This document shows positions 1 to 64,000 of a stretch of DNA of 64,000 nucleotides, piece by piece. Position numbers and translations under genes: made by a program. Position 1 is the first letter of the stretch. The number at the start of each line of letters is the position of its first letter. The stretch covers positions 8,494,001 through 8,558,000 of the forward strand of contig NZ_LT670819.1 in the NCBI RefSeq assembly GCF_900129855.1, written 5' to 3'. The stretch is from Streptomyces sp. 3214.6 (GTDB taxonomy: Bacteria; Actinomycetota; Actinomycetes; Streptomycetales; Streptomycetaceae). Under the pieces are notes generated by a model. It had not been told where the DNA came from. It worked only from the letters and a program-made list of their open reading frames with translations, and made no database searches.

Positions 1-555
<555 letters not shown>

Positions 556-575
556 GCCGGACGGAGAACAGTCCC

Positions 576-908
576 ATGCACCAAGCCCTGATCGTCGCCC
601 GTATGGCCCCGGGATCGGCCCCTGACATCGCCAAGGTGTTCGAGGAGTCCGACCGGGGAGAACTGCCGCGCCTCGTCGGCGTCGTCCGGCGCAGTCTCTT
701 CCAGTTCGGCGACGTGTACATGCATCTCATCGAGTCCGAGCGCGAGCCCGGCCCCGCCATCGCCAAGATCACAGGGCATCCCGAGTTCCGGGACGTCAGC
801 GAGCGGCTGTCCGCGTATGTCAGCGCGTACGACCCCGAGACCTGGCGTTCCCCCAAGGACGCCATGGCGCAGCGCTTCTACCTCTGGGAGCGCGAGCCGG
901 CCGGCTGA
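576..908 (+). CDS. whiE-ORFVII: TcmI-type polyketide cyclase (spore pigment)
   Basis: This 110-residue protein is the size of the TcmI family of ferredoxin-like dimeric cyclases, which close later rings of aromatic polyketides. It starts MHQALIVARM, has a central region of the form FGDVYMHLIE, and ends with a short Trp-containing tail (FYLWERE). It follows the first cyclase after 20 bases, with GGAG at 563-566 as ribosome binding site, in the order known from whiE-type spore-pigment clusters. It is probably the last gene of the operon, since a strong inverted repeat follows (924-965). Confidence 0.85.
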   Translation: MHQALIVARMAPGSAPDIAKVFEESDRGELPRLVGVVRRSLFQFGDVYMHLIESEREPGPAIAKITGHPEFRDVSERLSAYVSAYDPETWRSPKDAMAQRFYLWEREPAG

Positions 909-923
909 CCGAGGCCGACCATC

Positions 924-965
924 ACCGGTCGCCGGACCCGCGACGCTGCGGGCCCGGCGACCGGT
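924..965. terminator. Hairpin terminator between convergent cyclase and methyltransferase genes
   Basis: A 12-bp perfect stem (ACCGGTCGCCGG at 924-935 with its complement at 954-965) continues, after one mismatch, into a further 5-bp stem (CCCGC 937-941 with GCGGG 948-952). There is no T tract, as is usual in Streptomyces. It lies between two converging genes and could stop transcription from both sides. Confidence 0.7.
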
Positions 966-1021
966 GGTTCGTGGGGGTGGGGGTGGGGTGGGAGAGGGGA
1001 TACGGGGAACGTGCGGCCGGA

Positions 1022-2050
1022 TCAGCCGGGGACGTGGCAGTCGAACGCGTGCAGATAGGGGTTGACCGGGCTGATGTCGTCGATCACCAGGCCCGCCTCC
1101 GTAAGCCGGTCGACCATGCTGTCGGTGGTGTGCTTCGCCCCGCCGACATTGAGCAGGAGCATCAGGTCCATCGCGGTGCTGAACCGCATCGACGGCGTGT
1201 CGTCGACCAGGTTCTCGATGACCACGACCCGTGCCCCGGGGCCGCCCGCCGCACGGACGTTGCGCAGGGTGCGGGCGGTGCTCTCGTCGTCCCACTCCAG
1301 GATGTTCTTGATGACGTAGACGTCGGCCTTCACCGGGACGGCCTCCCGGACGTCGCCGGGCACCACGCGTGCCCGGTCCGCGAGGTCGCCGCCCGCCCGC
1401 AGCCTCGGCACCGCGTTCTCCACCACCCGGGGCAGGTCGAGCAGGGAGCCGTGCATCGCGGGGTACTTGTCCAGCAGGCTCGCCACCACGTGCCCCTGAC
1501 CGCCGCCGATGTCGGCGACCGAGGAACTCCCCGACAGGTCGAGGAACTCCGCGACGTCCCGCGCGGACTGCACGCTGGACGTCGTCATGGCGCGGTTGAA
1601 GACGTCGGCGGACTCCGGGGCGTCCTCGTTGAGGTAGGGGAAGAACTCCTTGCCGTACAGGTCCTCCACGACGTTGCGGCCGGTGCGCACCGCCTCGTCG
1701 AGCAGCGGCCAGGCGTCCCAGGTCCACGGCTCGGTGCACCACAGGGAGATGGCGCGCAGGCTGTGCGGGTCGTCCTCGCGCAGCAGCCGGGAGACGTCGG
1801 TGTGCGTGAACGTCCCGTCCGGCTGCTCGGCGAAGACGTCGTAGCAGGACAGGGCCCGCAGCAGCCGGCGCAGCGGCCGGGGTTCGGCCTTCACCGCGGC
1901 CGCGAGGTCCTCCACGGTCATGGGACGGTCGCCGAGGGCGTCGGCGACGCCCAGCCGGGCGGCCGCGCGCAGGGCGGCGGCACACGCCGCCCCGAACGCG
2001 AGCTCCCTCAGCCGCATGGATGGCGGTGGGGCAGTACGAGCGGTCGTCAT
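1022..2050 (-). CDS. SAM-dependent O-methyltransferase of the TcmO/hydroxyindole-O-methyltransferase family
   Basis: The 342-residue protein has the two-part plan of natural-product O-methyltransferases: an N-terminal winged-helix dimerisation domain (about residues 15-95) and a Rossmann SAM domain (about 165-340). The SAM-binding glycine motif is VADIGGGQGH, an acidic residue ends the second strand (LLDLPRVV), and the last part contains a typical NPYLHAFDC strand. A good ribosome site (GGAAGGAAGG) lies just before the ATG. It converges on the spore-pigment cyclases, so it may methylate that polyketide, but no O-methyltransferase is part of the classical whiE gene set as I remember it. The substrate is inferred from position only. 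Confidence 0.82.
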   Translation of the reverse strand: MTTARTAPPPSMRLRELAFGAACAAALRAAARLGVADALGDRPMTVEDLAAAVKAEPRPLRRLLRALSCYDVFAEQPDGTFTHTDVSRLLREDDPHSLRAISLWCTEPWTWDAWPLLDEAVRTGRNVVEDLYGKEFFPYLNEDAPESADVFNRAMTTSSVQSARDVAEFLDLSGSSSVADIGGGQGHVVASLLDKYPAMHGSLLDLPRVVENAVPRLRAGGDLADRARVVPGDVREAVPVKADVYVIKNILEWDDESTARTLRNVRAAGGPGARVVVIENLVDDTPSMRFSTAMDLMLLLNVGGAKHTTDSMVDRLTEAGLVIDDISPVNPYLHAFDCHVPG

Positions 2051-2089
2051 GTGCCGCCTTCCTTCCTTCTCGGGGTCACTGACCCGGCT

Positions 2090-3211
2090 TCAGCACAGGC
2101 CGGCGGGCTTCGACGCCCGGCAGTTGTTGCCCATGAAGGCGTTGCCCTTGCCGGTGTCCGTGTTGATCAGGTCCGCGGGGGAGTTGTCCCGCAGCACGTT
2201 GTCGGTGATCCGGTTGCGGTCGCTGGTGGTGCCCACGAAGCTCTTGAACAGGACGATGCCGCCCGACAACGGGGACTTGCCGGCGTTCTCCTCGATCACG
2301 TTCTTGGTCACCAGGCTGTCCTCGGCGCCGGTCAGCACGATCCCCGAGCCCTGCAGCGCGTCCAGCCTGGCCGTCTTCGGGCAGGACTTGTTGTTGCGCA
2401 CGATGCGGTTCTCGGCCACGGTCACGAGGCCGGCCTTCGGCTTGTTCTCGTCGCCGACGACGAACACGCCCGCGCAGTTGCCGGTGAGCTGGTTGTGGGC
2501 GACGGTGAGGTCGCGCAGGCGGCGGACGGTGATGCCGATCCGGTTGCCGTCCAGTCGGTTGTGCTCGACCAGCGTCCCCTTGGAGTTCGTGGCGCCCTGC
2601 TCCTCCTTGATCGTGTTGGCGAGGAACAGACCCGCGTCGCCGTTGTTGCGGGCGACGTTGTCCTGGAACACACCGCGCACCGAACGCTCCGAGGCGATGC
2701 CCCACACACCGTTCTTCACCGCGGTGACGTGGTGCACGGTCAGCCTGTCGGTCGCCATGGAGAGGACGCCGGCCTTGGCGAAGCCGGTCACCGTGAGGGA
2801 GGCGATGGTGACGCCCTTGACGTCGCGTTTCTTCGTGCCGACGACGCAGATGCCGTAGCCGCCCGCGGCGCAGCTCTCGGGGACCTTCGGGGCTGGCGCG
2901 GCGGCACTCGTGGTGCTGGTGCCGGCGGCGGCGGTGGTGCCGGTGCTCACGCGCGGGTCCGGCTTGAGGACCGTGCGGCTGCCCATGCCACGCAGGGTCA
3001 GCCCGGGCGTGCCCACCTTGACGCTCTCGTGGAAGGTGCCGGAGGCCAGCAGAACGGTGTCACCCGGCTTGGCGGCGTCCACCGCCTTCTGGATCGACTG
3101 CCCCGGCCGGACCACGTGGACCGTATGACCGGCGACCGACGGAGCGGCGCCCAGGCCGGTGCCCACGAGCGCGGCGGTGCACGCCAGGTATGCGATATGG
3201 CATTTCTTCAT
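2090..3211 (-). CDS. Secreted right-handed parallel beta-helix protein
   Basis: A 373-residue protein with a signal peptide (MKKCHIAYLACTAALVGTG, then APSVAG). The mature part begins with the VRPGQSIQKAVDAAKPGDTV motif that opens many NosD/pectate-lyase-like beta-helix proteins. Repeats of about 20-25 residues follow, with Asn-rich turns (DNVARNNGDAG, HNRLDGNRIG, RNRITDN), as in Pbh1 repeats. The end has two Cys (NNCRASKPAGLC). A longer reading frame runs to 3367, but its first 52 residues do not look coding and the signal peptide fixes the start at 3211. It is probably extracellular, binding or modifying polysaccharide; no catalytic residues could be assigned. Confidence 0.75.
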   Translation of the reverse strand: MKKCHIAYLACTAALVGTGLGAAPSVAGHTVHVVRPGQSIQKAVDAAKPGDTVLLASGTFHESVKVGTPGLTLRGMGSRTVLKPDPRVSTGTTAAAGTSTTSAAAPAPKVPESCAAGGYGICVVGTKKRDVKGVTIASLTVTGFAKAGVLSMATDRLTVHHVTAVKNGVWGIASERSVRGVFQDNVARNNGDAGLFLANTIKEEQGATNSKGTLVEHNRLDGNRIGITVRRLRDLTVAHNQLTGNCAGVFVVGDENKPKAGLVTVAENRIVRNNKSCPKTARLDALQGSGIVLTGAEDSLVTKNVIEENAGKSPLSGGIVLFKSFVGTTSDRNRITDNVLRDNSPADLINTDTGKGNAFMGNNCRASKPAGLC

Positions 3212-3536
3212 ATTGCGTACGTTATGACCGGATCGACTGTTAATCGGTGGGATGGGCCATCCGGTGGCGTGTCCCGCCGTGAGATTCGAGGGCTTGTTCT
3301 CGCTCGTCTCACGGGGTGGGTGACGAATCGGGAGTCGCTGCCGAATCGTGGCGAATTTGCGGAGCAAACGTGAAGTGTGTCACTGCATGAGTTCCACGGG
3401 TTTGTGGACCTTGGGGGCTATGTCCAGTTGTGAGTCTCTGGTTAGTGGGGCGGGAGCGGTCGTATGTTGCGACCTGGCCGTGTGAGCGAATACATCCGGT
3501 CATAGTCCAACGCGGTTTCGTGGGGGAGCAGTTCAT
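3212..3536. promoter_or_regulatory. 325-base divergent intergenic region
   Basis: No gene is visible here. It separates the leftward beta-helix gene from the rightward LamG gene and must hold both promoters. It is clearly richer in A+T than its surroundings near 3190-3245 and 3330-3385. The sequence CGAATCG occurs twice (near 3325 and 3341). A ribosome site GGGGGAG sits at 3522-3528 for the LamG gene. No riboswitch or small RNA was recognised. Confidence 0.4.
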
Positions 3537-6500
3537 ATGAATACATACGGGGGGAGACGCCGGCTGCGCGCAGCCGGCGTGGTGCTCTCCGCTGCCATCG
3601 TGCTGGCGGCGAGTGCATCCGGCGGCGCCCTGGCGGCGACCGGTGAGAGAGCGGCCGACACGCCGGCCGCGAAGTCCGTCGAGTCTGCAAAGTCCGCCGG
3701 CACCGCCGCGGCCGACGGGTCGGCCACGGCCGCCGGAGCCGACGGAGCGGGCGGGGGCGAGGACGCCAAGGCGTTGGCGAAGGCCGCGCGCACGGGCAAG
3801 CCCGTGGAGATCACCTCGATGCGGGGTGAGAGCAGTGAGGTGTACGCCCTGCCCGAGGGGCATCTGGAGGCGCGGGAGCATCTGCGTCCGGTGCGCACCC
3901 GGGTGGACGGCGCATGGCGCACCATCGACACCACCCTGACCCGCGGCGCGGACGGAACGGTGGCGCCCGGGGCCACGACGGTCGGTCTGACGTTCTCGGG
4001 CGGCGGTTCCGAGCCGTTGGTGCGGATGACGAAGAACGGCCGTGAACTGGCGCTGTCCTGGCCGAAGAAGCTGCCCGTCCCGGAGCTGAACGGGAACACC
4101 GTCACCTATCCGGAGGTGTTGCCCGGCGTCGATCTGCGGATGACGGCGCAGCAGGACGGCTTCACCCAGCTCCTTGTCGTCAAGTCGGCCGAGGCCGCGG
4201 CGAGCGCTGAACTGAGCAAGCTGCGGCTGAAGTTGGACGCCGACGGCATGCGGGTGAAGGAGACCTCGGACGGCGGTCTGACGGCGATCGACCAGGGCGC
4301 CGGAAGCGCGGTCTTCGAGGCCCCGCGCCCCGTGATGTGGGACTCCAGCACCAAGGCCCCCGGCGCCGCGTCGAAGTCCACGCCCAAGGCCACCACCGAA
4401 AGTCCCTCCAACTCCACCTCCAACTCCACCTCCACCTCAAAAACCGCTTCCAAAATCGCCGGCAAGGCAGCCGCGGAAACCCCCACGGCAACCGCTTCCG
4501 AAACGGCCCCCGCCGCCGGGCGCGGGCCGAATGCCCCCGAGGCCGTCGCCGCGGAGTCCGGGAACGTCGCGGCGGTCGGCGTGGACGTCCCCGCCGCGCA
4601 GGACGCGCTGGTGCTGACGCCGGACAGCGGTGTTCTCAAGGGCGAGAACACGGTGTACCCCGTGTTCATCGATCCCCAGTGGTACTCCCCGAAGGCCTCG
4701 GCGTGGACGATGGCCTCCAAGTACTGGGCGTCGTCGCCGCAGTGGAAGTTCAACGGCGACCCGGACGCGGGCCTCGGCTACTGCAACTGGTCGTACTGCG
4801 CGCCGTACGACACCAAGCGGCTCTTCTACCGCATCCCGACCTCGAAGTTCGCCGGCCGGACCGTGCTGCAGGCGGAGTTCGTGGTCCGCAACACATGGTC
4901 GGCGTCGTGCGCGGACCGGGGCGTGGAGCTGTGGCGCACCAAGGACATCTCCTCGTCGACGACGTGGAACTCGCAGAACGCGTCCGGCTTCTGGATCGAC
5001 CACCTCAAGACCGAGTCCTTCGCCTACGGCTACACCGGCTGCGCGGCGAAGGACGCGGAGTTCGACGTGAAGTCCGCGGTGCAGCAGGCCGCGGACAAGA
5101 AGTGGTCGACGATGACCTTCGGCATGAAGGCGTCCAGCGAGTCCGACGGATACGCCTGGAAGCGGTTCTCCGACGACGCCTATCTGCGCGTGCAGTACAA
5201 CCGGGCGCCGCCGCAGATCAAGATGTCCCAGCTGACCATGGAGTACGGCGGCTCCTGCAAGAAGCCCTCCAGTGCCGCGCGGGTGCGCAGCCTGGGCAAG
5301 ATCTACGCCAACGACGTCACCGACCCCGACGGCGACTCCGTCTCCGTGGAGTTCCGTGCGAGCTGGGACACCGGTGACGGCAAGGGCGTCGTCACCCGCT
5401 GGAAGTCCGGACTGACGACGGCGAAGAAGTCCGGCTCGGACTTCGTGATCGGCCTGCCGTCCTCCATTCCCCCCGACAAGACGGTGAGCTGGTACGTCCA
5501 CTCCTACGACGGCGCCCAGTACTCGCCGTGGTCGTACACCGGTGACCCGACCGCCTGCTACTTCGTGTACGACAAGAGCGTGCCGAAGGCGCCGACCATC
5601 TCGTCCGCCATCTACCCGGCCTCGAACCCCGACGACCCCGACGACCCCTGGTACGACGGGGTGGGCCAGTACGGCGACTTCGTGATCACCGGCGCCGTCT
5701 CCGACGTGACGAAGTACTGGTTCGGCCTCAACGGCGACCCGGTCTCCGCCAACACGGTCGCCACCTCGGGCGGAGCCGCGAAGACCGTGCCCGTGCTGCC
5801 GCTCAAGCCGGGCCTCAACACCTTCACCGCGCGGTCCTTCGACGCCGCGGGCAACGGCTCCGAGATCCGCACCTATCAGTTCCGGGTCAAGTCGGGGCAG
5901 CTGGAGCGCGCCGACTGGTCGATGGACGAGGCGGCCGGCGCCACCCAGGCGGCGGGCAGCGCACCCGAGCAGAGCGCGACCCTGTACAACGGTCCGACGC
6001 CGAACGTGGAGGGCAAGTTCGGCAAGGCCGTGCAGTTCGACGGCGTCGACGACTACGCCGCCACCGACATCGCCACCATCAACACCGACGTCAGCTTCTC
6101 GGTGTCCGCGTGGGTGAAGCTGTCCGCGATGCCGTCCGGTGCGGCGGTCGTCGCCTCCCAGCGCGGCAACAACGCGCCGGGCTTCGAGCTGTACTACTCC
6201 AAGGGCTACGACCGCTGGGTGTTCAACCAGTACAGCGCCGACAGCACCAGCGGCACGCCCGTCCGCGCCATGCAGGCCGCCGCCGGTGGGGTCAAGGCGG
6301 GGGAGTGGACGCATCTGGTCGGCGAGTATGCCGCCGGCGAGAAGCTCCTGAAGCTGTACGTCAACGGCGCGCTGGCCGGAACCACGGCCTACAGCACACC
6401 GTGGAACGCGCGGCGCGGCATGGTCATCGGCGGCAGCTTCCTGGGCGGCACGCAGGCCTCGCCCTTCCCCGGCGCCATCGACGAGGTGAAGACCTTCGAG

Positions 6501-7976
6501 AAGCCGCTGTCGGCGGGCGAGGTATCGAGCCTCTACAGCTCGAACACGATCGGCTCCGGCCGCCCGGCCCGTGCCGTCTTCCACATGGACGACGCCGCCG
6601 ACGCGACCGCGCTGAGCGGCCGGGCCGACGTGAACCCGGCGGTCCTCAAGGGCGGCGCCACCACGGGCTCGGCCGGCGTGGACGGCAACGCGCTGACCCT
6701 GGACGGGACCGACGACTACGCGGTCACCGCCGGCCCGCACATCAACACCTCGTACAGCTTCGCCGTCTCCGCCTGGGTGAAGCTGCCGAAGACCAAACCG
6801 ACGCACGCCGCGACCGTCGCCACACAGATCGGCGACACGGTGACGGGTCCGGAGCTGTACTACTCCAGCTCCTACGACCGCTGGGTGTTCAACCAGCACA
6901 GCGCCGACACCGCCGACTCCACGGTGGTGCGGGCCATGCAGCCCGACGGCGTCACCGCGTACGGCGGTGAGTGGACGCACCTGGTCGGCGTGCAGGACAC
7001 GGAGGCCGACAAGCTCTCCCTGTACGTCAACGGGACCCTCGCCGGCACCACCGCCCTGCCCACGACCTGGTACGCCGGAGGCGCGATGCAGTTCGGCGCC
7101 AGCGCGTTCCAGGGCGCGGCCACCTCGTTCTTCCCCGGCCAGATCGACGACGTGCGGCTGTTCGACCGGCCGGTGTCGGCCGGTGAGGTGCAGCAACTGT
7201 TCAAGCAGCGCGCGGTGGTCAAGGGCCGCTGGAAGTTCGAGACGGCCACCGGCGCCCCGCTGACCTCGCCGGACGCCTCGTCCTCCGGCAACGCCATGAC
7301 CCTCTACAACGGTGCCCAAACGGGCTCGGGCTGGGTCGACGGCGCCGTCGCCCTGGACGGCACGGACGACTACGCCGCGGCCTCCGTGGTTCCGGTCGAC
7401 ACCAGCGCCAGCTTCACCGTGAGCGCCTACGTCCAGGCGGCCGCCACTCCGACGGGTCCGGTCACGGTCATGAGTGCTCCGGGTGCCAAGAAGAGCGCGT
7501 TCGCGGTGCGGTACGAGCCCAGTGCCACCCCGGCCACGGATCCGGGCCGCTGGCGGATCGCCACGGCCGACTCCGACAGTGACTCGGCCGCCGTCTCCGA
7601 CATCGGCAACGGCATGTTCTACAGCCCCACCGACTGGAACCACCTGGCACTGGTCTACGACGGCTTCTCCAAGGAGGTCCGCCTCTACGTCAACGGCGAG
7701 CTCCAGGAGACCGCCTGCGCCGACGCCGACGACGACGGGGTGCAGGACGACGCGAGCTGCACCGACACCGTCTCGTGGTCCGACGACGTCCTGACCTACA
7801 AGGCCGCCAAGACCCTGCAGCTGGGCCGGGACACCACCGGGACCACGTCCGGTCAGTACTTCCCCGGCTCGCTCTCCGACGTGTGGGTCTTCCAGGGCGC
7901 GCTGACCGAGACCCAGATCGATCACCTCGCCGTCGGCATGCCGGGCGTGGACACCGCCGTCCCCAGCGGCGACTGA
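3537..7976 (+). CDS. Large secreted multi-LamG surface protein (DNRLRE-like plus three LamG domains)
   Basis: A 1479-residue exported protein with an N-terminal signal (RRRLRAAGVVLSAAIVLAAS) and an Ala/Ser/Thr-rich low-complexity stretch near residues 280-330. A DNRLRE-like beta-sandwich region follows (about 375-560, with paired Cys in YCNWSYC), then three LamG/concanavalin-like modules at about 790-1000, 1010-1225 and 1230-1470. Each module carries a [FL]DG[VT]DDYA motif and a LYVNG strand. The three modules look like internal duplications. There is no sortase motif and no C-terminal membrane segment. It lies just upstream of an RHS protein on the same strand, a pairing common in Streptomyces, so the two may be expressed together. 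It probably binds carbohydrate or a protein partner at the cell surface; the ligand is unknown. Confidence 0.8.
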   Translation: MNTYGGRRRLRAAGVVLSAAIVLAASASGGALAATGERAADTPAAKSVESAKSAGTAAADGSATAAGADGAGGGEDAKALAKAARTGKPVEITSMRGESSEVYALPEGHLEAREHLRPVRTRVDGAWRTIDTTLTRGADGTVAPGATTVGLTFSGGGSEPLVRMTKNGRELALSWPKKLPVPELNGNTVTYPEVLPGVDLRMTAQQDGFTQLLVVKSAEAAASAELSKLRLKLDADGMRVKETSDGGLTAIDQGAGSAVFEAPRPVMWDSSTKAPGAASKSTPKATTESPSNSTSNSTSTSKTASKIAGKAAAETPTATASETAPAAGRGPNAPEAVAAESGNVAAVGVDVPAAQDALVLTPDSGVLKGENTVYPVFIDPQWYSPKASAWTMASKYWASSPQWKFNGDPDAGLGYCNWSYCAPYDTKRLFYRIPTSKFAGRTVLQAEFVVRNTWSASCADRGVELWRTKDISSSTTWNSQNASGFWIDHLKTESFAYGYTGCAAKDAEFDVKSAVQQAADKKWSTMTFGMKASSESDGYAWKRFSDDAYLRVQYNRAPPQIKMSQLTMEYGGSCKKPSSAARVRSLGKIYANDVTDPDGDSVSVEFRASWDTGDGKGVVTRWKSGLTTAKKSGSDFVIGLPSSIPPDKTVSWYVHSYDGAQYSPWSYTGDPTACYFVYDKSVPKAPTISSAIYPASNPDDPDDPWYDGVGQYGDFVITGAVSDVTKYWFGLNGDPVSANTVATSGGAAKTVPVLPLKPGLNTFTARSFDAAGNGSEIRTYQFRVKSGQLERADWSMDEAAGATQAAGSAPEQSATLYNGPTPNVEGKFGKAVQFDGVDDYAATDIATINTDVSFSVSAWVKLSAMPSGAAVVASQRGNNAPGFELYYSKGYDRWVFNQYSADSTSGTPVRAMQAAAGGVKAGEWTHLVGEYAAGEKLLKLYVNGALAGTTAYSTPWNARRGMVIGGSFLGGTQASPFPGAIDEVKTFEKPLSAGEVSSLYSSNTIGSGRPARAVFHMDDAADATALSGRADVNPAVLKGGATTGSAGVDGNALTLDGTDDYAVTAGPHINTSYSFAVSAWVKLPKTKPTHAATVATQIGDTVTGPELYYSSSYDRWVFNQHSADTADSTVVRAMQPDGVTAYGGEWTHLVGVQDTEADKLSLYVNGTLAGTTALPTTWYAGGAMQFGASAFQGAATSFFPGQIDDVRLFDRPVSAGEVQQLFKQRAVVKGRWKFETATGAPLTSPDASSSGNAMTLYNGAQTGSGWVDGAVALDGTDDYAAASVVPVDTSASFTVSAYVQAAATPTGPVTVMSAPGAKKSAFAVRYEPSATPATDPGRWRIATADSDSDSAAVSDIGNGMFYSPTDWNHLALVYDGFSKEVRLYVNGELQETACADADDDGVQDDASCTDTVSWSDDVLTYKAAKTLQLGRDTTGTTSGQYFPGSLSDVWVFQGALTETQIDHLAVGMPGVDTAVPSGD

Positions 7977-7990
7977 TCGGCTCACCCGCC

Positions 7991-8028
7991 GGAACGGGCC
8001 GGCCGCCGCGCGCGGACCGGCCCGTTCC
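7991..8028 (+). terminator. Hairpin between LamG gene and RHS gene
   Basis: A 12-bp perfect stem (GGAACGGGCCGG at 7991-8002 pairing with 8017-8028) with a 14-base loop lies just after the LamG stop codon. It may terminate the LamG transcript or reduce read-through into the RHS gene. Confidence 0.6.
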
Positions 8029-8105
8029 CGGGCCAACTGCTTCGCTCCGCCGTGCACGGCGTCCCGCTGTCCGCGGAGCACTCAACGGGAGGAACACGGA
8101 ACGGC

Positions 8106-11100
8106 ATGAAGACCAGATCACGTAACCGAACGGGCAGGCCGTGGCGCCGTATGGCGATGGCCACGGCCGCCGTGCTGACCGCGACCCTGCTCCAGGCGTC
8201 GGGTGTGCCCGCCGTCGCCCAGGGCTGGGTTAAGCCCGCGCTGCCGCAGGCCGAGTCGCCGGTCGCCGGCGGCCCGGCCGGCAAGGCGAAACCCCGCAAG
8301 GTGACCAAGGGGCCTCGCACGCCCGCCGAGGCGCCGGCCACCGGCTGGCCGAAGGCGAGCGCGGCGGCCGTGACGCTGCGGCAGCAGGCGACCCGGGTCA
8401 AGGGGCTGCCGCTCACCCTGGACACCAAGGTCGACCGGTCCAAGGACGCGGCCACCGGCACCTACACCGTCGGCACGCTGTCCCGCGCGGCGGCAGCCAG
8501 GACGGGTGTCGACGGGCCGGTCTTCACCCTGACTCCCCGCCAGGGCGGCACGCAGCGCGCCGGCACGGTGCGCGCCGCGCTGGACTACTCCTCGTTCGCC
8601 GGCCTGTACGGTGGCGGCTACGCGGACCGGCTGACCCTGGTCCGGCTGCCCGCCTGCGCGCTGACGACTCCGCAGAAGGCACAGTGCCGTACGGTCCAGC
8701 CGGTGCCGACCGTCAACGACACCGAGAAGCAGACGCTGACCACGAAGGCGGTCGCCCTCAGCGCGAGCACGGCGACGGTCCTGGCGGCGGCCACGTCCAC
8801 CGGCAGCGACCGGGGCGACTACAAGGCCACCCCCCTGTCCGCCTCCTCGACCTGGAACACGGATCAGAGCACCGGCTCGTTCGCCTGGGCCTACGACATG
8901 GCGGTGCCGCAGGTGCCCGGCGGGCTGGCCCCGAAGGTCGGTCTGTCGTACTCCTCCGGCGGCATCGACGGCCGTACGGGAAACACCAACAACCAGGCGT
9001 CGTGGGTCGGTGACGGCTTCGACCTGTCGCCGGGCTTCATCGAGCGCAGCTACAAGGGGTGCGCGGACGACGGCGTCACCAACGCCGACGGCAACAAGCC
9101 GGGCGACCTGTGCTGGGCGTACGACAACGCCACGCTGTCGCTGAACGGTTCCGGCGGTGAGCTGGTGCCGAACGGGACCAACTCCTTCAAGCTGCAGAAC
9201 GACAACGGCACGAAGATCGACCGGATCTACGGCTCGTCGTCCGACGTGCGCTCCAACGGCGCCCGCAACGACGAGTACTGGCGCGTCACCACACCGGACG
9301 GAACCCAGTATTTCTTCGGCTACAACCGGCTGCCGGGCTGGGCGAGCGGCAACGAGACCACGGACTCGGCGTGGACGGTGCCGGTCTTCGGCAACAACTC
9401 CGGTGAGCCGTGCAACGCCTCGACGTTCGCGGACTCCTGGTGCCAGCAGGGCTGGCGCTGGAACCTGGACTACGTCGTGGACCCGCACGGCAACGCCGTC
9501 GCCTACTACTACGACAAGGAGAGCAATTCCTACGGCCGCAACCTCAAGGCGGCCGACGACACCCCGTACGTCCGCGGCGGCACCGTGGACCGCATCGAGT
9601 ACGGCCTGAAGTCCACGGCCATGTACTCGGCGAAGCCGCTGGCCAAGGTGAACTTCACCAACAGCGAGCGGTGCATCCCCGACAGCTCGACCACCTGCTC
9701 GTCCATCTCCACGGACTCCCAGTACTGGTACGACACCCCGTGGGACCTGAACTGCACGGCGGGCACCGACTGCGACAACGGCCGGTTCTCCCCGGCGTTC
9801 TTCACCCGCAAGCGTCTGACGAGCGTCACCACCCAGGTCCTGGTGTCCGGCGCCTACAGCAACGTCGACGGCTGGAAGCTCGCCCACCGGTGGGGCATGG
9901 CCGACACCGATTACCAGCTGCTGCTGGACTCCGTCCAGCACACCGGCTACGACGGCACCGCCTCGATCACCCTGCCGAAGGTCACCTTCGCCTACACCCA
10001 GCTCGCCAACCGGCTCGACAAGATCGGCGACGGCTACGCGCCGTACATCAAGTCCCGGCTGTCCTCCGTCGCGGACGAGTCCGGCGGTCAGATCGACGTC
10101 GGCTACTCGGCGCCGGTCTGTGACGCCGCCTCGCTGCCCACCCCGGAGACCAACACCACCCGGTGCTTCCCGCAGTACATCGGCGGCAGTGCGACCGACG
10201 ACCCGGACCGGCAGTGGTTCAACAAGTACGTGGTGGACACGGTCACTTCGACGGACCGCACGGGCGGCGCCCCCGACCAGGTCACGATGTACGACTACCT
10301 GGACGGCGCGGCCTGGCACTACGACGATGACGACGGCATGACCAAGGAGAAGTCCAAGACCTGGTCGCAGTGGCGCGGTTACGGCCACGTCCGGGTGCGC
10401 ACCGGCGGTCAGGGCGGCGCGTCGGCGATGAAGACGCAGAGCGACTCCTACTTCCTGCGCGGCATGGACGGCGACCGCAAGACGACCTCCGGCGGCACCA
10501 AGAGCGTCTCGGTCACCCTCGACTCGGGTGAGGGCGACCCGATCACCGACCACGAGTCGCAGGCGGGTTACGCGTACAAGACCGTCACCTACTCCGGTCC
10601 CGGCGGCAAGGTGCTGTCCAAGACGGTGAACCGTCCCTGGTACAAGGAGACCGCGAAGAAGGTCCGCACCTGGGGCACCGTCACCGCCAACCTCACCGGC
10701 AACGCTTCCAGCAAGTCGTGGACCTCGCTGGACGACGGCGCCGGCGCCAAGTGGCAGACGACCGCGACGTCCGACACCCATGACGCCACGACGGGCCTGG
10801 TGACCCAGACCGAGGATCTGGGCGACACGACGACCGCGGCCGACGACCAGTGCACGCGCACCACCTACGTCGCCGGCAGCGTTCCCGTGCAGGCCCCCGC
10901 CCGGGTCGAGACGGTCGCCAAGGCGTGCGACGCCGCCACCAGCCGCCCGGCCGACGTCATGTCCGACGTCCGCACCGCCTATGACGGCGGGGCGTACGGC
11001 GCCGCGGCGACGAAGGGCGACGCCACCAGGACCGCGAAGCTGAAGACGTACAGCGGCTCCAGCGCGGTCTATCTGGAGTCCACCTCCACCTACGACGGCT

Positions 11101-14100
11101 ACGGAAGGGCGCTGACGACCACCGACCTGACCGCCGACGTGACGGTCACCTCGGCGGGCGCGCTCACCCGGTCCGCCCGCACCGACGGCCGGACCACCAC
11201 CACCGCCTACAACCCGACCACCGGATTCCCGACGAGCAGCTCGGTGACGACCCCGCCCGCCACACCGGGGGACAGCACCACCGCGCAGACGTCGACCACC
11301 GCCTACGACACGCTGCGCGGCCAGCCGCTCACGGAGACCGACACCAACGGCAAGGCCGTCACCTACGCGTACGACGCGCTGGGCCGCACCGCCAAGGTGT
11401 GGCAGACGGACCGGACCACGAGCCAGACCCCCAGCTACGAGTTCAGTTACACCATCACCGACGGCAAGCCGGTCGTGGTGGCCACCAAGACCATCGGCAA
11501 CTCGGGTGCGCAGGACACCACGTACACCTTCTACGACGGCTTCCTGCGAGCCCGGCAGACCCAGGCCCCCGGTCCGAACGGCGGAACCCTGCTGGCGGAC
11601 ACCTTCTACGACGAACGCGGCCTGACCGCAAAGGAGTTCGCTCCCTACTACGCCACCGCGGCGCCGTCCACGACGCTCTTCAAGCCCGAGGACGCGCTGG
11701 GCGTGGAGACCCAGAACCGTTACACCTACGACGGTCTGGGCCGGGTGACCGAGTCGCGGCAGATCGCCGGCAACGGCGACGGCGGAGCGGTCCTCGGCAT
11801 CACAAAGACGATCTACGGCGGCGACCGCACCACGGTCATCCCGCCGGTCGGCGGCACCGCGCAGACCACCGTCACCGACGCCCGCGGCCGCACCAGCGAA
11901 GTGCGCCTGCTGCACGCCCGCGCCGCCGAGGCCGCCTACGACACCACGTCGTACGGCTACTCGCCGCGCGGTGAGCTTACGCGGGTCACCGACCCGGCGG
12001 GCAACGCCTGGACATGGACGTACGACCTGATGGGCCGGCTCACCGACACCACGGACCCCGACAAGGGCGCCGGCCACAACGAGTACGACGACCGCTCCCA
12101 GATGACCAGCACCAAGGACGCCCACGGCAGCGTCCTCGCCTACGGCTACGACGGTCTGGGCCGCAAGACCGAGGTGCGCGACACCTCCTCGACCGGCACT
12201 CTGCGCGCCAAGTGGGTCTACGACACCGTCAGCGGCGCCAAGGGCCACCTCGCGTCCAGCTCGCGATACAGCGGCGGCCAGGAGTACAAGACCAGCGTCG
12301 TCGCCTACGACCGGCAGTACCGGCCGCTGCGCACCTCGATGACCATCCCCTCGACCGAGGGCGCGCTGGCCGGCACCTACCTGTCGTCGACCAGCTACAA
12401 CGCCTCGGGCACGATCCAGGGCATCGGCTACCCCAAGGCCGGTGACCTCGCCGCCAACACCGTCGCCTACACCTACGAGGACGGCACCTTGCGGCCGGTC
12501 GGGATCAGCGGCCCGCAGAACCTGACCGGGAGCTCCACCTACAGCCTCACCGGCAAGCCGCTGCAGTACTCGCTGGCCGCGAACGGCGGCAAGACGACGT
12601 ACGAGACCAACACCTACGAGTGGGGCACCCAGCGGCTGGCGACCTCGCGCGTCGACCGTCAGGACGTCGCGGGCGTCGACCAGTACAACACCTACAAGTA
12701 CGACGAGGCGGGCAACGTCCTGTCCGTCTCGGACACCTCCCGCTCCGGCACCGACAACCAGTGCTTCGCCTATGACTACTTCGGCCGGGTGACGGAGGCC
12801 TGGGCGCAGTCGACCACCGGCTGCGTCGCCACTCCCACCACCGACACGGTGGGCGGCCCGGCGCCGTACTGGACCTCCTACACCTACGACAAGGTCGGCA
12901 ACCGGCTCACCGAGACCCGGCACGCCACCACGACCGGCGCCTCGGACACCAAGCGGAGCTACCACTACCCGGACCCGGGTGCGGTCCGTCCGCACGCACT
13001 GGGCTCCGTGGACGAGGTCACCGGCACGGTCAAGTCCACCGACAACTTCACCTACGACGACGACGGCAACACCCACACCCGGCTGCTGGGCAACGGCACC
13101 TCGCAGACCCTGGACTGGGACGCCGAGGGCCACCTCGCCAAGGTCACCCAGCCGGTGGAGGGCGGCAGCGACAAGGTCACCGAGTACCTCTACGACGCCG
13201 ACGGCACCCGGCTGATCGGCCGCACCCCGACCGAGACGACGCTCTACCTGGGCGCCACGGAGATCACCCTGCCGAAGGGCGCGACCGCCGCCAAGGGCAC
13301 CCGCTACATCGACGTGGGCGGCGGCCACCAGGCCGTCCAGGCCAACGACGGATCCATCTCCTTCACGCTGGCCGACCACCACGGCACGGCCCAGCTGTCC
13401 GTCAACGCCACCTCCCAGGCACTGACCCAGCGCCGCACCCTGCCGTTCGGCGGGTCGCGCGGCACCGCGCCGAACACCTGGACCGGCACCAAGGGCTTCA
13501 TCGGCGGGACCGCCGACACCGCCACGGGCCTCACCCACCTCGGCGCCCGCGAGTACGACCCCGCCACGGGTCGGTTCCTGTCGGTCGACCCGGTCTTCAC
13601 GGCCGACGACCCGCAGCAGATGAACGGCTACTCCTACGCCAACAACAACCCGCTGACGTTCTCCGACCCGGCGGGCACGGAGATCGGCTCCCGGCCCAAC
13701 TCCTGCCAGTACGACATCAAGTACTGCAGCAAGCACGAGCAGCAGGAAGTCGGCTACGACCCGAAGACGGGCACGTCCGACTACCACCGCGGCAACATCT
13801 ACAAGCGCGCCCACGCGGCGAAGAAGCACTGGGTGGCGACGAACACCCCCGTCACGAACGACATCGACAAGCTCCAGAACTACTGGGCCAGCATGATGGA
13901 CGGGGAGTTCACCGACAACTTCTGGTCCAACCCCGTCTACGAGTCGTCCACGGCGGGCTCGGCCTGCTACGGGCGTGAGGGATGCCGTCAGGCCTACCTC
14001 TACGTGCTGCACGAGGGCGACCACGCCGACGTCAAGAAGGCCAAGGAGATCGCGGCCACCTACTGCGTCTACCACGCCAGCCAGTGCTCGGACGAGGCCA

Positions 14101-14942
14101 AGGAGGTGGCGCGGGGCAAGGTCATCGAGGAGATCACCAGCGAGGTGTTCCTGGCCTATCTCGGCGGGGCGCAGGGAATCGAGGAAGACGGGACGCCCTG
14201 CAACAGCTTCGCCCCCGGCACCGGGGTCCTGCTGGCCGACGGCACCACCAAGCCCATCGAGGAGATCAGACCCGGCGACAAGGTTCGCACCACCGATCCG
14301 AAGACCGGCCGCACCACGACCAAGACGGTCACCGCCGAGATCACCGGCAAGGGCCTGAAGCAGCTGGTCAGGCTCACCCTGTCCGTCGACGGCGAGAAGC
14401 GGACGGTCTCCCTGACCGCGACCGACGGCCACCCCTTCTGGGTGCCGGAACTGGGCCAGTGGATCGACGCCACCCACCTCATCCCGGGCGAGTGGCTGCT
14501 CGCTTCCACCGGGGCCACGGTCCGGGTGACGGCGGTCGACCGCTGGACCGCCCCGGCCACCGTGCACAACCTCACCGTCGCCGACGTCCACGCGTACTAT
14601 GTGCTCGCCGGGACCACGCCGGTGCTCGTGCACAACTGCCCCAAGAGGGTGGCACGGGGCGCCAACGCCGTTCCGGAGACCCCGAACATCGTTCACGAGG
14701 GGGTCGCGGACATCAAGGTCAACGGACGCCCGCAGCGGGTGGACGAGAACGGCGACCTCGACTTCTTCACGGTGCGGCCGACCACGCCGCAGCGGATCGC
14801 CCGGAAGTGGGGTGGAGCCAAGATCTACGACATCCCCAACGGCGGCAACAGCTACCGGGTGCTGATCAACGGTCACGGTGACATCGGCTGGATCAGGAAC
14901 CACGACTACACCAAGATCTACCCCTACACACCTCGGTCGTAA
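8106..14942 (+). CDS. RHS-repeat polymorphic toxin with Hint (intein-like) domain and C-terminal toxin tip
   Basis: A 2278-residue exported protein. The start at 8106 is chosen over an in-frame ATG at 8052 because GGGAGGA (8087-8093) precedes it and it opens directly into an Arg-rich signal peptide. A cell-wall-type N-terminal region is followed by many YD/RHS repeats of the form YDxxGR. These end in the RHS core motif AREYDPATGRFLSVDPVF near residue 1815. A spacer of about 170 residues leads to a Hint domain from Cys2032 (CNSFAPGTG) to the junction His2176-Asn2177-Cys2178, with the internal block TATDGHPF. The last 100 residues (GDLDFFTVRP to YPYTPRS) are a compact domain I do not recognise, in the place where the toxin sits in this class. 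Family knowledge predicts autoproteolytic release of the tip. A candidate immunity gene follows. Confidence 0.88.
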   Translation: MKTRSRNRTGRPWRRMAMATAAVLTATLLQASGVPAVAQGWVKPALPQAESPVAGGPAGKAKPRKVTKGPRTPAEAPATGWPKASAAAVTLRQQATRVKGLPLTLDTKVDRSKDAATGTYTVGTLSRAAAARTGVDGPVFTLTPRQGGTQRAGTVRAALDYSSFAGLYGGGYADRLTLVRLPACALTTPQKAQCRTVQPVPTVNDTEKQTLTTKAVALSASTATVLAAATSTGSDRGDYKATPLSASSTWNTDQSTGSFAWAYDMAVPQVPGGLAPKVGLSYSSGGIDGRTGNTNNQASWVGDGFDLSPGFIERSYKGCADDGVTNADGNKPGDLCWAYDNATLSLNGSGGELVPNGTNSFKLQNDNGTKIDRIYGSSSDVRSNGARNDEYWRVTTPDGTQYFFGYNRLPGWASGNETTDSAWTVPVFGNNSGEPCNASTFADSWCQQGWRWNLDYVVDPHGNAVAYYYDKESNSYGRNLKAADDTPYVRGGTVDRIEYGLKSTAMYSAKPLAKVNFTNSERCIPDSSTTCSSISTDSQYWYDTPWDLNCTAGTDCDNGRFSPAFFTRKRLTSVTTQVLVSGAYSNVDGWKLAHRWGMADTDYQLLLDSVQHTGYDGTASITLPKVTFAYTQLANRLDKIGDGYAPYIKSRLSSVADESGGQIDVGYSAPVCDAASLPTPETNTTRCFPQYIGGSATDDPDRQWFNKYVVDTVTSTDRTGGAPDQVTMYDYLDGAAWHYDDDDGMTKEKSKTWSQWRGYGHVRVRTGGQGGASAMKTQSDSYFLRGMDGDRKTTSGGTKSVSVTLDSGEGDPITDHESQAGYAYKTVTYSGPGGKVLSKTVNRPWYKETAKKVRTWGTVTANLTGNASSKSWTSLDDGAGAKWQTTATSDTHDATTGLVTQTEDLGDTTTAADDQCTRTTYVAGSVPVQAPARVETVAKACDAATSRPADVMSDVRTAYDGGAYGAAATKGDATRTAKLKTYSGSSAVYLESTSTYDGYGRALTTTDLTADVTVTSAGALTRSARTDGRTTTTAYNPTTGFPTSSSVTTPPATPGDSTTAQTSTTAYDTLRGQPLTETDTNGKAVTYAYDALGRTAKVWQTDRTTSQTPSYEFSYTITDGKPVVVATKTIGNSGAQDTTYTFYDGFLRARQTQAPGPNGGTLLADTFYDERGLTAKEFAPYYATAAPSTTLFKPEDALGVETQNRYTYDGLGRVTESRQIAGNGDGGAVLGITKTIYGGDRTTVIPPVGGTAQTTVTDARGRTSEVRLLHARAAEAAYDTTSYGYSPRGELTRVTDPAGNAWTWTYDLMGRLTDTTDPDKGAGHNEYDDRSQMTSTKDAHGSVLAYGYDGLGRKTEVRDTSSTGTLRAKWVYDTVSGAKGHLASSSRYSGGQEYKTSVVAYDRQYRPLRTSMTIPSTEGALAGTYLSSTSYNASGTIQGIGYPKAGDLAANTVAYTYEDGTLRPVGISGPQNLTGSSTYSLTGKPLQYSLAANGGKTTYETNTYEWGTQRLATSRVDRQDVAGVDQYNTYKYDEAGNVLSVSDTSRSGTDNQCFAYDYFGRVTEAWAQSTTGCVATPTTDTVGGPAPYWTSYTYDKVGNRLTETRHATTTGASDTKRSYHYPDPGAVRPHALGSVDEVTGTVKSTDNFTYDDDGNTHTRLLGNGTSQTLDWDAEGHLAKVTQPVEGGSDKVTEYLYDADGTRLIGRTPTETTLYLGATEITLPKGATAAKGTRYIDVGGGHQAVQANDGSISFTLADHHGTAQLSVNATSQALTQRRTLPFGGSRGTAPNTWTGTKGFIGGTADTATGLTHLGAREYDPATGRFLSVDPVFTADDPQQMNGYSYANNNPLTFSDPAGTEIGSRPNSCQYDIKYCSKHEQQEVGYDPKTGTSDYHRGNIYKRAHAAKKHWVATNTPVTNDIDKLQNYWASMMDGEFTDNFWSNPVYESSTAGSACYGREGCRQAYLYVLHEGDHADVKKAKEIAATYCVYHASQCSDEAKEVARGKVIEEITSEVFLAYLGGAQGIEEDGTPCNSFAPGTGVLLADGTTKPIEEIRPGDKVRTTDPKTGRTTTKTVTAEITGKGLKQLVRLTLSVDGEKRTVSLTATDGHPFWVPELGQWIDATHLIPGEWLLASTGATVRVTAVDRWTAPATVHNLTVADVHAYYVLAGTTPVLVHNCPKRVARGANAVPETPNIVHEGVADIKVNGRPQRVDENGDLDFFTVRPTTPQRIARKWGGAKIYDIPNGGNSYRVLINGHGDIGWIRNHDYTKIYPYTPRS

Positions 14943-14981
14943 GAAGTCCTGAGGGAATCCGCCGCGACATCGCGGCGCCGT

Positions 14982-15019
14982 CCGGCCGCCGGGGAGGCAG
15001 AAGTCTCCCCGGCGGCCGG
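14982..15019 (+). terminator. Strong hairpin between toxin gene and candidate immunity gene
   Basis: A 15-bp perfect stem (14982-14996 with 15005-15019, arm CCGGCCGCCGGGGAG) with an 8-base loop follows the RHS stop by about 40 bases. A smaller hairpin (GCCGCG/CGCGGC, 14961-14976) precedes it. It could terminate or attenuate transcription before the downstream gene. Confidence 0.65.
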
Positions 15020-15054
15020 GTTCATGTCGTCCCGAGGAGCCTTGGGACGCACGG

Positions 15055-15654
15055 GTGAGAAAGGTTGCCCCTGTGGAAGAAGCAGAGTTCGCGGCGTCGC
15101 TGTTGGACGCGGGCCTGCAGTGGTGCGCGGCGGAAGCCGGCGGCGGCGCCCTGCCCGTCGCGGCCGCCTGGCTCGCCACCAGCTGCCGTCGGGAGGACGG
15201 ACGGCGTGACGAGACCGTGCGCAGGGACGATCCGCAGTTGATCGAGAAGGCGAACGACGGGTGGTTCCGGCTGGCCCGCGACCACGGGTTCCTGGGAGAG
15301 GACCGGGAGTTCCTGCTGGGAGTGAACCACGCCGACGACGAGTCGGTGCCGATCCTGCGCTGGGCGAGAGTCCGGCTCCTTCAGGAGTGGGACATCATGG
15401 GGGCCGGCGCCGCGACCGGAATCCTGGGATCGGCGGCCGGATTCCCCGAGTTCGCCATGCTCTCGCTCGACGGCAACGTCATCCTGCGAGGCACCGTCTG
15501 GCAGGAATCCATCGGCTCCCTGCTGGTTCCCGACCCGCATCGAGTGAAGATCATCCGTGACTACGTCGAGCGGCGCTCCGCCAATCCCCGCACTCCCGCG
15601 GCGGAGCGTGCCGAAGGCGACGCCTGGCTCAGAACGCATCCCCCGGAGCACTGA
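15055..15654 (+). CDS. Candidate immunity protein for the RHS toxin
   Basis: This 199-residue soluble, acidic protein has no signal peptide and no membrane segment, as expected for a cytoplasmic immunity protein. Its position, directly after the toxin tip and on the same strand, is the main argument. I do not recognise a named immunity family. Visible features are an Ala-rich N-terminal helix with two Cys, a central WARVRLLQEWDIMGAG segment and a charged C-terminus. The start is uncertain: GTG at 15055 has only a distant GAGGAG, while GTG at 15073 has GAGAAAGG (15057-15064) eight bases upstream and would give 193 residues. A strong hairpin separates it from the toxin gene, so it may have its own promoter. 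Confidence 0.6.
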   Translation: MRKVAPVEEAEFAASLLDAGLQWCAAEAGGGALPVAAAWLATSCRREDGRRDETVRRDDPQLIEKANDGWFRLARDHGFLGEDREFLLGVNHADDESVPILRWARVRLLQEWDIMGAGAATGILGSAAGFPEFAMLSLDGNVILRGTVWQESIGSLLVPDPHRVKIIRDYVERRSANPRTPAAERAEGDAWLRTHPPEH

Positions 15655-15661
15655 CGGCATA

Positions 15662-15699
15662 CGCGATGCCCCGCCGGACGATTCCGGCGGGGCATCGCG
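15662..15699. terminator. Bidirectional hairpin terminator
   Basis: A perfect 17-bp stem (15662-15678 with 15683-15699) closes a CGAT loop between the rightward immunity gene and the leftward sensor kinase gene. Its length and placement make it a convincing shared terminator. Confidence 0.85.
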
Positions 15700-15707
15700 C
15701 ATGACGG

Positions 15708-18005
15708 CTACCGGGGACGACGGCCCCGGCCCCCGGCGGCGCGGCGGGGCAGCGGCCGTGGGCGGGTCTTCGCGGCCGGGGGCTCCTCTGCGGGCCGGGA
15801 CTTCGCCGACTCGTCCTGCCACGCCTCGTAGTCCGTGAAGGCGTCACCGGAGTCCTGGCCGCCGAATCCGGCCAGGGCGTCCGCGTGCCGGGACTGCGGG
15901 ACGCTCTTGACCAGGGCCAGGGTGAGCGTGTCGGAGTCGGGCATGGCGTCCGGCGATCGCTGGGCGACCGTCTCGGGCAGCATGACGAGGGACGTCGTGC
16001 CCGACCGCTCGCCCGAGGGGCGCAACTGGACGCGGATGCCGTGCCGTTCGGCGAGTCGGCCGACCACGAACAGGCCCATGTGCTGGGAGATGTCGACGTC
16101 GACGGTCGGCGGGTTGGCCAGCTTGTGGTTCAGCGTCGCGAAATCGTCCGCCTCCAGCCCGATGCCCTCGTCGTGGATCTCGACCATGATCCGTCCGTCG
16201 GGCAGCCGCACCGCGGTCACTCGCACTTCCGAGCGCGGGGAGGAGAACGCGGTGGCGTTCTCCAGCAGTTCGGCGAGCAGATGGACGAGGTCGGTCACGG
16301 CGCGGCCGTGGATGTGGGCCTCGGGGATGCCGGAGAAGCGGATGCGCTCGTACTGCTCCACCTCCGACGAGGCCGCGCGGATCACGTCGACCAGCGGAAG
16401 CGGCTGGTCCCACTGCTGGGCGGGCTTCTCACCGCCGAGCACCAGGAGGTTCTCGCCGTTGCGGCGCATACGGGTCGCGAGGTGGTCCAGGCGGAAGAGG
16501 TTCTCCAGCAGCTCCGGGTCGGCCTCGTTGTCCTCCAGGCTGGTGATCAGCGCCAGTTGACGTTCGATCAGGGACTGGCTGCGGCGCGAGAGATTGGTGA
16601 AGATCGCGCTGATGTTGCCCCGCAGCAGGGCCTGTTCCGCGGCGAGCCGGACGGCCTCGCGGTGGACGTGGTCGAAGGCCCGGGCGACCTCGCCGATCTC
16701 GTCGGTGGTGTGGATCGGGATCGGGGTGACCCGGGTGTCCACCTGGCCGGGATCGTTCTGCGACATCTGGTCGATCATCGTCGGCAGCCGCTGCCCGGCG
16801 ATCTCGATGGCGGAGGCGCTGAGCCGGCGCATGCCGGTGCTCATCGTGCGGGCCACCCAGGCGGCGAGCAGGAAGGCGACGAGCACCGCGGCGAGGACGA
16901 GCGCGGCGTTCATGATGGCGTCGCGGCGCGCGTCGTCGGCGATGTCCTGGGCGCTCGCGAGCGCGGTGTCGGTGAGGTTCACCTGGATGCCCCGGTAGGC
17001 GTCGAAGCCGAGTGTGGACGCGGCGAAGAACGACTCGGGTGTGATGCCCTGCGCGGCGAGTTCCGCGGCCGGCTTCCCGGTGGAGATCTCGGTGATCATC
17101 TCGTCGATGCCGGGCGGGGCGACGAACGTCCGGCCCGCCGCCTTGGCCTGGGCGGTCTGTTCCTTGCCGCGCGCCTCCGCGTCGGCCAGCGCCTTCTGCA
17201 GGCGTGCCATGTCCCCGGTGGTGCCGGCGCCCGCGTACTCCTGGAGCCCGACCTGTTCGAGGTAGGCGTACGAGCGGAAGGAGGCGAGCTGCGCCTGGAG
17301 CTCGCCCCGGGCGAGGCCGCCGCGGTCCTCCACCAGCAGATGGGTGCCGATGGACCGGATCAGGGACTCGGCCGCCTGGGTCAGGGACACGGCGTAGAGC
17401 GTGCGCCCGTAGCTCGCCTGGTTGCTGCTGCCGAAGCCCAGCTCGTTGGAGATCTCCATCAGGGGGTGCTGGACGGTGTGGTAGCTCTCCTCCGTCTGCA
17501 CCCCGGTCATCCGGGAGGTGAAGGCGGCCGCCCGCACGGTGTCGAGGTGCTTCTCGCCCTCGCGCACCAGCTGTACGCGCCGCAGGAGTCCGGCGGTCTT
17601 CGGCATACGGTCGACCGCGGCGCTGAACGCCTTGGCGTCCGCGTCGGTGATCTTCCGGGCCTGCACGACCACGTCCGATGTCTTTTTGTCCTTGACGAGC
17701 GGGATGACCGACACATCGCGCTCATTGATCGCGTCGCTGGCATATTTGTTTGCCGCTTGAACCAGTTCGGCCACGCGGACCGCGTCGTCGGCGTCCTGCC
17801 AGGTGTCGACCGAACGTTTCACCCGCACGCCCCCGAGGACGAGGGCGACGAGCACCGGAATCAGCAGAACGGCCCGAAGCCTTCTGCCCACTGGCCAGTT
17901 GCGGGTGAGGGATTTTCTCCGTCCCTCCGCCGCAGGTGAGTTGTTCGGCAAGGTCGTCCAATCGCTGCTGGAACGTCTCGCGCGTGACGCGCCGGTACCC
18001 CTCAC
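15708..18005 (-). CDS. Nitrate/nitrite-sensing-domain histidine kinase-like protein (CvnA type), orphan
   Basis: The 765-residue protein has a first membrane segment (AVLLIPVLVALVLGGV, about residues 43-60), an extracytoplasmic helical NIT-type sensor region (about 65-375) and a second membrane segment (NAALVLAAVLVAFLLAAW). A HAMP-like linker with TTDEIGEVARAFD and a DHp-like helix (RLDHLATRMRRN) follow. The HATPase_c domain has N-box LLENATAFSSP and G-box DEGIGLE. This is the plan of the conservon sensor kinase CvnA, whose partners are CvnB (roadblock), CvnC (DUF742) and CvnD (GTPase); none of these is adjacent. The C-terminal tail is Pro/Arg-rich. The start is a GTG with no clear ribosome site, so the N-terminus is uncertain by up to about 30 residues. 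Confidence 0.78.
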   Translation of the reverse strand: MRGTGASRARRSSSDWTTLPNNSPAAEGRRKSLTRNWPVGRRLRAVLLIPVLVALVLGGVRVKRSVDTWQDADDAVRVAELVQAANKYASDAINERDVSVIPLVKDKKTSDVVVQARKITDADAKAFSAAVDRMPKTAGLLRRVQLVREGEKHLDTVRAAAFTSRMTGVQTEESYHTVQHPLMEISNELGFGSSNQASYGRTLYAVSLTQAAESLIRSIGTHLLVEDRGGLARGELQAQLASFRSYAYLEQVGLQEYAGAGTTGDMARLQKALADAEARGKEQTAQAKAAGRTFVAPPGIDEMITEISTGKPAAELAAQGITPESFFAASTLGFDAYRGIQVNLTDTALASAQDIADDARRDAIMNAALVLAAVLVAFLLAAWVARTMSTGMRRLSASAIEIAGQRLPTMIDQMSQNDPGQVDTRVTPIPIHTTDEIGEVARAFDHVHREAVRLAAEQALLRGNISAIFTNLSRRSQSLIERQLALITSLEDNEADPELLENLFRLDHLATRMRRNGENLLVLGGEKPAQQWDQPLPLVDVIRAASSEVEQYERIRFSGIPEAHIHGRAVTDLVHLLAELLENATAFSSPRSEVRVTAVRLPDGRIMVEIHDEGIGLEADDFATLNHKLANPPTVDVDISQHMGLFVVGRLAERHGIRVQLRPSGERSGTTSLVMLPETVAQRSPDAMPDSDTLTLALVKSVPQSRHADALAGFGGQDSGDAFTDYEAWQDESAKSRPAEEPPAAKTRPRPLPRRAAGGRGRRPR

Positions 18006-18042
18006 TACGACGCGTCGGCGGGGCCGCGTTCAAAAGTGGTGC

Positions 18043-18058
18043 AACTTTAACCAAAGTT
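18043..18058. promoter_or_regulatory. AT-rich palindrome upstream of the sensor kinase gene
   Basis: AACTTT-AACC-AAAGTT is a perfect 6-4-6 inverted repeat about 40 bases upstream of the kinase start, in a conspicuously AT-rich patch. It could be an operator or part of the promoter. No regulator can be assigned. Confidence 0.35.
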
Positions 18059-18126
18059 ATCGGTCTCGGCGGTCACTTCAGTGCACTTGGGTCATACCGA
18101 GTCACAGAAAACCGACGAGTACCGCC

Positions 18127-19335
18127 TCAGGCCCGTCCATGGGCCTCCTGGGAGCGTCGCGACAGGGAGTCGATGATCACCGCGGCGAACAGCACCCCGC
18201 CCGTGATCACGAACTGGACGGCCGGGGGAGTGTCCGTGATCGCCATGCCGGAGGCGATCGACTGGATGACCAGCATGCCCAGCACCGCCGACCAGGTGGT
18301 ACCGCGCCCGCCGAACAGACTGGTGCCGCCGATCACGGCCGCCGCGATGGCGTTGACCAGCAGCACCCCGGAGCCCGAGCTCTGGCTCACCGAGGTGATG
18401 CGGGAGGCCAGGAACAGGCCGCCGATCGCGGCCATCGTGCCCGAGGCCGCGAGCACCGCGGTCTGCACCCCCGTCACGCTGAGGCTGGCACGACGGGCCG
18501 CCTCGATGCTGCCGCCGAGGGCGTAGACCTGCCGCCCGTAGTGCGTACGGCGGAGCATGACGTCGAGGCCGGCCACCACCACGAGGAAGATCAGCAGGGC
18601 GAGCGGCAGGCCCTGGAACCGGTTCAGCAGATAGGCGACGGCGAACGCGACCACCGCGAGCCCCGCGGTGCGCACCACGATCGCGCGCAGCGAGCGGTGC
18701 GGCATGCCGACGGCCCTGCGCCGCCGCCGGTCGCGGTCCAGGGCGAGGAAGACCGCGCCCGCGGCGAGCGCCGCCAGCCCGTAGGCGACCGCGTCATCGG
18801 TGAAGTAGTAACTGGTCAGCTTGGCGACCAGCCCGTTCTCGTCGAGGTTGACGGTGCCGCTCTCGCCGAGGATGGCGAGCATCAGGCCGTTCCAGGTGAG
18901 CAGCCCGGCGAGTGTGACCACGAACGCCGGCACCCGCGTCCGGGCGATGGAATAGCCCTGCACGGTTCCCGCGACGGTGCCCGCGAGCACCGCGACGACG
19001 AGCGCGAGCCACTCCGGCACCCCGTGGTTGACGTTCAGCACTGCGAAGACGGCCGCCGCCAGGCCGCTGATCGAGCCCACGGACAGATCGAGCTCGCCGA
19101 GCAGCAGCACGAAGACGATGCCGACCGCGATCAACCCCGTCCCGACGATGTCCACGCTGAGGTTGGACAGGTTGCGGGGCGAGAGGAAGTTCTCGTTGAG
19201 GGACTGGAAGGTGATCCACACGACGGCCAGGACGAGTACGACGGGCAGGGACCCCAGCTCGCCCGCGCCCAGCTTGTGCCGGAAGAACGTGACCCCGCTC
19301 CCCAGGGCACGGCCGACGGCCCGCACGCGGGTCAC
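18127..19335 (-). CDS. Sugar-type ABC transporter permease (XylH/RbsC family)
   Basis: About 402 residues with 9-10 predicted membrane segments. The family signature of branched-chain/sugar permeases is present: GELDLSVGSISGLAAAVFAV in the first half and AIAAAVIGGTSLFGGRGT in the second. It would form the membrane pore for import of a pentose or similar sugar. The reading frame stays open far upstream (to 19830), but that part lies in the ATPase gene and does not look like this protein. GTG at 19335 overlaps the ATPase stop by 4 bases (GTGA), which fits translational coupling. It is the last gene of the binding protein-ATPase-permease operon. Confidence 0.88.
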   Translation of the reverse strand: MTRVRAVGRALGSGVTFFRHKLGAGELGSLPVVLVLAVVWITFQSLNENFLSPRNLSNLSVDIVGTGLIAVGIVFVLLLGELDLSVGSISGLAAAVFAVLNVNHGVPEWLALVVAVLAGTVAGTVQGYSIARTRVPAFVVTLAGLLTWNGLMLAILGESGTVNLDENGLVAKLTSYYFTDDAVAYGLAALAAGAVFLALDRDRRRRRAVGMPHRSLRAIVVRTAGLAVVAFAVAYLLNRFQGLPLALLIFLVVVAGLDVMLRRTHYGRQVYALGGSIEAARRASLSVTGVQTAVLAASGTMAAIGGLFLASRITSVSQSSGSGVLLVNAIAAAVIGGTSLFGGRGTTWSAVLGMLVIQSIASGMAITDTPPAVQFVITGGVLFAAVIIDSLSRRSQEAHGRA

Positions 19336-20105
19336 CACCCCGTCTCCCGGGCGGCCGGCCGGCGGGGCACATTCTCCGTGGCGCCGGTGATGGACGAGAT
19401 GATCTGCTCGTGCGACGCGGTGTGCACGTCGAAGAAGCCGTTGTTGCGGCCCAGACGCAGCACCGCGGCCCGGTCCGCGAGGGCCTTCACGTCGCCCATG
19501 TTGTGACTGATGAGCAGCACGCCCAGCCCGCGGTCGCGCAACTGGTCGATCAGGTCCAGGATCTCGGTGGTCTGCTCGATGCCCAGCGCGGCGGTGGGTT
19601 CGTCCAGGAGGAGCACCCGCGGTCCGGCGAGGAGCGAGCGGGCGATGGCGACCGTCTGCCGCTGGCCGCTGGAGAGGGAGACGACGGGGCCGCGCAGATC
19701 GGGCAGTCGACCGGTCAGGCGTTCCAGCAGCTCTCTGGTGCGGCGCTCCATCTCGACCTCGTCGAGGAACCCGAACCTGCGGAGCTCCCGGCCGAGGAAC
19801 AGGTTCCCGACGACGTCGAGGTTCCCGCACAGCGCCAGGTCCTGGTAGACGGTGGCGATGCCGAGGTCACGGGCGTCGTGCGGGCGTCTGATGTGGACCG
19901 GCCGGCCCTTCCACTCGATGACGCCCTTCTCGGCGGGGGCGACCCCGGAGATCACTTTGACCAGAGTGGACTTGCCGGCCCCGTTGTCCCCGAGGAGGGC
20001 GACGACCTGCCCGGAGTGGATCTCCAGCTCGATGTCCGTGAGGACCTCGACGACCCCGAAGCGCTTGCACACGCCCCGCAGCGCCAGCAGGGGGGGATCC
20101 GGCAC
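19332..20105 (-). CDS. Sugar-type ABC transporter ATP-binding protein, single domain
   Basis: The 257-residue ATPase has Walker A GDNGAGKST, signature LSSGQRQ, Walker B VLLLDEPTAAL and the switch His in ISHN. Many sugar-type importers use a double-length ATPase of about 500 residues (RbsA, XylG). This is the single-domain form, which would work as a dimer. The start GTG at 20105 is chosen because AAGGAG lies nine bases upstream; a TTG at 20114 would have no spacing. It lies 58 bases after the binding-protein gene and overlaps the permease gene by 4 bases. Confidence 0.88.
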   Translation of the reverse strand: MPDPPLLALRGVCKRFGVVEVLTDIELEIHSGQVVALLGDNGAGKSTLVKVISGVAPAEKGVIEWKGRPVHIRRPHDARDLGIATVYQDLALCGNLDVVGNLFLGRELRRFGFLDEVEMERRTRELLERLTGRLPDLRGPVVSLSSGQRQTVAIARSLLAGPRVLLLDEPTAALGIEQTTEILDLIDQLRDRGLGVLLISHNMGDVKALADRAAVLRLGRNNGFFDVHTASHEQIISSITGATENVPRRPAARETGW

Positions 20106-20163
20106 GGAAACCAACTCCTTCTCGGGGGGCGTCGGGGCGATGCGGCGTCCGGTCGGCGCGGCC

Positions 20164-21252
20164 TCAGGTCAGTCCGGCCTTCGCGCAGGCGGCCCGCAGC
20201 TGCGGGGTGCAGATCTGCGCGACCGTGTGCAGGCCGTCCTTCACCACTGTGTCCCGGATGTTGCCGGCGGTCACCGACAGGGGGGTGAGCAGGACGGCGG
20301 CGACCGCGTTCCCGCCGCGCGTCGGCACCTGGCCCGTGGCCACCTTGTCCAGGCTCTGCCCGCGGGCCGCGGCCACCGCCATGGCCCCGCCGGCGGCCGC
20401 CTCGGGCTTGAACGGCTTGAAGACGGTCATGTACTGGTCGCCCGCGACGATGCGCTGCAGGGCCGGGAGCTCGGCGTCCTGCCCGGTGACCGGGGGCAGC
20501 GGGTTCACCTTGTTGGCCTTGAGGGCGGCGATGCTCCCGCCGGCGAGGCCGTCGTTGGCCGCGTAGACGCCGTCGACGGAGCCGGCGCCGAGGGCCGCGA
20601 GGGCCCCGGACATGTTCATGTGCGCGGTCTCGGCCCGCCACTGGGGGGTGTCGTAGGCCTTGCCGATCTTCACCTTGCCGCCGAGCACGGACAGCGCGCC
20701 CTCCTTGAACGCCTTGGCGTTAGGGTCGCTGGGGTCGCCGTTCATCATGACGATCTCGGCGCCGGGCACCTTGTCGCCCATCGCCTTCAGCAGCGCCCGG
20801 CCCTGGAGCCGGCCGACCTCCACGCCGTCGAACGAGACGTACCCCGAGATCGGTCCCTGGGCGAGCCGGTCGTAGGCGATGACGGGGATGCCCGCCTCGT
20901 GGGCCTTGGTGACGGAGGCGCCGAGCGAACGGGCGTCCACGGCCACCAGCACGATCGCGTCGACGTTCCTGGTGATCATCGACTCCATCTGTTCCTGCTG
21001 GAGGGCCACGTCGCCCTTGGCGTTGGCGTGCTCGACCGCGCAGGTGTCGCACAGTTGCCTGATCCTCTTCTCCAGCAGGGGCCGGTCCTGCGTTTCCCAC
21101 CGTGCCGTGGTGGCGTCCGGCAGAAGCAGACCGATGCGCGGTCCGTTCTCCCCGACGGGGGCGTCCCCCCCGCCCGCCCCGCAGGCTGCCAGCACGATCG
21201 CGGCGGACACCGCGGTCACGGCGGCGACCGTGTCCCGAATGCAGGCCTTCAT
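20164..21252 (-). CDS. Sugar-binding lipoprotein of the ABC transporter (Peripla_BP_4 type), copy 1
   Basis: The 362-residue precursor has a lipoprotein signal ending IVLAACGAG, so it is anchored outside the membrane. The mature part is a two-lobed type 1 periplasmic binding fold of the xylose/ribose group: IGLLLPDATTARWE at the start, VIAYDRL, GYVSFDG and GVYAANDGLA hinge/ligand segments, and VTGQDAE near the end. Two Cys pairs are notable (LCDTCAVEHANA and ICTPQLRAAC); both recur in the paralogue at 23730. It is the first gene of the transporter operon and is divergent from the phosphatase gene. The sugar cannot be deduced. Confidence 0.88.
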   Translation of the reverse strand: MKACIRDTVAAVTAVSAAIVLAACGAGGGDAPVGENGPRIGLLLPDATTARWETQDRPLLEKRIRQLCDTCAVEHANAKGDVALQQEQMESMITRNVDAIVLVAVDARSLGASVTKAHEAGIPVIAYDRLAQGPISGYVSFDGVEVGRLQGRALLKAMGDKVPGAEIVMMNGDPSDPNAKAFKEGALSVLGGKVKIGKAYDTPQWRAETAHMNMSGALAALGAGSVDGVYAANDGLAGGSIAALKANKVNPLPPVTGQDAELPALQRIVAGDQYMTVFKPFKPEAAAGGAMAVAAARGQSLDKVATGQVPTRGGNAVAAVLLTPLSVTAGNIRDTVVKDGLHTVAQICTPQLRAACAKAGLT

Positions 21253-21384
21253 CGGTGATACCTGCCGTAGACGACAATAAGGTGGAAATGTGGTGGTTAT
21301 GTTCGATTGATCCGTATATGCGATTCTGGTGGGTGGGTGCCCCGATCTCAACCTGTCGGCACCTGCGGCAGGACGGGAGGTACG
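21253..21384. promoter_or_regulatory. Divergent promoter region between transporter operon and phosphatase operon
   Basis: About 130 bases separate the two opposite genes. The part from 21265 to 21330 is AT-rich (TGGTTATGTTCGATTGATCC) compared with its surroundings. Both promoters must lie here, so the two operons may share a regulator. A ribosome site GGGAGG (21375-21380) serves the phosphatase gene. Confidence 0.5.
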
Positions 21385-23733
21385 TTGCGGACATGCCTCG
21401 ATCGGGCCCTGACCTTCGCCGGAGCGACACTGGCCGCGGTCTACGCGCCCGACGCCGGCAACCAGGAGCTTCGGTTGGTGGACGCGTCCGGAGGAACCTC
21501 TTCCGGTTCGGGGCCGCCGGAGCATCTCCCCCTGTCCGGTGACTCGCCCCCGGCACGCGCCCTCCGCGTCGGCCGACCGCTCTGGCTCACCGCCGAGCCC
21601 CCGCTCGCCGCGCTGCCCCTCGGCCCCGAGGGCGCACCCCAGGGCTGCCTCCTCGTCATGGGAACCTCGGAGGACGGCTTCCAGACCGAGCAACGCCGGT
21701 TCCTGGAACGCTACGCCGAGGCCGTCGCGGCCCTCCTCCCACCCGGCGCCGACCCGCCCCGGCCGGCCCAACTGCTCGGGCCCGCCTTGCGCAGCCTGCG
21801 CGTCGGCTCCTTCGTGCTCTTCCCGGACACCGGCCTGATCGACGCCGACGACACCCTGCTCGAACTCGTCGGCATCACCCCGGACGACTTCGACGGCAAG
21901 GCCGACACCCTGCTCGCCCACGCCCTCCCGGAGGACATGCACGCCCTGATGTCGGTCCTGGAGCCGTCCGCCGAGGACTTCGGCCGACGGGACCTGGAGT
22001 TCCGGGTCCGCGGCCCCACCGGCGAGATGCGCTGGCTGAGCCTGAGCTGCCGGGTGCAGGCCCCCACCGACGGCCGGCCGGAACAGGTCCTCGGCGTGGT
22101 CACGGCGACCCCGGTCCTGCGCCGCGGCTCCGACGACGTCGCCCGGATCCAGTGGCTGACCGCCGCCCTCGACGACGCCGCGACCGTCCGGGACGTCGGC
22201 CGCGTCGTGGTATCCGCCCTGCGCGAGCCGCTGGCCGCCGACCGGGTGGCCCTCGCCGCGCTCCAGGACGACCGGCTCATGGTCAGCGTCCTCGACCCGC
22301 CCCAGCCCACCGCCTGGCCCGAGGTGTGGCGGACCGACTGGCGCACCGATTGGCCCGACGCCCCGCTGCGTGCCCTGCCCACCCTGCAGGCCGCCCTGCG
22401 GGACGGCCGGATGGACCTCTGGCCGGCCGGCGCCGACCTCGAACCCGGCCTGGCCGGCATCGGCACCGGCGGCCTCGCCGTCCTGCCGCTGCCCGCCAAG
22501 GACCGGGTCGCCGGCGTCTGCCTGGTCGGCTGGGACCGCCCGCACGAGTTCGTCCCCGAGGAACGCTCCCTGCTCACCGCGACCGCCGCCCTCGTCGGCC
22601 AGGCCCTCAAACGCGCCCACGCGCACGACGCCGAGCAGGAACTCGCCACGATGCTCCAGCGCAGCCTGCTGCCCCGGCGCCTGCCCGAACTGCCCGGCGG
22701 GACCGCCGTAGCCCGCTATCTGCCCGCCCGGCGAGGCCTCCAGGTCGGCGGCGACTGGTACGACGTCATCGCCCTCTCCGAGGACCGGGTCGCCCTGGTC
22801 ATCGGAGACGTCCAGGGACACAGCGCCGGAGCCGCGACGATCATGGGCCAGATGCGCACGGCGGTCCGCGCCTACGCCATGGAGGGCCACCCGCCCGACG
22901 TGGTCGTCTCCCACGCCAACCGGCTCCTCGTCGCCATGGAGACCGACCTGTTCGCCACCTGCTGCTACGCCGAACTGGACATGGAGGAGGGCAACATCCT
23001 GTTCGTCCGGGCCGGCCACCTCTCCCCCCTGCTGCGCCTGCCCGACGGCTCCACCGAAGAGGTCGAGGTCGAGGGCGGGCCCCCACTGGGCATCCTCGCG
23101 GAAGCGGAGTTCCCCATGACAGCCGTCGAACTAGCCCCTGGCGCCGTCCTCGCCCTGGTCACCGACGGCCTCGTCGAGGCCTCCGACCTGCCCCTGGACG
23201 AGGGCATGCACCGCACGCGCCTCGCACTGGCCGCGGCGGACCCCGAAGACCCCGGCCGGATGGCCGACGCACTCCTCGGCGACGTCGGCCGCCGTGAGGA
23301 CGACGTGGCGCTGCTGCTCCTGCGCTACGACGGCATGAAGACCCGCCCGATCCGGGCCGGTTGGATGGTGTGGCGACTGCCCGACGCCGTCATGCACGCC
23401 CGCCGCTTCACCGCGCGCACCCTGCGCCGCTGGCAGGTCCAGGAAGCGGGCGACGCCGTCCTGCTCGTCGTCTCCGAACTCGTCACCAACGCCCTCGTGC
23501 ACACCCAGGGCCCGGTCCGCCTCGACCTGGTGCTGCGCGGCGACCTGGTGCGCGTCGGCGTCAGCGACGCCTCGCCGCGCGCCCCCGCCAAACCGGTCAT
23601 CGTCGACTGGGAGTCCACCGGCGGTCGGGGCCTGATGCTGGTCGAGGCGATGTCGGAGTCCTTCGGCTCGGTCCCCGTGGCCGGCGGCAAACAGGTGTGG
23701 AGCGAGATCGCCGTACCAGGGGGTGCGCCATGA
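21385..23733 (+). CDS. GAF-PAS-GAF serine phosphatase (SpoIIE/RsbU type) with C-terminal HATPase domain
   Basis: About 782 residues in this order: a GAF-like region (5-120), a PAS domain (about 140-240, with GLIDADDTLLELVGI), a second GAF domain (about 265-415), a SpoIIE-type PP2C phosphatase (about 430-645) and an HATPase_c anti-sigma-kinase-like domain (about 655-775). Phosphatase metal-binding motifs are visible as GGDWYDV and VIGDVQGHSAGAA, with ALVTDGLVEA and REDDVALLLL further on. The HATPase part has N-box VSELVTNALVHT and GGRGLMLVE. Such proteins act in partner-switching control of sigma factors. TTG at 21385 is preferred for its GGGAGG; the frame is open to 21307. Its stop overlaps the next gene (ATGA), which encodes a sugar-binding lipoprotein. 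Confidence 0.85.
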   Translation: MRTCLDRALTFAGATLAAVYAPDAGNQELRLVDASGGTSSGSGPPEHLPLSGDSPPARALRVGRPLWLTAEPPLAALPLGPEGAPQGCLLVMGTSEDGFQTEQRRFLERYAEAVAALLPPGADPPRPAQLLGPALRSLRVGSFVLFPDTGLIDADDTLLELVGITPDDFDGKADTLLAHALPEDMHALMSVLEPSAEDFGRRDLEFRVRGPTGEMRWLSLSCRVQAPTDGRPEQVLGVVTATPVLRRGSDDVARIQWLTAALDDAATVRDVGRVVVSALREPLAADRVALAALQDDRLMVSVLDPPQPTAWPEVWRTDWRTDWPDAPLRALPTLQAALRDGRMDLWPAGADLEPGLAGIGTGGLAVLPLPAKDRVAGVCLVGWDRPHEFVPEERSLLTATAALVGQALKRAHAHDAEQELATMLQRSLLPRRLPELPGGTAVARYLPARRGLQVGGDWYDVIALSEDRVALVIGDVQGHSAGAATIMGQMRTAVRAYAMEGHPPDVVVSHANRLLVAMETDLFATCCYAELDMEEGNILFVRAGHLSPLLRLPDGSTEEVEVEGGPPLGILAEAEFPMTAVELAPGAVLALVTDGLVEASDLPLDEGMHRTRLALAAADPEDPGRMADALLGDVGRREDDVALLLLRYDGMKTRPIRAGWMVWRLPDAVMHARRFTARTLRRWQVQEAGDAVLLVVSELVTNALVHTQGPVRLDLVLRGDLVRVGVSDASPRAPAKPVIVDWESTGGRGLMLVEAMSESFGSVPVAGGKQVWSEIAVPGGAP

Positions 23734-24812
23734 GGATCCCACGCCGATGCCTCGTCGCCGTGGTCGCCGCGGCACTGGTGACGATGCCCCTGGCCGCCTG
23801 CGGAGGCGAGCACCGGGCGGGCGGCGAAGGCTTCACCGTCGGCCTGCTGCTCCCGAGCCGCACCGTCCCCCGCTGGGAACACTCGGACCGGCCGCTGATC
23901 GAGGCGCACGTGAAGAAGCTGTGCCCCACGTGCACGATGGAGTACGCCAACGCCGAGGACGACGTGACCCGCCAGCGCGGGCAGCTGGTCTCCATGGTCA
24001 CCAAGGGGGCCAAGGTCCTGATCCTCGACGCCGCCGACACCCGGGCGATGCGTTCCTCGATCGAGGAGGCGCGCCGGGCGGGCGTCCCGGTCGTCGCCTA
24101 CGACCGCCTCGCCGAGGGGCCGATCGCCGGCTACGTCGGCTTCGACGCCCTCCAGGTCGGCCGCCTCCAGGGCGAGGCACTCCTGACCGCGCTGACGAAG
24201 GGCACCGGACGCACCCACGTCGTCATGGTCAACGGCGACCCGACCAGCCCCAACGCGGCCTCGTACCGCAAAGGCGCGCTGTCCGTCCTCACCGGCAAGG
24301 CGACGGTTCTGCGGTCCTACGACACCCAGGGCTGGAGCACGCAGAACGCCCACGCCAACATGTCCGCCGCCATCGCGGCCCTCGGCCCGGACCGCATCGA
24401 CGGCGTCCTCGCGGCCAACGACTCCATCGCCGCGGGCGTCGTCGCCGCCCTCAAGAGCGCCGGCGTCACGAAGTTCCCGCCCGTCACCGGACAGGACGCC
24501 GACCTCGACGCCGTGCGGCGCATCGTCAAGGGCGAGCAGTACATGACGGTGTACAAGCCGTTCGGGAAGGAGGCAGCCGCCGTCGCCGCCATGGCCGTCG
24601 CCGTCGGCCGCGGCGAGGACCCCCGCGACAGCGCCACGACCACCACCGACAGCCCGACCACCGAGAACATCCCGTCGGTCCTGCTCACCCCGACCGCGGT
24701 CACCGCCCCCGACATCGGCCCGGTCCTCGTCGGGGACGGCGTGTACAACGTCGGCCAGATCTGCACCCGTGACCTGCGGGCCGCCTGCGACCGGGCCGGC
24801 CTCACCCCGTGA
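23730..24812 (+). CDS. Sugar-binding lipoprotein, copy 2, coupled to the phosphatase gene
   Basis: The 360-residue lipoprotein (lipobox PLAACGGE) is a clear paralogue of the protein at 20164-21252. The same landmarks occur in the same order: VGLLLPSRTVPRWE, LCPTCTMEYANA, VVAYDRLAEGPI, VMVNGDPTSPNA, GVLAANDSIA, VTGQDAD, QYMTVYKPF and the ICTRDLRAAC ending. Its ATG overlaps the phosphatase stop by 4 bases, so translation is probably coupled. No ATPase or permease accompanies it; it may feed the neighbouring transporter or act as the ligand sensor of the phosphatase pathway. The second role is inference from the coupling. Confidence 0.88.
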   Translation: MRIPRRCLVAVVAAALVTMPLAACGGEHRAGGEGFTVGLLLPSRTVPRWEHSDRPLIEAHVKKLCPTCTMEYANAEDDVTRQRGQLVSMVTKGAKVLILDAADTRAMRSSIEEARRAGVPVVAYDRLAEGPIAGYVGFDALQVGRLQGEALLTALTKGTGRTHVVMVNGDPTSPNAASYRKGALSVLTGKATVLRSYDTQGWSTQNAHANMSAAIAALGPDRIDGVLAANDSIAAGVVAALKSAGVTKFPPVTGQDADLDAVRRIVKGEQYMTVYKPFGKEAAAVAAMAVAVGRGEDPRDSATTTTDSPTTENIPSVLLTPTAVTAPDIGPVLVGDGVYNVGQICTRDLRAACDRAGLTP

Positions 24813-24863
24813 GCAGCGGGACCTTCACCGCCCGTGCGGATCGTCAGTACGTCGTGCGGACCG

Positions 24864-25163
24864 TCAGTTCTGGTACGGCTGCTGGTGCTGGTGAGGCTGC
24901 CCGTACGGCTGCTGCCCGCCGAAGCCGCCCGCGCCCTGCGCGAGCAACTGGTCCGCCTGCTCCTTCGTCACCTTCTGCTCGGCGCCGCAGAACGTGCACT
25001 GCGTCGCGTACTTCGTCGAGATCGGGAACAACGGCACGAAGAACAGCGTGAACTTCGTGACCCGCTTCCTGAGGGTGTGCGCGGCGGGGTTCCCGCACCG
25101 GCCGCACAGCAGCGTCAGTATCGCCAGTTGGTAGAGGTATCCCTTGGTGCCGAAGATGATCAC
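24864..25163 (-). CDS. Small zinc-ribbon protein
   Basis: The 99-residue protein starts MIIFGTKGYLYQLA and has two CxxC knuckles (CGRCG and CTFCG) separated by a hydrophobic stretch (FTLFFVPLFPIS). It ends in a Gly/Gln/Tyr/Pro-rich disordered tail (GGFGGQQPYGQPHQ). This is the plan of a widespread actinobacterial zinc-ribbon family of unknown function. GTG at 25163 is chosen because AGAAGGAAA lies about 10 bases upstream; longer reading frames have no such support. The gene converges on the second binding-protein gene with about 50 bases between them. Confidence 0.8.
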   Translation of the reverse strand: MIIFGTKGYLYQLAILTLLCGRCGNPAAHTLRKRVTKFTLFFVPLFPISTKYATQCTFCGAEQKVTKEQADQLLAQGAGGFGGQQPYGQPHQHQQPYQN

Positions 25164-25378
25164 GCTGTGTTTCCTTCTGAGTGAGTGGTCGTCCGCACCG
25201 CACAGTCTGCTGCATACCGCGTCACCCGCGTGAGCGGCAGCCGGGTCCATGCCCTGGGCCACGTGGGCGAACGCCCGGCCGCGACAGCCGCGGCCACCGC
25301 CGGGACACCGCCATGGTCGTCTGGCCGCCGCACGACGGCGCGCTTCCCCGCTCCCCTCACGGAGAGGTCCCGCAGTCC

Positions 25379-26359
25379 ATGCCCCGACTCCCACGCCTGG
25401 CGGGCGTCACCGCCGCCGCTCTCGCCCTCGGCCTGCTGGCCACGGCTCCCGCCGCGGGCGGCGAGCCGACCGTCTCCGATCCGCGCGTCGTCGCCCACTT
25501 CGACTTCGCCCAGGGCCAGACACCCGAGAACATCGCGCTCGAGCCCGACGGTTCCGCCGACCTGACGTTCGCCTTCGCCCGGCAGGTCGCCAACGTCACC
25601 CGGGAGGGCCGGACCCGGATCCTCGCGACGCTGCCCGCCGTGGCGAACCCGAACACCCCCATCACCGGCGCGGCCGTCGTCACCGGCATCGCCCGAGCCG
25701 ACGACGGCACCCTCTACGTCAACTACGCCACCGGCACCGCCAAGACGGGCATCTGGCGCATCGACCCCGACGGCGGCGCACCCCGGCAGATCGCGGAACT
25801 GCCGGCGAACGGTTTCCCCAACGGCCTCGCCCTCGACGAACGCCGCGACGTGCTCTACGCCGCGGACTCCGTGCTGGGCACCGTCTGGCGCGTCCCGCGC
25901 TCCGGCGGCGAGCCCGTCGCCTGGGCCACCGGAGCCGAGCTCGAACCCGGCACCGCGCCTCCCGCGGCCGGCGTCGGGGTCAACGGTCTCAGGTTCCACC
26001 ACAACGCCGTGTGGGTCTCCAACACCGACGCGGCGACGCTCCTGCGCATCCCCGTACGCCAGAACGGCTCCGCCGCGACGATCGAGACCCGGGCGACCGG
26101 CCTCGACGGGATCGACGACTTCGGCTTCGTCGAACGGCACCGGGACACCGTCCTCGCCGCCCTGAACGTCAGCAGCCAGGTCGCCCTGGTCCGCCCGGAC
26201 GGCACCCACCGGATCGTCCTCACCCGGCAGGACGGCCTGTCCAACCCCACCGCCGTGGCCGTCCGCGGCCGCACCGCCTACGTCTCCAGCGCCGCCTACT
26301 TCACCCGGCAGGACCCCAACCTCCTCCTGGCCCGCGTCCACCAACGCGCCCGCGACTAG
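25379..26359 (+). CDS. Secreted SMP-30/NHL-like beta-propeller protein
   Basis: The 326-residue protein has a signal peptide (RLAGVTAAALALGLLATAPAAGG) and then beta-propeller blades with the recurring pattern GIARADDGTLYVNY, GLALDERRDVLYAAD and AVAVRGRTAYVSSAAYF. This resembles the SMP-30/gluconolactonase and NHL propellers, some of which are secreted lactonases. The Glu/Asn/Asp metal site of true gluconolactonases could not be assigned with certainty, so enzymatic activity is open. The start at 25379 has GGAGAGG at 25361-25367. An in-frame start at 25181 would add a non-coding-looking 66 residues. Confidence 0.75.
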   Translation: MPRLPRLAGVTAAALALGLLATAPAAGGEPTVSDPRVVAHFDFAQGQTPENIALEPDGSADLTFAFARQVANVTREGRTRILATLPAVANPNTPITGAAVVTGIARADDGTLYVNYATGTAKTGIWRIDPDGGAPRQIAELPANGFPNGLALDERRDVLYAADSVLGTVWRVPRSGGEPVAWATGAELEPGTAPPAAGVGVNGLRFHHNAVWVSNTDAATLLRIPVRQNGSAATIETRATGLDGIDDFGFVERHRDTVLAALNVSSQVALVRPDGTHRIVLTRQDGLSNPTAVAVRGRTAYVSSAAYFTRQDPNLLLARVHQRARD

Positions 26360-26390
26360 AAGGCTCACCAAGATCTTCATGAGCCTTCTA
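26357..26390 (+). terminator. Hairpin overlapping the propeller stop codon
   Basis: TAGAAGGCTCA (26357-26367, beginning with the stop codon itself) pairs perfectly with 26380-26390, giving an 11-bp stem and a 12-base loop directly after the reading frame. Confidence 0.7.
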
Positions 26391-26396
26391 GCACCG

Positions 26397-26437
26397 CCCG
26401 TGGCCCCGTACCCGGCCAGCAGGTGCGGGGCCACGGG
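26397..26437 (-). terminator. Hairpin terminator after the LuxR-type gene
   Basis: A perfect 12-bp stem (CCCGTGGCCCCG at 26397-26408 with 26426-26437) and a 17-base loop lie between the two convergent genes, just after the stop of the leftward regulator gene. Confidence 0.65.
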
Positions 26438-26459
26438 CGCCCGGCGGGCCGGGGGCGGG

Positions 26460-27161
26460 TCAGGCCGCCGGGTGTACCAGGCCGTACTCGTAGGCGAAGG
26501 CGACCGCCTGGACGCGGGCGTGGCCGCCGATCTTGGCGAGGATGTGGCTGACGTGGGACTTGACGGTGGTCGGGGCGATGGAGAGGCGGGCGGCGATCTC
26601 CGCGTTGGACCAGCCGGAGGCGACGGCCACGAGGACGTCGCGCTCGCGCTCGGTGAAGGCGTCGAGCCCGATGGTCCGCTCGCGCGGCCGCGGCACGCGC
26701 TCCTGACGGACGGTGTCGATGAGGGCGCGGGTGAGGTCGGGGGTGATGACGGCGTCCCCGGCGGCCACGACGCGGATCGCCGCGGTCAGTTCGTCGGAGG
26801 TGGCGTCCTTGAGGAGGAATCCGCCGGCGCCCGCGCGCAGGGCGGCGTAGGCGTACCCCTCGTCATGGGTGGAGGTCAGGACCAGCACCCGCGGCTGATG
26901 CCCGTCCGGCCCCGCGGAGGCGCCGCGGACCGGTGCGAGGTGTGCGGGGTGTGCGATGCGGCGGATGGTCGCGATGTCGTCGGCGTCGGGACGGTGGCTG
27001 CCCATCAGCACGACGTCGGGGCGGAGTTCGGCGCTCATACGGACCGCTTCGGCGCCGCTCGCGGTGTCGCCCACGACGGTCAGGTCGGGCTCGGCGGCCA
27101 GCAGCATGCGCAGGCCGAGGCGTTGGAGGGACTGGTCGTTGACGACGAGTACGGAGGCCAT
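26460..27161 (-). CDS. LuxR-type regulator with an atypical receiver domain lacking the phospho-acceptor Asp
   Basis: The 233-residue protein has an N-terminal receiver-like domain (1-130) and a C-terminal LuxR/NarL helix-turn-helix (about 165-230, with FTERERDVLVAVASGWSNAEIA and TVKSHVSHILAKI). The switch Thr (T96) and Lys (K118 in FLLKDA) are present. The acidic pair is N8-D9 (VLVVNDQ), and the usual DVVLMD motif reads DVVLMG, so the phosphorylated Asp is Gly54. About 18 extra residues follow (PAHLAPVRGASAGPDG). It therefore cannot be controlled by ordinary Asp phosphorylation; ligand or protein contact is more likely. No sensor kinase is adjacent. A perfect palindrome sits 40 bases upstream. 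Confidence 0.85.
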   Translation of the reverse strand: MASVLVVNDQSLQRLGLRMLLAAEPDLTVVGDTASGAEAVRMSAELRPDVVLMGSHRPDADDIATIRRIAHPAHLAPVRGASAGPDGHQPRVLVLTSTHDEGYAYAALRAGAGGFLLKDATSDELTAAIRVVAAGDAVITPDLTRALIDTVRQERVPRPRERTIGLDAFTERERDVLVAVASGWSNAEIAARLSIAPTTVKSHVSHILAKIGGHARVQAVAFAYEYGLVHPAA

Positions 27162-27200
27162 GGCTGTCGTTCTCCATGTGGTGGGGGCAAACGCCTCTTA

Positions 27201-27221
27201 TGAACGAAACGGTTTCGTTCA
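27201..27221. promoter_or_regulatory. Perfect 10-1-10 palindrome, candidate operator
   Basis: Arms TGAACGAAAC and GTTTCGTTCA flank one central G, a fully symmetric 21-base site 40 bases upstream of the LuxR-type start codon. Its size and symmetry suit a dimeric repressor, for example of the TetR or LacI group. Candidate regulators in the window are the LuxR-type protein itself or the TetR protein at 44569; neither can be assigned. Confidence 0.6.
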
Positions 27222-27313
27222 CTTGGAAGCCAGGGTAGCCCTCGGACTCATCGAAACGGCACCGTTTTCTTGTGCTATGGATCACAGCGGGGACTTGCCT
27301 GGGGAAGACATGA

Positions 27314-27348
27314 CGGGGTCCCTGCCTTTTCTCAAGGCAGGGACCCCG
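27314..27348 (-). terminator. Hairpin terminator after the D-Ala-D-Ala carboxypeptidase gene
   Basis: A perfect 15-bp stem (CGGGGTCCCTGCCTT at 27314-27328 with 27334-27348) and 5-base loop lie six bases beyond the end of the leftward gene. Confidence 0.8.
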
Positions 27349-27353
27349 GTCGT

Positions 27354-28727
27354 TTATGCCCAGCAGCCGTTGACGGTCGCGGCGAGACCGTCCATGGCGT
27401 CCTTGATGTCGTTCGGGTTGGCCGTGGAGCCGTTCTCGATGAACGAGAACACCTTCCACTTGCCGTCCTTGCCCTGAGTCAGTCCGCTCAGGGCGATGGC
27501 GCCGGTGAGGGTGCCGGTCTTCGCGTGCACCTTGCCGACGGCGCACTTGGAGTTCACGTCGTCGAAGCGGCCCCACTCCGGGCCGAGGGTGCTGCCGGCC
27601 TCACCGGAGACGGGCAGGCCGTCGAGGATGGACCCGAGGGTGTGGGCGTAGCGGGGTTCCGTCAGTAGTTCGAGGATGTCCGCGAGGGTGGCGGCCGGGA
27701 TGCGGTCGGCCCGCGACAGACCGCTGCCGTCGTACATCTCGAAGTGGTCGAGCGACACCCCGTACTGCAGGCTCAGCACCTGGCGCACGACCTCCGTGCC
27801 GTCCTCGAAGGTGGGCTGGCGGCCCGCGCCCAGCGCGGTCATCCGCAGCAGGGTCTCGGCCATGTTGTTGTCGCTGGTCTTGAGCATCGTGTGGACGATG
27901 TCCGACAGCGGCGCCGACGTGTGCCGGGCGACCGGCACGTCGCCCTTGCTCGCCGTGGCGCGGGCGACGGTGCCGTCGACCGTGACGCCGGCCGTGGCGA
28001 GCTGCTGGGCGAAGACCTGCCCGGCGTCGAGGGAGGTGTCCTGCACGCCGTGCCCGTCGACGACGAGTGCCCGCACCGGGGCGACCGAGTCGGGGTAGTA
28101 GCCGGTGTTCCAGCCGTTGGCCAGGGTCGGTTCGGGGAAGAGGCTGTCGTCCACGGCGACTTTCACCGTCGTCAGCCCCGCGGCCTTGAGCCCGGCGACG
28201 GCGGTCTTGGCCAGCTCGGTGAGGTCGGCGGTGGTCAACGTCCGGTCGCCGCCCCCGATGAGGGTCAGGGTGCCGTTGCCGTAGACGACCTTCGTGGTGA
28301 AGCGGTGCTGGGGGCCGAGAATCGTCAGGGCCGCGGTCGACGTGGCGAGCTTGACGTTGGAGGCCGGCATCATCGCCGTCGCCCCGTTGTGGTCCCACAG
28401 CGTGCTGTCCGAGTCGGCGTCGAGGACGACCCCGCTGACGTTGGCGCCCAGACGCTGGTCGAGCACCCGGGTTTCGAGGTTCGTGACCATCTGCTGGTCG
28501 TCCGCGTCGAGACCCTGGCTCGGTGCGGTGTCCTTGGCCGTCGTGCCGATGCCCTTCTCGGCGGCGAACGCCGAAGGGCCGGCCAGGGCGGCAGAGGTGA
28601 CGGGAACGGCCAGCGCGAGCACGATCGCCCGCCGGACGCCGGTGCTGCTCTGCTTGGCCTTGCGGTGCCGGCGGCGACCGCCCGGGACAAAAGAGTTCAC
28701 AGGGGTTTCCGCCGTTATGTCGTTCAT
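27354..28727 (-). CDS. dacB: D-alanyl-D-alanine carboxypeptidase/endopeptidase (PBP4, peptidase S13)
   Basis: The 457-residue exported enzyme has all three penicillin-binding motifs: S123-N-V-K126 (in PASNVKL), S285-D-N287 (TSDNN) and K403-T-G405 (HAKTGTL). A large insert between the first and second motif is typical of S13 enzymes. It trims or cleaves peptidoglycan cross-links outside the membrane. The N-terminus is Arg-rich before one hydrophobic segment (AIVLALAVPVTSAALA), a long signal peptide or anchor. The start at 28727 is preferred because it gives a normal signal; the frame is open to a GTG at 28796, and neither has a strong ribosome site. Confidence 0.9.
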   Translation of the reverse strand: MNDITAETPVNSFVPGGRRRHRKAKQSSTGVRRAIVLALAVPVTSAALAGPSAFAAEKGIGTTAKDTAPSQGLDADDQQMVTNLETRVLDQRLGANVSGVVLDADSDSTLWDHNGATAMMPASNVKLATSTAALTILGPQHRFTTKVVYGNGTLTLIGGGDRTLTTADLTELAKTAVAGLKAAGLTTVKVAVDDSLFPEPTLANGWNTGYYPDSVAPVRALVVDGHGVQDTSLDAGQVFAQQLATAGVTVDGTVARATASKGDVPVARHTSAPLSDIVHTMLKTSDNNMAETLLRMTALGAGRQPTFEDGTEVVRQVLSLQYGVSLDHFEMYDGSGLSRADRIPAATLADILELLTEPRYAHTLGSILDGLPVSGEAGSTLGPEWGRFDDVNSKCAVGKVHAKTGTLTGAIALSGLTQGKDGKWKVFSFIENGSTANPNDIKDAMDGLAATVNGCWA

Positions 28728-28871
28728 GGATTGTCTCAAGGCTTTCGTGTGGGGGCCCTGCACGAGAGAATTCCGGCGCACCATACCACCCGTCACATGC
28801 GCCCCACAGGTGACACATTCGCCCGCTGACGGAAATTCAGCGGCCGGAATTCCCCCTCTTTCACGCCCTGT

Positions 28872-30455
28872 TCAGGAAGTCGTCCCCAGGCTCTGCGTCG
28901 TGTAGGCGCATTCCGTGTAGATGTAGCCCGATTCGAGTTTCGCCGTGTCCGAGGCGGGCGAGGCGAGGCTGTCGTTCATCGGCTTGTGCAGGAAGTACGT
29001 GGTGCCGACCGGCAGGCTGATGGTGCGCTCCGGATAGTTCTTGCCGCTGTCGCTGCAGGGCTCGAAACCCGGCGTGATGGTGCGGATCATGGAGTACGCC
29101 TTGCAACTGCCGCACCCCTTCAGGGTGAAGCTGCCGGTGACCGGCCCGGTGTAGAGGACGGTGATCTCGTCGGGGCTGTCGTTCTGCACCGTCACCGAGA
29201 TGCTGCCGCCCTGCCGGGGCGTCGGCAGGGTCTTACCGGCGGCCGGAACCGTCTGGGCGATCTCCGCCGCTATCGCGATCTTCTTCGCCAGGGCCGCGTT
29301 CTTGGCGGCCTTGTGGCCGGAGGCCCACTCGGTCATCGTCGTCTGCGCCGACTTGAAGTCGCCGTCGCGGTACTGGTCCACGCCGCAGGTGTACGTGCCG
29401 TTGTCGGCGCTCGCGTCGGCCCGCCGGGCGTCCTTGTCGAGAGCGGCGCCGACCTCCGCCCGCTCCGACGGCACGGCGACGATCTGCGAGCCGAGCGTGC
29501 GCAGCCGCTCGACCGCCGAGCACGGTTGCGCGCCGCGCAGGTCCTTCTCCGTCCGGGCGACGGCGGCGGCCACCGCCGGCTCGGCCTTCGCGGCCTGCGC
29601 CGACTCGGGGAACGTGGTCAGCAGTTTCCCGAACTGCGCGGGCCAGGTGTCCCCGCCTGCTGTGAGCGCCTTCGACGCGCATTCGTACAGCGAGGTGGCC
29701 AGGCGGTCGTCGGGCCAGGACGTCAGCTCGCCGAGGTCGGTGTCGGGCAGGCTCTTGGGGACCGTGCGCAGATACGTCAACGGCTCGATCGCCTGGCAGT
29801 AGTCGCCCTGCTGGTAGGTGGCGCCGACGGTGGTGTAGAAGGTCTTCATCCGTGCGGGCACCCGCTCGGCCGCCCGGGAGCCGGGATGGTCGGCCCGCAG
29901 GTCCGCGTAGGCCCCCAGCGCCTTGCGGTAGTCGGCCTGGGCGGTGGAGAAGGGCTTCTCGCCGGCGGCCTGCACCAGCCGGTCGGCCTCGTCGAGCCGG
30001 TCGAGGAGCATCTGCTGCGTCGCCTCGTCCCGGGCGTCGTCGTACAGCACGACACCCCCGGCGGGTACGACGAGCAGGAGCAGCCCGAGTCCGAGCGCGA
30101 GCGGCGCCTGCCGGAGCCCGGCCGTCGAGGTGCGCAGGCCCAGGCGCGCACCGTGTGCCGCCACCGCCACGAGGAACCCGGCGTACACCACGAGCGCGAA
30201 GACCGGGACGCCGTCCGGGTCGGCCGGCAGCGCCACGAACAACAGGACGGCGGTGGCGATCCAGCACAGCACCGTGAGGGCCCGGCGGCGCATCAGCGCG
30301 TAGCCCAGGCCCAGACCGCTGAGGTTGAGCACGGCCACCGCGACCGCCCGCACACCGTCCGCCGGGGCCGGCGGCGGGGCCGCGGGCATGGGCGGGACGT
30401 AGAACGTGTCATAACCGCCGGTGTCGTCGTATCTGTCGTACTGGTTCCCCGACAT
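28872..30455 (-). CDS. Membrane protein with long helical extracytoplasmic domain, function unknown
   Basis: The 527-residue protein begins with a disordered Tyr/Asp/Pro-rich cytoplasmic tail (to about residue 32). Three or four membrane segments follow (VLNLSGLGLGYALM, VLCWIATAVLLFVAL, FALVVYAGFLVAVAA, ALGLGLLLLVVPAGG). A long Ala/Glu/Asp-rich helical region resembling TPR arrays (about 145-410) comes next. The last 110 residues look like a small beta domain with four or five Cys (GCGSCKAY, FEPC, TECAY). A strong GGGGGGAG precedes the ATG. Similar proteins occur in other Streptomyces without assigned function, as far as I recall. The Cys-rich end suggests disulfides outside the cell. Confidence 0.65.
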   Translation of the reverse strand: MSGNQYDRYDDTGGYDTFYVPPMPAAPPPAPADGVRAVAVAVLNLSGLGLGYALMRRRALTVLCWIATAVLLFVALPADPDGVPVFALVVYAGFLVAVAAHGARLGLRTSTAGLRQAPLALGLGLLLLVVPAGGVVLYDDARDEATQQMLLDRLDEADRLVQAAGEKPFSTAQADYRKALGAYADLRADHPGSRAAERVPARMKTFYTTVGATYQQGDYCQAIEPLTYLRTVPKSLPDTDLGELTSWPDDRLATSLYECASKALTAGGDTWPAQFGKLLTTFPESAQAAKAEPAVAAAVARTEKDLRGAQPCSAVERLRTLGSQIVAVPSERAEVGAALDKDARRADASADNGTYTCGVDQYRDGDFKSAQTTMTEWASGHKAAKNAALAKKIAIAAEIAQTVPAAGKTLPTPRQGGSISVTVQNDSPDEITVLYTGPVTGSFTLKGCGSCKAYSMIRTITPGFEPCSDSGKNYPERTISLPVGTTYFLHKPMNDSLASPASDTAKLESGYIYTECAYTTQSLGTTS

Positions 30456-30557
30456 GGTGGCTCCCCCCGGTCAACTTCGCCCACACACCGCTGATTTGTC
30501 AGTGTACGGGCGAAGAGGGCGCCTCCGACAGAGGCGGCGGGGGCGGGAAGCCGGCCG

Positions 30558-30586
30558 GGCCGCCACCGGGGGCAGAGGTGGCGGCC
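30558..30586 (-). terminator. Hairpin terminator after the repeat-rich envelope gene
   Basis: GGCCGCCACC (30558-30567) pairs perfectly with 30577-30586 around a 9-base loop, about 25 bases past the stop of the leftward gene. Confidence 0.6.
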
Positions 30587-30612
30587 GCGGCTGCTATCGC
30601 ATCAGGCATGGG

Positions 30613-31251
30613 TCAGGCCACACCTCCCACCGTCTTCTTGCGGCGCAGGGCGTAGAAGCCGGTGCCGGCGACGGCGAGGATGCCGAGACCGGCCGCGGTC
30701 ACCGAAGGCGTGGCGAGGGCGCCGCCGCCGGTGTGCATGCCGCCGCTGGGCTTGTCGTGCTCCTTGCTCCAGCCGCCCGACTCCTCCTTGTCACCGCTCC
30801 AGGAGTCCCCCTTGCCGTGCTCGCTGTCGTGGTCCTTGTAGGTCTCCGGGTCGTACTTCGGGTCCTTCGCGCCGCGGTCGCTGTTGTCGTTCAGCAGGGC
30901 CAGCGCGCCGCCGCCGGTGTGCATGCCGCCGTGCGGGGTCTCGTGCTCCCCCTTGCCGTGCTCCTTGCCGTGCTCCGAGTCCTCGTCCTTGCCGTGCTCC
31001 GAGTCCTCGTCCTTGCCGTGCTCGGAGCCCTCGTCCTTGCCGTGCGAGGAGTCCTCGTCGTCACCGTAGGAAGACTCGTCTCCCTTGCTGGGGGAGGATT
31101 CGTCCCCCTTGCTGTACGACGAGTCGTCCTCCTTGCTGTACGAAGAGGAGTCGTGGTCCCGGTCCCCGTCGGCGGCGTGGACGCCGGGGGCGCCGATGGC
31201 GATGGCGGCCGTGGCCGCCGCGGTGGCCAGGATCATGCGAGCAGAACGCAT
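30613..31251 (-). CDS. Acidic repeat-rich envelope protein with C-terminal membrane anchor
   Basis: The 212-residue protein has a signal peptide (MILATAAATAAIAIGAPGVHA). A highly charged, disordered middle of 8-residue repeats follows (SYSKGDES changing into SEHGKDED). A C-terminal hydrophobic segment (AAGLGILAVAGTGFYAL) ends in RRKK, so it is anchored with its body outside. The motif GGMHTGGGALA occurs twice, once before a stretch LLNDNSD and once just before the membrane segment, suggesting an internal duplication. The tail looks like a sortase-type tail, but no LPXTG or LAXTG motif is visible. It probably occupies or spaces the cell wall; function unknown. Confidence 0.7.
   Translation of the reverse strand: MRSARMILATAAATAAIAIGAPGVHAADGDRDHDSSSYSKEDDSSYSKGDESSPSKGDESSYGDDEDSSHGKDEGSEHGKDEDSEHGKDEDSEHGKEHGKGEHETPHGGMHTGGGALALLNDNSDRGAKDPKYDPETYKDHDSEHGKGDSWSGDKEESGGWSKEHDKPSGGMHTGGGALATPSVTAAGLGILAVAGTGFYALRRKKTVGGVA
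30963..31150. repeat. 24-bp tandem repeats inside the envelope protein gene
   Basis: The unit CCTTGCCGTGCTCCGAGTCC-TCGT starts at 30963, 30987, 31011 and 31035, giving four copies of the 8-residue unit HGKDEDSE with few changes. A diverged set encoding SYSKGDES units continues to about 31150. Such arrays vary in copy number by slippage or recombination. Confidence 0.75.
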
Positions 31252-31585
31252 CTGATGGTCCTTCCGTCACGACCGGGCAGCCGACACTTCGTCAGCTGAC
31301 GTGACCCGGCCCGACGTGATCCACCGTCAGGCAGTTGTCCCGCCGCCACCACTCGAGGCGCTCACCCGGGTGAACCGGCCCGCCCTGCCCGTGATCAGCG
31401 CCCCCGATTCGCCCTTCTTGGAGAATCACTCCAATGACGCAGAGCTAAAACGATTCCCGGGGTGAAGAGGCGCGGCATCCGGTCACCTTCGAGGGCAACG
31501 CCACGATCCTGAGGCAGGCATCCGGCATCCGCCCGAATGCCTTGTATCCGGCCCTGATGCCTCATATTCGGCAAGGAGTTCTGCT
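31252..31585. promoter_or_regulatory. 334-base divergent intergenic region
   Basis: No gene is seen. It must carry promoters for the leftward envelope gene and the rightward small secreted protein. A small inverted repeat TTGGAG-AATCA-CTCCAA lies at 31418-31434, within an AT-rich patch running to about 31455. The heptamer TGAGGCA (31510-31516) and its complement (31558-31564) enclose several copies of a CATCCGG-like word, so a weak leader structure is possible. AAGGAG at 31573-31578 is the ribosome site of the next gene. Confidence 0.4.
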
Positions 31586-31879
31586 TTGCGTGTTCGTCGT
31601 ACGGTGCTCAGCACCCTCGGTTCCGTCGCACTCGTGCTCGCCTCTCTGGGCGCGGTGACCGCCGCCGCCACGAGCCCCGCGGCCGCGAACCCGTGCGGCT
31701 TCTACGAGACCGGTTCCGACGCCTTCTACAACCACTGCACGTCCGACGGCTCACATGTGGTCATCAAGGTCGAGGTCGCCCTGGCGCCCGACTACGAGTG
31801 GTGCGTCGGTCCTGGCACGACCTGGCTGGGCTCGTCCCGCAAGATCCAGGGCGCCCACTACACCGGCCGCACCTGCTGA
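31586..31879 (+). CDS. Small secreted Cys-containing protein (DUF6355-like)
   Basis: The 97-residue precursor starts at TTG, supported by a perfect AAGGAG seven bases upstream. The signal peptide (TVLSTLGSVALVLASLGAVT) is cut near AAAN. The mature part of about 60 residues has four Cys (NPCGFYE, YNHC, YEWCVGP and C-terminal RTC) that could make two disulfides. It resembles a family of small secreted actinobacterial proteins I recall as DUF6355, sometimes found near natural-product genes. The role is unknown. It stands just upstream of two SARP regulators but is separated from them by a terminator. Confidence 0.7.
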   Translation: MRVRRTVLSTLGSVALVLASLGAVTAAATSPAAANPCGFYETGSDAFYNHCTSDGSHVVIKVEVALAPDYEWCVGPGTTWLGSSRKIQGAHYTGRTC

Positions 31880-31904
31880 CAGGCGCTCACCCAGCGGCTG
31901 CCGG

Positions 31905-31930
31905 GGTCCGGGACGAAATCGTCCCGGACC
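31905..31930 (+). terminator. Hairpin after the small secreted protein gene
   Basis: GGTCCGGGACGA (31905-31916) is followed after two bases by its exact complement (31919-31930). The practical structure is a 10-bp stem with a six-base GAAATC loop. Confidence 0.65.
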
Positions 31931-32045
31931 TCTGATGCTAATAGCCGTAGGTTGAATGCTAGTGCTTCCAGGTTGTGCGTTTTCCGTGACGTAGAGTCGA
32001 GGGCGGGGGAAAAGCTCGGAGACGGAAGACCTGAAGGGGGCCGGC

Positions 32046-34946
32046 GTGCCGCTGGAGCCGGTGCGGTTCGCGGTCCTGGGGGCCGTGCGGGTGTGGCGGG
32101 GGGACGTGGAACTCGACCTCGGCGGGCCGCAGGAACGTGCCTTCCTCGCCCTGCTGTTGGTCGGGGCCGGCCAGCCGGTCGCCCTCGGCGAGATCGTCGA
32201 CGTGCTGTGGGGAGCGGCTCCGCCACACAGCGCGGTCAACGTCGTCCGACGTCATGTCGGTTCGCTGCGCCGACTGCTGGAGCCCGGCCTCCCCGCCCGC
32301 GCGGCGGGCCGCTGGCTGCTGCGGGACGCGGGCGGATACCGGCTGCCGACCAACGGCGACTCCTCGGATCTGCCGAGGTTTCGCGCACTGCGCGACGAGG
32401 GACGCCGGACCGCGGAACGGTCACCCGCGCGGGCCCTCGAACTCCTCACCGAGGCCCTGTCGTTGTGGCGAGGACCCATCGCCGACGGCCTCCCCGCGCA
32501 GGTCCGCACCCACCCGGCGTTCGACGCGGTGGACCGCGAGCGGCTCGCCGCGATGCGGGAAGCGGCGGACGCGGCACTGCGCGCCGGAACGCCCGGCGCG
32601 GTCCTGCCCGAGCTGCGACGGGCCACCCTGCGGCACCCGTTGGACGAACCCCTCCAGGCCGCACTGGTCGCCGCGCTCGCTGCGGCCGGCCACCGCTCGG
32701 AGGCGCTGGCCGCGTACGAGACCGTACGGGCGCGACTGGCCGAGGAGTTGGGGATCGACCCCGGGCCGGAACTGCGCCATGCGCGGGACACGGTCCTGCG
32801 GGGGACGCCCTTGACGGGGGCGTCCGAGGTGGCGGACAGGGGCGCCGGGGGGACGTCCGCGTCCTCGGGCGAACCCTCAGGGCCCGCCGGGCCGCTCACC
32901 GCGCTCCCGCCGCCCGCCCAACTACCGCACGACATCCCGGGGTTCACCGGCCGTCGCGCCGAACTCGACGAGGTGCTCGGGATGTTCGGCGCGGACGTGG
33001 CACTGCCCCGGACCGTGGTGATCAGCGCCATCGGCGGTATGGCGGGCGTGGGCAAGACCACCCTCGCGGTGCACTGGGCGCACCGGGTGGCCGAGCGGTT
33101 CCCCGACGGGCAGCTCTACGTCAACCTGCGAGGCTTCGACCCGTCCGGTGCCGTCATGGAACCGGGGGAGGCCGTCCGGGGGTTCCTCGACGCCCTCGGT
33201 GTGCCGCCGGAACGCGTCCCGCACGGGGTCGACGCACAGAGCGCGCTCTACCGCAGCATGCTCGCCGGCCGACGCGTCCTGGTCGTGCTGGACAACGCCC
33301 GCGACACCGAGCAGGTGCGGCCGCTGCTGCCCGGCTCGCCAGGCTGCCTCGCCATCGTCACCAGCCGCGACGCACTCTCGGGGCTCGTCGCCGGCCACGG
33401 CGCCCACCCCCTGACCCTGCGTCCGTTCGACACCGGTCAGGCGCGGGACTTCCTCGTCCGCCGCCTGGGCGCCGACCGGGTCGCGGCCGAGCCCGGAGCG
33501 GCCGACGAGATAGGCGAACTGTGCGCCGGGCTGCCCCTCGCCCTCGCCTGCGTCGCCGCCCGCGCCGCCGTCCACCCCCACTTCCCCCTCGCCGCCGTGG
33601 CCGCCGAACTGCGCGAGGCGCACGGCAGCCTCGACGCCTTCGCCCGCTCCGACGCCTCCGTCGACGTCGACACCGTCTTCTCCTGGTCCTCGCGCGCGGT
33701 CTCGGCCGCGGCCGCCCGGCTGTTCCGGCTGCTCGCCCTGCACCCCGGCCCCGACTTCACCCTCCCCGCCGCGGCCGCCCTGGCAGGCCTGACCGTGCGC
33801 CGGGCCCGGCCGCTGCTGGCAGAGCTGACCGGGCTGCACCTCGTCACCGAGCACAGTCCCGCCCGCTACGCCTTCCACGACCTCCTGCGCGCCCACGCCG
33901 GCGAACTCGTCCACGAGCAGCACACCGAGACCGACCGGCAGACGGCCCTGCACCGGCTCCACCACCACTACCTGCACACCGCCCACGCCGCCGACCGGCT
34001 CCTCGCCCCCAACGCCGACCCGCTGCCCCCGCCGCCCGCGCCCGAGGGCGTGCACCCCGAACCCCTGGCCGACGACGACCGCGCCCTGGCCTGGCTCACC
34101 GCCGAACACGCCGTACTGCTCGCCGTGGTCGACACGGCCGCCGCGTCCCGGCAGCCGGTGCGGGAACGTCTCGCCTGCCAACTGGCCTGGTCCCTGGAGC
34201 CGTTCTTCGACCGGCGCGGCCACTGGCACGACGGACTGACCGTGCAGCGCACCGCGCTCGACGCCGCCCGACGGCTCGCCGACCCCGCGCTGGAGGCCCG
34301 CGGCCTGCGCGGACTGGGCCGGGTGGAGGGTCGGCTCGGTCAGCACTCCCGGTCCGTTCCCCGCCTGGAGCAGGCCCTGGAACTCTTCACCGGGCTCGGT
34401 GACGACACCGGCCGCGCCCACACCCACCGCAGCCTCGGCTGGGAGAGCGAGCAACGCGGCGACCTGCCCGGCGCCCTGCGGCACAACCAGCGCGCCCTCG
34501 CCCTGTTCCGCACCCTCGACGACCGTGCCGCGCAGGCCAGCGTCCTGAACTCGGTCGGCTGGTACCACGCCCTGCTCGGGGAGTACCGGCAGGCGCTGAC
34601 ACACTGCTTCGAAGCCCTCGCCATGCTCCAGGAACTCGGCGACCGCTACGGCCAGGCCGCCACCTGGGACAGCATCGCCTACGCCCACCACCACCTCGGC
34701 CGCCACCCGCACGCCCTCCTCGGCTACCGCAACGCCCTCGCCCTGCTACGGGACCTGGGCGTGCCCTATGTCGAGGCCGAGACCCTCGTCCGGCTCGGCG
34801 ACACCCACCTCGCCACCGGCGACCACGAAGGCGCCCGCACCGCCTGGCGAGAGGCCCTCACCCTCTTCAGGTCCCTGAACCACCCCGACGCCGAGCGGGT
34901 CGAGGCGCGGCTGAACGCACGGGACGGTCACCTCGGTGCCGGGTGA
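32046..34946 (+). CDS. SARP-family regulator with NB-ARC ATPase and TPR domains (AfsR-like)
   Basis: The 966-residue protein has, in order, an OmpR-type winged helix (1-95; VRFAVLGAVRVW start), a bacterial transcriptional activation domain (about 100-250), and a linker. An NB-ARC ATPase follows (about 300-580; Walker A GGMAGVGKTT, Walker B VLVVLDN, GLPLAL). C-terminal TPR repeats (about 690-960) finish it. This is the AfsR plan: ATP-dependent activators of secondary metabolism that bind promoter repeats and recruit RNA polymerase. The GTG start at 32046 follows AAGGGGG. It overlaps the next gene, a shorter relative, by 11 bases. No biosynthetic cluster is directly adjacent, so the target is unknown. 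Confidence 0.9.
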   Translation: MPLEPVRFAVLGAVRVWRGDVELDLGGPQERAFLALLLVGAGQPVALGEIVDVLWGAAPPHSAVNVVRRHVGSLRRLLEPGLPARAAGRWLLRDAGGYRLPTNGDSSDLPRFRALRDEGRRTAERSPARALELLTEALSLWRGPIADGLPAQVRTHPAFDAVDRERLAAMREAADAALRAGTPGAVLPELRRATLRHPLDEPLQAALVAALAAAGHRSEALAAYETVRARLAEELGIDPGPELRHARDTVLRGTPLTGASEVADRGAGGTSASSGEPSGPAGPLTALPPPAQLPHDIPGFTGRRAELDEVLGMFGADVALPRTVVISAIGGMAGVGKTTLAVHWAHRVAERFPDGQLYVNLRGFDPSGAVMEPGEAVRGFLDALGVPPERVPHGVDAQSALYRSMLAGRRVLVVLDNARDTEQVRPLLPGSPGCLAIVTSRDALSGLVAGHGAHPLTLRPFDTGQARDFLVRRLGADRVAAEPGAADEIGELCAGLPLALACVAARAAVHPHFPLAAVAAELREAHGSLDAFARSDASVDVDTVFSWSSRAVSAAAARLFRLLALHPGPDFTLPAAAALAGLTVRRARPLLAELTGLHLVTEHSPARYAFHDLLRAHAGELVHEQHTETDRQTALHRLHHHYLHTAHAADRLLAPNADPLPPPPAPEGVHPEPLADDDRALAWLTAEHAVLLAVVDTAAASRQPVRERLACQLAWSLEPFFDRRGHWHDGLTVQRTALDAARRLADPALEARGLRGLGRVEGRLGQHSRSVPRLEQALELFTGLGDDTGRAHTHRSLGWESEQRGDLPGALRHNQRALALFRTLDDRAAQASVLNSVGWYHALLGEYRQALTHCFEALAMLQELGDRYGQAATWDSIAYAHHHLGRHPHALLGYRNALALLRDLGVPYVEAETLVRLGDTHLATGDHEGARTAWREALTLFRSLNHPDAERVEARLNARDGHLGAG

Positions 34947-36837
34947 GGCGCTGCGGTTCGAGGTCCTGGGGCCCGTACGGGTGTGGCGCGAGGGACTGGA
35001 GCTCGACGTCGGTTTCCCCCAGCAACGAGCCCTGCTCGCCCTGCTCCTGACGCAGGCCGGCCGGACCGTGCCGATGGGCGAGATCCTCGACGTGCTGTGG
35101 GCCGAGCGGCCGCCGGCCAGCGCGCCGAACGTGGTGCGGCGTTACGCCGGCGCGCTGCGGCGGCTGCTGGAACCCGGGTTGCCGCCCCGCGCTTCCGGCC
35201 GGCGCCTGCTGCGCCGTACCGGCGGCTATCTCCTGGAAGCGGCCACCGACGAGGTGGACCTGCTGCGCTTTCGCGACCTGACCCGGCAGGGCAGACGGGC
35301 GGCCGCCACCGGGCGGGCCGAGACCGCGGCCCGGGCGTTCGCCCTGGCACTGGGGGAGTGGCGCGGGCAGGTGGCGATGGGGATTCCCGCGTCCGTGCGC
35401 GAGCACGTCCGGTTCACGGCCGTCCAACGCGAACTCCTGGACACGGCCCGGTCGGCGGCGGACGCGGCGCTGCTGTGCGGACGCGCCGAGCAGGTCCTGC
35501 CCGTCCTGCGCCGCGCCGCCGCGCACGACCCCCTCGACGAGCCGCTGCACGCCGGACTGGTGCTGGTCCTGGCCGCCTGCGGACTGCAGGCGGAGGCCCT
35601 GCGCACGTACGAGGACGTACGCCGACGCCTCCTGCGGGACCTCGGCATCGCCCCCGGCGCCGAACTGGCCGCGGCACACACGCGCGTACTGCGCCAGGAG
35701 GTGGGCCGCCGACGGGATGCCGTGGAGGCGGGCAGGGCGACCGCGGCCACCGCGCCGGCCGCGGCCGGGCGTCTCGACCCCGCAGCCGCTGATTCCGGCG
35801 GTGCCGATTCCGCAGGTGCCGACTCCGGGAGTGTCCGCCTGCCCCTGCCTCCCCGCTCCTTCGTCGGGCGGGCGGACGAGTTGGCGTGGCTGGACGCCGA
35901 AGCCGAAGCCCAAGCCGGTGGCGGTGGCGGTGCGAAGATCGTGGTGGTCGGTGGGATGGCGGGTGTCGGCAAGAGCGCCCTCGCCCTGCACTGGGCGCAC
36001 CGGGCCGCCGACCGCTTCCCGGACGGGCTGCTGTATGTGGCGTTGCGTGGCTTCGACCCGGCCGGGCCCCCCGTGGAGAGCGCCGAGGCGCTGCGCGGGC
36101 TGCTCGCGTCGCTCGGGGCGCCCACCTCGCGCATGCCGGACGGCGTGGACGCCCTGACCGGGATGTATCGAACCCTGCTCGCCGGCCGGCGGGTCCTCGT
36201 GGTGCTCGACGACGCCGTCGGCACCGAACCCCTGCGGCCGCTGCTGCCCGTGGCGCCGGGCTGTCTGGCGCTGGTCACCAGCCGCCACGCCCTGCCCGGA
36301 CTGGTCGCCTCGGGAGCCCGGCCGCTGCGCCTGGCGCCGCCGTCCGCCGAGGACGCGCGCGCCTTGCTGGCCGGGTGGATCGGCGCCGAGCGGGTGGCCG
36401 CCGAACCCCGGGCCGTCGACGAGATCGTCGCCCGGTGCGGCCGGCTGCCCCTGGCGCTGGCCGACGTCGCCGCACGTGCCGTCGGCCGACCCGACCTCCC
36501 CCTCGCCGCCCCGGCCGCCGAACTGCGCGAGGCCCACGGCGGCCTCGACGCCCTGTCCGCCCTGCGCCCGGCCTTCCTGAGTTCCCACCGCCGGCTGCCG
36601 GACGACACCGCACGCCTGTTCCGGCAGCTCCCTCGGCACCCCGGGCCCGATCTCACCCCCGCGACGGCCGCCGCACTCACCGGGCTGCCCGTCCGCCGGA
36701 CCCGGCTGCTCCTTGCCCGCCTCGCCGAATCCCACCTCCTCGCCGAGCCCACGCCGGGCCGCTACACCCTGCACGACCTGCTGCGGGCCCTCGCCGCCGA
36801 ACTGGCCGCCACGGACGAGCGGCCCGCGGCGAACTGA
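34936..36837 (+). CDS. SARP-family regulator with NB-ARC domain, without TPR repeats
   Basis: The 633-residue protein repeats the first two thirds of its neighbour: winged helix (LRFEVLGPVRVW), BTAD region (to about 250), an Ala/Gly-rich linker, and NB-ARC (Walker A GGMAGVGKSA, VLVVLDDA, GRLPLAL). It stops soon after the NB-ARC winged-helix part (YTLHDLLRALAAELAA), so the TPR array is missing. GTG at 34936 lies inside the end of the upstream gene (11-base overlap), which points to translational coupling. The pair is probably a tandem duplication followed by loss of the TPR part. The two proteins could form mixed oligomers. Confidence 0.88.
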   Translation: MPGEALRFEVLGPVRVWREGLELDVGFPQQRALLALLLTQAGRTVPMGEILDVLWAERPPASAPNVVRRYAGALRRLLEPGLPPRASGRRLLRRTGGYLLEAATDEVDLLRFRDLTRQGRRAAATGRAETAARAFALALGEWRGQVAMGIPASVREHVRFTAVQRELLDTARSAADAALLCGRAEQVLPVLRRAAAHDPLDEPLHAGLVLVLAACGLQAEALRTYEDVRRRLLRDLGIAPGAELAAAHTRVLRQEVGRRRDAVEAGRATAATAPAAAGRLDPAAADSGGADSAGADSGSVRLPLPPRSFVGRADELAWLDAEAEAQAGGGGGAKIVVVGGMAGVGKSALALHWAHRAADRFPDGLLYVALRGFDPAGPPVESAEALRGLLASLGAPTSRMPDGVDALTGMYRTLLAGRRVLVVLDDAVGTEPLRPLLPVAPGCLALVTSRHALPGLVASGARPLRLAPPSAEDARALLAGWIGAERVAAEPRAVDEIVARCGRLPLALADVAARAVGRPDLPLAAPAAELREAHGGLDALSALRPAFLSSHRRLPDDTARLFRQLPRHPGPDLTPATAAALTGLPVRRTRLLLARLAESHLLAEPTPGRYTLHDLLRALAAELAATDERPAAN

Positions 36838-36949
36838 CAGGCCGCCAGGAGACGGGGAGGAGGCGCTGTCACTCCACTGTCACTCTTTTTACACATCCGC
36901 CGACCTACCGTCCGGGCAAGTGACCGTCCCTCCGAGACAACGGCGGAAG

Positions 36950-37921
36950 ATGTCCACCACCAGCAGCGCCACGAGCAACGCGATCAGCGACGTCCCGAGT
37001 GCCACCGGCAACGACCCAAGTGCCAACGGCCGTTTTGGCCCCCCGTCCCTGTGCGTCGAGATCCTCACCGGCGAGCAGAGCGAGTGGACCGGGGCACGGC
37101 TGCCCGGGGAGGGCAGGCCGCACCCCGCGCACCGGCTCCTCGCCCAGGACCGCGGCGAGTACCTCCTCGTCGGTCTGCGAGGCGGCGCCACCGCTCCCGA
37201 CCCCCGGCCCCTCGCCCTTCACCTCGCCCCCGGCGACATCTGCTTCTACGACGCCCGGCACGCCCCCGCCCTGGACTTCGCCGCGGGATGCCGGGCGACG
37301 GTGTTCCTTGTCCCGAGCGAGCTGCTGGGGCTCGCTCGGCACGACACGGCCCGGGTCGCGCGGACGCCGGTCGCCCGCGACTCCCCGCTCGGCGCGCTGC
37401 TGTCGCCGCTGCTGTCCGACCTGGCCCGCACCGCGGCCGAGGTCGGGCCCCCGGTCGGCGAGATGCTCGCCTGGAACGCCGTGAACCTGCTGGCGACCCT
37501 CGTCGCCGAGCAGTCGGGCACGGCCACGGGAACGGGAGCGGACGTGGGCGCGGGCGGGGTGCCGGGCACGCCGGGCGGGCGGTCACCGCTGCTGGTGCGG
37601 GTCATGGAGTACGTCGAACTGCACCTGACCGACCCGGATCTCTCCCCGGAGGTCATCGCCCGCGCCCATCACATCTCCGTGCGCTATCTGCACAAGCTGT
37701 TCAAGGAGGAGGACACCACGGTGGGCCGGTGGATCCTGCGCCGGCGGCTGGAGGAGTGCCGACGCGACCTGATGCGGAACGGGCGGGGGAGCCGGACCAT
37801 CGCGGCCGTGGCCGGCCGATGGGGCTTCCTGAGCGCCGCGCACTTCAGCCGGGTCTTCCGGTCCGCCTACGGCATGTCCCCGCGCGAATGGCGGGACATG
37901 GCAGGAGGTGGAAGGATGTGA
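36950..37921 (+). CDS. AraC-family transcriptional regulator
   Basis: The 323-residue protein has an N-terminal AraC-binding-like cupin (about 30-190, with LALHLAPGDICFYDA) and a C-terminal AraC double helix-turn-helix (about 210-320). The motifs are LSPEVIARAHHISVRYLHKLFKEE and a second helix pair in IAAVAGRWGFLSAAHFSRVFRSAYGMSPREWR. The ATG at 36950 gives a Ser/Thr/Asn-rich N-terminal tail; an in-frame GTG at 36920 is a possible alternative, and neither has a strong ribosome site. It lies 162 bases upstream of an esterase gene on the same strand, its likely target. Confidence 0.85.
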   Translation: MSTTSSATSNAISDVPSATGNDPSANGRFGPPSLCVEILTGEQSEWTGARLPGEGRPHPAHRLLAQDRGEYLLVGLRGGATAPDPRPLALHLAPGDICFYDARHAPALDFAAGCRATVFLVPSELLGLARHDTARVARTPVARDSPLGALLSPLLSDLARTAAEVGPPVGEMLAWNAVNLLATLVAEQSGTATGTGADVGAGGVPGTPGGRSPLLVRVMEYVELHLTDPDLSPEVIARAHHISVRYLHKLFKEEDTTVGRWILRRRLEECRRDLMRNGRGSRTIAAVAGRWGFLSAAHFSRVFRSAYGMSPREWRDMAGGGRM

Positions 37922-38083
37922 CGGGGCATGACGCGTGGACCGGAAAGTGCGGGCCTCGGCAGGCCCTTTCCCGTGCACTGTCGGAACAGGCGTGGTGCAC
38001 AGGTGGGCAATTGCCGGCCGCCGTCGGCATTTAGCGTGACCGGCAGCACAGCGCTACGCACCTCGATCACAGCAGGAGCTGTC

Positions 38084-39052
38084 ATGTCCGACGTCGTCGA
38101 GCCGGTCACTCCGGTCCTCGAGCCCGCTGCCCAGTCCTTCGTGGAAGCCACCGCGAACCCGCCGTACCTGTTCGACCTGCCCCCGGCGGAGGGGCGCAAG
38201 GCGGTCGACGAGGTGCAGTCCGGCGAGATCGCGCGGCCGGCGGTCGACGAGGAGTGGATCACCGTGACCGGCGGCCCGACGGGCAGTGTCCGGGCCCGGA
38301 TCGTCAGGCCCGCGGGGGCCGAAGGCGTTCTGCCGGTGATTGTCTACATCCACGGCGCCGGCTGGGTCTTCGGCAACGCGCACACCCACGACCGGCTGGT
38401 GCGCGAACTCGCCGTCGGCGCCGAGGCGGCCGTGGTCTTTCCCGAGTACGACCTCTCGCCCGAGGCCCGCTATCCGGTCGCCATCGAGCAGAACTTCACC
38501 GTCGCCCGGTGGATCGTGGCCGAGGGCGCGTCGAAGGGCCTGGACGCCACCCGGATCGCCGTGGCCGGTGACTCCGTCGGCGGCAACATGACCGCGGCGC
38601 TGACGCTGATGGCGAAGGAGCGCGGCGGGGTGCCGCTGGTGCACCAGGTGCTGTTCTACCCGGTGACCGACGCGAGCTTCGACACCGGTTCCTACCACCA
38701 GTTCGCGGAGGGCTACTTCCTGCGCCGTGACGGCATGCAGTGGTTCTGGGACCAGTACACGACCGACGAGGCCGAGCGCGCCCAGATCACCGCGTCCCCG
38801 CTGCGCGCCACCACCGACCAGCTCACCGGGCTGCCCCCGGCCCTGATCGTCACCGGTGAGGCCGACGTCCTGCGCGACGAGGGCGAGGCCTACGCGAACA
38901 AACTCCGCGCGGCCGGTGTCCCCGTCACCGCGGTGCGTTTCCAGGGCATCATCCACGACTTCGTGATGCTCAACGCCCTGCGCTCGACCTACGCGGCCGA
39001 TGCCGCCATCACCCTGGCCGTCGGCACCCTGCGCGACGCCCTGCACATCTGA
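38084..39052 (+). CDS. Alpha/beta-hydrolase esterase (hormone-sensitive lipase family)
   Basis: The 322-residue cytoplasmic enzyme has the HSL-family oxyanion motif YIHGAGW (HGGG variant), the nucleophile elbow GDSVGG and the acid region EADVLRDEG. The catalytic His is in IIHDFVML. These enzymes hydrolyse short-chain or aryl esters and lactones. Ribosome site GCAGGAG lies seven bases before the ATG. There is no signal peptide. It follows an AraC-type regulator that may control it through the 162-base gap between them. Confidence 0.88.
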   Translation: MSDVVEPVTPVLEPAAQSFVEATANPPYLFDLPPAEGRKAVDEVQSGEIARPAVDEEWITVTGGPTGSVRARIVRPAGAEGVLPVIVYIHGAGWVFGNAHTHDRLVRELAVGAEAAVVFPEYDLSPEARYPVAIEQNFTVARWIVAEGASKGLDATRIAVAGDSVGGNMTAALTLMAKERGGVPLVHQVLFYPVTDASFDTGSYHQFAEGYFLRRDGMQWFWDQYTTDEAERAQITASPLRATTDQLTGLPPALIVTGEADVLRDEGEAYANKLRAAGVPVTAVRFQGIIHDFVMLNALRSTYAADAAITLAVGTLRDALHI

Positions 39053-39092
39053 CCTCCAGGAGACGGACGGAAACGGCCCCGCGAAGAGGGAC

Positions 39093-39117
39093 CGGCCCGG
39101 CGGCGATCGGCGGGCCG
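39093..39117. terminator. Short hairpin between convergent esterase and oxidoreductase genes
   Basis: CGGCCCG (39093-39099) pairs with 39111-39117 around an 11-base loop, immediately next to the stop codon of the leftward gene. The 7-bp stem is short but placed as a shared terminator. Confidence 0.45.
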
Positions 39118-40071
39118 TCAGCGGATCCGTGTGCGTCGTACGAGGTCGGCGGCGGCCTCCGGCCATTCGGGGTGCTCGAAGGCGAAGCCGGCGTCGAGCA
39201 GACGGCCGGGGACGACGCGGCGGCTCTTGAGGAGCAGTTCGGTGTCCGAGCGCAGCGCGAAGGCGCCGAGTTCGGCCATCCACCTCGTGGCGGGCAGGCC
39301 GACCGGGACACCCCACGCGCGGCGCAGGGCGCGCATGAAGGCACGATGGGGGAGGGGAGCGGGCGCGGCCAGGTTCACCGGTCCGGTGAGGTCGTCGCGG
39401 GCGACGAGGAACTCGACGGCGCGGACGAAGTCGTGGTCGTGGATCCACGACACGTACTGCGCGCCGCCCGCGACCGGGCCGCCGAGCCCGAGCCGGGCCA
39501 GCCGCAGCAGGACGTCGAACACCCCGCCCCGGTCCGGGCTCATCACCATCGCCGAGCGCAGGGCCACCTTGCGGGTGTGCGGGGTGTCGGCCTGCTCCTG
39601 CTCCCGCTCCCAGGCGGTCGCGATGTCGACGCTGTAGCCCCAGTAGCCCGGGACGCCGGGTTCGCTGCCGCCGATCACGCCGGTGGCCTCGTCGTTCGGG
39701 GCGTCGAACCGGTGGGCGTAGACGGTGGCGGTGCTCATCTGGAGCCAGACCCCCGGCGGCCGTGCGGCGGCGGCGATCGCCTCGCCCACGACCCGGGCCG
39801 AGTCCACCCGCGAGTCCATCATGGCCTTCAGGTTGACGGGGGTGTAGCGGCAGCTGACGCTGCGGCCGGCCAGATTGACCACGACGTCACTGCCGTCGAT
39901 CGCCTCCGTCCAGGGGCCGAGGGTCCTGCCGTCCCACGCGACCTCGCCCCCGGTCTCGCCCCGGCCCGTGGGCCGCCTGCTCAGCACCACGACCTCGTGT
40001 CCGGCCGCGGTGAGCGCGCGGCGCAGAACGCTTCCCACCTGTCCGGTCCCGCCGGGCAGCACGATCTTCAT
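39118..40071 (-). CDS. NAD(P)-dependent epimerase-like oxidoreductase (TIGR01777 family)
   Basis: The 317-residue protein has the extended SDR nucleotide-binding motif GGTGQVG at its N-terminus, VVNLAGRSV after strand four, and STATVYAH in place of the usual catalytic Ser/Tyr context. The C-terminal domain of about 50 residues (RRAWGVPVGLPATRWM to LDAGFAFEHPEW) marks the TIGR01777/DUF1731 group related to cell-division inhibitor SulA-like proteins. The substrate is unknown for the family. A ribosome site GGGAGGGGG precedes the ATG. A perfect small palindrome lies 42-58 bases upstream of the start. Confidence 0.88.
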   Translation of the reverse strand: MKIVLPGGTGQVGSVLRRALTAAGHEVVVLSRRPTGRGETGGEVAWDGRTLGPWTEAIDGSDVVVNLAGRSVSCRYTPVNLKAMMDSRVDSARVVGEAIAAAARPPGVWLQMSTATVYAHRFDAPNDEATGVIGGSEPGVPGYWGYSVDIATAWEREQEQADTPHTRKVALRSAMVMSPDRGGVFDVLLRLARLGLGGPVAGGAQYVSWIHDHDFVRAVEFLVARDDLTGPVNLAAPAPLPHRAFMRALRRAWGVPVGLPATRWMAELGAFALRSDTELLLKSRRVVPGRLLDAGFAFEHPEWPEAAADLVRRTRIR

Positions 40072-40113
40072 GGGTAAGGCCCCCTCCCTGTCGGAAGAGG
40101 ACCCTACCTCTTA

Positions 40114-40129
40114 TTTGAACGTGTTCAAA
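40114..40129. promoter_or_regulatory. Palindrome upstream of the oxidoreductase gene, candidate operator
   Basis: TTTGAAC-GT-GTTCAAA is a perfect 7-2-7 inverted repeat in the short region before the oxidoreductase start. The position fits a repressor site of TetR or MarR type overlapping the promoter. No neighbouring regulator can be assigned. Confidence 0.5.
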
Positions 40130-40167
40130 ACCCTTCGGGTTCTCGGTGTCCGGAGTCCCCCGGGCCC

Positions 40168-42207
40168 TCAGGCCAGATGCGCCTCCAGTGCGGCCCGCAC
40201 CCCCGACTCCAGCGCGCCCTCGATCCACGACGGCTTGACCGAGGTGTGGTCGCCCGCGAAGTGCAACGGGCCCTCGACCGTGCGGATGGCCGTCAGCAGC
40301 TCCGTGTGCTGGCCGGGGAGCAGCACGGACGCCTCCCCGTAGGCGTACGGGTCGCGCAGCCAGCTCTGGGTGCGGCCCGCGCCCGTGTAGAACACCTCGA
40401 CGCGCTGGCCGTAGACCTGCTGCAGTCCGCGCAGTGCGTGCGGGTAGCGCGCGTCGTCGTCCAGGGAGTCCCAGCGGGAGGCGTCGTCGGCCCAGCTGTA
40501 GGAGGCGAGGACGACACCGCCCTCGCTGCCGGCGACCGGATGCGACGGGTTGATCATGAACCGGTTGGAGTTGTCGGAGACCGAGACGCCTCCCACGATG
40601 TGCGCCGCCTCGGGCTGATCGCGGGTGGCCCACCGGTTCGCGGCGTAGTGCACCCGCTGCCCCGGCGTGATGTGGCCGGACGGCACCGAGGGGTGCACGC
40701 CCAGCAGACTCCCGTCGGCCGGCGCCTTCCCCGACCGGTACTCCTCGTACAACCCCGGCCGTACGGCGTGCAGTTCACGCTTCCAGTCGTCCTCGGTGAA
40801 CTCCCACCAGCGGCGGCTGAACTCCAGCAGCACCTTGGTCGCGCTGTCGTAGTGCAGCTCCGCGACGGCCCGCCGCTTCTTGTACGACATCAGCGGGCTG
40901 ACCTGCACCTGCCGCAGCCCCGAGAACGGCACCGTGACGATCGCGACGTCGGCGGTGAACTCCTCGCGCACCACCGGGCTGCCGCGCCCCTCGGAGACGG
41001 TGTCGATCCACACGTGCGGCCCGTCGGCGTGCACGTGCGAGGTGTTGTCGTTGCCCTGCCGGTCCGGCGCCCAGTACTCGATGTGCGTGGCGCGCCGGTC
41101 GAGCCGCAGCACGTCCGCGACCTCCTTCAGCAGCGCGTCCGGGAGGGTGGCCGTGCCGCCGACCAGCTCCCAGAACTCGGTGTCCGGGCTGATCAGCGAC
41201 GCGCTGATGAAGCTGTGGATGAACGACAGCGGCAGTCGCGAGGTGAGGTTCTCCAGCGTGCCGACCAGGTCGATGGTCCGTTCGTCGAGGCCCGCCTGCT
41301 CGGTCAGGAACCGGTACATCGACCAGTCCCCGAACCGCTGCACCACCCGCGCCCACCCGCGCACCCGCTCCGGCAGCGGCTTGTCGACCCGCTTGCCGTC
41401 GGGGCCGACGGTGCTGAACTCGTCGCGCACGGGGTCCAGCGCCTCGCGCAGGACGGTCCCGGAAGGGGTGTCCCAGAACCTGCGCGGCACACCGAAGGAC
41501 CGGTTGATCCTGCGCGGGGACCTCGCGTACTCGGAGCGGCGCATCCGGATGCCGTTGACGTGCAGCCAGGCGTTGTTGACGGGCTTGCCGTCCGCGTCGA
41601 CGTCCACGAGATGGAACCGGCGCTTCTTGACGCCCAGTTGGTCGATCAGGCCCATCACCAGCGGATGGCTGCCCGGCAGCCGCATGGCGCCGGCCTCCGC
41701 GTACTGTGCCGCGTCGGCGAACGCCTGTGCCGCGTGCTCGTGTCCGCCGGTGCGGAACGTCTTGATGCGGCCGCCGACCCGGTTGCCGTTGGCCTCCACG
41801 AGGGTGACGTGGTGCCCGGCGCGCTTCAGCAGCCAGGCGGACACCAGTCCGGCGGGCCCGGCGCCGATCACGAGCACCTTCTTGGCCGTCTTCGTCCTCG
41901 CCCGTGGCAGGCCGCCGTCGAGGACCTTCTTGTAGCGCGGCACGAGCGGCCGGTCGTCCTCGTCGACCACCAGGAGTGCTCGGGCGACCGCCAGGCAGGT
42001 CGCCCAGTCGGCGGTGGATTTCGGCGGACGGGCGGGCTGTAGGGGAAGGGCCGTGGCCGGGGTCGCGACGGTCAGCGCTGCGGCGGTCGTGGCCGTGGCC
42101 GCCGTGAACCGCCGACGGGAGAGCGAGCCGGAGTCCGGGGACGAGGAGTGGGCGGGGTCTGCGGGGTCTGCGGAGGCGGGGTCTACAGATGCATGCGAAG
42201 TGTCCAT
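40168..42207 (-). CDS. Tat-secreted FAD-dependent amino acid oxidase, L-glutamate-oxidase-like
   Basis: The 679-residue protein has a Tat signal with SRRRF followed by an Ala/Thr-rich hydrophobic stretch. The dinucleotide motif [17 protein letters not shown] near residue 112, [10 protein letters not shown], and the C-terminal FAD segment ([10 protein letters not shown] with [11 protein letters not shown]) place it in the flavin monoamine oxidase superfamily. Length, Tat export and the long substrate domain resemble Streptomyces L-glutamate oxidase, an extracellular enzyme made as a precursor of about 700 residues that releases ammonia and hydrogen peroxide. Substrate specificity is not proven by the sequence seen. 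Expression would make the organism a peroxide producer outside the cell. Confidence 0.8.
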
Positions 42208-42485
42208 ATGCCCTGGATACGGGCCGGATCGAGGGCGGCGGGCCGCTCCGGGGGATCGTCACCTGAACGTGTAAGCGCATCGACTTCCGCTGTGCAACCG
42301 GCAGGCGGGCTCAGGGGGTTTACGCCGGGCGCCCGCACTTATCAGGTCAAGCGTCCCGGACTATTGACTCGGAACGGAGTCGGTCGCGATCCTCGTCCCA
42401 CCATCTTGCGCCGGTCATGACAATCTCATGGGCAGTCAGAACGCCTTCGTCGACCGCGCCTTCCGTCGACCGAGGGACGTGGGCT
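42208..42485. promoter_or_regulatory. 278-base divergent intergenic region
   Basis: It separates the leftward oxidase gene from the rightward dipeptidase gene and should hold both promoters. The stretch 42335-42375 is less GC-rich than its surroundings. GAGGG at 42472-42476 is the ribosome site of the dipeptidase gene. No small gene was recognised. Confidence 0.35.
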
Positions 42486-44546
42486 GTGACCCTGACCGGA
42501 CGCCCGTACCGCAGACGCCGAGACGTCACCGTCGTTTCCCTGCTCCTCCTCGTGCTCGCCACGGTCCTCGGTCCCACACCGAGTTCGGCGGCAGGCGCGG
42601 ACTGGTGGACGCCGACGGCCAGGCCGGCCCCCGACTCCGGGATCAACGTCACGGGCGAGCCGTTCACCGGGACCGACTCCGCCGGGCAGGTGCGCGGGTT
42701 CGTCGACGCGCACAACCACCTGTTCTCCAACGAGGCCTTCGGCGGGCGGCTGATCTGCGGCAAGGTGTTCTCCGAGGCGGGCGTCGCCGACGCCCTCAAG
42801 GACTGCCCCGAGCACTACCCCGACGGCACGCTCGCGATCTTCGACTACATCACCCACGGCGGCGACGGCAAGCACGACCCGGTCGGCTGGCCGACCTTCA
42901 AGGACTGGCCCGCCTACGACTCGATGACCCACCAGGCCAACTACTACGCGTGGGTCGAGCGAGCCTGGCGCGGCGGACAGCGGGTGCTCGTCAACGACCT
43001 CGTCACCAACGGCGTGATCTGCTCCGTCTACCCGTTCAAGGACCGCAGCTGCGACGAGATGACCTCGATCAGGCTGCAGGCGAAGCTCGCCTACGACCTT
43101 CAGTCCTACATCGACAAGCAGTACGGCGGTACCGGAAAGGGCTGGTTCCGGATCGTCCTCGACAGCGCGCAGGCGCGTGAGGTCATCAAGCAGGGCAAGC
43201 TCGCCGTCGTCCTGGGCGTCGAGACCTCCGAGCCGTTCGGCTGCAAGCAGATCCTGGACATCGCGCAGTGCAGCAGGTCCGACATCGACAAGGGCCTGGA
43301 CGAGCTGTACAGGCTGGGCGTGCGCAGCATGTTCCTGTGCCACAAGTTCGACAACGCGCTGTGCGGCGTCCGCTTCGACGAGGGCGGCCTCGGAACGGCC
43401 ATCAACGTCGGGCAGTTCCTGTCGACCGGCACGTTCTGGCAGACCGAGAAGTGCACCGGGCCGCAGCACGACAACCCCATCGGCACCGCGGCCTCCGCGG
43501 CGGAGTCGGACCTGCCGGCGGGCACGGAGGTCCCCTCCTACGACGCGACCGCGCAGTGCAACACCCGGGGGCTCACCTCGCTCGGCGAATACGCGGTGCG
43601 CGGCATGATGAAGCGCAAAATGATGCTGGAGATCGACCACATGAGCGTCAAGGCCACCGGCCAGGCGCTCGACATCTTCGAGGCCGCTTCCTACCCCGGC
43701 GTCCTGTCCTCGCACAGCTGGATGGACCTCAACTGGACCGAGCGGGTCTACTCGCTGGGCGGTTTCGTCGCCCAGTACATGCACGGCTCGCAGGCGTTCG
43801 CCGCCGAGGCCAAGCGCACGGACGCGCTGCGCGACAAGTACAAGGTCGGCTACGGCTTCGGCACCGACTTCAACGGCGTCGGCGACCACCCCGCCCCGCG
43901 CGGCGCGGACGCCGCGAACAAGGTGACGTACCCCTTCAAGAGCGTCGACGGCGGCTCCGTCATCGACAAGCAGACCGTCGGGCAGCGCACCTTCGACTTC
44001 AACACCGACGGCGGCGCCCAGGTCGGCATGATCCCGGACTGGATCGAGGACATCCGGCGCGTCGGCGGCCAGGACGTGGTGAACGACCTCTTCCGGGGCG
44101 CCGAGTCCTACCTCGACACCTGGGGCTCGACCGAGCAGCACCAGGCCTCGGTCGATCTCGCCAAGGGCCGGACGGCCACGGCCAGTTCCTCCGAGTCCAA
44201 CCCGTTCACCAGCTACCAGCCCGGCCGGGCCGTGGACGGCGACGAGGACAGCCGCTGGGCCAGTGACTGGAGCGACGACCAGTGGTGGCAGATCGACCTG
44301 GGCTCCACCAACCTGGTCTCCCGCGTCACCCTCGACTGGGAGCGCGCCTACGGCAGGTCGTACCGCATCGAACTCTCCACGGACGGCACGAACTGGACGA
44401 CCGCCTGGTCCACCACCTCGGGCGACGGCGGCCTGGACACGGCCGGGTTCACCGGCACCCCGGCCCGCTACGTCCGGGTCCACGGCCTGGACCGGGGCAC
44501 CGACTGGGGATACTCGCTGTACGAAGTGGGCGTCCACAGCGCCTGA
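42486..44546 (+). CDS. Secreted membrane-dipeptidase-like hydrolase with C-terminal discoidin (F5/8 type C) domain
   Basis: About 686 residues. GTG at 42486 is chosen because GAGGG lies nine bases upstream and the protein then opens with a signal peptide (VVSLLLLVLATVLGPTPSSA). The catalytic part (about 50-540) is a metal-dependent amidohydrolase of the renal dipeptidase type: VDAHNHLF near the N-terminus, VLGVETSEPFGC, EIDHMS and GFGTDFNGVG supply metal-site His/Asp residues. The last 140 residues are a discoidin/CBM32-like beta-sandwich (RAVDGDEDSRWASDW, WWQIDLGS, YVRVHGLDRGTDWGYSLYEV). Such a domain would tether the enzyme to polysaccharide. The natural substrate is unknown. Confidence 0.82.
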   Translation: MTLTGRPYRRRRDVTVVSLLLLVLATVLGPTPSSAAGADWWTPTARPAPDSGINVTGEPFTGTDSAGQVRGFVDAHNHLFSNEAFGGRLICGKVFSEAGVADALKDCPEHYPDGTLAIFDYITHGGDGKHDPVGWPTFKDWPAYDSMTHQANYYAWVERAWRGGQRVLVNDLVTNGVICSVYPFKDRSCDEMTSIRLQAKLAYDLQSYIDKQYGGTGKGWFRIVLDSAQAREVIKQGKLAVVLGVETSEPFGCKQILDIAQCSRSDIDKGLDELYRLGVRSMFLCHKFDNALCGVRFDEGGLGTAINVGQFLSTGTFWQTEKCTGPQHDNPIGTAASAAESDLPAGTEVPSYDATAQCNTRGLTSLGEYAVRGMMKRKMMLEIDHMSVKATGQALDIFEAASYPGVLSSHSWMDLNWTERVYSLGGFVAQYMHGSQAFAAEAKRTDALRDKYKVGYGFGTDFNGVGDHPAPRGADAANKVTYPFKSVDGGSVIDKQTVGQRTFDFNTDGGAQVGMIPDWIEDIRRVGGQDVVNDLFRGAESYLDTWGSTEQHQASVDLAKGRTATASSSESNPFTSYQPGRAVDGDEDSRWASDWSDDQWWQIDLGSTNLVSRVTLDWERAYGRSYRIELSTDGTNWTTAWSTTSGDGGLDTAGFTGTPARYVRVHGLDRGTDWGYSLYEVGVHSA

Positions 44547-44568
44547 GGCACGAAGGGCGGGGACACCC

Positions 44569-45165
44569 ATGGCACGCATGCCGTCGGCCGAGCGGCGCAG
44601 ACAGCTGACCGAAGCGGCGATCAGAGCGATGGCCCGGGACGGCGTCCCGAGGACGACCACCCGGTCCATCGCCGCCGAGGCCGGCGTGTCCCTGAGCGTC
44701 TTCCACTACTGCTTCGACTCCAAGCAGGCCCTCGTCGAGTCCGTCATCACGACGCTCACCGACCACTCGGTGAGCGTCGTGAAGGAGGCGATCCGGCCCA
44801 GAAGCACCCTGGAGGAAACGGTCCGGGCCGGCTTCCAGGCGTACTGGGACCACGTCCGGGCCCACCCCGACGAGCACATGCTGACCTACGAACTCACCCA
44901 GTACGCCCTGCGCCAGCCCGGGTTCGAGCAGCTGGCGCGCCGGCAGTACGAGTCGTACGAGGAGGCGTACGCCGAGCTGATCGAGGAGCTGTGCCGGAGC
45001 ATGGACCTCCGGCTCGCTGTCCCCGTGCCCGTCCTGGCCCGCTATCTGGCCGCCATGACCGACGGCCTGACCCTCAACTATCTGGTGCTCGGTGACGCGG
45101 CCGCCTGGAACGGCATCCTCGACACGGTCACCGCGCACATCGCAGGCCTGGTCAGGGCCTGCTGA
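44569..45165 (+). CDS. TetR-family transcriptional regulator
   Basis: The 198-residue protein has an N-terminal TetR helix-turn-helix (RRRQLTEAAIRAMARDG, then TTRSIAAEAGVSLSVFHYCFDSKQALVE). The helical C-terminal ligand and dimer domain has a TetR_C-type segment (HVRAHPDEHMLTYELTQYAL). It begins 22 bases after the dipeptidase gene on the same strand with a G-rich ribosome site, so the two are likely co-transcribed, and it may autoregulate that operon. The effector is unknown. Confidence 0.88.
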   Translation: MARMPSAERRRQLTEAAIRAMARDGVPRTTTRSIAAEAGVSLSVFHYCFDSKQALVESVITTLTDHSVSVVKEAIRPRSTLEETVRAGFQAYWDHVRAHPDEHMLTYELTQYALRQPGFEQLARRQYESYEEAYAELIEELCRSMDLRLAVPVPVLARYLAAMTDGLTLNYLVLGDAAAWNGILDTVTAHIAGLVRAC

Positions 45166-45260
45166 AACCAGGAACGCGCAGGTGGCGCGGGCGTGGGATC
45201 GGCGTCAGGATGGAAGTGGCGAAGGTCGTTGTGACGGTCTTCTCGCAGGAGGACACCACC

Positions 45261-45947
45261 GTGGACGGCGCCTGGATGTGCGAGAGGTGCGGTGCCGAGG
45301 CGCCGCCCGACGCACAGCGCTGCCGCCGCTGCGGCGCCTGGCTCCCGGCCTACGCGGAGGACGACCGTCCGCGGCCCCGACGCCCCTGGCGGCGGCGCAT
45401 CCACCTCCGCACGGAGGAGGTGCACCGGCCCACGACCTCCGTCCCGCGCGAGAACACCCTGTACGAGGAGACACGGCACGGGGAAACGTGGCTCGGGGAA
45501 ACCCGGCACGGGAGAACGCGGTACGAGCGACCGCGGCACGAGACCGAGCACCGCCCCGTCCCGGCCGGCACCCTGGAGGGCAGCGGCACCGTCTACGGCG
45601 TGGCGCGCACGGTGCGGATGCGCACCGAGGTCAGCGGCAGCGACGGTGACGTCGGCACGACGGTCGTGTGCAACTTCCGTCTGGAGATGCACAATCGAGA
45701 GGGCCGTGCGATCGGGCTGGTGCCCGTGGAGATGCGCGGCGACCTGTTCGAGGGCGCCGTCAACGACGGGGACTGGGTGCGGGCGACGGGCCGGGCCAGA
45801 AACGGCACGCTGCGGGTCAAACAGCTGCGCAACCTGACCACGGGCGCCGAGGTCTCGGCCCGCAGCACCCCCGCGCTCGTGATCGCCGTGGTCATCCTGC
45901 TCTTCGTCGCCTGGCTGGTCTTCATCTTCGCGGTCACCGGGCGCTGA
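45261..45947 (+). CDS. Zinc-ribbon protein with C-terminal membrane anchor
   Basis: The 228-residue protein begins with a compact zinc ribbon (CERCGAEAPPDAQRCRRCG). A basic, disordered repeat region (ETRHGETWLGETRHGRTRYE) and a small beta-rich domain (about 95-195, TVYGVARTVRMRTEV to TLRVKQLRNLTTGAEV) follow. One C-terminal membrane segment (LVIAVVILLFVAWLVFIFAV) leaves the body in the cytoplasm, facing the membrane. GTG at 45261 is chosen for the perfect AGGAGG at 45247-45252; an ATG at 45210 has no ribosome site. The gene converges on the end of the contractile injection operon with 28 bases between. I do not recognise the beta domain. Confidence 0.7.
   Translation: MDGAWMCERCGAEAPPDAQRCRRCGAWLPAYAEDDRPRPRRPWRRRIHLRTEEVHRPTTSVPRENTLYEETRHGETWLGETRHGRTRYERPRHETEHRPVPAGTLEGSGTVYGVARTVRMRTEVSGSDGDVGTTVVCNFRLEMHNREGRAIGLVPVEMRGDLFEGAVNDGDWVRATGRARNGTLRVKQLRNLTTGAEVSARSTPALVIAVVILLFVAWLVFIFAVTGR
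45468..45542 (+). repeat. Five degenerate 15-bp tandem repeats in the zinc-ribbon gene
   Basis: Five in-frame 15-base units encode ETRHG, ETWLG, ETRHG, RTRYE and RPRHE. The units stay in phase and share a pattern of charged then aromatic residues, consistent with duplication followed by divergence. Confidence 0.6.
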
Positions 45948-45975
45948 CCGCGCCGCCCCACCGGCCGCGGGACCC

Positions 45976-47319
45976 CTACCGTCGGTGCGACAAGGGCACC
46001 CGGAGGTCCACCACCCGGAAGTCGCCGCCCCGGGGCTCGACATACGCGAGCGGGGCGTAGTGGTACGGGACTCCGTGGGGACGGCGCCGCAGCGGCTGCC
46101 CCTGGCGGCTGCGCGGCCATTCGACGTCGCCCGTCAGCACCCGGGCCGGGATGAGCCAGTAGTCGCCGCGGCGGTAGTTGCGGGGCTCTCCCTCACCGGG
46201 GTGGAACCGGACCTGGACCCCGTCCTCCAGCGGCAGCCATCTCCCCTCCCGGACGGGCAGGCCCATCTCGTCGGCCGCCGGTCCGTCGTCCCGCCCGCGC
46301 GTGCCGTGGTCCCAGCGGCGCAGGAACGGGCGGCGCCGCGGCGCCGGACCCACGGTCGCGGGCTGGTCCAGCTCCACCCGGAGCCCGGCGTGGTCGACCT
46401 TCGTGACCGTGTACAACAGGCCGCAGTCCTCGTCGTACCGGTCCGACGCCCCGCGGCACACCGCGGCGTCGTCGAGGAGCTCCACCACGTCGCCCGTGTC
46501 CACGCCCAGCTTGTCGTCCCGGCCCAGGGTCTCCAGCTCGACCGAGTTCCCGTCGACGGACAGGACCGGCAGGACCACCGAGCCGTTCTCCCGCGACCAC
46601 TTGTACGTCGCCCAGCCCTCGCTGCCGCCCCGGTGCACCTCCACCCGGTACAGCTGGTTCTCGGGCCCCCGGTACCCGGAGGACGCCGACGGGCCGCCGA
46701 GCGAGGAGTCGTCCTCCTCGGGCTGCCCGGTCGCCGCGGAGAGCAGGCCGCGCGGCTCGAAGGCGCCGCGGACCCGGTCCCGGAGGAAGTGCGAGGCGCT
46801 GCGCGGGTCGGGCACCGGCGAGTCGCCCTCCACCGGGAGCACACACACCTGCCAGACCACCCGGCTGCGCGCGGTCGTGTCCGGCCCGGCCGGCCCGAGC
46901 GCCACCTCACGGATCCAGGGCGCCTCCCACGCGGTGACCAGGCGCTCCCACACCCGCAGGTACACGAGGAAGGGACCGGACGGCAGCCGGTCGTTGTCGG
47001 GGTCGAGGTGGCCGTCGGGCTGCTCCCAGTAGTCGGTGCCGTCGCACTCGCACAGGATGCCGTTGACGTACATGCGGCCCGGGGCCACGGTGAAGGTGTC
47101 GCCGTCGAAGGCGTCGACGCCGAAGCCGCCGAGGCCGTCGTGGTCGGGCGGGTACGCGGCGGGACCCATGAGGTCGGTGGCCAGTGTGCGCAGATAGTGC
47201 AGGAGGATCGCCGTCTGCTCGTTGATGTCGGCGTCGAGCTGGACCCGGCCCTGCTGGGACAGCACGGCCGAGAACCGCCGGGCGGGATCGAAGATGACGC
47301 GGGAGAAGTCGCCGTGCAT
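45976..47319 (-). CDS. DUF6519-like protein of the contractile injection system, last gene of the operon
   Basis: The 447-residue protein starts MHGDFSRVIFDPARRFSAVL and continues QQGRVQLDADINEQ, the opening I recall for the DUF6519 family found in contractile injection clusters. The middle is beta-rich (FTVAPGRMYVNGILCECDG, LVYLRVWER, YRVEVHRGG). It is probably a structural or tail-tip accessory component of the particle; no enzymatic motif was seen. A good AGGAAG ribosome site precedes the ATG. A 48-base gap separates it from the upstream tail gene, the only sizeable gap in the visible operon. Confidence 0.75.
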   Translation of the reverse strand: MHGDFSRVIFDPARRFSAVLSQQGRVQLDADINEQTAILLHYLRTLATDLMGPAAYPPDHDGLGGFGVDAFDGDTFTVAPGRMYVNGILCECDGTDYWEQPDGHLDPDNDRLPSGPFLVYLRVWERLVTAWEAPWIREVALGPAGPDTTARSRVVWQVCVLPVEGDSPVPDPRSASHFLRDRVRGAFEPRGLLSAATGQPEEDDSSLGGPSASSGYRGPENQLYRVEVHRGGSEGWATYKWSRENGSVVLPVLSVDGNSVELETLGRDDKLGVDTGDVVELLDDAAVCRGASDRYDEDCGLLYTVTKVDHAGLRVELDQPATVGPAPRRRPFLRRWDHGTRGRDDGPAADEMGLPVREGRWLPLEDGVQVRFHPGEGEPRNYRRGDYWLIPARVLTGDVEWPRSRQGQPLRRRPHGVPYHYAPLAYVEPRGGDFRVVDLRVPLSHRR

Positions 47320-47367
47320 GGAGTGCTTCCTGCCTGGGCCGGGGGCGGACGGTGTCGGGGCGGTCGC

Positions 47368-49500
47368 TCATGTGACGAAGAACAGCGCCGGGTCGCATCC
47401 GGCCGGGGTGTACTCGGCCAGCCGGGTGCGGAGATTGTCCTCCCGCTGCGGCTGGAACAGGTGGTGCAGCGCGCCGGGTTCCGAGCCGTTGTCGCCCCCG
47501 CGGCGGATCGCCTCGGCGCAGTCGTCGGCGAGCCGGACATAGTCGGGGGAGCCGTACCGGGTGCCGGCGAAGCGCAGTTCCCGGGCACCGGAGTGGTCGG
47601 GTTCGCAGTGGAAGCGCGGCGGCGTCCACCTGGCCCTGGACGGCAGCCAGCAGAACCGTACGGAGCCCTGGTCGCGCCGTTCGATCCGAACCTCGCCGGA
47701 CAGCAGGCAGTTCTCCAGCAGGTCCACGGCCCGGGCGCGCACGGCGCCGACGACGGTGCTGCGGCGGGCGGTGAGGAGGACGTCGGCGGGGCCGCCGTCG
47801 GGGTCGCCGAGCGCCGTCGCCTCGCTGAGCGTCGCGTCCAGCACGCTGTCGTACACCTCCATCCGGCGCGGCTCCCGTGCGCCGTCGTGGGCGGCCACCG
47901 TCACCGGGCCGAGGACGCTGTGGCGGATCTCGGTGCGGACCGGGCAGTCGGCGGCGATGTCCAGACTCGGCGCCCCGGGCGCCAGGGGCGTGCCCCGGGA
48001 CTCCAGTTCCCAGCCCGGCACGAACGTGCAGTGCCGGACGACGAGGCGGCCCACTCCGCCCCGCACCCGCACCCCACCGCCGGTCACCAGCAGCCCGTCG
48101 AGGACGAGCGACGTCGCCTCGCCGCGGGACCCGGCCGGGCCGCCGCTGACCGTCAGCGCGCGGCCTTCGCCGTGCCGCCCGGTCAGCCGGACGACCGGGC
48201 GGACGCCGTCCGCGGCGCGCACGGTGAGCCGGTCCCCCGGGTCGAGGCGGATGTCGGTCAGGTCCTCGTACACCTCGTTGGCGGTGATCTCCACGATCGC
48301 CTCCGCCTTGAGCTCGTGCGCCCGCTTCTCCGCCCGCCAGCGGCCGATCGCGTCGGCGATGCTGTGGTGGGCCTCGTCAGGACCCACCCGGTAGCGGTCC
48401 TCGGCGCCGTTGGTCGCGGGCTCGGGGCGGGGGTACTCGCCGCCGCCGAGGTCTCCGGAGAACGCGTGGTGGTACGTCACCCGTACGCCGTGCGCGGGGG
48501 CGGTGCCCGGCGGGAGCATCAGCCGGCCGAGGACCGGGTCGACGGCGACCTCCTCGCCGGCGGGGCGATGGCGCCAGTGGGAGAGGTCCGCGACGACGAT
48601 CCGGTCCAGACCCACCACGTCCCCCCGCTCGTCGGGTCCGGTCCACACGCACAGGCTCTTGCCCGGCCCGTAGTAGTCGTACAGCCGGTCCGTCAGTGCC
48701 CTGCGGCCGATGGGCTCCGGGACGTTCGACTCGTCCGCGATGTGGAAGCTCGACGGCTCGGGCACCGGCGCGGTGAACAGCGGCGTGTCGACGGCGAGCA
48801 CGTTGAACGTGTAGCAGGCCCGCTCGCGGTCCAGACAGTACGCGGGAGCCCGGGTCACCGCGTATGTGCGCAGCCGCCACAGGTGCAGGCCGACGGACTG
48901 GACGCCGTACCGGCCGGCCCGGCGGGCCGAGCCCGCGCGCGGCACCTCCACGGTGCGGGCCAGGGTGTCGAACGGCCCGCCCAGCCGGTCCAGCGCCCCC
49001 GCGTCCCGTACGTCGACCAGGGCGCCCCGCGCCAGTCTGCGGTCCGCGTCGGCGCCGTCGGCGGTGTAGCGGCGCACGGGCTGGGTGACGCAGAGCAGCC
49101 GCCGGTACTCCACCACCCGGGCGGGCCACCCGGCCACCGCCGACGCGAGGTCCTCCAGCAGCGCCAGGGTGCCCTTGCGGCGCCGATTGACGACGGTGTC
49201 GGCGACGTCCCGGCGGGCCACGGCGGCGGCCGGCAGGCCGCTCGCCCGGAGGGTGTCGTCGGACAGGGCGGCCGCGATCTGGGGCAGGATCTCGTAGCCG
49301 ACGAGGTCACCGAGGTAGGGCGTCACCCAGTCCTCGCAGGTCTCGATGAACCAGTTGTCGTACAGGCGCTCGATGTCCTCCTGGACGACCGTCACCTGTT
49401 CGGCGACGATCGTCAGCAGCGCCCGCAGCGGGCCGCCCTGCTCCGCGTCGCGTCCGCGCACCACGGCCGGCAGCAGCGCGTACAGCTCGTCCGGGGTCAT
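47368..49500 (-). CDS. Phage-tail-like baseplate protein with beta-helix-like insert (eCIS)
   Basis: The 710-residue protein starts with a conserved tail-protein segment (MTPDELYALLPAVVRGRD, EQVTVVQEDIERLYDNWFIE, TPYLGDLVGYE), as in the tail protein I-like components of contractile injection systems. From about residue 400 to 610 it carries short beta-strand repeats (LVLDGLLVTGG, RLVVRHCTF, EVYDSVLDATL, RRSTVVGAVRA) like a right-handed beta-helix. In other phages and particles such helices form fibres or binding tips. It would lie at the baseplate periphery. The start overlaps the upstream stop by 4 bases. Confidence 0.78.
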   Translation of the reverse strand: MTPDELYALLPAVVRGRDAEQGGPLRALLTIVAEQVTVVQEDIERLYDNWFIETCEDWVTPYLGDLVGYEILPQIAAALSDDTLRASGLPAAAVARRDVADTVVNRRRKGTLALLEDLASAVAGWPARVVEYRRLLCVTQPVRRYTADGADADRRLARGALVDVRDAGALDRLGGPFDTLARTVEVPRAGSARRAGRYGVQSVGLHLWRLRTYAVTRAPAYCLDRERACYTFNVLAVDTPLFTAPVPEPSSFHIADESNVPEPIGRRALTDRLYDYYGPGKSLCVWTGPDERGDVVGLDRIVVADLSHWRHRPAGEEVAVDPVLGRLMLPPGTAPAHGVRVTYHHAFSGDLGGGEYPRPEPATNGAEDRYRVGPDEAHHSIADAIGRWRAEKRAHELKAEAIVEITANEVYEDLTDIRLDPGDRLTVRAADGVRPVVRLTGRHGEGRALTVSGGPAGSRGEATSLVLDGLLVTGGGVRVRGGVGRLVVRHCTFVPGWELESRGTPLAPGAPSLDIAADCPVRTEIRHSVLGPVTVAAHDGAREPRRMEVYDSVLDATLSEATALGDPDGGPADVLLTARRSTVVGAVRARAVDLLENCLLSGEVRIERRDQGSVRFCWLPSRARWTPPRFHCEPDHSGARELRFAGTRYGSPDYVRLADDCAEAIRRGGDNGSEPGALHHLFQPQREDNLRTRLAEYTPAGCDPALFFVT

Positions 49501-52500
49501 GGAATCCTCCGCAGGATCAAGGAGCCGGGCACGGCCGGGTCCAGCAGCACCAGTTGGGCGGGGCGCAGCACCAGCCGCGGCGGGGCCGTAGGAGCGGGCG
49601 CGGCCGGGGAGCTCCCACGGGGGAGCAGGACCGTGGGGGCCTGCGCCGCGTCGACGACGTCGCCCGGGTCCACCGGCGTGCCTCCCGCGCCTGCGCCCGC
49701 GCCGGCGCCGGACTGCGAGCGCTCGCGCACCGCGCGCGGACCGGCCGGCAGGGCCGGGACGAAGGCGGCGACCGTGGGGTGCCGCGCGAACCGGACGACG
49801 TCCGCCGGGTCGGAGCCCTCCGGAAACCCTCCGAAGGCGTCCAGGTCCACGAAGTCCACGCCGGGCACCGCCTGCGCGGTCGCCACGACCGCGCTGTCGT
49901 ACACCGGATGGCCCAGAAACGCCCCGCCGGAGCCCAACCGGGCGACCAGCGCCTCACGCACCCGCTGCTCGACCTTCTCCGGGAGATGACCGGCGGCCGT
50001 ACGGACGCCGAGCACCACCACCAGCCGGACCCGTTCACAGGGCTCCACCCGCACCGGCAGCGCCGGGTCGCCGTACCGGCGCAGCGCCGAGCGCAACGCG
50101 CCCAGCAGCGGGGAGGAGGCGTCCAGCGGGGCGTCGTCCGCGGCGACGACGGTGACGTGCACGACCGGCCGGCCGTCGTCCACGCAGCGGTGGGCCACCG
50201 CCTGACCCACCCCCGCGAAGGCACGGGCGAAGGACTGGTAGTCGACCGTCGACACCAGACGGTCGAACGCGGCCAGCCGCAACGGGATCGCCTGCCGCAT
50301 CCGCGCCCGGCCGTCGGCGTCCGCCCCGCCCGTCGCCGGCAGCGGGTTGGTGACCGCGCTGACCCCGAACGGCCTGCTCACCAGCTGGTTGATCCGCCCG
50401 GCGGCGACATTGCCCGCACGGCCGCCGCCGACGCGGTAGCGGGCGGTGACGTTCTCCGTCCCGGTCGGCGGACGCGCGCCGTGCCGGCCGTCGCCGAACT
50501 CCACCGCCGCCCTGCCGTCGGCGCCCGCGCGCAGCCGGAACACCTGGTCGGCCGGCCCCTCCTCGCCCAGGTCCGCGGTCCGCCGCCACGCCACGTCGTC
50601 GACCCGGACGGTGAGGTCCTCCTCACCGCCGTCGGCGTTCACCGACGGCAGCCACACCAGCGGGCCGCGCCGCAGCGAGAACACCTGCCCCGCCCGGCCG
50701 GCGTCGCCGCTGCCGAGCACCTCGGTGACGGTCTCGCCCGCGGTCGCCGTGACGACGTTGCCGTGCACGAGGACGCTGTCGCGCCGGTAGCGGTGCGCGA
50801 GCGGCGAGGTCAGCAGCAGCGTCGTGCGGACCCGGTCGTCGAACGAGGTCCCGTCGAAGGCATGGCGTACGCCCGCCAGGACGGCGAGCTCCGCGCCCGC
50901 CACCCCCGGCCCGCCGTCGGGCACCACGTCCGTGCGCTGCCCCGAGACGACGATCGGCCTGCCGGCGGTCAGCCCCTCGAACATGCCGTCCAGGGCGATG
51001 GCATGGCCCGACACGTCCGTGGGATCGGGCGGGGCGGCCAGGACGAGCGGCTCGCCCGCCGCCCACACCGTGGTGGCCCGTCGCACGGTCATGTCCTCGC
51101 AGTCCTCGGTCCACGGCTCGGCCAGCGCCAGCCGCGTCACCCGTACGGCGTCCACGTCGTTGGCGACGGACAACTGGCCGACCTCGACGACCCGGATGAC
51201 CCGGGTGCGCGACCGGCCCGCCACCCGCACCGCGATCCAGCTGCCCGGCTGGATCTCCTCGTGCACCGCGTCCAGGAGCAGGACGTCGTGCGGCAGCGGG
51301 CCGCCGCCCTCCGCCCGCGGCGGCGTCGCCCCCCGCAACAGCCGCTGGACGCGGGCGTCGTCCGGGATCGAGGCGCCCAGCGGCGCGGCCGTCACCCGGA
51401 AGCGGTACACGCCCGGCGCGGTGACCGGGGGCGCGACCGTGGACAGCGCCTGGTAGAAGGACGCGCCGACGTCGGGCCGGTGCTCCGCGAGCAGGCGGGG
51501 CAACGCGTCGGATCCGGCGCCCAGGACGTCGGCGACCGCGGGCGGTGTCCGGCGCGGCGGCGCACCCCGCCCCGCACCCCCGCCCGCACCTCGGCCCAGC
51601 GCGTCCAGCAGCGGGTCCACCGCATGCTGCACCCGCCCCGCCGGGTCGGCGAGGTCCCGCAGCAGCGCCCGGCCCCCCGCCGCCGCAGCCCGCTCCGGCG
51701 CGTCCTTCAGACGGCGCACGGCGTCCTGGACGGTCTCCAGCCGTGCGGCGGCCCGCTCGGCCAGCTTGTCGGCGTCCAGGTCGCCGCCGACACCGGCGAG
51801 ACGTTCCTTCAGCCGCCGCAGCCTGCGGTCGAGGCGGGCCGCGAAGGTGTCCGGGTCACGCAGCTCCTCCGCACGCTGCCGCACGTCGCGCAGCAACGTC
51901 AGCAGCTCCTCGAACGGGCCCTCGGCGCGCGCCCGGCGCGCCGCGTCCTCCATGTCCTCCCGCAGCGCGTCCACCGCCTGGTCCAGCTGCCGTGGCGGGT
52001 CCGGCACCCGCAGCACCACGGTGGTCCGCCCCCGCGCCGGATCGGGTTCCGCGCCCTCCACCACCCGCGTGAGGTTCAGCCGGGCGTCGGGGTAGACGAA
52101 CAGCAGCCGGTCACCGGGGCGCAGGGCGGCCTGGACCCCGTCGACGTCGAGGGACGGGACACGGGTCGCGACGGCGGGCGTGAGGGCGGGCGGCCAGGTG
52201 GCGCGCACCGGCAGCCGGTTCCACTCCGCCCGCGCGGTGAGGTCCTCGGCGGTCTCGAAGACCACCGGAAGCGCGCCGGGCTCGGGCTCGCTCTTGACCT
52301 GCGACCCGGTCGGCACGACACACGACGCGCCCGGATCCAGCGTGTAGGCGAGATGGGCGGCGGCCGCGAGCGCCGGGCGCGGCCGGTGTCCGACCAGCCG
52401 CCCGAGCCGTACCAGCGACTCGTGCTCCGCCGCGGTGCGCAGGAACCCCTCGTCGGCGATCCGCTCCTGATAGAAGGTCAGCACGTCGGCGACGACGGCC

Positions 52501-52709
52501 CACGCGTCGAGCAGGGCGATCGACGGGTCGTCCGGCTCCCGCGTCGTCAGCGCCTCCAGGGGCGCGGGGCCCTCGCCGGTGACGGGCAGCCGGGCCAGCA
52601 TCGCGTCGAGGAACTGCCGGTGGACGCCCACCCGGTAGGACAGCGCGGGCAGCCCGGGACGGTTCCACACCGGCGCCGGACCCGGTCGGCCGGCGGAGCA
52701 GTCGGTCAT
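49497..52709 (-). CDS. Putative baseplate assembly protein, J-like wedge component, second copy (eCIS)
   Basis: The 1070-residue protein has the N-terminal landmarks of the large baseplate wedge family (SIALLDAWAVVADVLTFYQERIADEGFLRTA). The C-terminal baseplate-J-like half has AVEFGDGRHGARPPTGTENV, YRVGGGRAGNV and ALRRYGDPALPVRVEPC. Between them, about residues 235-390, lies a strongly charged helical region likely to form a coiled coil (LREDMEDAARRARAEG, RLKERLAGVGGDLDADK). It pairs with the 954-residue relative encoded just upstream; in related particles two such proteins form the wedge around the hub. It overlaps both neighbours by 4 bases. The open frame continues to 53546, but ATG 52709 is the start supported by coupling. 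Confidence 0.82.
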   Translation of the reverse strand: MTDCSAGRPGPAPVWNRPGLPALSYRVGVHRQFLDAMLARLPVTGEGPAPLEALTTREPDDPSIALLDAWAVVADVLTFYQERIADEGFLRTAAEHESLVRLGRLVGHRPRPALAAAAHLAYTLDPGASCVVPTGSQVKSEPEPGALPVVFETAEDLTARAEWNRLPVRATWPPALTPAVATRVPSLDVDGVQAALRPGDRLLFVYPDARLNLTRVVEGAEPDPARGRTTVVLRVPDPPRQLDQAVDALREDMEDAARRARAEGPFEELLTLLRDVRQRAEELRDPDTFAARLDRRLRRLKERLAGVGGDLDADKLAERAAARLETVQDAVRRLKDAPERAAAAGGRALLRDLADPAGRVQHAVDPLLDALGRGAGGGAGRGAPPRRTPPAVADVLGAGSDALPRLLAEHRPDVGASFYQALSTVAPPVTAPGVYRFRVTAAPLGASIPDDARVQRLLRGATPPRAEGGGPLPHDVLLLDAVHEEIQPGSWIAVRVAGRSRTRVIRVVEVGQLSVANDVDAVRVTRLALAEPWTEDCEDMTVRRATTVWAAGEPLVLAAPPDPTDVSGHAIALDGMFEGLTAGRPIVVSGQRTDVVPDGGPGVAGAELAVLAGVRHAFDGTSFDDRVRTTLLLTSPLAHRYRRDSVLVHGNVVTATAGETVTEVLGSGDAGRAGQVFSLRRGPLVWLPSVNADGGEEDLTVRVDDVAWRRTADLGEEGPADQVFRLRAGADGRAAVEFGDGRHGARPPTGTENVTARYRVGGGRAGNVAAGRINQLVSRPFGVSAVTNPLPATGGADADGRARMRQAIPLRLAAFDRLVSTVDYQSFARAFAGVGQAVAHRCVDDGRPVVHVTVVAADDAPLDASSPLLGALRSALRRYGDPALPVRVEPCERVRLVVVLGVRTAAGHLPEKVEQRVREALVARLGSGGAFLGHPVYDSAVVATAQAVPGVDFVDLDAFGGFPEGSDPADVVRFARHPTVAAFVPALPAGPRAVRERSQSGAGAGAGAGGTPVDPGDVVDAAQAPTVLLPRGSSPAAPAPTAPPRLVLRPAQLVLLDPAVPGSLILRRIP

Positions 52710-55570
52710 CGTCCACCTCGCAGCCGCAGGGTCAGCCACCCGTTCTCCTGACGGCCGACGTCGCCGTCGAGCCGGGGAACCTCCAGCGGACGCATCCGCA
52801 GTTCCCCGGACGGCGGCACGTCCGGCCCCTCCCGCTCCCCGTGGAGGCCGTGGATCCGGCGCAGCCGGGTGACCTCCGCATGCCGCACCCCGGGCACGCC
52901 CATGCACAGCGCGACCAGGGCACTGGACCGCACCGGGGTGCCGAAGGTCAGCTCCGCCGGGTCGAAGAAGCCCGGCTCGCCCCCGCCCCGGCGGCCCGGC
53001 AGGAAACGGCGCAGCAGCGCCTCGCGCACATCGGCGGTGACGTAGTGCGGGTCGACGAGCACGTCCAGGCCCACCTGGAGCGGTACCAGCAGCGCGGGCC
53101 GGGTGACGACGTCGTGCCCGATGCGCCGGTAGCGGTGCAGCCAGGCCCGCACCTCCTCCAGCAGCGCCGCCGACGGCACGGCGGCGCCGGCCGGGTCGAG
53201 GGCCACCTCGGCCTCGTACCAGCTGCCGTTCCAGCGCAGCGAGGCGGCTGCGCGCTGCACGTCGGGACGGCCCGTGGCGAGGGTCGCGTAGTCCTCGGCG
53301 GTGACCGCGCGCAGCAGCGTGCGGAAGGGGGCGCGGGGGGCGGCCAGCCGCACCTGGGCCAGGGGCTCCGGATCGGTGCCGCCGGTCACCGGCACCGGGT
53401 TGCGCACCCGTGTGACACCCTCCAGAAGCGCGGGCCCGCGGTGCGCGATCCGGTTGACGGCCTCGCTGCCCGCGTTGCCCGACCGGCCGTTGCCCACCCG
53501 GTAGAAGGCGTACATCACGGCCCCCGGGCGCGGCGCCCGGCCGCACCGGTCGTCGCCGAAGCGCAGGGCGAGGACCCCCTCGTCGTCGGTCTCGGCCACC
53601 AGGTGCCGGTCACGGGGGCCGCTCGACAGCAGGTCCCGGCGGGGGGTCCAGACCTGCCCGTTCCCCGGATGCTCCTGGAGGTACAGCGCGGGCAGCGCCT
53701 CGCGGGGATCGGGGCGCAGGGCGCTGCTCGCCGGGCCGTGCAGGGCCGGGTCGGCCGGGTCCAGCTCGGCCGCGGCCCGCTCGCCCCAGGTCTGCGCGAG
53801 CTCCCAGCGCGCGTCGGCCGCGTCGAGTACGTACCCGGCCCGGGCGCGCAGCGCGAGCGTCTCCAGGCGGCGCAGCCTGGGCTCGAAGAACTCGTCGAAC
53901 AGGGAGAGGAAACGGGCGGCCGTGCCGCGGCGGTCGGCGTCGTCGGAGAGCCCGGCGAAGTCGTCGAGGAACGACGCCCCGAACAGGGCGGTCAGCAGCT
54001 CACGGTTCTCCGGGTGGAGTTCGGACACCCCGTGGTGCAGATCCCGCAGCCCCTCCCGTGCCCGGGTCGCGAAGCTCCCCAGCCGCCGTGCCTGCGCCGC
54101 GGCCAGATCGGCCGGGAGGGGGTACGGCGGGGACCAGGTGACGGGCCCGCCGCGCAGCGTCACCGGCCGTGACCGGACCGGCGAGCCACCCCCCGCCGCG
54201 GCCGCCGCCCCGGGCACCTGGACGATCTCACCGGCCTTGTCACCGGTGTTGCCACCGGCGTGGTCGGAGCCCATGTTCCCGGCCTCGTCGCAGGGGAGCC
54301 AGTCGATGCCGAGACCGTGCTCGACGAGCAGGGCGTTGCCGCGGGCCACGACGGTGGCGCCCGGACGCCCGCCGGGCTCGTCCGGGTTGCGCACGCACAG
54401 CGGGAAGGCGAGGGCGTCCTCGGCGGCCCAGGCGATCTTCACGACCGCCCTGCCGGTGTTCGCGTCGACGTCCCGCACCGCGCGGGTGAGCCGCACGGCC
54501 TGCCGGTGAGCGGGGTCGGGCGCGCTGTCGCCGGGGCCCCGCGTCTCCTCCAGGACGAGCAGGTCGCCGCTCCTCAGCTCCAGCACCCGGTGTCTGCCGT
54601 CGCCGTCGAGGAGGGCGGCCCGGGTGGTCCCGACGGGCAGCGCGAACTCGTCCTTCCCCCAGGCCCACAGCTGTACGCCGTTGTGGGCGGGAAGCAGCCG
54701 GATCCGGCGCCGCTCCAGCGGCTGGTAGGCCGGATACCGGGACGAGACGAGGGCCTCCTGCGAGATCACCGGGCTGCGCGGCCGGTCCGCCCGCTGCGGG
54801 TACTCGTCCTCGGACTGCGCCGTGAACGCCAGATCGTGGGTGTCCACGGTCAGTTCCGTGGCCGTCTCCACGCAGACGACGGTGCGGGCCGCGCAGCCGT
54901 CGTGCATCGGGTAGCCGACCAGCCGCGCATGGCGCCGCACCGAGGTGCGCAGCCGCGCGGTGTCCAGGTACGCCTCGGTGGCCACGGCGTCCTGCTGGTA
55001 GCTGAGCCGGTCCCCGACATGGGCCAGCAGCTCCACCAAAGTGATCCAGAGGTCGGGGGTGTGCCGTTCGGTCCACTGCGGCAGGGTGAGCGAGAGCCGC
55101 TCCAGGAGCAGCCGGCGGAAACTGGCGTAGTCCTTGGCCAGGTAGTCGATCGCCGGGGCGGGGCCGACGGGCGGCCCGGCCGGCTCAGCGGCCCTCGGGG
55201 TGGGGCGCGGGGGGTGGCCGGCGGTCGGGTGGAAGGTGAAGTCCGCGTGATCGTGGCCGCCGTGGAAGCCCCGCCCCAGCACCCGCAGCCGGTACGTGGA
55301 GTCGTCGCCCGGCCGGTCCAGGGTCAGCCGCAGCCGACTCTCCCCGCCGTCCTCGCGCTCCGGCCCGGAGTCGCGGCGGGCCCGCAGGACGCGGATGCCG
55401 ACGACCCGCCGTCCGCCCTCGATGACGAACCGGGTGCGATCCACGCCCGGCGGGAGCACCCCGACGAAGGTGACGGTCAGCGTGCGCCGATCAGGCTCCG
55501 CACGCACCTCCCGGATACCGGCCGGCCCGTCCGCGCTCAGGCCCTCGTACGACCCGCTCAGCACCGTCAT
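52706..55570 (-). CDS. Putative baseplate assembly protein, J-like wedge component, first copy (eCIS)
   Basis: The 954-residue protein shares the wedge landmarks: IDYLAKDYASFRRLLLERL, TPDLWITLVELLAHVGDRLSYQQDAVATEAYL, and late in the chain ALRFGDDRCGRAP, YRVGNGRSGNAG and a C-terminal EVTRLRRIHG. The N-terminal 120 residues form an extra beta domain (TLTVTFVGVLPPGVDRTRFVIEGG). It would build the baseplate that triggers sheath contraction. It overlaps the gp25-like gene upstream and the second wedge gene downstream by 4 bases each, so equal dosage of the two wedge proteins is likely. Confidence 0.82.
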   Translation of the reverse strand: MTVLSGSYEGLSADGPAGIREVRAEPDRRTLTVTFVGVLPPGVDRTRFVIEGGRRVVGIRVLRARRDSGPEREDGGESRLRLTLDRPGDDSTYRLRVLGRGFHGGHDHADFTFHPTAGHPPRPTPRAAEPAGPPVGPAPAIDYLAKDYASFRRLLLERLSLTLPQWTERHTPDLWITLVELLAHVGDRLSYQQDAVATEAYLDTARLRTSVRRHARLVGYPMHDGCAARTVVCVETATELTVDTHDLAFTAQSEDEYPQRADRPRSPVISQEALVSSRYPAYQPLERRRIRLLPAHNGVQLWAWGKDEFALPVGTTRAALLDGDGRHRVLELRSGDLLVLEETRGPGDSAPDPAHRQAVRLTRAVRDVDANTGRAVVKIAWAAEDALAFPLCVRNPDEPGGRPGATVVARGNALLVEHGLGIDWLPCDEAGNMGSDHAGGNTGDKAGEIVQVPGAAAAAGGGSPVRSRPVTLRGGPVTWSPPYPLPADLAAAQARRLGSFATRAREGLRDLHHGVSELHPENRELLTALFGASFLDDFAGLSDDADRRGTAARFLSLFDEFFEPRLRRLETLALRARAGYVLDAADARWELAQTWGERAAAELDPADPALHGPASSALRPDPREALPALYLQEHPGNGQVWTPRRDLLSSGPRDRHLVAETDDEGVLALRFGDDRCGRAPRPGAVMYAFYRVGNGRSGNAGSEAVNRIAHRGPALLEGVTRVRNPVPVTGGTDPEPLAQVRLAAPRAPFRTLLRAVTAEDYATLATGRPDVQRAAASLRWNGSWYEAEVALDPAGAAVPSAALLEEVRAWLHRYRRIGHDVVTRPALLVPLQVGLDVLVDPHYVTADVREALLRRFLPGRRGGGEPGFFDPAELTFGTPVRSSALVALCMGVPGVRHAEVTRLRRIHGLHGEREGPDVPPSGELRMRPLEVPRLDGDVGRQENGWLTLRLRGGR

Positions 55571-55932
55571 GAGGGGATTCCCCCGCCCGTGACCGTGGCG
55601 GTGAGGCTCTCGCCCGTCGCCGTCAGGACGTACGCCACATGCACCCGCAGCGTCGCCTCCTGCGGCGTCACCGTGACGGACTCCACCGTGAGCACATCGC
55701 CCAGCCAGCGCTGCAGGGCCGCCTGGGCGGTCATCTCCAGGGTCGCGGCGAGCTCGGGACTGTTCCCGGCGAAGACCAGGTCGAGGAGGTTGCAGCCGAA
55801 GTCGGGCCGGTTCACCCGTTCCCCGGGACAGGTGAAGAGGACCAGCTCCACCATGTCCCGGACATGACCGGCGTGCTCGACACGCGCCGTGCGGCCCCGG
55901 GCATCGACCCGGTAGGGGAAGTCGATGTCCAT
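55567..55932 (-). CDS. gp25/GPW-like baseplate protein (eCIS)
   Basis: The 121-residue protein matches the gp25 (lysozyme-fold, inactive) baseplate family: it starts MDIDFPYRVDARGRTA, has the VELVLFTCPGERVNRPDFGCNL core and ends with beta strands (EATLRVHVAYVLTATGES). In T4 and R-type particles gp25 starts sheath polymerisation. A GTG at 55941 overlaps the upstream stop by 4 bases and would add three residues; ATG 55932 has AGGGG eleven bases upstream. Confidence 0.85.
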   Translation of the reverse strand: MDIDFPYRVDARGRTARVEHAGHVRDMVELVLFTCPGERVNRPDFGCNLLDLVFAGNSPELAATLEMTAQAALQRWLGDVLTVESVTVTPQEATLRVHVAYVLTATGESLTATVTGGGIPS

Positions 55933-55937
55933 CGCGC

Positions 55938-56288
55938 TCACATCCCCTGCACCCGGAACTGCATGGCCAGGACCGTCGGCGGATTGGGCGGCGGTGTGCC
56001 CACGCCGATCGCCGGGGCGACCCCGACCGGCGTCGGCTGCAGCAGGACGGGCAGCCCGTTCACGAACACCCGGGTGGAGGGCTGCAGCCAGGTGATGCTC
56101 ACGCACGGCGGCGCCCCCACGGTGACGGCGGGGAAGCTGCACCCGGCCACCAGGAACTGGTCGGCGCTGGTCAGCACGGGCTGCGGCCCCACCAGGACAC
56201 GCTGCTGGACCGGCGCGGGGACGGTCACGAGGCCGGGCGGGTGGGCGCACATCATCAGCGCGCCGTAGTGGAGCAGCAGTCCGGGCAT
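55938..56288 (-). CDS. PAAR-like spike tip protein (eCIS)
   Basis: The 116-residue protein has repeated short beta-hairpin turns with hydrophobic-Gly patterns (MCAHPPGLVTVPAP, VLVGPQPVLTSADQFLVAGCSF, STRVFVNGLPVLLQ) and three Cys, as in the PAAR-like tips of contractile systems. PAAR proteins sharpen the spike and can carry effectors. It lies between the spike and gp25 genes, as expected. The fold is inferred from pattern and place rather than from a strict PAAR motif. Confidence 0.7.
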   Translation of the reverse strand: MPGLLLHYGALMMCAHPPGLVTVPAPVQQRVLVGPQPVLTSADQFLVAGCSFPAVTVGAPPCVSITWLQPSTRVFVNGLPVLLQPTPVGVAPAIGVGTPPPNPPTVLAMQFRVQGM

Positions 56289-56295
56289 GATCTCC

Positions 56296-56883
56296 TCACA
56301 GCACCGTCAACGCGCCGTTGTTGACGATGACCTGGGGTCCGACGAGTTGGATGGTGGCGAGTCCGGGACCGCAGGAGATCTCGATCGACGTCTCGTTGAT
56401 CCTGATGAACGGCCCGTTCTCACCGTGCAGTTGCAGCTTGATCCCGCCGGTGGGTCCCGGCAGGTCGCTGATCACGAGGGCGTTCCCGGTGGGCGTGGCC
56501 AGCACGATCTGCGGCACGCCCGGCGGGGTGGACCGGGCGGCCGACGGCACGTCTCCCGAACCGCCCCGCCGGAACCCGGCCCACACCGGCCGCTCGGGGT
56601 CCCCGTCCAGGAACTGCACCCACACCCCGGAGTCCGGCGGCGGCACCACGTACATCCCGCAGTCCGAACCGGCCAGCGGGGTGACCGGCACCGCCCACAC
56701 CGGCGTCTCGTCGCCCAGCACCTCGGGCACCCGGACCAGGAGCCGGCCGACACCGGTCGGATCGACGGCCGAGACGACGACCCCCTCGTACATCCCGTGC
56801 CACTGGTCCACCTGTGCCGCCGTCCGCGCTGCCGTCCCTGCCGTCCCTGCCGTCGTCCGTCCTGCCGTCTGTGCTGTCGTCAT
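56296..56883 (-). CDS. Spike protein, gp5/VgrG OB-fold and beta-helix part (eCIS)
   Basis: The 195-residue protein begins with a Thr/Ala-rich tail, then the gp5/VgrG OB-fold domain (YEGVVVSAVDPTGVGRLLVRVP, VWAVPVTPLAG, PDSGVWVQFLDGDPERPVW). A short beta-prism follows (ALVISDLPGPTGGIKLQLHG, IQLVGPQVIVNNGALTVL). Together with the hub protein encoded upstream it makes a split VgrG, as in other eCIS where hub and spike are separate genes. It overlaps the hub gene by 4 bases. Confidence 0.85.
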   Translation of the reverse strand: MTTAQTAGRTTAGTAGTAARTAAQVDQWHGMYEGVVVSAVDPTGVGRLLVRVPEVLGDETPVWAVPVTPLAGSDCGMYVVPPPDSGVWVQFLDGDPERPVWAGFRRGGSGDVPSAARSTPPGVPQIVLATPTGNALVISDLPGPTGGIKLQLHGENGPFIRINETSIEISCGPGLATIQLVGPQVIVNNGALTVL

Positions 56884-57998
56884 GCGGTCACCGCCTCGGT
56901 GTCGGCGCCGAGCCCGTCGCGGACCAGCGTGAAGTGCTGCCTGTACGTGTCGCGGGTGAGGTCGTGGGTCACGGCGGCCACGAAGTACCGCCCGTCGTAC
57001 GCCCGTCCCGCCCCGCGCACCCCCACCAGAGCGTGGGCGCCGAGGACATGGCCGTAGCGCAGCACGTCCACGGTGCCTCGGCCGGTGACGGCGTCGACGG
57101 CGACCTCGCGGCCGAGCCCCGCCAGCAGGGTCCGGGGCAGCGAGCGGCCGGTCTGCCCGGTGAGCGCCCCCTTGCGCAGCGCCTCGGCCGGGCTCGCCGA
57201 CAGGCTCTTGCGCAGGATGCCGGGCTCGGGCGCGGCCGCCTCGGAGGCGGACGTCGACGGCGGCTCCAGCCGGTCGGTGCTGTAGCCGGACGTGGCCAGC
57301 CCGTCGAAGGAGAAGATGAGTTCCTCCACGTTGTCGGCCGCGCCGCAGCCCGTGGTGAGGGCCGGCTGAAGGGCTCCGTCGCGGTTCTGCGGCCCCCAGT
57401 AGGCGGTGCTGACGCCCGGCGCGGGCCCCGGTTCGAGATGGAAGACGTGCCCCACGTCCGCGGCCATCGCCCGCAGATACGCCAGATCGGTCGCCGACTG
57501 CACCGGAATGTCGATCACCGGGTTCGGCTGGTCGGTGAGGACCGGGGCCACGGCCCGCGGCACGACGCCGTACTGCGCGTACCCCGCACAGATCGCCATC
57601 GCCCGCAGCTGCGGCGGCAGCCCCGGATAGGCGCGCCGGACGTGCGTCAGGTCCATCAGCACCGTCAGGTCCTCCCCGGTGACCACGAGGAACGACGACC
57701 CCGGAGCCCGGCCCGCGTGCAGCTCCTGATGGGTCACCACCCCGTCCATCAGCACATGACACCGGCCCGCGAGGACCACGGCGACCACCACCCGCTTCTT
57801 CACGTACAGCGCTCCGCCCGGCAGCACCGCCCCGGCCAGCGGGGAGCGGGCACTGACGGCGAACGTCAGCTGAAAGCCGTTGGTCCGGCCGCTCGCCGAG
57901 GTGATCCGCACCCCGTGCAGGGCGTCGATCATCGCGGCCGGGGCCGGAGCGGGCACGGTGTCCCCGACGAGCAGCAGCAGGTGCAGCTGGTACGTCAT
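56880..57998 (-). CDS. Hub protein, gp27/VgrG N-terminal-like (eCIS)
   Basis: The 372-residue protein resembles the gp27-like half of VgrG and Afp8-type hubs: GGALYVKKRVVVAVVLAGRCHVLMDGVVTHQELH, then GEDLTVLMDL and IPVQSATDLAYLRAMAADVGHVFHLE, and a late YDGRYFVAAVTHDLTRDTYRQHFTLVRDGLG-type ending shared with phage late control gene D products. It connects the tube with the spike. The reading frame extends upstream to 58328, but ATG 57998 shares one base with the upstream stop (TGATG) and gives a sensible N-terminus. Confidence 0.8.
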   Translation of the reverse strand: MTYQLHLLLLVGDTVPAPAPAAMIDALHGVRITSASGRTNGFQLTFAVSARSPLAGAVLPGGALYVKKRVVVAVVLAGRCHVLMDGVVTHQELHAGRAPGSSFLVVTGEDLTVLMDLTHVRRAYPGLPPQLRAMAICAGYAQYGVVPRAVAPVLTDQPNPVIDIPVQSATDLAYLRAMAADVGHVFHLEPGPAPGVSTAYWGPQNRDGALQPALTTGCGAADNVEELIFSFDGLATSGYSTDRLEPPSTSASEAAAPEPGILRKSLSASPAEALRKGALTGQTGRSLPRTLLAGLGREVAVDAVTGRGTVDVLRYGHVLGAHALVGVRGAGRAYDGRYFVAAVTHDLTRDTYRQHFTLVRDGLGADTEAVTA

Positions 57999-58321
57999 CA
58001 CACGACCGGCCCGCCGTCGCGCGCCGCCGACGCCTCGGCCGGCAGGGTGATCCGCAGCCGCCGGCCGGGCCTGGCCGTCAACTCGTCCGGACACATGGCC
58101 CGGTTGGCGTCGGCGATCCGCCACGACTGCTCGGGATCGCCGTAGCGCCGCGCCGCGATCCGGTCGAGCCGCTCGCCTGCCGCGACCACATGCTCGCCGA
58201 CAACCATCAACTCCTCGGGCTGCGGCAGAAAACGCCGGCGCAGGTGAGTCACGGCCCTGCCGTCCGCGAGGGTGCGCGTCGTCGTGGGGACCGCGTGGTA
58301 CCTGCTGCTGGGCTCGAACAT
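57998..58321 (-). CDS. LysM-domain tail protein (eCIS)
   Basis: The 107-residue protein carries a LysM-like module (about 40-95: VVGEHVVAAGERLDRIAARRYGDPEQSWRIADANRA), comparable to phage tail protein X and to the small LysM components of eCIS baseplates. In these particles LysM modules help assemble hub and tube rather than bind murein. It begins 13 bases after the tube-adaptor gene and shares one base with the hub gene. Confidence 0.82.
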   Translation of the reverse strand: MFEPSSRYHAVPTTTRTLADGRAVTHLRRRFLPQPEELMVVGEHVVAAGERLDRIAARRYGDPEQSWRIADANRAMCPDELTARPGRRLRITLPAEASAARDGGPVV

Positions 58322-58334
58322 GGCTCATCTCCTG

Positions 58335-58976
58335 TCATCCGCTCGCATAGCCGACCGCTCCCGGGCCGTAGCCGACGAGCGCCGCGAAACGCTCCCTGCC
58401 CTGCTGGTACTGCAGGTACAGCCCGCCGGCCTTGTGGCCGAAGCCCACGTCGTCGACGGTCAGGACACGCACCGTCAGCGTCACCCGCGCCCGGATCGGA
58501 CTGAGCTCCCCGTCGTAGGCCTCCTCCGACACGTCGAGGTCCAGCATCCGCACGGGCAGGACCCGGTGCGCGCCGAGCACCAGCACGGGCAGCGGCGCCT
58601 GGACCGGCGCGATCTCCAGGATCCCCTGGGCGGCCAGGTCGTTCTGCTGCGTCAACTGCGCGGCCGTGGGAGCGACCGCCGTCTCCAGCGCGGACAGCAT
58701 CCCGAACAGCCCGGAACCGGCGGGCGGCGCCGGAGCGCCCGCCGCGACCACCTGGTCCGTGGCGTCGAACTCCGCGTCGATGCGGAACGTCTCCCGGGGC
58801 GGCCCCTGCAAGCGCAGCGCCTCCAGCCGGTCACCGGCGTCGGCCCCGATGCCCCGCGGCTGGAGCGTACGGGTGATGCTGTCGGGGTTGTACTGGAACG
58901 GCACGACCCGCAGCACCCGCCCATGGTCGGGATCGAGGAAGACGAAACCGCCGCGCCGCGGCATGGCTTGGTTCAT
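58335..58976 (-). CDS. CIS tube-initiator/adaptor protein (eCIS)
   Basis: The 213-residue protein has the FVFLDPDHGRVLRVVPFQYNP opening, then SITRTLQPRG and RETFRIDAEFDATD, the pattern of Afp7-like tube-initiating proteins of contractile injection systems that sit on the hub and seed tube polymerisation. The end (LTVRVLTVDDVGFGHKAGG and YLQYQQGRERFAAL) is also typical. ATG 58976 is chosen over longer frames: GAGGG is six bases upstream and it overlaps the previous stop by 4 bases. Confidence 0.82.
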   Translation of the reverse strand: MNQAMPRRGGFVFLDPDHGRVLRVVPFQYNPDSITRTLQPRGIGADAGDRLEALRLQGPPRETFRIDAEFDATDQVVAAGAPAPPAGSGLFGMLSALETAVAPTAAQLTQQNDLAAQGILEIAPVQAPLPVLVLGAHRVLPVRMLDLDVSEEAYDGELSPIRARVTLTVRVLTVDDVGFGHKAGGLYLQYQQGRERFAALVGYGPGAVGYASG

Positions 58977-59251
58977 GACACACCCTCGCCTTCCGCCTCG
59001 CACATCGCCCGGTGGACGGCCCGGGCGATGTGTCGACCGAGCACGGACACGTGCGCGGATACGTGTGCGGACAGGTATGCGAGTGCCGCCCCGGTCGGAC
59101 CGTGCCCGGCACGAGGCCCGCCCGCGGGGGAGAGGCCGAGCAGCACGGCGAGCTCCGTCTCCACCGCCGCGCAGAGCGCCGCCCGAGACACCCCGTCCGC
59201 CGAGTCCAGCACCAGTCGGCGGATGCGCAGTTCGACCCGGGTCGCCGTCAT
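58973..59251 (-). CDS. Small eCIS-operon protein of unknown role
   Basis: The 92-residue protein starts MTATRVELRIRRLVLDS and overlaps both neighbours by 4 bases (ATGA on each side), so it is a true operon member. It is mostly helical and Ala/His-rich, with a segment SAHVSAHVSVLGRHIARAVHRAM likely to be an amphipathic helix. Its middle strand LRIRRLVLDSADGV resembles the end of the disordered protein gene product (HVTIDRLVVHTA), which may be a shared binding motif. I do not recognise a family. Confidence 0.65.
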   Translation of the reverse strand: MTATRVELRIRRLVLDSADGVSRAALCAAVETELAVLLGLSPAGGPRAGHGPTGAALAYLSAHVSAHVSVLGRHIARAVHRAMCEAEGEGVS

Positions 59252-60510
59252 GTGATCACCACCGCCGTGTCGGCGTCGAACCGCTCCGCGCCCGGATCGG
59301 CCAGCGGACTGTCCACGCCGTCGACGCGCAGCCGCAGCGGATACCGCCCCGGCACTCCCGCGACCAGCCGGAACCGCAGCTTGCGCGTGGCCCGCGCGAA
59401 GGGCTCGGCGGGCACGGGCAGATCTCCCACCAGCAACTCGGCGCGCTGACCGGGCTGAACGGCGGGTTCGCAGTCGAGGGACAGCACCAAGACGCCCTTC
59501 GCCTCCTTCGCCCCCTTCCCCGTCCGCGCGACGGTCAGCGGCAGGGCGCTGGTGATGCGGGGCGCGATCCGGAGAGGGCGGGGCGCGGTGGTCCGCTCGC
59601 TGCCGTCGGGAGCGGTGAGGACGACGACCACGGACCACTGCCCCGCACCGAGCTTGCCGTCCAGGGTGACCCGCACGGCGGCGGCCCCGTCGGCACGGGC
59701 CGGCAGCACGACAGGACCCCCGAGCAACGGATGCGTCAGGCGGACGCTCACCGCTCCCGCCTCCGCCCCGCCGAACCCGCTGCCACTGAGCACGACGTCG
59801 GCGCCCGGCGCCGCGACCGGCGGCAGCACGTCCCGCAGGACCGGCCACGGCTCCGCCGCCGTCGGCGCCGCCTCAGGCCCGGCCCCGGCGGCGCCGCGCC
59901 GCAGCACCGGCAGGGGCGTCCGGCCCGGCACGGCACTGTCGATGAGCACGAGCCGGGCCTCGTACGGCACGGAGAGCCGGTAGCCGTGACCGAGCGCCGT
60001 CCACAGCCGCCACATCTCGTCCGGCGGCATGACCGCCGGCGTGACCTTCACCGGTTCGGGCTGCAGATGCAGATCGCTGAAGTCCGCGGCGGCCTTGAGC
60101 GCCTCGGCGGACAGCACGGGCCGGTCGTGCAAGGCCGCCATCGCCGCGCCGAGCAGCCGCTCGGGGAGAGTGGAGTCCTGGTCCGGGGGCGCGTACCCGG
60201 TGAACAGGTAGTGCAGGACGAGGGGCAGCGCCGGGTGCCGGGTCTCACCGGGGTGCGTTCCCAGGGGGTCGGTGTTGCGCCAGGCGGCGTCGACGGCGGT
60301 GCGGTACAGGAACACGTTGAGGGTCGGCTTCCGCGTCGGCGTCCGCGTCGGCGTCGGAGTCCGCGTCCGCCCGTCGTCCTCGTCGACGACGTCCATTCCG
60401 CCCGGATGGCGCACCGTCACCACCGCATCGGGCACCGCGCGGAGGACGGCCTCCTGCAACGCGACCCGCAAGGTCTCCGTCACCGCGGCAACGGCCAACG
60501 CGTCACTCAC
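59248..60510 (-). CDS. Pvc16/DUF4255-like tube-terminator protein (eCIS)
   Basis: The 420-residue protein starts VTETLRVALQEAV and has the DUF4255 core with LNVFLYRTAVDAAWRNTDP, PLVLHYLFTGYAPP, ERLLGAAMAALHDRPVLS and MWRLWTALGHGYRLSVPYEA. This family (Pvc16/Afp16) caps and ends the tube-sheath assembly. The C-terminal part (about 240-420) adds Ig-like beta domains (DVVLSGSGFGG, QWSVVVVLTAPDGSE). A short Thr-Pro-Arg repeat (TPTRTPTR) interrupts the N-terminal core. GTG 60510 overlaps the previous stop by 4 bases. Confidence 0.85.
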   Translation of the reverse strand: MSDALAVAAVTETLRVALQEAVLRAVPDAVVTVRHPGGMDVVDEDDGRTRTPTPTRTPTRKPTLNVFLYRTAVDAAWRNTDPLGTHPGETRHPALPLVLHYLFTGYAPPDQDSTLPERLLGAAMAALHDRPVLSAEALKAAADFSDLHLQPEPVKVTPAVMPPDEMWRLWTALGHGYRLSVPYEARLVLIDSAVPGRTPLPVLRRGAAGAGPEAAPTAAEPWPVLRDVLPPVAAPGADVVLSGSGFGGAEAGAVSVRLTHPLLGGPVVLPARADGAAAVRVTLDGKLGAGQWSVVVVLTAPDGSERTTAPRPLRIAPRITSALPLTVARTGKGAKEAKGVLVLSLDCEPAVQPGQRAELLVGDLPVPAEPFARATRKLRFRLVAGVPGRYPLRLRVDGVDSPLADPGAERFDADTAVVIT

Positions 60511-62939
60511 GACCGCCTCCCTAGGTACTCCTCGAGCGACATCCGCGACCGCCGCGGCGGAGCCGGGTCGTCCGCCACCGGCTGGGAACGCGCGGTATGG
60601 ACGACGAGGCGGTCGATGGTGACGTGCAGGACGGTTTCTCTGGGCGGCGTCGCGGGGCGGTGGGGTGGGGGTGCGGCTTCCGGGGCCGGTGGCGAGGGAG
60701 GTGACGGAGGTGCGGGGGTCACGGGGGATGTGGGGGGTGTGGGACGTCGGGTGAGGTGCGCGGGCGGTGGCGGGGGTTGGGGGTGCGTGGAGGGGGTGGG
60801 GGCCGCTTGCCCTGCGGGGGGCGTCGGGGGCGTCGGGGGGGTCGGGGGTGCGGGGCGTGCGTGGTGGACGGGTGGTGGCGGGGATTCGGCGTGCGTGGAG
60901 GCGGTGGGGGCCACGTGCCGTGCGCCCGGCCTCGGGTGCGCGTGGGGAGGGGCGGGGTTGGGGGTGGGACGCTCGGGGGTGGCGGAGACGGGCCTTGCGG
61001 CGCGGACGCCGAGGTGAGGGGGCGAGTCGAGTGCCGAAGGGCTCGAAGGGGCGTCCGTGGCGGGCACGAGCGGGACGGGGCTGAGGGATGCCTCAGCGGA
61101 ACCCATGCGTGAAGCGGCCTTCGGCCGGGGTGGTTCCGGGACGGGCGGAGGCGAGGGGGTCCGAGACACGGGTGGTTCGAAGGAGGCCGCAGGCGAATGG
61201 GCCTGGGAGTGGGACGGTCCGGAGTACGACGGGGGTGGGGTGGTCCTGGACGGGGACGGTTCGAAAACAGGCCGAGGTGAGGCGGCCTCGGACGCGGACG
61301 GTGCCGACGTGACCTGCGGCGAGGTGGCCCCCGGCCGGGTCGGTTCGGGGGGTGTCGGGGACGTGGTGGTCCTCGACGTCGGTGGGTCGGGGGTGACGGC
61401 CGTTGCCTCGGGTGCCGTCAGCCTCACCGCGGCCGCTGCCTCGGCCTCGGCGTCTGCCTCGGCCGAGGGCACCGGGTTGTGCGCGCGCTCGGCGCTCGGC
61501 AGCGGGCTGGGCCGGTCGGCGTGCACCGCGGATGCCTGGACGTGCTCGGCACCGGTTGTCGGGCGGTGGGCCGCCGGCATGCCGCGCGGCTCGGGCGTGT
61601 TCGGGCCGTGTGGTGGCGCGACGGTGCCGTGTGCTGGGACGACGCTGCGGTGTGCTGGTGCCGCCGGATTGTGTGCCGGCACGCTTTCGGGGTGCGGCCG
61701 CGCGTTCCGGCCCTTGCGGGTCGACTCCGGGACCTCCGGTGTCGTGGCCGGGGGCCCGGCGGGCGGGGCCGAGTGGTGCGACGAGCTTCCCTCGGGCGGC
61801 GAGGACGGGCCCGAGTGGCGTCGTGAGGTGGCTTCGGTTTTGCCAGGCGTGGCCGGGTGGTCCGGTGAGGTGTCCTCGGCCTGGGGAGCAGCGGCCGGGT
61901 GGTGCGGCGAGGTGTCCTCAGGCCGGTGAGGGGCGGCCGGGTTGTCCGGTGAGGTGTCCTCCGCCCGGGGAGCGGTGGCCGGGTCGTGCGGTGAGGTTTC
62001 CTCGGGCAGGTGGGACCGAGCCGGGGCGGGTGGTCGCATGTCGTCGGACGGGGGAGTCGTCGTCGGGCTGGGCGGTGGCGTGCGTTGGAGTGTGGGCGGT
62101 GGGGCAGGGTCGCGGGGCGACGCACTGTGAGCCTCGGGGGGCACGCGGGAAGCTCTTCGGGATGTGTCCCGCGTACTCGGTGGAGGGGACGTGCTGTGCG
62201 TCGGCGCTTCGGCGGGCCGAGCCTCGGACGGTGTCGTCGGGGCGTGCGGCGAGGTGTCGTCGATCGCCGTCGTCGTCAGGGCGTGTGCCGAGGTGGCGTC
62301 GGTCGCCTCCGTCTTCGAGGCGGGCGGGGCGGTGTCTTCGGTCTTGGCTGCCGTCCTCGGGACGCTGCGTGTCCGGGGCTTGGGGCGGGCGCTCCGGGGT
62401 TTCGGGTGCTCGGCCGGTGCCTGTGGCGCTACCGCGGCGTCCGTGGGGGGCGCCTCGGCGCGCCGGCCGGGCGAGGACACGTTCGGCATGTCCTTCGGCG
62501 TCGCCGCCATGGCGCGAGGCGAGCGGTTCGGACGAGGAGGGGGGCTCTCGTCAGACGTGGACGGGCCTCCCTCCACGTCGGTGGGCCGGCCCGTGTCGAC
62601 CGGCCCGGGACGGTCACCAGCCGGCGCAGCATCCGCACCTGACCGCGTCCGAGACGTCCGTCCGGGCGGCGCTGCCGTATCGCTGTCGGCGGCCCGGGGC
62701 CGGTCTCCCGGGAGAAGCGGCGAGGACGACGAGTGCCCGTCCGAGCCCGGCTCGCCCGTCGGCATGGAGGGCAAGGCCTCCGACGTGCCCGGGACGGGCG
62801 CCGCATCCGGCTCGTGAGCGGGGCCAGGGCCACCCTGACCGCTCGGCAGTCGCGGCGCACCCGGGTCGAACACGTTCGGCGTCAGCGGCCTGAGCCGCGG
62901 TCCCGGCGCCCCCAGCACCCGGTCCACGAAGTCGTTCAT
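60507..62939 (-). CDS. Giant disordered Pro/Ser/Thr/Ala-rich eCIS protein with conserved C-terminal motif
   Basis: The 810-residue protein is almost entirely low-complexity (Pro, Ser, Thr, Ala, with Glu/Asp/His). It starts MNDFVDRVLGAPGPRLRPL and ends with a short ordered element LHVTIDRLVVHTA followed by RMSLEEYLGRRS. That ending resembles the C-terminus of shorter eCIS proteins at this operon position, as I recall, so the long middle is probably an expanded linker. Four perfect-phase 14-residue repeats lie at 61830-61997, and a TPPTPPTPP run near 60820-60850 produces a G-rich plus strand. There is no signal peptide or membrane segment. It overlaps both neighbours by 4 bases, which confirms it is a real gene. 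ATG 62939 is chosen for that reason; the open frame runs to 63245. Confidence 0.75.
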   Translation of the reverse strand: MNDFVDRVLGAPGPRLRPLTPNVFDPGAPRLPSGQGGPGPAHEPDAAPVPGTSEALPSMPTGEPGSDGHSSSSPLLPGDRPRAADSDTAAPPGRTSRTRSGADAAPAGDRPGPVDTGRPTDVEGGPSTSDESPPPRPNRSPRAMAATPKDMPNVSSPGRRAEAPPTDAAVAPQAPAEHPKPRSARPKPRTRSVPRTAAKTEDTAPPASKTEATDATSAHALTTTAIDDTSPHAPTTPSEARPAEAPTHSTSPPPSTRDTSRRASRVPPEAHSASPRDPAPPPTLQRTPPPSPTTTPPSDDMRPPAPARSHLPEETSPHDPATAPRAEDTSPDNPAAPHRPEDTSPHHPAAAPQAEDTSPDHPATPGKTEATSRRHSGPSSPPEGSSSHHSAPPAGPPATTPEVPESTRKGRNARPHPESVPAHNPAAPAHRSVVPAHGTVAPPHGPNTPEPRGMPAAHRPTTGAEHVQASAVHADRPSPLPSAERAHNPVPSAEADAEAEAAAAVRLTAPEATAVTPDPPTSRTTTSPTPPEPTRPGATSPQVTSAPSASEAASPRPVFEPSPSRTTPPPSYSGPSHSQAHSPAASFEPPVSRTPSPPPVPEPPRPKAASRMGSAEASLSPVPLVPATDAPSSPSALDSPPHLGVRAARPVSATPERPTPNPAPPHAHPRPGARHVAPTASTHAESPPPPVHHARPAPPTPPTPPTPPAGQAAPTPSTHPQPPPPPAHLTRRPTPPTSPVTPAPPSPPSPPAPEAAPPPHRPATPPRETVLHVTIDRLVVHTARSQPVADDPAPPRRSRMSLEEYLGRRS
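60816..60855 (+). other. G-quadruplex-prone G-tract cluster
   Basis: On the plus strand five runs of four to seven G (starting at 60816, 60826, 60835, 60844 and 60852) are separated by two to four bases. This satisfies the usual pattern for a G-quadruplex. It lies inside the disordered protein gene, on its template strand, and encodes TPPTPPTPP. Confidence 0.5.
61830..61997 (-). repeat. Four 42-bp tandem repeats in the disordered eCIS protein gene
   Basis: The word GAGGT[GT]TCCTC recurs at 61867, 61909, 61951 and 61993, exactly 42 bases apart. On the minus strand the units read TSPHDPATAPRAED, TSPDNPAAPHRPED, TSPHHPAAAPQAED and TSPDHPATPGKTEA. Confidence 0.8.
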
Positions 62940-63667
62940 CCGGCGCTCGCCTCCAGATAGAACTGCCGCCGCGCCGGGCTGACCGCCAGCACGTCGGCCT
63001 CCGACCAGCCGTAGGCCCGCGCCAGGGTGTGCACCTCGTGCAGCAACTTGTGTGCGTAGCCGGAGACTTCGGTCCACAGGTGGTCGCCGATGTCCAGGGC
63101 GGCCTCCCAACGATGCTCGCACTGCGGGCAGTTCAGTACGAGTACGGTGTCGGCCCCCGGGTCGAGTTCCGGGAGCCGTCGGGCCACGTCCTCGAGGACC
63201 TCGTCGGGCAGCTCCTCGGCGGGTGGGCTGACGTGCACGACGCACCGGCGCAGCAGACTGCGACGCGCCAGGGGCGCCGTGGGATCGACGGCCCGGACGT
63301 CGCGGCCGGTGAGGGCCCGGTACGTGACCGTCATGCCGTACGTCGTCAGCGTCGCCGTAGCGGGCACGCGGCCCCCCGGGTGGGCGTCCGCGCTCGCCCC
63401 CACGGGCCTCAACTCCCCGGCCGCCACGGTCACATCAAGGCTGTCACCACACGCCGGGCAGTCCGCCGTGCAGGGCAGCGCGTCTCCGAAGGCACCGCAA
63501 CGCAGCTCCAGCAGAAGGGCGTTGACGACGCTCAGGGGCAGGTCCGCGACGTCCTGACCGCCCGGCGCCGCCACCGAGGCGAGCAGAAGGGAGCGAGCCG
63601 CCGGGGTGCCGCCGAGCCCGCTTTCCCACACCTCCAGGACGTTCGCCTCCGTCAGTCGATGCGGCAC
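62936..63667 (-). CDS. T4-type baseplate hub assembly chaperone-like protein (eCIS)
   Basis: The 243-residue protein has the segment LTEANVLEVWESGLGGTPAARSLLLAS followed by LPLSVVNALLLELRCGAFGDAL, typical of the T4 baseplate-hub assembly (gp26/gp51-like) proteins that accompany eCIS tube genes. Two CxxC pairs (CTADCPACG and CPQCEHRW) may bind one or two zinc ions. The end (AYGWSEADVLAVSPARRQFYLE) is also characteristic. GTG at 63667 starts five bases past the end of the tube gene, and the stop overlaps the next gene by 4 bases. Confidence 0.8.
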   Translation of the reverse strand: MPHRLTEANVLEVWESGLGGTPAARSLLLASVAAPGGQDVADLPLSVVNALLLELRCGAFGDALPCTADCPACGDSLDVTVAAGELRPVGASADAHPGGRVPATATLTTYGMTVTYRALTGRDVRAVDPTAPLARRSLLRRCVVHVSPPAEELPDEVLEDVARRLPELDPGADTVLVLNCPQCEHRWEAALDIGDHLWTEVSGYAHKLLHEVHTLARAYGWSEADVLAVSPARRQFYLEASAG

Positions 63668-63671
63668 GAGG

Positions 63672-64000
63672 TCACCCGGCGGTGTCGCTGAACTGCGGCT
63701 CCTGCGGCGGGTTGGTGTGCTCCCGCACCCAGCCGTGATGCTCCACCTTGATGTGCTCGAAGGCGACGGCGTTGGAGCCGGCGTCGAGTTCCGGAAGCCC
63801 CTGGTATTCGGAGACCCAGGCCTCGTGCACGGAGTAGGACAGCACCTGCTGGCCGCCCTCGTCGAAGACGTCGATGATGAGGTCCCGTCGGAAGTCCTTC
63901 AGGGACGTCTCCAGACCGCCCGCCGAGTTCTTCAGGCTCCAGACCCTGTTGGCCCACTCCTCGAACGCGGTGTCGATGGTGCAGCCGCGCTCCAGGCTGA
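63672..64000 (-). CDS. Contractile injection system tube protein, gp19-like, C-terminal part
   Basis: About 108 codons are visible; the gene starts beyond the right edge. The visible end contains SLERGCTIDTAFEEWAN, LIIDVFDEGG, YSVHEAWVSEYQGLPELDAG and VAFEHIKVEHHGW. These are the signature of the conserved phage-tail region family (T4 gp19-like tubes, TIGR02241 type). Such proteins stack as rings to form the inner tube. A Pro/Gln-rich tail follows (THNPPQEPQ-like). Four bases separate it from the chaperone gene. It is the first operon member in the window; sheath genes would be expected further right. Confidence 0.85.
   Translation of the reverse strand, partial: SLERGCTIDTAFEEWANRVWSLKNSAGGLETSLKDFRRDLIIDVFDEGGQQVLSYSVHEAWVSEYQGLPELDAGSNAVAFEHIKVEHHGWVREHTNPPQEPQFSDTAG

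Follow-up and report, generated by a model that had tools for sequence, protein, structure and literature searches.

A possible coupling of a xylose-type sugar ABC transporter to a SpoIIE-type phosphatase in Streptomyces

A conserved block of genes in Streptomyces may encode a module in which a cytosolic, partner-switching-type PP2C phosphatase is coupled to a sugar ABC transporter of the xylose (CUT2) type. Much of this we infer, and the coupling is offered as a plausible but tentative reading. On the best reading of the data, the transporter would be the sole recurrent membrane link of the module. The phosphatase gene overlaps the gene for a sugar-binding lipoprotein, an arrangement in the DNA that suggests an intracellular signalling switch informed by sugar uptake.

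The window (the whole stretch of 64,000 nucleotides analysed, from Streptomyces sp. 3214.6) carries the block as two divergent sets of genes. On the reverse strand lie a permease of the CUT2 type (BPD_transp_2, 18127-19344, Pfam 1.6e-26), just outside the range 19332-24812 covered by the earlier note, a single-domain ABC ATPase of 260 aa (19332-20114, Pfam ABC_tran 1.1e-29) and SBP_A, the XylF-type sugar-binding lipoprotein of this transporter (20164-21252, Peripla_BP_4 1.5e-61). The Pfam assignments thus place together a Peripla_BP_4 lipoprotein, an ABC ATPase and a BPD_transp_2 permease, which is the gene set of a XylF-type (CUT2) transporter. E. coli XylG consists of two fused ABC domains, and the XylG models of NCBIfam have 500 and 513 positions, whereas the window ATPase has one ABC_tran domain. 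The best NCBIfam match of the permease is GguB, at 223.7 bits and below the cut-off of 450. The forward strand encodes a GAF-PAS-GAF-PP2C(SpoIIE)-HATPase protein that is predicted to be soluble (21394-23733, start uncertain) and SBP_B, a XylF-type sugar-binding lipoprotein without an ATPase or permease of its own (23730-24812, Peripla_BP_4 9.9e-58). By eye, a LAAC lipobox is found in the translations of both SBP_A and SBP_B. The stop codon of the phosphatase gene overlaps the start codon of SBP_B in the four bases ATGA (23730-23733, forward strand). The earlier note had described a transporter facing a phosphatase whose gene overlaps that of a second lipoprotein by four bases; the coordinates, the Pfam domains and the shared ATGA bear this out. 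RNA structure at the overlap was nothing special (z-score -0.58), and scans of the window for tRNAs and for Rfam families at the gathering score gave no match. Between the divergent sets is a short intergenic or uncertain 5' region (21253-21393) in which the phosphatase start codon is unsettled, since homology begins at about 21394, well within an ORF opened by TTG at 21307. The spacer between the divergent genes is longer and different in many related loci.

Adjacency in one genome was rejected as evidence by itself. With 39 SpoIIE and 46 Peripla_BP_4 domains placed at random (one match of each family under its cut-off was left out), the mean number of pairs within 2 kb was 0.77, and one was observed (P 0.51). 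Only conservation of the layout across genomes lifts the pair above chance. Three types were distinguished: type 1 is the window layout, type 2 is PP2C-SBP-ATPase-permease on one strand, and type 3 is a more distant PP2C-SBP-ATPase-permease group. The window layout was found in at least 31 of 295 Streptomyces genomes (window included), with SBP_A, ATPase and permease in order in all 30 type-1 loci that were fetched. S. cyaneus and S. griseoruber are examples of species that have it. Among 80 named loci, selected as the nearest by phosphatase similarity, the window layout occurs in 58 (ATPase and permease both called in 56) and the one-strand operon in 18. An SBP gene follows the phosphatase in 78 of them; L177 has none, and L225 ends at a contig edge. 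The 100 fetched loci include 10 of type 2 and 14 of type 3, and two further type-3 loci lie outside that set. A start candidate at -4 is present in 25 of the 30 fetched type-1 loci and in 50 of the 58 named ones, and candidates at -4 or -1 in 7/10 type-2 and 10/14 type-3 loci. Pair and overlap are therefore kept across many Streptomyces; they are neither confined to one strain nor the trace of a recent duplicate unconserved beside the phosphatase, the two outcomes that the earlier note had named as speaking against a functional link. A further expectation, that the transporter always diverges from the pair, does not hold, as the one-strand loci and S. phyllanthi (below) show.

It could be argued that this gene order carries no functional meaning and that the block was merely inherited or transferred together, as its adjacency is expected by chance in one genome. 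The block, however, persists as its flanks change: among the flanking genes compared, every other gene family is limited to at most 7 of the 31 type-1 loci. SBP_B has a mean identity of 71% within type 1 and stays under selection (dN/dS 0.47 vs 0.43 for SBP_A, below 1). In addition, types 1 and 2 have in common a promoter-like element in front of the phosphatase. A meaningless order is accordingly regarded as very improbable.

This conserved element, CCGTATATGCGATTCTGGTG, lies 5' of the phosphatase (21312-21331, forward strand). With up to four mismatches, its 16-base core was found in 29/31 type-1, 8/10 type-2 and 0/14 type-3 loci, and with up to two mismatches in 26/31, 3/10 and 0/14, respectively; shuffled upstream regions gave the core in 2/55 at up to four mismatches. 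The earlier note had proposed a divergent promoter region shared by transporter and pair. Since the element also occurs in loci without a divergent transporter, namely those of type 2, it appears to go with the phosphatase and not with a control region common to both sides. Across the genome, the 20-base form matches only once when up to three mismatches are allowed, and the idea of a regulon driven by this element was rejected on that count.

The earlier note had taken SBP_B for a duplicate of the binding protein that serves the transporter. The two lipoproteins are about 51% identical, and a tree that joins SBP_A and SBP_B in one clade, as a local duplication, was rejected (AU p 5.5e-5). SBP_B forms a clade with the SBPs of type-2 operons (support 100/99), and SBP_A one with the SBPs of stand-alone transporters (100/100). 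The window ATPase groups with the ATPases of stand-alone SBP_A-type transporters (support 100; 38-row set, FastTree), and ATPase and permease both follow the SBP_A lineage. SBP_B is thereby shown to be an older paralogue, and the ancestry of the two lipoproteins to be separate. The Cys motifs once thought to mark the pair are a property of the family: in an alignment of 51 family rows, C345 and C353 never vary, and conservation of C65 and C68 is 90% or more. Distance matrices of SBP and phosphatase correlate with r 0.67-0.79, and those of ATPase and permease correlate with these only at r 0.08-0.23; as at least one ATPase row is aberrant (L071) and gene starts are uneven, these values are given no weight.

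From these sequences, the window layout looks like a PP2C-SBP-ATPase-permease operon from which ATPase and permease have disappeared, next to a related transporter. That these genes were lost rather than gained we infer by parsimony. In the window and in the 30 fetched type-1 loci, SBP_B has no ATPase and permease of its own downstream. S. phyllanthi has the phosphatase-SBP_B pair with its 4-base overlap and no adjoining transporter, and an SBP_A-type transporter is encoded elsewhere in its genome. Streptomyces sp. LBL has kept the phosphatase but lacks SBP_B; a permease remnant of 139 residues is left beside the phosphatase, and the best ATPase match found in this genome has 69% identity. Each of these two cases is a single genome, and one of them is a fragmented assembly.

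Both lipoproteins have NCBIfam xylF as their best family, under its equivalog cut-off of 389.55 bits (SBP_A 221.7, SBP_B 200.3). The solved chain closest to SBP_A by sequence is E. coli XylF (3m9w, 9e-49). A model of SBP_B (pLDDT 89) superimposes on closed E. coli XylF 3ma0 with a VIA Z of 41.8 and an rmsd of 1.6 over 305 residues, and 4ywh (Z 42.1) is tied with it among the matches listed. The predicted structure thus shows SBP_B to have a XylF-like fold. Of the columns conserved in other SBP groups, SBP_B keeps 71/85 and SBP_A 71/80; four such columns fall below 50% in SBP_B and two in SBP_A.

The retained columns and the predicted XylF fold would also suit an additional binding protein by which the neighbouring transporter could take up a wider range of sugars, with the phosphatase on the shared mRNA for co-regulation only and not sensing the transporter. 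The modest identity between SBP_A and SBP_B leaves room for different ligands, and phosphatase relatives without an SBP exist: in 16 of 20 further loci chosen for a phosphatase relative (another, L245, stops at the edge of its contig), no XylF-type SBP was called beside it, and these include a second copy in the window genome. Such relatives also count against the proposed coupling. This explanation is nevertheless considered unlikely. Two phosphatase groups (types 1/2 and type 3) retain the phosphatase-SBP order and the short distance between the genes, even where the SBP sits in a complete operon. In favour of the proposed coupling, a phosphatase relative in another genome (G094) is followed after about 340 bases by genes for a ChvE-GguA-GguB transporter and L-arabinose isomerase, with the transporter and isomerase calls all above the NCBI cut-offs.

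Pfam assigns to the phosphatase SpoIIE (5.5e-51), GAF_2 (4.2e-13), PAS_3 (2.3e-12), HATPase_c_2 (2.8e-10) and a second GAF domain. It thus combines a SpoIIE/PP2C domain with N-terminal sensor domains, as partner-switching PP2C phosphatases do. Catalytic-domain motifs are common to the window protein and five relatives in an alignment, in which the PP2C and ATPase motifs look intact. In the model, a predicted helix of 36 residues (407-442), of moderate confidence (mean pLDDT 74), links the second GAF domain to PP2C, a connection of the kind expected in partner-switching phosphatases. The highest mean hydropathy over 19 residues is 1.49 in the window protein and 1.62-1.86 in the five relatives, and the usual threshold for a membrane helix is 1.6. 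The family is read as soluble because the model of the window protein has no obvious membrane helix; on hydropathy and model, the window phosphatase does not appear to span the membrane, and for the five relatives this is less clear-cut. The closest solved chain is Rv1364c (3ke6, 3.6e-28), which resembles the window phosphatase in joining sensor domains and PP2C to an anti-sigma (RsbW-like) domain; OsaC also carries an anti-sigma (RsbW-like) domain. In contrast to proteins of this type, the window phosphatase has no fused STAS domain (Pfam) and is linked to a sugar lipoprotein gene. The available text on Rv1364c and OsaC describes stress-response phosphatases modelled as dimers (PMC12143880). 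No STAS gene was found in the window; of the 10 PF01740 matches of the genome, the one nearest to the phosphatase is about 33 kb away. SpoIIE matches number 40 in the genome, 39 of them above the family cut-off. At E 1e-100, phosphatase relatives occur in 147 genomes and in one of the nine genera of an order-level sample (293 genomes, with those of each other genus only partly listed).

As the phosphatase appears soluble, a surface lipoprotein could not contact it directly. In the proposed module, sugar-loaded SBP_B would dock on the permease next to it in the manner usual for binding proteins, and the GAF-PAS-GAF part may read the outcome in the cell, either from the sugar taken up or one of its derivatives or from the ATPase state. 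The helical linker would relay this to the PP2C domain, which would dephosphorylate a STAS-type partner encoded elsewhere in the genome, while the HATPase domain may supply or oppose the kinase step. Co-translation at the ATGA would hold phosphatase and lipoprotein in step. A more specific version, for which our expectation is low, makes the XylF-class transporter the membrane receptor of the soluble phosphatase, and SBP_B, its own transporter lost, the dedicated sensory ligand carrier; this would be an input into a partner switch that is driven by a binding protein, without a membrane kinase or transducer.

Alternatively, SBP_B may have lost transport altogether and be a dedicated surface sensor, which would signal sugar outside the cell to the phosphatase by way of a membrane partner or with the permease as receptor. 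The absence of its own ATPase and permease, also in S. phyllanthi, agrees with this, and the available parts of two reports describe second binding proteins that act as sensors: CuaD beside CuaSR, XylFII with LytS, and GlnH-GlnX-PknG (PMC10384115, PMC9769921). The apparent solubility of the phosphatase counts against it, as do the conserved columns that SBP_B retains, and no GlnX- or LytS-like partner family recurs in more than 7 of the 31 type-1 loci. We consider such a sensor doubtful.

These same systems are among the closest known to the window arrangement. According to the accessible text, cuaD shares an operon with its sensor genes, and a transporter equipped with a separate binding protein is encoded nearby (PMC10384115, PMC9769921). 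The window likewise has a second sugar-binding protein beside a signalling gene. The enzyme of CuaDSR and XylFII-LytS, as far as described there, is a membrane histidine kinase whose extracytoplasmic domain holds the binding protein, whereas that of the window is an apparently soluble phosphatase. No XylFII-LytS chain was named among the 50 matches listed for the SBP_B model, which argues neither way. In GlnH-GlnX-PknG of Corynebacterium, a lipoprotein controls a cytosolic kinase, and one putative operon contains the genes of the binding lipoprotein and of the cytosolic Ser/Thr signalling enzyme, in the sections available (PMC9769921). That system has a kinase and the membrane transducer GlnX; the window has a phosphatase, with the ABC permease as the only counterpart of GlnX, since phosphatase and SBP_B directly adjoin in the window and no family beyond the block is seen in more than 7 of the 31 type-1 loci. 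Chlamydia RsbU, from what the source's accessible portion states, is a partner-switch phosphatase whose periplasmic sensor domain senses alpha-ketoglutarate (PMC11619594); sensor and phosphatase are one protein there and two separate gene products here.

The window transporter belongs to the same families of SBP, ATPase and permease as Streptomyces XylFGH (rok7B7-xylFGH). The window genome also has a locus with a ROK gene, SBP, ATPase, permease and DXS gene in order (L055), which we take to be rok7B7-xylFGH itself. The SBPs of ten ROK loci share about 44-59% identity with SBP_A and SBP_B. Rok7B7 controls the adjacent xylFGH, as the available part of one study reports (PMC8966007). The window transporter differs in having no adjoining ROK gene and a phosphatase gene instead. 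No description of the phosphatase-SBP layout was found in the open PMC literature (titles and abstract beginnings, among the matches listed).

By the overlap of its gene with that of a sugar-binding protein, one of about 40 SpoIIE-type domains in this genome gets a candidate input signal. The three natural layouts together with S. phyllanthi provide a ready comparison set. If the link holds, carbon source would feed into partner-switching control, with the transporter itself as the sensor.

The phosphatase under study is a GAF-PAS-GAF-SpoIIE-HATPase protein on the plus strand ending at 23733; its homology starts at about 21394, the position of the start codon being unsure. It faces a minus-strand transporter (18127-21252) made up of a permease, a single-domain ATPase and the binding lipoprotein SBP_A (20164-21252). 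A second binding lipoprotein, SBP_B, starts at 23730 on the plus strand. The predicted model of the phosphatase (mean pLDDT 74) has no obvious membrane helix, and a 36-residue helix joins its second GAF domain to the PP2C domain; the maximum 19-residue hydropathy was 1.49, and 1.62-1.86 in five relatives. The two lipoproteins resemble XylF: in each case the nearest solved chain is E. coli XylF, and the model of SBP_B superposes on the closed form 3ma0 with Z 41.8 and an rmsd of 1.6 for 305 aligned residues, level with 4ywh. Since both score below the NCBI xylF cut-off, their specific sugar was left unassigned.

The genome, a single contig of 9.38 Mb, holds 40 SpoIIE and 47 Peripla_BP_4 matches. 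A random-placement test with 39 and 46 of these (one under-cut-off match of each was omitted) gave a mean of 0.77 pairs within 2 kb against one observed (P 0.51), and 1.55 within 4 kb against three observed (P 0.23). The single pair seen within 2 kb is no more than chance would yield; it is conservation alone that carries the finding.

SBP_B was used as a query against 295 genus genomes; among the matches listed, 99 of the genomes reached E 1e-98 or lower. The 100 loci fetched were picked by likeness to SBP_B, which favours its relatives. They comprised 30 with the layout of the window (type 1), 10 one-strand phosphatase-SBP-ATPase-permease operons whose lipoproteins resemble SBP_B (type 2), 14 in which that gene order recurs with more distantly related genes (type 3), 10 ROK-linked loci and 36 others. 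Two more type-3 loci were found among 20 loci fetched by phosphatase. In genome G272 the two halves of the layout sit on separate contigs. In genome G079 (loci L093 and L144) the phosphatase gene looks broken across two contigs, the N-terminal part lying with the SBP_A transporter and the C-terminal part with SBP_B, which appears to be a rearrangement or an assembly fault.

A named collection, the best 80 of 257 relatives of the N-terminal half of the phosphatase, was chosen by phosphatase rather than by SBP; all are titled Streptomyces except one, 'Actinobacteria bacterium'. It shares species with the fetched set, and the counts are not additive. The arrangement of phosphatase and lipoprotein described in the earlier note proved real and conserved, with type 1 in at least 31 of the 295 genus genomes (window counted) and in 58 of the 80 named loci, ATPase and permease both being called in 56 of these. 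An ABC operon is not always divergent from the pair; 18 of the 80 have SBP and ATPase downstream of the phosphatase instead: 15 found by script (13 with a permease called) and L207, L208 and L215, which the gene caller misread and where SBP, ATPase and permease are all there. The remaining four are L214 of S. phyllanthi (pair alone), L212 (pair at a contig end), L177 (decayed) and L225 (contig-cut). An SBP follows the phosphatase in 78 of the 80. Counted as in-frame start codons, which are candidates and not proven starts, a possible SBP_B start lies at -4 from the phosphatase stop in 25 of the 30 fetched and 50 of the 58 named type-1 loci; a possible SBP start lies at -4 in 3/10 and -1 in 4/10 type-2 loci, and at -4 in 9/14 and -1 in 1/14 type-3 loci.

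The earlier note had also taken SBP_B for a second copy of the transporter's own binding protein. In a 131-row tree, type-1 SBP_B clusters with the type-2 lipoproteins (support 98) and SBP_A falls with the lipoproteins of stand-alone transporters (100); in a random pick of 47 of these rows the supports were 100/99 and 100/100. An AU test on the 47-row tree rejected SBP_A and SBP_B as a single clade (p 5.5e-5), and with it the second-copy reading. The type-1 ATPase and permease group with those of stand-alone SBP_A-type transporters. Most simply, the ATPase and permease would have been lost from a type-2 operon that stood beside an SBP_A-type transporter. In one genome, G255, both are still present, the type-2 operon and the SBP_A-type transporter standing apart (L096, L119). 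In S. phyllanthi, phosphatase and SBP overlap by 4 bases, an in-frame signal peptide is present and no adjacent transporter is seen; the genome has an SBP_A-type transporter at another site. In this single case the transporter loss would have been repeated. In another single case, Streptomyces sp. LBL, the phosphatase persists next to a permease remnant of 139 residues, SBP_B is missing and the nearest ATPase found is a 69% match.

Median dN/dS over the 31 type-1 loci, rough values given the simple count and codon bias, was 0.47 (SBP_B), 0.43 (SBP_A) and 0.28 (phosphatase). Of the alignment columns where a single residue reaches at least 90% in the four other SBP groups under comparison, 71 of 85 are retained in SBP_B and 71 of 80 in SBP_A. 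By both measures, which are no proof that service to a permease has ended, SBP_B is a maintained binding protein.

A phosphatase relative at E 1e-60 occurs in 164 of the 295 genomes. Of the 20 loci fetched by phosphatase, 16 had no XylF-type SBP called beside it; the other four were the two of type 3, one cut at a contig end and L242. In the phosphatase tree, where 57 of the 78 rows come from loci picked by SBP similarity, SBP-less members fall among type 3. The tie between phosphatase and SBP is thus firm for types 1 and 2 (78/80 with an SBP) and looser outside them (16/20 without). At L242 (7029-15504, genome G094) some 340 bases separate the phosphatase relative from a downstream ChvE-GguA-GguB sugar transporter, which has a ChvE-type SBP, about 30% identical, and GguA- and GguB-type ATPase and permease; an L-arabinose isomerase gene follows on the opposite strand; this is possibly a separate phosphatase-transporter association. 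The window genome itself has a second transporter (G000:C1 4787520-4794751; L011, L008, L053), whose SBP is 53% identical to SBP_B and which runs convergently to another SpoIIE-type phosphatase gene, only 36% identical to the phosphatase gene under study. XylF-like lipoproteins with no transporter called alongside were seen at L056 (8942-9997, back to back with a Ser/Thr protein kinase), L108 (adjoining a polysaccharide deacetylase), L110, L111 (adjoining an alpha-amylase) and L115; those of L056, L108, L111 and L115 form one group in the 131-row tree (100).

A promoter-like 16-base element 5' of the phosphatase was found with up to 4 mismatches in 29/31 type-1, 8/10 type-2 and 0/14 type-3 loci, and with up to 2 in 26/31, 3/10 and 0/14. 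One letter shuffle per upstream stretch gave 2/55 at up to 4 mismatches, both in type 2, where the evidence is modest. Its 20-base form occurs once in the window genome at up to 3 mismatches. Since type-2 loci carry the element without a divergent transporter, it seems to belong to the phosphatase. A 36-base motif, GTCAGTGTGACACCGGCCGCGGTGATCTGCGAACGC, lies between SBP_A and the phosphatase in 21/31 type-1 loci, such as L082, and in 0/55 shuffles (up to 9 mismatches); at that threshold it is absent from the window and its nearest relatives. Outside the block, the commonest flanking family reaches 7/31 type-1 loci. Type-2 loci have an additional binding-lipoprotein gene after the permease, SBP_bac_1 in L051 (5201-6553), the one locus scanned; its relatives occur in 10/10 type-2 loci and in none of the fetched type-1 or type-3 loci.

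Elsewhere in the window, a very large protein of 2263 aa (8151-14942, plus strand), which carries RHS repeats together with a PT-HINT pretoxin domain, is preceded by another large ORF (3804-7976). A minus-strand cluster (45976-60483) carries contractile-tail baseplate genes, including DUF6519 (45976-47319), gp25 (55567-55941) and Phage_base_V (56296-56811); it may encode a contractile injection system.

Of the 10 STAS genes in the genome none is inside the window, and the nearest is about 33 kb from the phosphatase. The ABC permease is the sole membrane protein seen recurring with the phosphatase-SBP pair, and for this reason an outside signal would most likely pass through transport. PMC12143880 gives a helical linker as the probable route of control in phosphatases of such build. 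Known parallels are CuaDSR, XylFII-LytS, GlnH-GlnX-PknG and Chlamydia RsbU. In the openly available literature searched, which held few subscription papers, no description was found of a phosphatase paired with a lipoprotein that binds sugar or with a sugar transporter, nor of this layout. The locus is read here as a putative variant of binding-protein-linked signalling.
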